From Chrysochromulina parva (Eukaryota; Haptophyta; Prymnesiales; Chrysochromulinaceae), in contig PJAB01000716.1 in NCBI GenBank assembly GCA_002887195.1, forward strand, positions 1 through 21,714: DNA of 21,714 nucleotides, written 5' to 3'. The first letter of the stretch is position 1. Each line of letters opens with the position of its first letter. Shown one piece after another: positions 1-21,714 of this stretch. The notes below the pieces were generated by a model. The model was given only the letters and a program-made list of their open reading frames with translations, was not told the origin of the DNA and ran no database searches. A program made the position numbers and the translations under genes.

Positions 1-2
1 AC

Positions 3-3000
3 GAGGTTGACACGAAAGCAGCAGTAGCCGTTGAGCAAGCGCGGAAGGAGGCGAACGTGTGTAAGCAGCACCGCGCCGCTACGATCGCCGATACCGTCAA
101 GGCCCTGGTGAACGGAAGTTACAAAGATACCGACACGGCGCTCCGCAAACCGACAGAAAGCAAACCCATCGACTACAGAAAGTTTGCTCACCCCGCCGTC
201 GCGCAGACCCTCGAGAACATCGAACTTGGGCAGGCGACTAGATCGATCTCGGTCCGCATGGACGAGGTACCCATCGGCTCAAGTGAACCCAACAAACTCG
301 TCGCATCTGGATACACGCACATCGCCGAATTCGCTGCTTCGGGAAGGTCAACGTGCAAGACTTGTGGTGAGAAAATCGAACAAGGCCATCTGCGCATCGG
401 CACCTTTAAGCTGGGAAAGCCAAACGAATGGTGGCCAGAGTGGCGCCACGAGTCATGCCAGGGGCTGCTGCAGATTCACCAGACGCTCGGCGCCGATATT
501 GTCAAGCTGTTCATCCATGAGGACCTCCCGCTTACATCGCGGAAGGCCATCAGCGAGAGGTTCGCGACTGATGCGACATGTGGAGCGGCCAGCGGCGATG
601 CTGTCATGGGCGAGGCTGGTGGTGGAGGGCTGCAGCATTTGCAGTCGGCGAAGGCGCCCGCGCCGTCTGGCTCGGGCGATGGATCTCCTTCTGATCCTCC
701 ACGCAAGAAGCCGCGCGTGGCCGCCGACGGAGGGGACGATGGGGGCCCTCCGGCCCAGAAGGCAAAGACCGAGGCTGCCAAGCCTGCCGCAGGAAGCATG
801 GACGGAGGCGATGCAGCGCCGCAGCAGAAGAAGCAGCCGACCTTCCCACAGGTGCCACAGGTGCTGCGCCGCGTGGGCGCATCTCAGGACTCGCTCGTGG
901 TACAAGTCAAGTTGCCCGAGTTCCGCGGTGCCCGTGTGGGCAAGATCGAGGTCGAGGCTTGGGAAGTCGCTTCATGGCATCCTGAGGATGCAGCTCCCAC
1001 ATCGAAAGCCTGCTCGTCGGCTTCTGTCGATGTCGGCGACGACGGTGAAGGTTCGGTCACCTGCACCATTCCTAAGCTCGAGCTGAGCAAGTCGTACATT
1101 GTGCGGGCGAGGGCGCATAACGCCAACGGCTGGGGCCAGCGCTCGCATCCCAACTATATGCATCCTGATGCGCCCTGGCGGCTGAACGCGTTGGCCGCCT
1201 CAACTGAGGAGCTGATGCAGGCCTGTGAGGCGATCAAGGATAAAAAGCCCACAGATACGACCCGAGGGGCGCGACTCGAGTGCGTGCTTTGGCAATACAC
1301 CATTCCCCAGCTGAAGGTCCTGTGTGCAGACGTGGCAGAAAAGGTGTCTGGCTCAAAGCCCGAGCTCATCGACCGGCTCGTGGAACGTGGGAAACTGAAG
1401 GTCTCGAACCCGCCGCCTTCTGACCCTCCGGCCAAAAAAGGACCCGCCGCCCCTGCCGCACACGACCCCGGCATCGAATACGGGGTGCTCGCTGCGGACA
1501 TCGCGGCAGATAACATGGCAGCTCACATCGCGGCCGCCGTCGCCTCCGATGGATCTTCTTCTGATCCTCCACAAAAGAAGCCGCGTGTGGCCGCCGACGG
1601 AGGGGTCTATGGGGGCGCTCCCGGAGCGTTCGGCGGCGGCGGAAGCAGCGGCGGCGCTAGTGGTGGTGACGGTGGCGGCGGAGATGCTGGCGAGGGCGCT
1701 GGTGGCGGTGGCGGCGGAGAAGGTGGAGTTGGAGACGGTGGAGGTGGAGGCGGAGGCGGCGGAGGAGGAGGCGGAGGGGGTGAAGGAGGAGGCGGAGGAG
1801 GCGGAGGAGGCGAGGCCGCGCACGACGACGTGATCGAGCTTTCCAACCTGAAAGGGCCCTGGACGTACACGCACGGTGGCACTCTGGCACGCGTTAAGCA
1901 AAATGAATTCCGCCGTCTGGAGAAAGGCGTGCAGCTGACCGCCTCGGGCAAGGGCTTTTCGGCTGACTTTGCGAACGCACTCTTCTCTGATGTGAAAGAT
2001 GTCGTTGCACGCAAGAAAGAAATCGCCAACTGGCAGCAGGCCATGAACAAAAAGCTCAAGGATCCCAACCCCGCGGCATACAAGGGCGAGTGGCTGCTCA
2101 GGCTGAACGGATCGTCGGCGGCAATGATCGGTGCATCTTCGCTCAAGGCTTCGCAGCATGCGTTCCTCGACCACGCCAAGCACTTTCAGTTCGACGAGGT
2201 TCGGAAGCTCGTCGAGCGAGACAACGCGTACGTCAACTGCCAGCCTGATGGGCGTTGGACAGCGTTGCACCAGGCGTGCTTGAAGGGCGACGAGGACATG
2301 GTGCAGTTCCTCCTCGACAAAGGCGCGGACGTCAGCCTCAAAAATCCGGAAGGAGTGACGCCCAAGGAGGTTGCCAAGGCGGCCCTGAAAGACCAGACCA
2401 AGGAATCTCGCCATGGTGAGTACAGAGCGTGCGTGACGCGCCTCGATTTGAAGATCGTCGATGTGCGGTTGCGCGAGGCAGGCTGCTCGATGGACACGCT
2501 CCGCGCTGTGATAGACCTGGTGCTTTGCACGGAAGACCAGGAGGTGCTCGCGCCCAAGGATCTACGGCGATTGCTCGAGATGAACCTGGGGCTTGAATCG
2601 GGCGAACTCGAGGCGTTCAAGGAGGGCATCAAGGCCGAAATCAAGGCGTCCCACCATCGCGTGATGCCCTCAACGCCCGCCAGCGTCCTGCAGTTGGAAA
2701 CGGACCTCATCGAACTCCAGCTAGCGGAAGTAGACGATCAGCCCAACTGGTCTGCGGTGCTGTCCATGCTTATCAAGATGCACAAGTATATCGTCCGCGT
2801 GCCGATGCTGAAGCATGCACTCAAGCTCATGGATTATCTGAGCAAGAAGGGAAACGATCTCGCCAAACTGTCCCCCGACGACGACTCGTGGACCAAGGAA
2901 CAGAGAAACGCTCACAAGTGCGCTCGCCACCTGCACGCATTGTGGAAGAAACACTACAAGAAAGCGCCATCCAAGTGCGAGCGGCCAGAGCTCGTGGAGG

Positions 3001-6000
3001 CGACCGATGATGCGCTCATCCTCAGTCTCAAGTTGCCCAAAGCCGGCGAGACAGAGATCACTGCGATGGTCGTCACGTTCAAACCCACTGCCGCCCACGA
3101 GAGCCACAAACCCAAGGAGGAGGAAGTGACAGTGCCTCGGGAGCTCTGGCAAGGTAAAGCTGAGGGCACTGAGTTCAACTGGAGCCTCCGCCCGCTCAAC
3201 CCATCAACTTGCTACGAGGTCAGGGTGTACGCGTGCGGCACGGAGGACTGCTTGCAGAAGGGCTTCAAATCAGAAACGGTCAAGATGTCGACCCTCAGGT
3301 TGACGAGTGTGGAGGAGCTGAGGGATTTCAACACACAACTCGGCGCCCTGTGTAATGCTCAGCCCGTCAATGCGGATCAGCTGCTTGGTCTGCTGCGGCA
3401 AGTGTGGTGCTTGCACGCTACACTGCAGGAGCTCAAGGCATCCAGCTTCGTCTCCAACAATGCCAACCTACACAAGGCGGTGGCACTTGGCGGAGAGGCA
3501 GGTGAGATTGCGACTGAAATCCGCGATCGCTTCAAGAAGAAGTTCAAGAAGCCTCCTCAGATCCTCGCGCCCATCCTCGTCAATCAGGCTGCTACTCATC
3601 TCGACTTTGAGCTGATTGTACCTCGAAGCGAGGCGGTGATCTCATCACTCGAGTGGCGAATCAAAGTCAAGGAGACGCCCTGGCCTTCTGGTGCTGGTGA
3701 GTGGAAATCAATCAAGGAGCCTGATGGTGGTTGGCATTCAATCAACGAGATTCCATTCACGGCATCTGAACTGCAGCCCAAGACGATTTACGACGTGCAA
3801 GTGCGCGTCAGGAGCGACGAAGTCTTGAAGAACAGCGATGCCAAACTGCTCGAGGGCGTAACGACGCTGGCCCACCGCCCTTTGCTCTCGAGAGAAAAAT
3901 TTGATCGTGCTGTGAGCGACGTGAAAAGTCTTCTGGACCAGTGGTCATATCTGGATGAGTTTGATGTCTTCAGCGAGGCGAACAAAGAGAAGATCGATCG
4001 GGCTTTGACTTCGTTCGAAGGCCACACCGTCACCGTCCCCATGCTCAAGCAGAGCAGCGTGCGCAAGCATCTCAATAACCTGGTAAGCCGGCTGGACGTC
4101 GCAGATGATGTAGGCACGGACGCGACCTTTAAGAAAACTCTTGCTGAGCGCGTTAACAGCCTTCTAGAGTACTGGAACTCGACGATTAAGAGTCCACCGG
4201 GTGCGCCTACGCTACGCTGCTCGCCGGGCCGATTGATTATATCGGTGCCGGAAGCAAGCACAGTCATCACATCTTACGAGATGGAACTAACGCTCTCCTT
4301 TTCAGTCGGCCAACCAACACGCAAGCAGCAAGAGATCCCTCGGAGCATTTGGGAGGGGAAATCGAAGGCTGGCGAAGAGTTCGAATGGCCGCTTGAAGAT
4401 GCTTTCGTTGAGCAAAGTGACACCGTCAACGTCAGAGTGCGCGCTCTTGGTTCTGAGGAAGAAGGATGTTGGGACAAGCAAGGGTGCTGGTCGACGTCGG
4501 TGGAATGGAAGCCTATTCAGCCAACCAACTCTTTGCCCACGGAGGACGCTGACGAGCCGATGGGTCAGGTAGACGAGACTCCGATGGCAACTAAGGGCTG
4601 TGCTGATGCGTTCATCGAGATCGTGCGGCAGCTATTTGAGCTCGAGTCACCCCAGCAAGTGGAATGTCTCGACGAGTTAGAGGAGAAGCTTGCGGCGCTC
4701 GAAAGAATCGAGCTGGGAACGGTGAGGCTGCTCAAGCCTGCAACCGTTTCGTCCATCTGCAAAGGATTGCGGCGCTTCTGCAAGAGCTTCGACACCGCCG
4801 GTCTCGATTTAGAGCATTGTAGCAAGGTCAAGCGATTGCACGAGCGTGCTGAGTGCCTGGACTCGAAACTGCGACCGCTGGTAAAGCCTCCGCCTCAGAA
4901 GATCAAAGACGCACCCGTGCTTGTGCCTGACGGTGCCACTCAGACAAGCCTGACGCTGAGTGTGATCGTGCCAAATGCCGACACGCGCATCACGGCCTAC
5001 GAGGTGCAAGTGATCGCACAGTCAGCTGACCATAAGCTTCCCACTCGCTGGATCCCCGAGGAGGCCTGGAAGGACAAGGCGACGGGTAGTTCTTTTGAGT
5101 GGCTGGTCACTAGCTTGGAAGCTGGCACCACGTACGAAATCTCGGTCCGTGCCTATGGGACAGAGGAGGAGTGCGAGCAGCGCACAAAGCATTGGTCGCC
5201 CGCGTTGGTCAAACGCACGCTGCTGCCGGATGGGAACGCTGAGAAATCCGAGCCACAGGCTGAGCACTCCGATGAGGTCGAGCAGGCGTTGGAGGGTGAA
5301 GAAGTCGAGGAATTCTTCGCTGCCTTCTTCCCCGACAAAGCCAGAGACACGGCTGAAAACATGGAAGTTGAGGCTGGAAATGTGGTTCTTGCAGAAGGTG
5401 TGGCTGCTTCAGAAGATGTTGCCAAGGCCATCAACCACATCAGCAAATGGTTCAAAGCCGCAGCTATTCACGTGTTTGACGCGTACTGCAGAGACTTAGA
5501 TGACGCAGCTGCAGCGATGTGCAAGGCGGTTCGGCAGGCCATGCTCGTTCGCCCGGTGGCTGCGGAGGCGCTCGCGTCGTCAGTCGATCCCCAGGAGCTG
5601 GATGTTATGGAGCTTGCAATGCTCTATGCTGGGGCAGGCACGAAAAGGGTTGAGCTCTTTGAAAACTTCATGAGCAAAATCAATCTGCCCCCGGACTTCC
5701 CCCCTCTCAAGAAATGCGCCGAGGCTCTTCAGAAGATGGGGCCAGGTCTCATTACTGCAAATACTCCCATCGAGAATGTCTTCAAGTTAGTTCACGATCT
5801 CGACCAGCAGCAGCTCAGTCAACCGCTGAGCCAGAAGCTTGTCGACATGGCTCACGATGCGATTCAAGCAACAAGCAAAGGATCAAGCAACAAGCAGCAG
5901 GCAGCAGGCTTCAACCCAGCGCACTGCATCACGGTGGTTCAAAAAGCTCACAAGGTGCGCGACCAGCTCCGCAATAAGCTGGCAACGAGCTTCCCGAACC

Positions 6001-9000
6001 TCGACAAGTTCCAGAAGCGAGTGCTTCATGTTGCAGTCGAGCAGGCTGCGGCAGACATAGCCATCGCGGTGCCGCTTGATCCGGAGCCCGGCGACCAGAA
6101 CACTTGGCTCAAGCAGACCAGCGGCTGCCCGAGCGACTGGCTTGCTTATCAAGTGGTCAAGGCACAAGAGAAGGCATTGAATGAGATGAGCGAAGTAGAG
6201 AAGAAGGCTGAGCTCAAGGGTGATCACAAAGATAACCCACTCATGTCGCACGTCTTCAAGAACAGCGACCAAGATGCGATGAGCAAGGACCTACCGGAGG
6301 ACTCGGAAGCATTCGCGGTGGTGAAGCAAAAGCTTATTCTCTCGACCAAGGGTGCCGTCGTGCACGGCAAGCCGTGGAGCGAGCTGAGCACAACAAAATT
6401 TCGCCACGGGGACTGGGACGGCCGGAAGCCTGGCGTTAAAGGCTTCAACAAGTTCGCACAAGAGATGATGGAGCGTCACAACGTCCCAGCAACGAAGGTC
6501 GTCTCCGTGCCGCACGACGGCAAACCGTGCGTCCAGCCGTATCAACAAGTGGTAGCGTACCTGGCCCATCCCAAATCGTACACGCTCGACCAGAAGTGCG
6601 TCGATCCGAACACAGGGAGACAGAGCTGTACCAATCCATCTCAGAGAATGCTCGTGGTCCATCGCACGGGCGCAGGAAAGACGTGCAGCATGATCCGCGT
6701 CGCCGACAATTATTTCAAAGACAAGCGGCCCAAGATCCTGCTATTCCCATCGCCTGCTGTCTGCAGCAACTTCTACATGGAGCTGCTCAACCACCGCTTC
6801 CCGAACCGATACGCCGACTTTCTCCAGCGCGAAGGCAAGCTCGACGAAGTGCGCAGCAACCTTGAGCTCAAGAGAGGTGGCCTGATGTGCGGTCGCGTCC
6901 GCAAGGAATTCCTCGACGACGAACGGCGCCCATCGGCTCCGCTGCGTGCTTTCTCTTACACACAGGCTGGTGGTCGAATGACGTGCGGCGATCGGCACCG
7001 GATCAACCCGGTCTTCAAGTGCCCCGATGGCTACGGAGGCGGCTGGTGCTATGGCCCAGGGAACACGCGCAGCAGCGATGAAGATTTTTTTAATGACGGC
7101 TACGAAGAGTATGAGTCGGATGGCAACCCATTCAGCAATAAGATCATTCTCATGGACGAGTTCCATAACCTGGTCAAGCCCAGCCCCGAGATCCGTAAGA
7201 GCCCGACGCGCATGCTGATGCTTGGTATGCTCAAGGAGATGCTGCGGACGGCCAAGAACTCGGTGATCGTGGGCTTCACGGCGACACCTCTCGTTGGCGC
7301 CGATGGCACAGCCAAGGAGCTGCTCGATATCATCAAAGGCAAAGGCAGTGAGCACTTGACCGACGAAGGCTTCATCTCGTACTTCATGGGCTCGCCATTT
7401 CCCCTATTCCCAACTGTCAGCCCGCCCCCTAACGAGATCACCGAGAGTCTCCTCCGCAAGGTTCCGATCGAGAACCTTTCTGAAAGCCGCGGCAACCTCA
7501 CAGAGTACTACAAGCATCAGAGCGATGAGGACAAGGCGGTCCAGCGGTGTTCCCTCGGTCAGTACTTTGGAACAGCGGGGACATTGAAGATCTTCGAATT
7601 GCTTACGGGAGCCTCGGGTAAGCTGTGCGGCGAGGCTTTCGACAAAGAAGAGCCTCATAAAACCTTTGGATACTGCCCAGACCGCGTCCGTGGCTACGCC
7701 TCCAAGCTCTCAGCTGTCTGCGACGACGTGAGCGCGCACGCAGGCAAGACTCTTGTGCTTGTGCACTCGGCGCACGGCTTCAAGCTTCTCCTCCGCCTGC
7801 TTGGCGCACGCTTTCCGGGCGAGGTGCTTGGATACGTTGGCTGCACCCCATCGGCTATCGCCAAATGGGACGACGAAATCAAATCGCTGATTGGAGAAAA
7901 GCACAGCGATGCAGAGAAGGCCAAAGGCTGCTGCGGCTGCCACATTTGCAAATTCAATGCGCCAAAGAATCTGCAGGGTGAGGAGTATCGGATCATGGTC
8001 GCGGACGCCAAGTTCTGCAGCGAGGGCGTGTCCTTCTTAGCAGTGCGTCATCTCTCCCTCGTCGACATGCCTGATACTGCTTCCGAATTTTTGCAGCGCG
8101 TGGGGCGTGCGGTTCGCTTCAATGGCCACGCCGGTCTTCCGCCTAAGGAGAGCAACGTGCGCCTCCGCCTTTACTGCGCCACTCTTCCCGCCGAAACCGA
8201 CGACGAGGAGGCGGACGCGCCCAGCGTGACTAGCGAGCCGGAAGCGTCTGCCGATGAGAATCGGAAGAACACTTTGGCCGCGGAGCTCAAGGAGTACTAT
8301 GGGCATCTCGCGCAGCTCGAGTGGAATGCCGTCGACTTCGATCAGTCGAGCAAGAAGCCTCTGTGGGACGAATCGAGCAGCGAGGTCGATTTCGAACAGG
8401 CGAAGAAAGAGCTCGATGCGGAGCTTGCACTCGAGGTTGAGGCCATCAAGGCGAGCAAGGAGGAGGCCAAGGCCAAGGCCCAAGCCAAGGCGCAGGCCGA
8501 AATCGAAGAGAGCATCCAACCTATTCCCACTGTACAGACATTTGCAGACAGCCAATACAAGGTGCTCAGTGATAGGTTGTGGAAGCGGATGAGCCAGGAA
8601 GAGGGCAATGAGCCTATTCGCATCGAAGAGCTGTGGAAGAGCGCTAAATCCCTCGTCGCGCACTATGAGAAAAAAACGGTGGCCGAACGGTTCATCGAGG
8701 AACTGCAGAGAGATATCCGAGATCGGTGCCGCGAAAACGATTATGATGAAGATGATGTCAAGACGATTGCCGTACTTATGTGGGCGGCAAGCAAGTTTGG
8801 TGGCGTCCGGTCGGAGCTTTGCTCGCTGCTCAATCGTGCCATCCGGGAGGATAGTGTTTGCCCTGTGCTTGAGGATGCCGTGCTCCTTGCGCGTGCCATT
8901 AACTTGAATCTGGTGGCCTCGTATCTTGGGGAATCATCGACACGGTATGCGAACAAAACCAACTTCAAGGAGTGGCCCAACGGACCTTTGGTTGCTAAAC

Positions 9001-9458
9001 ACGGTGGCGGCTGGAGCTCGAATAAGAATACGACGTGGCGGGGTGGCGGCATGCCGCTGGCGGACCTGAAGTGGTACTTGGACCTGGAGAAGCACAGCAA
9101 AGCACAAAACCCAGATGCCAGAAAGTTTCGCACCAAGATGTTCGTCGCAACTTCGTTCAGCAAGAGTGTGGCCGACGAATTTTCGAGTCGAGCTTACAAT
9201 AAGCATGATCCGACTGGCACCGGCAAGGTGCTCTTCAGATTCAACTTTGAGGAGTACAATTGCCTCCACGTGAATTACCTCGACAAGAGTATGTACCCGC
9301 AGGAGAAGGAGTTTCTGCTTTCACCATACTCGGTACTCGAGCTTGTGGAAGTGAAGCAGAGTCACGATCTCGACCACAAGGCACACGTCATCACAGTCAA
9401 GGTCATGCCGGACAATCAGGCGGAATCGAATCGCCTCCCACTCGCCCCTCGAATTTGA
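3..9458 (+). CDS. Giant multidomain protein: PARP-type zinc finger, SAP, DEK_C-like, LW/FN3 modules, virus-like SF2 helicase and C-terminal ART domain (5' partial)
   Basis: The frame is open from base 3 to the TGA at 9456-9458 (3151 residues) with no intron. No start is visible: the codon at 57 is GTG (Val), so the gene begins upstream. Domains in order: PARP-type zinc finger; FN3; SAP; poly-Gly; ankyrin; DEK_C-like; four LW/FN3 pairs (about 2700-5215); unassigned helical region (5220-6500); SF2 helicase with Walker A 6660-6683, DEFH 7155-7166, GFTATP 7272-7289 and an arginine-finger motif 8094-8117; coiled coil (8397-8520); ART fold with R at 9039, TSFS 9150-9161 and EKE 9303-9311. Two basic KKPRV motifs suggest nuclear location. 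Inference: a nuclear DNA- or RNA-dependent ATPase coupled to NAD-dependent ADP-ribosylation. I know no named family with this architecture. Composition is less GC-rich than neighbouring genes. The helicase and ART calls are firm; the overall role is unknown. Confidence 0.9.
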   Translation, partial: EVDTKAAVAVEQARKEANVCKQHRAATIADTVKALVNGSYKDTDTALRKPTESKPIDYRKFAHPAVAQTLENIELGQATRSISVRMDEVPIGSSEPNKLVASGYTHIAEFAASGRSTCKTCGEKIEQGHLRIGTFKLGKPNEWWPEWRHESCQGLLQIHQTLGADIVKLFIHEDLPLTSRKAISERFATDATCGAASGDAVMGEAGGGGLQHLQSAKAPAPSGSGDGSPSDPPRKKPRVAADGGDDGGPPAQKAKTEAAKPAAGSMDGGDAAPQQKKQPTFPQVPQVLRRVGASQDSLVVQVKLPEFRGARVGKIEVEAWEVASWHPEDAAPTSKACSSASVDVGDDGEGSVTCTIPKLELSKSYIVRARAHNANGWGQRSHPNYMHPDAPWRLNALAASTEELMQACEAIKDKKPTDTTRGARLECVLWQYTIPQLKVLCADVAEKVSGSKPELIDRLVERGKLKVSNPPPSDPPAKKGPAAPAAHDPGIEYGVLAADIAADNMAAHIAAAVASDGSSSDPPQKKPRVAADGGVYGGAPGAFGGGGSSGGASGGDGGGGDAGEGAGGGGGGEGGVGDGGGGGGGGGGGGGGGEGGGGGGGGGEAAHDDVIELSNLKGPWTYTHGGTLARVKQNEFRRLEKGVQLTASGKGFSADFANALFSDVKDVVARKKEIANWQQAMNKKLKDPNPAAYKGEWLLRLNGSSAAMIGASSLKASQHAFLDHAKHFQFDEVRKLVERDNAYVNCQPDGRWTALHQACLKGDEDMVQFLLDKGADVSLKNPEGVTPKEVAKAALKDQTKESRHGEYRACVTRLDLKIVDVRLREAGCSMDTLRAVIDLVLCTEDQEVLAPKDLRRLLEMNLGLESGELEAFKEGIKAEIKASHHRVMPSTPASVLQLETDLIELQLAEVDDQPNWSAVLSMLIKMHKYIVRVPMLKHALKLMDYLSKKGNDLAKLSPDDDSWTKEQRNAHKCARHLHALWKKHYKKAPSKCERPELVEATDDALILSLKLPKAGETEITAMVVTFKPTAAHESHKPKEEEVTVPRELWQGKAEGTEFNWSLRPLNPSTCYEVRVYACGTEDCLQKGFKSETVKMSTLRLTSVEELRDFNTQLGALCNAQPVNADQLLGLLRQVWCLHATLQELKASSFVSNNANLHKAVALGGEAGEIATEIRDRFKKKFKKPPQILAPILVNQAATHLDFELIVPRSEAVISSLEWRIKVKETPWPSGAGEWKSIKEPDGGWHSINEIPFTASELQPKTIYDVQVRVRSDEVLKNSDAKLLEGVTTLAHRPLLSREKFDRAVSDVKSLLDQWSYLDEFDVFSEANKEKIDRALTSFEGHTVTVPMLKQSSVRKHLNNLVSRLDVADDVGTDATFKKTLAERVNSLLEYWNSTIKSPPGAPTLRCSPGRLIISVPEASTVITSYEMELTLSFSVGQPTRKQQEIPRSIWEGKSKAGEEFEWPLEDAFVEQSDTVNVRVRALGSEEEGCWDKQGCWSTSVEWKPIQPTNSLPTEDADEPMGQVDETPMATKGCADAFIEIVRQLFELESPQQVECLDELEEKLAALERIELGTVRLLKPATVSSICKGLRRFCKSFDTAGLDLEHCSKVKRLHERAECLDSKLRPLVKPPPQKIKDAPVLVPDGATQTSLTLSVIVPNADTRITAYEVQVIAQSADHKLPTRWIPEEAWKDKATGSSFEWLVTSLEAGTTYEISVRAYGTEEECEQRTKHWSPALVKRTLLPDGNAEKSEPQAEHSDEVEQALEGEEVEEFFAAFFPDKARDTAENMEVEAGNVVLAEGVAASEDVAKAINHISKWFKAAAIHVFDAYCRDLDDAAAAMCKAVRQAMLVRPVAAEALASSVDPQELDVMELAMLYAGAGTKRVELFENFMSKINLPPDFPPLKKCAEALQKMGPGLITANTPIENVFKLVHDLDQQQLSQPLSQKLVDMAHDAIQATSKGSSNKQQAAGFNPAHCITVVQKAHKVRDQLRNKLATSFPNLDKFQKRVLHVAVEQAAADIAIAVPLDPEPGDQNTWLKQTSGCPSDWLAYQVVKAQEKALNEMSEVEKKAELKGDHKDNPLMSHVFKNSDQDAMSKDLPEDSEAFAVVKQKLILSTKGAVVHGKPWSELSTTKFRHGDWDGRKPGVKGFNKFAQEMMERHNVPATKVVSVPHDGKPCVQPYQQVVAYLAHPKSYTLDQKCVDPNTGRQSCTNPSQRMLVVHRTGAGKTCSMIRVADNYFKDKRPKILLFPSPAVCSNFYMELLNHRFPNRYADFLQREGKLDEVRSNLELKRGGLMCGRVRKEFLDDERRPSAPLRAFSYTQAGGRMTCGDRHRINPVFKCPDGYGGGWCYGPGNTRSSDEDFFNDGYEEYESDGNPFSNKIILMDEFHNLVKPSPEIRKSPTRMLMLGMLKEMLRTAKNSVIVGFTATPLVGADGTAKELLDIIKGKGSEHLTDEGFISYFMGSPFPLFPTVSPPPNEITESLLRKVPIENLSESRGNLTEYYKHQSDEDKAVQRCSLGQYFGTAGTLKIFELLTGASGKLCGEAFDKEEPHKTFGYCPDRVRGYASKLSAVCDDVSAHAGKTLVLVHSAHGFKLLLRLLGARFPGEVLGYVGCTPSAIAKWDDEIKSLIGEKHSDAEKAKGCCGCHICKFNAPKNLQGEEYRIMVADAKFCSEGVSFLAVRHLSLVDMPDTASEFLQRVGRAVRFNGHAGLPPKESNVRLRLYCATLPAETDDEEADAPSVTSEPEASADENRKNTLAAELKEYYGHLAQLEWNAVDFDQSSKKPLWDESSSEVDFEQAKKELDAELALEVEAIKASKEEAKAKAQAKAQAEIEESIQPIPTVQTFADSQYKVLSDRLWKRMSQEEGNEPIRIEELWKSAKSLVAHYEKKTVAERFIEELQRDIRDRCRENDYDEDDVKTIAVLMWAASKFGGVRSELCSLLNRAIREDSVCPVLEDAVLLARAINLNLVASYLGESSTRYANKTNFKEWPNGPLVAKHGGGWSSNKNTTWRGGGMPLADLKWYLDLEKHSKAQNPDARKFRTKMFVATSFSKSVADEFSSRAYNKHDPTGTGKVLFRFNFEEYNCLHVNYLDKSMYPQEKEFLLSPYSVLELVEVKQSHDLDHKAHVITVKVMPDNQAESNRLPLAPRI
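327..480 (+). other. PARP-type zinc finger domain in the giant protein
   Basis: Zinc ligands are Cys at 354 and 363, His at 447 and Cys at 456, giving C-x2-C-x27-H-x2-C. This is close to the CCHC spacing of PARP1-type fingers (C-x2-C-x28-30-H-x2-C). The stretch before the spacer reads IEQGHLRIG and the second half has WRHESC, both resembling the family. In PARP1 and DNA ligase 3 such fingers bind DNA breaks and nicks, so recognition of damaged or unusual DNA ends is a reasonable inference here. Confidence 0.8.
678..746 (+). repeat. In-frame direct repeat, copy 1, encoding a KKPRV basic motif
   Basis: This 69-base segment is repeated at 1548-1616 with few differences, exactly 870 bases (290 codons) downstream and in the same frame. 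It encodes a Ser-Asp-Pro-Pro stretch followed by KKPRVAADGG. The basic core resembles a monopartite nuclear localisation signal. The near identity at DNA level indicates a recent duplication or gene conversion. Confidence 0.85.
855..1410 (+). other. FN3-like domain followed by a SAP DNA-binding motif
   Basis: At 855-1167 a beta-sandwich pattern ends in SKSYIVRARAHNANGWG, typical of the late strands of a fibronectin type III domain. At about 1297-1404 the sequence YTIPQLKVLCADV, then GSKPELIDRL, matches the two-helix SAP motif, which binds AT-rich or scaffold-attached DNA in chromatin proteins. SAP next to a PARP-type finger also occurs in some plant PARPs. That comparison is from family knowledge and not from an alignment. 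Confidence 0.7.
1548..1616 (+). repeat. In-frame direct repeat, copy 2, encoding a KKPRV basic motif
   Basis: Second copy of the segment at 678-746. It differs mainly at silent or conservative positions (Arg to Gln before KKPRV) and leads directly into the poly-glycine tract. Together the copies flank the first FN3 domain and the SAP motif. Confidence 0.85.
1618..1815 (+). repeat. GGN triplet tract encoding a poly-glycine linker
   Basis: About 200 bases of nearly pure GGN/GAN triplets encode a glycine-rich, slightly acidic linker that follows the second basic motif and precedes the folded central part. The tract is prone to replication slippage, so its length probably varies between strains. 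The long reverse-strand proline-rich frames across it are shadows of this composition. Confidence 0.9.
2140..2655 (+). other. Ankyrin repeats followed by a DEK_C-like domain
   Basis: At about 2140-2390 there are two ankyrin-type repeats. The clearest contains WTALHQACLKGDEDMVQFLL followed by DKGADV. At about 2490-2652 a helical segment with a KDLRRLLEMNLGL core and a closing FKEGIKAEI matches the pattern of the DEK C-terminal domain, a small DNA-binding fold also found in chromatin proteins. Ankyrin identification is firm. The DEK_C call rests on the pattern of hydrophobic residues and the RRxLE core and needs a profile search. Confidence 0.6.
2697..5215 (+). other. Four alternating TFIIS N-terminal (LW)-like helical domains and FN3 domains
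   Basis: Helical segments lie at about 2697-2965, 3303-3555, 3894-4187 and 4590-4880. Each is followed by an FN3-like beta domain at about 2980-3298, 3558-3876, 4197-4520 and 4905-5215. The helical segments share a core like VTVPMLKQSSVRKHLNNL (third copy), VRVPMLKHALKLMDYL (first) and VRLLKPATVSSICKGL (fourth). This resembles the LW domain of TFIIS and related transcription elongation factors. The FN3 domains share endings such as AGTTYEISVRAYGTEEE. The second LW copy is the weakest. Such modules normally mediate protein-protein contact. Confidence 0.6.
6540..8200 (+). other. Superfamily 2 helicase core resembling NCLDV D6/D11-type helicases
   Basis: Motif I is HRTGAGKTCSMI (from 6660), motif II MDEFHNL (DExH, 7155-7166), motif III GFTATP (7272-7289) and motif VI FLQRVGRAVRFNGH (from about 8088). 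A GRAxR motif followed by a histidine, and an IxMDEFHNL-type motif II, are features I associate with the D6/D11-like helicases of nucleocytoplasmic large DNA viruses more than with cellular DEAD-box or SNF2 proteins. Between the lobes sits an extra cysteine cluster at about 7927-7950 (CCGCHIC), possibly metal-binding. All catalytic residues appear intact. Confidence 0.8.
8820..9455 (+). other. C-terminal ADP-ribosyltransferase fold, R-S-E type
   Basis: A helical lead with LLNRAIRED is followed by TTWRGGG (Arg at 9039), then VATSFSKSVADEF (STS-like motif, 9150-9161), then QEKEFLLSPYSVLELVEV (ExE at 9303-9311). This is the R-S-E signature of the arginine-specific or ecto-ART class of mono-ADP-ribosyltransferases. 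It is not the H-Y-E triad of classical PARPs. Expected activity is transfer of ADP-ribose from NAD to arginine or possibly to nucleic acid. The substrate is unknown. The motifs are complete, so the domain is probably active. Confidence 0.75.
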
Positions 9459-9894
9459 CGTGAGCGTTGATGTGTAATCGAACGATCAAGTATAGTGACA
9501 CGTGTTGCACATGGCATGGTTGATCCGGTCGTACGCACGGTACATGTTGACGGTTGTGTCGTGCAACATGCGCGTGCGGCGTAATACGCATACGGCCTTT
9601 GCTCGTGTGGCAGGCCCCAGCACGCGCGGCGGTTCCCGGCTGTGTACTGCTCCACGGTCCCGTCCGCAAGCCGTGCTGTAGTTGCAGGTGCAGCATGGGA
9701 AGCACGCAAATCTACGAGATTCGAATTACCTTACGTGGTCCGAGAAAGTTCGACCTCCACTGCGCGAGGGGACGCGCAACCGATAAATTTTCTCGATTTA
9801 GGATTTTGAGTACGAGCGAGTTCGGGTAGCGTTTACAAAACAATCGTCAATTGCAAAGAAACCGCTCACGCGAGTCGTCACGTCGAGGCACACG
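9459..9894. other. Convergent intergenic spacer (3' regions of the giant gene and of RINT1)
   Basis: These 436 bases lie between two genes that end towards each other, so they should hold both 3' untranslated regions and no promoter. An 8-base inverted repeat (TGTTGCAC at 9503-9510, GTGCAACA at 9561-9568) could form a hairpin in the 3' UTR of the giant gene. I see no tRNA, no canonical AATAAA signal and no convincing coding frame. Confidence 0.5.
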
Positions 9895-12800
9895 TCACGC
9901 CGCTCGCTCCTCGTCGACGTGTGACGTCCGCTCCTCCGCGTCGTGCACGCTCGCGAGAATCTCGGCGGCCTCGCCGAGGCCGAGCCGGAAGACGCCGTAC
10001 TCCTCCAGGCGGCGGCGCAGCGCAGCCTCGTGCTCGTGGCGGCCCTGCATCTGGCTGGGCGTCTCAGCCAGGATGGCCTCCACGAGCGCCAAGCGCGTCG
10101 GCCGAGGGAGCGCGAGCAGCTGGCAGCTCTCGTGCAGTCGGCGGAGGGCCGCTTGCGGGCGCACTGCGAGTGGCACAAAGAGCGCGGCGAGCGCACTCAC
10201 GTCGCGGAGCAGCTGGCGCGCGCCCGCCGCCGAGAAGGCCCCCCGGCGCACGAGCTGGGTGTACAGCAGCGTGTCGACCGCGGTGGCGATGGGCGGCCAG
10301 ACGCGCCGTAGGGAAGCGGGCGGCAGCGCGGCGCGCAGGCCACTCAGCTCAGCGTGGAGCCTAGCGAGCGGCTCGCAGAGCGAAGGGGACAGATCAAGCA
10401 GCTCGAGCGCCGCGCTGCCGCTGCCATCGGCACCGGCGTCGCTCCCGCCGCCGCTGCTCCCGCCGTCGTAGGCTGTCGGGAGCAGCAGGCGGAAGTCACG
10501 CACACTCGCCTCGGTGAGGTAGGGGCGGCATGCGCTCACAAAGCCCGCTGTGACGGTCTCAACGACAAGCGCCTCACACTCGGCAAGCAGTGCAGCCCAT
10601 GCCTGTAAGAGTGGTGAGAGCGGCCCCGCCGCCGCCGTCGACGCGCCCTCTGTTCCCACGTCGGCCGTTGCGCTCGCGAGCGAGGCCGCAGCGCTCGCGG
10701 CGCCGGCGCGCGCCGTAGTGGTCAGCTTGTCCGCCGCCGAGCGTGCGAGGGCAGCCACGAAGGACGAGGGCGTGTGAATGTGAACGAAGGACGAGGGCGT
10801 GCAAGCCGTGCTGCCGCCGCGGCCGCCAGCCGCCGGCGACGCCAGCACTGCCGCCGCCGATGGCGCGGCGGCGGCGGGCGCCGTGGCGGGCGCGGACGGC
10901 CCTCGGAGACTCGCGACTGGCGAGGGCGGCTCCATACTCGCGGCTGAGGCGTTGGAGGCCGCTCCAGCATCGGAGCTGCCCGTGCTAGCACCGGCGGCAG
11001 CGCTGTCCTTGGCGCCCTTGTGGACGAGGGCAGCAAGCGGCGGCAATTCGTGCCAGTCATGTAGCAGGGGCGACGCATACGTGACGATGTGGGCGAGGGC
11101 GCCCACCTGCCCCCAGCTACCCACCTCCCGTGAGCCCACTCGGCACAGCTCGAGCCTCGTGTGCATCTTGGCGCCAAAGAGCTCGAGGAGCGGCACGAGC
11201 ACCTTGTGCACGAACGCGCGCTGTGCGGGCTCGTCTGAGAGGAGCCGCAGGCGCTCAAGAAGCTTCTCGCAGTGTCGCATCACCACGACCGCACACGCCG
11301 GAGGGACAGTGCGCGCACCGCCCAAGCTACACCCGTCGGCCAGTCCGCCGCACGCTAGCCGGCCGGCGGCCGCGGCCTGGCCACTGCTGGCCACACGGCC
11401 GTCGCCCATGGACGCGTGCGGCCCTTCGGGTGGCGCGTCGGCGGCGCCGCCCACGCCGCCCGCCCCGCCGGCAAAGGGGTCGGCGGCGGTGGGTGGTGGG
11501 CCCGCGCGCCAGCTGCCTTCGTCTGCAGTGGCGCGCTCAAGCATAGCGCGCCCGTCCTCGCCCTCGATGCGCAGCCAGAGGTGCAGCGCCGCGGGCTCGG
11601 CTGTGAAAGCCGGCAGCGCACCGCCCACCCCAAGGGGCAGCCCGAACCCGTCACGCAGCTCGCGGTCGAAGGCGGCCGCCTCGTTGAGAGCGTGGCAGAA
11701 GAGGCGAGCGTGCTGCCGCAGCGCGGGCTGCTCGCGTCGCAACTTGCTCCGGATGGCGCCGCAGATCGCGCCCGCGACGGCGCCGAAGATGCTGTGCGGG
11801 CATCGCTCGCGCAGCATCGCGCTGTAAGCCTCCGCCTCCGCGCGCGCCATCTCGGGCGGCGCGAGCGCACCATGGAGCCACGGCAGCGGCGCGAGGAGCA
11901 CTGGCGGGAGCGTCTCTTGCAGCAGTGGCGTGTGCAGGCGCAGCAGGCTCGCGCAGTGCGTGAACATCCACTCGGGCTTGTCCCTTCGGTTCGTCTCGCG
12001 CCGCCCCTCGAAGTGGTATCGGAACCGGCGCAATACCGGCGTGACCAGCGCCTCAACTGCCCACAGGCCGCCGCGGTCGCCGTCGCCGTCGCCGTCGCCG
12101 CCTCGGCCGCTGCTGCCGCCGCTGCTGCCGCGGCCGCCGCTGCCGCTGCCGCTGCCGCCCGCAGCGATGGGATCGGGGCCGCGTGCCTCGCAGCAGTGCT
12201 GGAGCAGCAGCAGCTCGCCGAGCGCGGCGCGCACCTCGCCAAGGGCGGCCGAGTCCGGGCCGACGATCGTCTTCTGGAGCTCTGCTGGCCAGCCGAGGTT
12301 GCTCAGTGCCTTGGCCGCGCGCTGTCCAAAGGCGTCGCGCAGCGGCGGCTCGAGCGCACGCATGCGGGCGTCGAGGTGCTTGACCAGTGACGCGATCGCC
12401 GCGGCCGCCGCGGGAGCGTCATCGGTGGCGGATGCCGCCGCATCGTCAGAGGTTTCGACAGAGGTTGACAACAAGTTGGCCGCCATGCGCACGCTTGTGC
12501 GAAGCGCATGCAGCTGCAGCAGCGCCTGCATCGCGGGCGACTGGGCACCAAGGGGCACGGATGATGTCGTCGCCGACTGAGAGGATGGCTTCGTCTCCGC
12601 GTGGCGCTGCGTGCGCTCCACCTGCTCGACCAGCTTGTTGGCTGTCGCGAGGGTGTGGAGCACGAGCTGCGCCTCGCGCAGCCGGCGCAGCCGCGCGCGC
12701 GGCGGGCCCAAGCGGCTGGCGAGCTGCGTCGCCACGTCCAGATGCGTCTTGACCGTCTCCTCGAAGCGCGCGCGCTCCGCATCGAGTGCGCCCAGACGGA

Positions 12801-12996
12801 TGAGCGCCGCTCCCGCTTGTTCGCTAGCCTGTGAGAGCGCCGTGGGCAGGGCGGCCTCGGCAGCGGCCAGCTGCTCCTCGAGCGCCGCCACCTGACGCGT
12901 GAGGTCGCGCGCAAGCGGCTCCGCGCGGGACAGACTGGCAAGGTCGTCGAAGCAGGCGAGGAGCGTGGAGGGCCCGGAGCTTATAGACGGCGACAT
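9895..12996 (-). CDS. RINT1: RINT1/TIP20-family vesicle-tethering protein (Dsl1/NRZ complex subunit)
   Basis: A single uninterrupted frame of 1033 residues runs from the ATG at 12996 to a stop at 9895. Residues 325-343 carry FRYHFEGRR, then ETNRRDKPEW, the best-conserved block of the RINT1/TIP20 family. The N-terminal 130 residues have a heptad-like, Ala/Leu/Glu-rich coiled coil (EEQLAAAEAAL), as expected. Family members (human RINT1, yeast Tip20, plant MAG2) act with ZW10 and NAG/Dsl1 homologues to tether Golgi-derived vesicles to the ER. Human RINT1 also binds RAD50. The protein is longer than the roughly 700-800 residues usual for the family because of low-complexity Gly/Ser/Asp (about 12064-12170) and Ala/Ser/Pro (about 10740-11010) insertions. 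It diverges from the methyltransferase gene, 153 bases away. Confidence 0.82.
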   Translation of the reverse strand: MSPSISSGPSTLLACFDDLASLSRAEPLARDLTRQVAALEEQLAAAEAALPTALSQASEQAGAALIRLGALDAERARFEETVKTHLDVATQLASRLGPPRARLRRLREAQLVLHTLATANKLVEQVERTQRHAETKPSSQSATTSSVPLGAQSPAMQALLQLHALRTSVRMAANLLSTSVETSDDAAASATDDAPAAAAAIASLVKHLDARMRALEPPLRDAFGQRAAKALSNLGWPAELQKTIVGPDSAALGEVRAALGELLLLQHCCEARGPDPIAAGGSGSGSGGRGSSGGSSGRGGDGDGDGDRGGLWAVEALVTPVLRRFRYHFEGRRETNRRDKPEWMFTHCASLLRLHTPLLQETLPPVLLAPLPWLHGALAPPEMARAEAEAYSAMLRERCPHSIFGAVAGAICGAIRSKLRREQPALRQHARLFCHALNEAAAFDRELRDGFGLPLGVGGALPAFTAEPAALHLWLRIEGEDGRAMLERATADEGSWRAGPPPTAADPFAGGAGGVGGAADAPPEGPHASMGDGRVASSGQAAAAGRLACGGLADGCSLGGARTVPPACAVVVMRHCEKLLERLRLLSDEPAQRAFVHKVLVPLLELFGAKMHTRLELCRVGSREVGSWGQVGALAHIVTYASPLLHDWHELPPLAALVHKGAKDSAAAGASTGSSDAGAASNASAASMEPPSPVASLRGPSAPATAPAAAAPSAAAVLASPAAGGRGGSTACTPSSFVHIHTPSSFVAALARSAADKLTTTARAGAASAAASLASATADVGTEGASTAAAGPLSPLLQAWAALLAECEALVVETVTAGFVSACRPYLTEASVRDFRLLLPTAYDGGSSGGGSDAGADGSGSAALELLDLSPSLCEPLARLHAELSGLRAALPPASLRRVWPPIATAVDTLLYTQLVRRGAFSAAGARQLLRDVSALAALFVPLAVRPQAALRRLHESCQLLALPRPTRLALVEAILAETPSQMQGRHEHEAALRRRLEEYGVFRLGLGEAAEILASVHDAEERTSHVDEERAA
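10757..10801. repeat. 18-base direct repeat inside RINT1
   Basis: ACGAAGGACGAGGGCGTG occurs at 10757-10774 and again at 10784-10801, a period of 27 bases (nine codons). On the reverse strand it encodes a duplicated TPSSFV in the low-complexity insertion, so it is a short in-frame duplication in a poorly conserved part of the protein. Confidence 0.9.
12076..12099. repeat. GTCGCC hexanucleotide microsatellite inside RINT1
   Basis: Four perfect GTCGCC units encode an alternating Asp-Gly run on the reverse strand, within the larger Gly/Ser/Asp-rich insertion of the RINT1 homologue. The tract length is a multiple of three, so unit changes keep the frame. Confidence 0.9.
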
Positions 12997-13149
12997 GACG
13001 CAGAGCGCGCCGCTAGTTGCACCGTTCCATTATGCTACGTCAAACGTAAAACTCTACGAGAGGATGTGGATGTCGATTCAAGGAAATGCCTGACGACATT
13101 CGCCCTTCGATATGCGACTCGCTGGTTTCGCGCCCATCTGCATCGGGCA
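12997..13149. promoter_or_regulatory. Divergent promoter region between RINT1 and the DNA methyltransferase
   Basis: Only 153 bases separate the RINT1 ATG (reverse) from the first methyltransferase ATG (forward), so both promoters must share this interval or extend into the coding regions. No clear TATA box is visible. On the forward strand an ATG at 13064 opens a nine-codon upstream frame and another at 13086 opens a long out-of-frame one. Methyltransferase translation therefore needs either a start site downstream of 13086 or leaky scanning. Confidence 0.5.
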
Positions 13150-14967
13150 ATGATGGTCGGGAGCGACGGCAGCCTATTTCCCACGACTGCGGCCGTGGCA
13201 GTTGCTGTCGCGCCGGCTGCGGCCGTGCCAGTCGCTGGCGCTCAGTCTACGGCCGTACCGTGTCTGCCGCTGCAGTCGCCGTCGCAGCCCGTGGTCACTT
13301 CCACTTTGACGTCTGTCGCCTCCCGACCACAACGTGCCTCAGCCCTGCCACCCGGAAGCTGGTGCAACCTGACGTGGCAGGGTTACTCGGCCATCGCGGC
13401 CTACTCGCGGATCGGCCAGGCGAATGGGACGCAGCATCCGCCGCCGCTTGTGGACGCGCAGCCTGTGTACGTCAACGCCTACCCTGCTGCATCCATGTCG
13501 GCAGCGGCATCCAGCCAGCTGGGCACCAAGCAGCCGGCGGCCAAGGCGCAGCGCTTTCCGAAGCGCGTGCACAAGCAGCCCTCGCAGCCGCAGATGCCGT
13601 TTGTGCGCCCGACCATCTACTCGACCGAGAACCCCGCGCCAGATGTGAACGAGGCCCACCTCTCGATCACGCATGGCGACTGCGTCGAGGGCATGAAGCT
13701 GCTCGCAAACGCGTCCGTGGACCTGGTGATCGCGGACCCTCCGTACGATATCGGCGTGGGCAAGGCGGTGTGGGACACCGTGCCGCACTATATGCAGTGG
13801 TCGCGCACATGGCTTGCCGAGGCGGTGCGTGTGCTCAAGCCAGGCGGCGCCCTGATGCTCTACGGCTCGCCAGAGCGGCTGTGGATCTGCCATCTGAAGA
13901 TCATGTGCGCGGACGAGTTTGGGCTCGAGTTCAAGCAGCACATCAGCTGGGTGTACAAGCAGGGCGGCGACTCGCGCATGAACAATATGGTCAAGTACGC
14001 GGTGCGCATGGAGCATCTCGAATGGTTCGTCAAGCCGGGCGCCGGGCACACGTTCAACCTGGACGCGGGCACCGAGGCCTACTCGGAGGCGGAGTTCAAG
14101 GAGGCGCTCGCCAAGGGCGTCGGGCGGGTCACGGCCGAATCGCTCTCGCGCGGCAAGCCGCCCAAGAACTGGTGGGACATCCCGCGCGAGAACTCGCGCT
14201 CCAAGGAGCGCGAGTATGGTTCGCACCCCTCGATGAAGCCGCTGCGCATCTGCGACCGCATCGTTGGTATCCACTCGAACGTGGGAGACACCGTGCTCGT
14301 GCCCTTTGGCGGGAGCGGCTCCGAGTGCGTGGCCGTTGGCGCCGCTGGGCGCAAGCTCGTCGCGTACGAGCAGGAGGCCGAGTACCATCAGATCATTGTT
14401 CGCCGAATGAAGGGGTGGGGACTGCTCTCAGGGCCGCCCACGCCGCCGCCGCTCGAGCCGAGTGCTGCCGCGGCAGGCGAGACGAAGGAGAGCGAGGCGG
14501 AGGAGAGCGAGGAACTCTCGCGCGCGGCTAGGCTGCTGCCTCCGACGCTGCCGATACCGCCGCCGACGGGCGCGCTGGCCGTGGCTCTCCTGGCCATTGG
14601 AGGCGCGGCTGCGATTGGGCCGCCAGCGCCTCCAGTGTCGCCCGGCCCATCGGCCTTTCCGGCGCAGCCCTTGGCGCAGCCACCGTCGGCAGTACCGGCG
14701 CACTCGCTCGCGGCGGGGTCCATACTCGCCGCCCTAACAGCCACTCAGCCGCAGCCGTTACTTCTCTCCTCGCACAAACGGCCGAGGCCGGATGAACCGC
14801 TCGGGACAGCGCTTCGACTCGGGCTACCAGTCGTGATGGCGGGCGGCTTAGCTAGCCCCATGCATGTGGCCCTGCCGCTCGCGACACCGCTCGTGACGCT
14901 CGCGCCACCCGGGCCACCCGGGCCACCCGCGCCCGGTGATCCCTCGGACCGCATGCATCTCTATTGA
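13150..14967 (+). CDS. Beta-class DNA amino-methyltransferase (N6-adenine or N4-cytosine), bacterial type
   Basis: 605 residues from the first ATG (13150); the frame is open upstream but reaches only a GTG (13066). The catalytic motif IV is DPPY (13735-13746, residue 196), followed by LMLYGSPERL, a variable target-recognition region, KNWWDIPREN, HPSMKP (14224-14241, motif X) and FGGSG (14305-14319, the SAM-binding motif I). The order IV-X-I defines the beta class of restriction-modification and phage DNA methyltransferases, which methylate the exocyclic amino group of adenine or cytosine. The core (residues 175-425) is flanked by an Ala/Pro/Val-rich N-terminus, possibly an organelle transit or disordered region, and a long Pro/Ala-rich tail, both eukaryotic in style. 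No endonuclease gene is adjacent. It probably derives from horizontal transfer. Which base is methylated cannot be told from sequence alone. Confidence 0.88.
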   Translation: MMVGSDGSLFPTTAAVAVAVAPAAAVPVAGAQSTAVPCLPLQSPSQPVVTSTLTSVASRPQRASALPPGSWCNLTWQGYSAIAAYSRIGQANGTQHPPPLVDAQPVYVNAYPAASMSAAASSQLGTKQPAAKAQRFPKRVHKQPSQPQMPFVRPTIYSTENPAPDVNEAHLSITHGDCVEGMKLLANASVDLVIADPPYDIGVGKAVWDTVPHYMQWSRTWLAEAVRVLKPGGALMLYGSPERLWICHLKIMCADEFGLEFKQHISWVYKQGGDSRMNNMVKYAVRMEHLEWFVKPGAGHTFNLDAGTEAYSEAEFKEALAKGVGRVTAESLSRGKPPKNWWDIPRENSRSKEREYGSHPSMKPLRICDRIVGIHSNVGDTVLVPFGGSGSECVAVGAAGRKLVAYEQEAEYHQIIVRRMKGWGLLSGPPTPPPLEPSAAAAGETKESEAEESEELSRAARLLPPTLPIPPPTGALAVALLAIGGAAAIGPPAPPVSPGPSAFPAQPLAQPPSAVPAHSLAAGSILAALTATQPQPLLLSSHKRPRPDEPLGTALRLGLPVVMAGGLASPMHVALPLATPLVTLAPPGPPGPPAPGDPSDRMHLY

Positions 14968-15236
14968 CGACCGCGCGCCCATGTCGCGTCTGCGCCTCGA
15001 CGTCCCCGCGCTACGCGGCCCACGCGCGTGCGTCCCGGAGCCTGTCGCATGTCATTACGTACTTGCTACTTCGCTTTCGAGTTTCGTACAGGCACGGGTG
15101 TGCAGATGTACATTTTCTACACATGAGAGATGAGACATTCCGCATCTCGGTCACACACCGCGCATCGGTGACGAGACATAGACACAGAGAGCTGTGGCCT
15201 GTGCGATCAGAAAATGTAGCTCTGACGAGATTTATA

Positions 15237-15498
15237 CGCCGCCGGTCGACGAGGTCGAGGACCTTCGACCGTCGCGCGTCGGCGGCGCTTTGTTAAATTG
15301 AAATTGCGCGCAACGGCGCATGGGTAGAAATACCGAAATTCGGACGTTGATTGCGCTCATCGTAGAGGCCGCACGGCCAGTCTGGCCGTCCGATGAAGGA
15401 CGGACCGCCACACGCGGTGGGCGGCGGGACTCGGCGCACTGTGCACCGATCCACTCAGACAGTGCCCCGCAGTCATGACCAGAGGTCATGGCTGCGGG
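15237..15498. other. Cluster of consecutive stem-loops
   Basis: Short inverted repeats follow one another. A nested hairpin has an outer stem CGCCGCCG/CGGCGGCG (15237-15244, 15280-15287) and an inner stem GGTCGA/TCGACC (15253-15270). Then come the palindrome TTGCGCGCAA (15304-15313), ACGGCCAG/CTGGCCGT (15373-15389), CCGTCC/GGACGG (15386-15403), ACCGC/GCGGT (15404-15418), TCGGCGCAC/GTGCACCGA with one mismatch (15431-15449), CACT/AGTG (15452-15464) and a 15-base stem with a three-base loop (15466-15498). The ACGGCCAG and CCGTCC hairpins overlap and are mutually exclusive. It could be a structured RNA, a 3' UTR element or a mobile-element relic. Confidence 0.55.
15466..15498. repeat. 15-base inverted repeat with AGA loop
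   Basis: The left arm CCCGCAGTCATGACC (15466-15480) and the right arm GGTCATGGCTGCGGG (15484-15498) pair over 15 positions, with the single discrepancy (T at 15473, G at 15491) forming a G-U wobble in forward-strand RNA. The loop is AGA. This is the strongest hairpin of the cluster. Confidence 0.85.
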
Positions 15499-15698
15499 AC
15501 AGATATGCCCACGAAGTCGTCGACGCATGGTAGATGCCCAAGTCGAAGTCGGTCTGCTTCGCCACCCTCTCGCCAGACTTTGGCTTCGCCGAACATCCTC
15601 ACATGAGCATGCCATGGACCACGGGACTCTCGCACGCGTAGCTGCCATCGTCCCACCGAAGCCGCCACTCATCGCACGGGCTAATCCCTCGCACACTG

Positions 15699-15795
15699 GA
15701 CCTCGAGCGAACGACAAACATCGACAGCTAGACCTCGAGCGAACGACCAACATCGACGGCTAGACCTCGGAGCGAACGACAAACATCGACGGCTA
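15699..15795. repeat. Tandem repeat, three units of 32-33 bases
   Basis: Three adjacent units begin GACCTCGAGCGAACGAC and end AACATCGAC(A/G)GCTA: 15699-15730, 15731-15762 and 15763-15795. The third has one inserted base. There is no spacer between units, so this is not a CRISPR array. It looks like a minisatellite. Confidence 0.9.
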
Positions 15796-16081
15796 AAGCG
15801 CCTGGACAAAGCACCGGCTGCACAGCGCGACAGGAACCAGCAACAGGAGAAGGACACACGACAGCAAAGAGGAAGACACAGCGTTCATAGAGATGGTTCG
15901 CAACAACGGAAGCGGCACTAGACGGCATGGAAGCACAGATCGCGAGAGCGCACGTCCATACGACGGCTAGTCGACATCTAAGAGGACGGCTAGAGGAGAG
16001 CTAAGGCCGGCTAAGGGGTTGGTCAAAGTCTCTACGAGTAAGTCTCTGCGCGCGACGCGAACACGAGGAGTGGAACCACGC

Positions 16082-16141
16082 GTGAGAGAGCAGGGCGAGG
16101 GGTGAGAGGGCAGGGCGAGGGGTGAGAGAGCGGAGCGAGGC
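16082..16141. repeat. Tandem repeat, three units of 20 bases
   Basis: Units of the form GTGAGAGAGCAGGGCGAGGG lie at 16082-16101, 16102-16121 and 16122-16141, with a few substitutions, mostly in the last one. The forward strand is almost entirely purine. Confidence 0.88.
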
Positions 16142-16271
16142 ATCAGCAGCACCAGGGGCGGCTGACTCACAGCGACTAAAAGAGGGCGACGAAGAAGAGG
16201 AAGGTCCCGTGTCTTTGAGAAAGAGAAGCTTTGCGAGTAGCGAGCGAGTGCGTGATCTTGGTGGAAAAGCG

Positions 16272-16373
16272 GAGATGGTGGATGGGAGTAGCCGACAGAG
16301 AGCGAGAAAGCGTAGTGGTGGGCAGAGATGGTGGATGGGAGTAGCCGACAGAGCGAGAGAGCGCAGTGGGGGC
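16272..16373. repeat. Tandem duplication, 53-base unit
   Basis: The segment starting GAGATGGTGGATGGGAGTAG at 16272 recurs at 16325 with small differences, including a two-base deletion in the second copy. The length change and lack of frame conservation argue against coding function. Confidence 0.85.
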
Positions 16374-16450
16374 GTCGAGATGTGTCGTGCATCGAGTGAA
16401 GCCTGTCGTGTTGTGCGTCGAGGGTTGTGCGCCATGTCGCGAGAGAGCCG

Positions 16451-16520
16451 TGGTGCAATGCCAGTGGTGCAATGCCAGTGGTGCAGTGCCAGTGGTGCAG
16501 TGCCGGTGCAGCAGTGCCAG
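16451..16520. repeat. Tandem repeat, five units of 14 bases
   Basis: Five consecutive 14-base units related to TGGTGCAATGCCAG fill exactly 70 bases. The first two are identical, the next two differ by one or two bases, and the last is more diverged. The period is not a multiple of three, so all three frames rotate through it. Confidence 0.9.
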
Positions 16521-16549
16521 AGATACGGGCTGTGCTATGTGGCGAGGGG

Positions 16550-16621
16550 CGTGGCTGCACCACCTCGATCGCGGCGTTCGTGTTCCGTGGCTGCACCACC
16601 TCGATCGCGGCGTTTGTGTTC
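16550..16621. repeat. Tandem duplication, two 36-base units
   Basis: A unit beginning CGTGGCTGCACCACCTCGAT occurs at 16550-16585 and 16586-16621 with a single C-to-T difference. It lies close to the 14-base array, so the stretch 16450-16621 is almost wholly repetitive. Confidence 0.92.
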
Positions 16622-16887
16622 CGTAGGTGAAGCTCCTCTCGTGGTCGTTCCTAATTCCTGGCCGCAGTGGACGAGGAGACGAAGGGCGCCACCCGGACAC
16701 GCCAAGGCACAGGGGCGCAGAACGCGGCGCGGGCACGGGCGCGGCTGTGCGGGCAAAGATTGGGGCGTGGCATAGCGTGGCCGGTACCACTCGACGAAGA
16801 AATATGGACTCTGCTGCTCCTCTGGTCAATTCCTCTGGTCACCTGAGACCACACGTGTGGCGGAGGAGGCGGAGGGCGCGACCAGAA

Positions 16888-16917
16888 GCAGCAGCAGCAG
16901 CGGCGGCGGCAGCAGCA
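16888..16917. repeat. GCA/GCG trinucleotide repeat
   Basis: Ten triplets, four GCA, three GCG and three GCA, form a short microsatellite in the purine-biased spacer. I see no gene that it belongs to. Confidence 0.85.
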
Positions 16918-17257
16918 CTGGCCGATGGCAGACGACTCAGAGACCAGGCGAAGCGAAGAAACAGGCGACGGCGGGCGCAGCGGGTCGGCTGAGGCGCGTG
17001 CTTGGGAGGAGGCGGGGATGGAGGCACTGTCCTTCACTGCGAGTTGCGTGGAAGAGAGACGAATGGTCTCGAGACATGATGGTCTTTGCAGGTACACCTG
17101 ACGACGCTGATTGGTGGAGGCGCGGGCGGGGCAAACCGGCACGAACGACGGAGGCGAGGCGAGGGAGGAGCGGAGAACGAGGCGAACAGGTCGCTGGCGA
17201 AGATGCAATCGAATGGGAGCCGCAATGGGGCGAGTGGAGATTGGGCGGCGAGAAGAG

Positions 17258-17287
17258 GCAGTCGGAAGCAGTCGGAGGCAGTCGGAG
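17258..17287. repeat. Tandem repeat, three units of 10 bases
   Basis: GCAGTCGGA(A/G) is repeated three times without interruption (17258-17267, 17268-17277, 17278-17287) near the end of the purine-rich stretch. Confidence 0.88.
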
Positions 17288-17636
17288 CGCCGGGCTGCGT
17301 ATCGTCAGGGCGGCCTACGCCATCGAGAAAAGCAGACCCTGAGACTGCAGGTGGGCGCCTTTTGACATTTGCTGATTCGCCTCGATTCGTTTTTCGACGT
17401 TTCTGTTTCTACCGTCTTGTTCACAGTCGTCAGTCCACGCGCCTGGGCGCCTGGGCAGTCGGTACTTGAAGTACTTCCGTCGTGGGGCACATCTCCAGGC
17501 GGCTATGCGGAGCCTGCTTTGGCAACGCGGCTTTTATTTATGGGCGTGTGCTGTGCGCGCCTGGTGCGGAGGACTGTGCTGGTGTGTCAGTGTCTGATGA
17601 GTGATGTGAGATGTGCGCGGTTTTGATTTTCTTGAG

Positions 17637-17653
17637 CAACATGAATCATGTTG
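17637..17653. repeat. Short inverted repeat downstream of the tubulin gene
   Basis: CAACATG AAT CATGTTG is a perfect seven-base inverted repeat with a three-base loop. It is 130 bases past the tubulin stop in an AT-richer patch and may lie in the tubulin 3' UTR. No function is implied by the sequence alone. Confidence 0.6.
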
Positions 17654-17782
17654 ATGGTTAAACTTAGATATACGGCCCACCAGCCCCGGCCGCGGCCCAA
17701 AGGGACCATGCCGCGTACCTGAATGAATTGACTCTGACTTGATCTGACGCGCTGACAGAACCGATCAGTGATGTTTACCTTT

Positions 17783-19306
17783 CTATCTTAGAGCGAAGCC
17801 TTGTGCCGCGCCTGCTACGTTGCTCGGCGTCAATGGCGCCGCCGGATTTCCAGGCGACGGCAGCGTGCCTCGCGGCGACAGGCTCGCCGCCGCGCCGGCT
17901 GCCCGCACTGGTGACACCACTGGCGGCTGCGAGCCCGCAAAAGCGGCCCGGCATCCCTCGTACTCGTCCACGATCGTCTGCATGTACTCGGCGCGCTCCG
18001 CGATGAACTCGGTGCTCACGCCATGCCGCTCGAAGTGGTGCACGTATGCCTTGCCGAGCAGCTGCAGCCTCGCGCGGATTAGGATCTGCTCGAGCTGCGG
18101 GCCGGCGCTACTTCGGTTGCTCACGAGCGTCAGGGAGCGCAGCGCGTTCTGCGAGGGCAGCGCGGTCGCCGGAGAGGCCGACAGCTTGTAGTCGACCGGG
18201 AATGGCGAGCACGGCGAGCCGCCGAGCAGCTGCAGGAGCCTGTGCTTGATGCGCTCATCCGGTGGCTCTCCCGCGACGCCACGCCCGATGACCTGTGAGG
18301 CGAGTGAGAGGACCGGACGGTCCAGCAGGTCGTACCGGCTAGTGCGACTCACGAGGTCGCCTACGAGCGTCTCCCACGGCGCCGGCCGCCCCGCGCCGCT
18401 TCCGAGCCGCGAAATGGACGCGACGGCGCCGACGCCACCGACGCCAGAGCCGCCGCTGCCGCCCGAGGCGCCGGCGCTGCCAGCAGCGGCCGGTATCATC
18501 GGCGCGGGCGCTGTCTGGAGCGTGAGGCATTTGAGAGACGGCATCGGGCACACGCTGGTCACCAGATCGGCCGCGTCAAAGGGGCGGCGGCCCAAGGGAC
18601 CATCGGTGGGGAACGTGAGGCCGGCGAGGCCGCTCCCGACATACGCATCCAGATGCTTCATGTCGAGTCGCGCGGGCTGCTGCGACGAGTGCGATGCCGC
18701 GTGCGACTGAACGGCTGCGCTGCTCGTCAGGTGGCGCAGCAGCTGCGTGTTGTCGAAGAGGATGATCGCATCGGCAAACTCCTGAAGGAAGGAGAGCGCG
18801 AGCGTCGCGTTGTAGTGGCCAAGCGGCAGCTCGCCCGCGGCAAAGGGGCACATGGCCGCCGCAGTGAGGTAGTGTCGTGGATGCTCGTCGCGCAGCTCCT
18901 GGAGCAGCAGTGAGCCTAGGCCCGATCCCGTGCCACCCCCAATGGAATGGCTCAGCACAACGCCCGTGCACCAATCGCACCGCTCCCACTGCCAGCGCAG
19001 CGCCTCCAGCGCCGCGTCCGCGATGCCGTTGCGCCCTCCGCCATCCACACCGCCGTAGCCCATTGCCCAGTTGTTGCCACGCCCGCTCTGCTCGACGAGT
19101 GCGCAGCGCGGATGGACGCGCTCAGGTCCCAGGCTGCGCACCACGCCGCGCACAACCTTGGGCTCGGTGTCAACAAAGACGGCACGTGCTGTGCCACGCT
19201 CGTCAAAGAACCAGCGCCGAGGCGGCTTCTCGGCCCACGCGAGCCGCCACACTACGCCACCGATCTCGTTGCCTGCCTGGCCGCAGTGGACGAAGATGGT
19301 CGACAT
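17783..19306 (-). CDS. TUBD1: Delta-type tubulin
   Basis: 507 residues from the ATG at 19306 to a stop at 17783, with no intron. The start is fixed by homology: MSTIFVHCGQAGNEIG is the canonical tubulin first strand and nucleotide-binding loop. Other landmarks are VDTEPKVVRGV, SGRGNNWAMGYGG, the GTP-binding signature GGGTGSGLG (residues 123-131, about 18921-18940) and a C-terminal KAYVHHFERHGVS. GRGNNWA and the KAYxHxxxxxG end resemble delta-tubulin more than alpha, beta or gamma. Zeta-tubulin is the main alternative. Delta-tubulin is needed for triplet microtubules in centrioles and basal bodies, so the cell should build flagella. It is longer than human TUBD1 (about 450 residues) owing to a Gly/Ser-rich insertion and a Pro/Ala-rich tail of about 50 residues. 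Confidence 0.85.
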   Translation of the reverse strand: MSTIFVHCGQAGNEIGGVVWRLAWAEKPPRRWFFDERGTARAVFVDTEPKVVRGVVRSLGPERVHPRCALVEQSGRGNNWAMGYGGVDGGGRNGIADAALEALRWQWERCDWCTGVVLSHSIGGGTGSGLGSLLLQELRDEHPRHYLTAAAMCPFAAGELPLGHYNATLALSFLQEFADAIILFDNTQLLRHLTSSAAVQSHAASHSSQQPARLDMKHLDAYVGSGLAGLTFPTDGPLGRRPFDAADLVTSVCPMPSLKCLTLQTAPAPMIPAAAGSAGASGGSGGSGVGGVGAVASISRLGSGAGRPAPWETLVGDLVSRTSRYDLLDRPVLSLASQVIGRGVAGEPPDERIKHRLLQLLGGSPCSPFPVDYKLSASPATALPSQNALRSLTLVSNRSSAGPQLEQILIRARLQLLGKAYVHHFERHGVSTEFIAERAEYMQTIVDEYEGCRAAFAGSQPPVVSPVRAAGAAASLSPRGTLPSPGNPAAPLTPSNVAGAAQGFALR

Positions 19307-19438
19307 CAATAGTCCTAGGTGCGACCCGCAAGTACCCTCGCGATGCGCTCCGGCGTCCGGCGCTTCGCGGCGCGTGAGCAAAGGGCTCCTCTCGCCCGAC
19401 CCGAAACGGTGACAAATACGGTGTGAAAAGGGGCGCGC

Positions 19439-19618
19439 GTGCGCGACAGCACCGTCTACGGAGGGTCGAGCACGAGCGCCAAGTCGTCCTTCGAACACCA
19501 CACGCAGCAGCTCGCAGCGGCTGTACAGGTGGACGACGCGATGGGGACCTGGAAGAAGATCACTGACATGAAGATGCGCCTTATTCAGGACGCGCTTAAG
19601 GCGACCGGGCGGGGCTAA
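19439..19618 (+). pseudogene. Orphan coding-like fragment, possible gene remnant or terminal exon
   Basis: A forward frame reads through about 59 codons to a TAA at 19616-19618 with strongly GC-biased third positions and a plausible amphipathic end (TWKKITDMKMRLIQDALKA). It has no ATG until codon 35 and a stop lies just upstream at 19424. Only about 130 bases separate it from the tubulin start, leaving no room for earlier exons. It could be the 3' end of a truncated gene left by a rearrangement. I recognise no family, and chance is not excluded. Confidence 0.35.
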
Positions 19619-19830
19619 GGCGGCCCGGCCCGGCGGCTGATCGAGTATGGCTGTGGTAAGGGGGTCCAGGGGTCCCCGAGCTAGTGGTAACCGCATCTGT
19701 ATGTACGCCGGTCCGGTGTCTTGGGTGCCGAATTAAACCATTGGCTGTGAAAAGTCAAGACAAGTGTGTTCCGTTCACAATGAATTCACACCACACGTTC
19801 AAACTCACGCGTCTCCCCCGTTCAATGACA

Positions 19831-19857
19831 CCCTCCTCTCTCTCTCTCGTCTCTCTT
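19831..19857 (+). promoter_or_regulatory. CT-rich tract upstream of RPA1
   Basis: CCTCCTCTCTCTCTCTCGTCTCTCTT lies about 90-115 bases before the RPA1 ATG. Pyrimidine tracts of this type are common at or near transcription starts in TATA-less promoters. The role is inferred from position only. Confidence 0.35.
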
Positions 19858-19892
19858 AAGGACCCCTTCGGATTGTTTTCTTGTGAACAGAG

Positions 19893-19911
19893 TTCGCGGG
19901 AATTCGCGGGG
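19893..19911 (+). promoter_or_regulatory. Tandem E2F-like sites in the RPA1 promoter
   Basis: TTCGCGGGAA (19893-19902) is followed immediately by TTCGCGGGG (19903-19911). On the reverse strand the first reads TTCCCGCGAA, matching the E2F/DP core TTSSCGC. The pair lies 36-54 bases before the RPA1 ATG. E2F controls S-phase replication genes, including RPA subunits, in animals and plants. Binding here is an inference. Confidence 0.45.
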
Positions 19912-19946
19912 TTTGTCTCAAGGCTCACCGAACTCGACGGGCGACT

Positions 19947-21714
19947 ATGGCAGCGATCATGCTGACACCGTGCATCCAGAACATCTTCCGCGACGCGCTG
20001 CCCAGCAAGCCGACCGTGCAGATCATCGAGATCAAGCAGATCGCTACTGCCGCTAATGGCGAGGCTCCAACCCGCATCAAGTGCGTGCCCCACTCCCATC
20101 CCACCTAATAGGGTAGTACGCGCGCACGTGCGATTCAACGCGTGACGACGCCTTCGCGCGCGCGCGACGCGACACCCGCAGCGCACCGGCCTCTTCTGAC
20201 GCTCTCTCTTCTTCCGCGTCGATCGGCGCAGGGTGCACATCTCGGATGGCGAGCAGTACGGCCTGGCGGTGCTTACGGGCGAGTGCGCCAAGATGGTGAC
20301 CTCGGAGACGGTCAAGCTGCACAGCCTCATCGTGCTTAAAAATTACGTAGTCAATCAGCTCGCCAACTCCAAGTTCGCCATCATCATGGAGATGGCCGTT
20401 GCCGAGACGCAGCCTGCAGAGCTCGAGAAGCTCGGTGAGCCTGTCAAGTGGGATACGGTGCAGGCGGCGACCCCCCAGGGCAAGCCCAGCCAGGCAGGCT
20501 CGCCCGTGACGGGCGGCACCAGCCGCATCGCGCCCAGCAACTTTGGCGCCGCCGCCGCCGTTGGCCCGGCTGGCGGCCGCGCGCCGGTCAACTACCAGCC
20601 GCTCGCGTCCTCGCCGCTGTCCGCGGCTAAGGCGACGCCCATCGACGGCCTGAATCCGTACTCGAACAAGTGGATGATCAAGGCGCGTGTGATGAACAAG
20701 AGCGACATGCGCACCTTTTCGAATCCCAAGACGGGCGATTCCTCCGTCTTCTCCTTCGACGTGTGCGACGAATCGGCCGAGATTCGAATCTCCGCGTGGC
20801 GCGAGATCGCGGAGCGGCTGCACCCCATCATCGAGGTTGGCAAGACGTACCTCATCTCCAAAGGGCAGCTCAAGCCGGCGAACAAGCGGTACTCCACGCT
20901 CAACAACGCGTACGAGATCACGCTCAACTTCGACACGACTTTGCAGCTCGTCGCCGACGCCGACGACTTCAAGCCCAAAGTCCATTACAGCTTCGTGCCC
21001 ATCGGCGACATCGCCTCGCGCCCGGCCAACGCGACGGTAGATGTGCTCGGCGTCGTCACGGACGTGTCGGCCGCCACGACGATCAACACGAAGACGGGGC
21101 GCGAGCTCACGAAGCGCACCATGAAGATTGCAGACGACTCGGGTTCGGCCATCGAGCTCACGCTCTGGGGCACACAGGCCTCCTCTTTCCCGGACGACCT
21201 TGGCAATGCGTCCGTGGTCGCGTTCAAGGGACTGCGCGTGACCGACTGGAACCAGCGCTCGCTGGGCGCGCAGAACGGCACGGTCTTCGAGGTGAACCCC
21301 GAGCTGGATGCCACCGAGCGGCTCAAGTCGTGGTGGGAGGGCGGCGGCGGCGGCACGACCGTCTCTCTCTCTCAGGACACGCGGGGGAGCGGCGCGGGCC
21401 CCAAGATCGACCCCGACGCGCGCTCGACGACGACTGAGCTCTTTGAGCGCGGCAACGCGTCGGGCGAGGTCGCGTACGGCACCTTCCGCGGCGTGGTCTC
21501 GAAGCTGCTGCTCTCGTCGTCGCAAGGTGGCGAAGAGAAGCCGGCGTGGTATTCGGCCTGCCCCAAATGCAACAAGAAGGTCGTGGGAGATGAGACCTCG
21601 GGGCACACGTGCGAAAGCTGCGGCTGGAGCGGCGCCGAGTGTTCGTACAGGTACATCGTGCCGCTCGTGCTCCTCGACGCTGAGGGCTCGATTGTCGCGA
21701 CGGCATTCAACGAC
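19947..21714 (+). CDS. RPA1: Replication protein A large subunit, RPA70/RPA1 (3' partial, one intron)
   Basis: Exon 1 is 19947-20080 and exon 2 starts at 20232 and stays open to the window edge, giving 539 residues. The ATG at 19947 is the first after an in-frame stop at 19884. The N-terminal domain is QIIEIKQIATAANGEAPTRIK joined across the intron to VHISDGEQYG. A Gly/Pro/Ala linker follows (20461-20645), then DBD-A (WMIKARVMNKSDMRTFSNP, then VGKTYLISKGQLKPANKRY), DBD-B (TVDVLGVVTDVS, IELTLWG, FKGLRVTDWNQRSLG) and the start of DBD-C with its zinc ribbon cysteines at 21559, 21568, 21610 and 21619. RPA coats single-stranded DNA during replication, repair and recombination. Domain order and spacing are as in human RPA70. 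The C-terminal end lies outside the window. Confidence 0.95.
20081..20231 (+). other. RPA1 intron, 151 bases, GT-AG
   Basis: The 5' site is CAA|GTGCGT and the 3' site CGCAG|GGTGCAC. Splicing restores Lys-Val-His-Ile in frame (phase 2), whereas reading through meets TAA soon after the exon. A CTGAC branch-point candidate (A at 20199) precedes a CT-rich tract 32 bases before the acceptor. The interior has alternating CG runs (about 20155-20170). This is the only intron I can support in the window. Confidence 0.88.

Follow-up and report, generated by a model that had tools for sequence, protein, structure and literature searches.

Closest described systems

In the Legionella proteins SidE, SdeA, SdeB and SdeC a phosphodiesterase (PDE) fold is followed by an R-S-ExE ADP-ribosyltransferase (ART) within one chain, the ART residues of SidE being given in PMC11696984. 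PMC11668277 and PMC11696984 describe SidE-type ubiquitin transfer, which takes place without an E1-E2-E3 cascade, as a bacterial effector reaction. The giant haptophyte protein analysed here has its PDE-like domain and ART in the same order. However, a helicase of ~590 residues separates them, whereas the PDE of SidE directly precedes the mART. The haptophyte PDE is also diverged, and lacks one of the two histidines present in a relative, P0059. A deubiquitinase Pfam match is absent from the chain, although its N-terminus is missing, and relative to SidE the chain adds finger, SAP, fn3 and ankyrin parts.

The ARTC-type enzymes ART2.2 and Vis share both the fold and the R-S-ExE signature of the haptophyte ART, which differs from them in scoring below the Pfam cut-off and in being fused to a helicase. 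PARP1-type PARPs likewise combine a PARP-type finger towards the N-terminus with an ADP-ribosyltransferase fold at the C-terminal end. The catalytic triad of the PARPs (ARTDs) is nevertheless H-Y-E, whereas the ART here is R-S-E and a helicase occupies the middle of the chain, from which WGR and PARP catalytic Pfam matches are absent. Among solved sequences, NPH-I and VETFS come nearest to the helicase core. These are poxvirus proteins of a type in which a DNA-dependent ATPase works with RNA polymerase, NPH-I acting in transcription. In contrast, the gene studied here is cellular and has large extra domains, and its similarity in sequence extends over no more than the C-terminal helicase half. 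The GREB1/TAGT locus on a second contig of this genome, C493, is also modular, also has a helicase-type domain, and has 5' sequence and an fn3 stretch in common with our locus, but it combines a circularly permuted helicase with a glycosyltransferase where our locus combines an NPH-I-type helicase with an ART. Each part of the haptophyte protein comes from a known family. The combination appears new, as an earlier sequence-only reading of this DNA had proposed: no publication on such a protein is among the literature matches listed.

With middling confidence, we interpret the protein as a mono-ADP-ribosyltransferase that is guided by DNA and driven by ATP. Docking on DNA would fall to the PARP finger, SAP motif and DEK_C-like parts, the fn3 domains and the helical modules would space the parts and recruit partners, and the NPH-I-type helicase would translocate on nucleic acid and so set where or when the protein acts. 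The SidE-type PDE relative ahead of this motor would have ubiquitin or an ADP-ribosylated product as its ligand or substrate, and the C-terminal R-S-ExE ART would move ADP-ribose from NAD+ onto an arginine-type target. We infer a nuclear site, DNA sensing, the target, this order of events and a role in genome surveillance or repair. The proposed activity would link ADP-ribosylation with a motor acting on nucleic acid, and would do so in a lineage that has its own giant viruses.

A single open frame at a contig edge

The window, that is, the whole stretch of DNA analysed, is the entire contig C716 (21,714 nucleotides) from the 45 Mb, 2199-contig genome of Chrysochromulina parva. A forward-strand frame at 3..9458 runs for 3151 codons without a stop and is open at the contig start; all features of the protein given below lie on this strand. 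Among 200 mononucleotide-shuffled versions, the longest stop-free stretch over three frames had a mean of 170 codons and a maximum of 272. GC content is lowest at the second codon position in 20 of 21 successive segments of 150 codons, and the lone exception, codons 451-600, is the Gly-rich part. The frame is confirmed as real, and the open run together with profile matches upholds the proposal of a single frame holding finger, SAP, helicase and ART. That proposal gave an incomplete account of the domains: the four it named stand, but it had omitted the PDE-like domain, the fn3 domains, the ankyrin repeats and a Gly-rich stretch.

The contig edge cuts off the N-terminus of the protein. Over their first 120 bases the window (1..120, +) and contig C493 agree completely, with 97% identity over 162, and because the two contigs begin at the same base we suspect an assembly fork. 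Since the contig start is probably such a fork, the true N-terminus would lie upstream.

Putative DNA-binding and other modules of the N-terminal part

The PARP-type CCHC zinc finger (PF00645; 327..467, residues 109-155) scores 45.1 bits as an isolated piece and 39.5 bits in the whole chain, both above the Pfam cut-off of 39.3. Its four ligands, Cys118, Cys121, His149 and Cys152 (CKTC at 118, HESC at 149), are all present, in agreement with the earlier assignment. An N-terminal fn3-like domain (870..1151, residues 290-383) reaches 21.5 bits, under the cut-off of 25, and residues 270-382 are 69% identical to a stretch of contig C493. The SAP/DEK_C-like modules noted previously fare differently from one another. 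The SAP motif (PF02037; 1299..1385, residues 433-461) is retained at 24.0 bits in the chain and 29.8 bits as a piece against a cut-off of 23.9. The DEK_C-like helices (2490..2645) are called weak because they score 15.8 bits for PF08766 against a cut-off of 24.8. Between these two lie the Gly-rich low-complexity stretch (1620..1832) and ankyrin repeats recognized by Pfam (2172..2363, residues 724-787). A PYC_OADA match at the N-terminus (18.4 bits, cut-off 27) was taken as chance. The genome as a whole contains at least 12 PARP-type finger matches, at least 10 of them above the cut-off, and the finger of the window is one of these matches.

Protein-database searches were started from the helicase-ART half, the ART and the helicase, and the N-terminal part was searched in the alga's own genome. 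Relatives gathered through the C-terminal parts stop short of residues 1 to ~790, the alignment with P0002 starting at 794, so that the union of finger and ART in one gene is seen on this contig alone. The domain order proposed from the sequence is therefore found elsewhere in part: the helicase-ART join recurs in 11 further proteins, and among the relatives gathered through the C-terminal parts none shows the finger-SAP-ankyrin part. This distribution, and a contig start lying in sequence common to C493, would fit an artefact in which the N-terminal third comes from a different gene and was attached by misassembly or through an open unspliced intron. Such an explanation appears highly improbable to us, for it has to accommodate one frame open over 9453 bases with the codon-position bias described above, and it leaves aside that the fn3-PDE-helicase part is supported by P0002 and the helicase-ART part, with fn3 in front, by P0003.

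fn3 domains and intervening helical modules

Four fn3-type domains (2979-3278, 3567-3872, 4197-4505 and 4908-5207; within 2979..5207, residues 993-1735) come next in the chain. Pfam gives three fn3 stretches, and the four domains were delimited with a profile built from these; the window-derived profile recovers four domains in P0002 and partly recovers them in P0003. Helical modules lie between the fn3 domains (2655-2972, 3270-3557, 3855-4202 and 4545-4898; within 2655..4898). In profile comparisons they match MED26 with an E-value of 0.011 and Elongin A with 0.087, with unrelated matches mixed in, and a TFIIS-N/MED26-type Pfam match is absent from the four pieces. This likeness is weak and carries no conclusion.

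A diverged SidE-type PDE domain

The region at 5442..5969 (residues ~1814-1989) is homologous to the SidE PDE, as judged from profile comparisons. The window piece itself matches no Pfam family, PF12252 included, whose score is not reached. Its relatives P0059, P0034 and P0087 are above the PF12252 cut-off, P0059 with 94 bits. A profile of the window and P0002 finds P0059 with an E-value of 6.8e-10 (best shuffle 0.71), against 0.035 for the window sequence alone (best shuffle 0.36). Structures of the Legionella SidE family and lpg1496 rank top in fold comparison with the window PDE model. PDE-region profile matches of 21-24 residues at the helicase start of P0053 and P0064 were excluded from the count. 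P0086, a metagenomic protein of 454 residues, joins a queuine tRNA-ribosyltransferase domain to a PDE-like/helicase start; its matched helicase part is 98% identical to the window (18% of the query), and it may be a genuine variant or else a chimera produced in assembly.

In the alignment, H6 of P0059 is replaced by alanine in the window while H125 of P0059 is conserved as histidine, and among six aligned rows only P0059 has both. These two histidines may correspond to the active-site pair of the SdeA PDE. Lacking one of them, the window PDE is of doubtful catalytic competence, and it more probably serves as a scaffold for binding than as an enzyme. Even as a scaffold, it would form part of a new way to place a mono-ART on DNA.

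These features bear on the notion that the protein is a eukaryotic SidE-like ubiquitin-modifying machine, in which the ART would ADP-ribosylate ubiquitin or a target, the PDE would make the phosphoribosyl link and the helicase would pick the sites. The shared PDE-ART order invites it, but we think it quite unlikely to be correct: the PDE may be inactive given its alanine, a helicase intervenes between PDE and ART, and the ART model has a lower Z-score to the SidE mART than to Vis or ART2.2. Moreover, P0059 ends within the helicase, and among the chains seen none joins a two-histidine PDE to an ART. There is an outside chance that this is the first cellular SidE-like system. With a PDE relative, an intact-looking ART and an NPH-I-type motor united in a single protein, it becomes testable whether eukaryotes put SidE chemistry to their own use.

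An NPH-I-type SF2 helicase

The SF2 helicase core (6432..8189, residues 2144-2729) matches ResIII above the Pfam cut-off and Helicase_C below it (20.0 against 23.5 bits). The motifs HRTGAGKT (6660-6683), DEFH (7155-7166), TATP (7278-7289) and QRVGRAVR (8094-8117) are all present, as had been recognized earlier. With a profile of four relatives, the only solved sequences reached at E ≤ 0.01 are NPH-I (7e-16), the nearest, and VETFS (3e-4). On this comparison the earlier description of the helicase as virus-like seems fair, in the sense that its nearest kin among solved sequences are viral. Among the relatives (P0051 onwards in part) are helicases of ~500-850 residues at ~30% identity, which may be viral or algal.

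Origins outside the cellular eukaryotic lineage were considered and rejected. For a viral origin of the fusion, scans with patterns drawn from the ART, helicase and wider-helicase alignments and from P0075 and P0081 confirmed no relative on viral contigs, though these patterns are few and short and so do not prove absence from viruses. For a prokaryotic source of the helicase, genome contigs gave 535 pattern matches, none of which was confirmed. A tblastn comparison of residues 2100-3100 with phages gave no match.

A paralogous helicase frame is found on contig C884 (4253-9457, minus strand). It encodes 1734 residues with a CW finger and ResIII and has no ART match; its C-terminus is DnaJ-like, as judged by eye and from the relative P0004, which adds FHA domains. 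The opposite end of this 19 kb contig carries an ART frame without a helicase (2-1384, plus strand), whose relative P0007 has a hydrophobic N-terminus.

Related helicase proteins carry CW and FHA domains, which have ties to chromatin and to the signalling of damage. Together with the PARP finger and SAP motif of the window chain, these domains are what might be expected if the protein were a conventional nuclear factor, active in DNA repair or coupled to transcription, that modifies chromatin proteins with ADP-ribose and so parallels PARP1 in function while using another kind of ART. The part played by NPH-I in transcription points the same way, as would the MED26/Elongin A resemblance of the helical modules were it not weak and accompanied by unrelated matches. 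As the ART is of the R-S-E rather than the PARP H-Y-E type, we see a modest chance that this explanation is right.

The ART domain and its join to the helicase

The chain ends in a mono-ADP-ribosyltransferase with a helical N-lobe (8490..9455, residues 2830-3151). Its catalytic signature comprises R (9039-9041, in TWRG at 3011), S (9153-9155, in TSFS at 3050) and E-x-E (9303-9311, EKE at 3101). The domain scores 19.7 bits for PF01129, below the cut-off of 22.3, but the R-S-ExE signature, profile and fold agree and confirm it as an ART in spite of this score, bearing out what had been read from the sequence. The fold is supported by the profile, an AlphaFold2 model and fold comparison. Across a 36-row alignment the R is present in 36 rows, the S in 35 and the E-x-E in 35, and by these residues the ART looks catalytically intact. 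BFVD matches of the model include phage and giant-virus ARTs at low TM-scores, a likeness of fold for which we claim no closer kinship.

Both the helicase and the ART profile are matched in 12 of 89 proteins, a count that is no estimate of frequency because all 89 were picked by similarity to parts of the chain. The 12 are P0001 (the window protein), P0003, P0015, P0032, P0033, P0039, P0041, P0042, P0045, P0046, P0048 and P0074, one of them from a Prymnesium MAG. The join is therefore real, the 11 proteins other than our own ruling out chance or misassembly as its source. Named-organism relatives in the helicase-ART-based protein searches are the Prymnesium proteins P0003 and P0036 and no others.

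In an ART tree of 36 rows, from which P0042 and P0027 were left out as their matched stretches are too short, the 11 fused proteins included and five short models form one clade with support of 99/98. Taken at face value, the label 'fused' needs four changes on this tree, owing to the five short models inside the fused clade. By eye, four of the five (P0011-P0014) start in sequence resembling the helicase-ART linker, and these are probably split gene models.

A sister locus and a possible role in immunity

The contig that begins with the same bases as the window carries, within C493 1-20000, matches to TIR_2 (E 3e-12), a weak DEK_C, fn3, PDZ, a GREB1-type permuted SF2 helicase and a TAGT glycosyltransferase, and a further C493 frame has a CHAT match. 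The locus is split over several frames, so that these matches may not belong to one gene. TIR_2 has at least 17 matches in the genome, and a single TIR neighbour consequently says little. P0024, a metagenomic protein of 506 residues, has the same type of ART in one chain with an interferon-inducible-GTPase-like IIGP match (E 2e-10).

The sister locus and P0024 could be taken to indicate an innate-immune, antiviral effector belonging to a modular family that keeps its N-terminal part and swaps its effectors, an ART here and TIR elsewhere. The common 120 bases, the 69% identical fn3 stretch and the TIR_2, TAGT, GREB1-type helicase and CHAT matches of C493 would all suit such a family, and NAD+/ADP-ribose enzymes are placed in virus-host conflict in PMC9503650. 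Yet the common bases may reflect a mere assembly fork, the C493 matches are spread over several frames, and TIR_2 is frequent in this genome. Architecture by itself does not separate immunity from repair: it would suit a part in repair or in the control of transcription as well as one in antiviral defence. We consider the swapped-effector family unlikely, although an antiviral role as such is plausible for the DNA-guided transferase that we favour. The support for the self-contained antiviral factor suggested from the sequence is circumstantial, consisting of the TIR and DNA-glycosyltransferase matches of C493 and the IIGP match of P0024.

A bolder reading, which we regard as distinctly improbable, would give haptophytes a home-made SidE-like system, with a PDE and an ART on a DNA or RNA motor adding ADP-ribose or phosphoribosyl-ubiquitin at damaged or foreign nucleic acid, within a swap-in family whose sister member has TIR and DNA-glycosylating domains. 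If it were true, bacterial SidE-type enzymes might have been recruited from protist proteins of this kind, or the transfer might have run in the opposite direction.

Neighbouring genes

The remainder of the window holds ordinary eukaryotic neighbours: a RINT1/TIP1 frame (9895-12996, minus strand), a tubulin/FtsZ-type GTPase frame (17783-19696, minus strand) and a frame resembling the replication protein A large subunit (20233-21714, plus strand). Adjoining the fusion gene, the frame at 13066-14967 (plus strand) contains an N6/N4 DNA methylase domain (PF01555, E 1.6e-36). All 543 of the 543 phage records that match this methylase are less than 60% identical to it, and it is possible that a bacterial-type enzyme methylates DNA in the alga.
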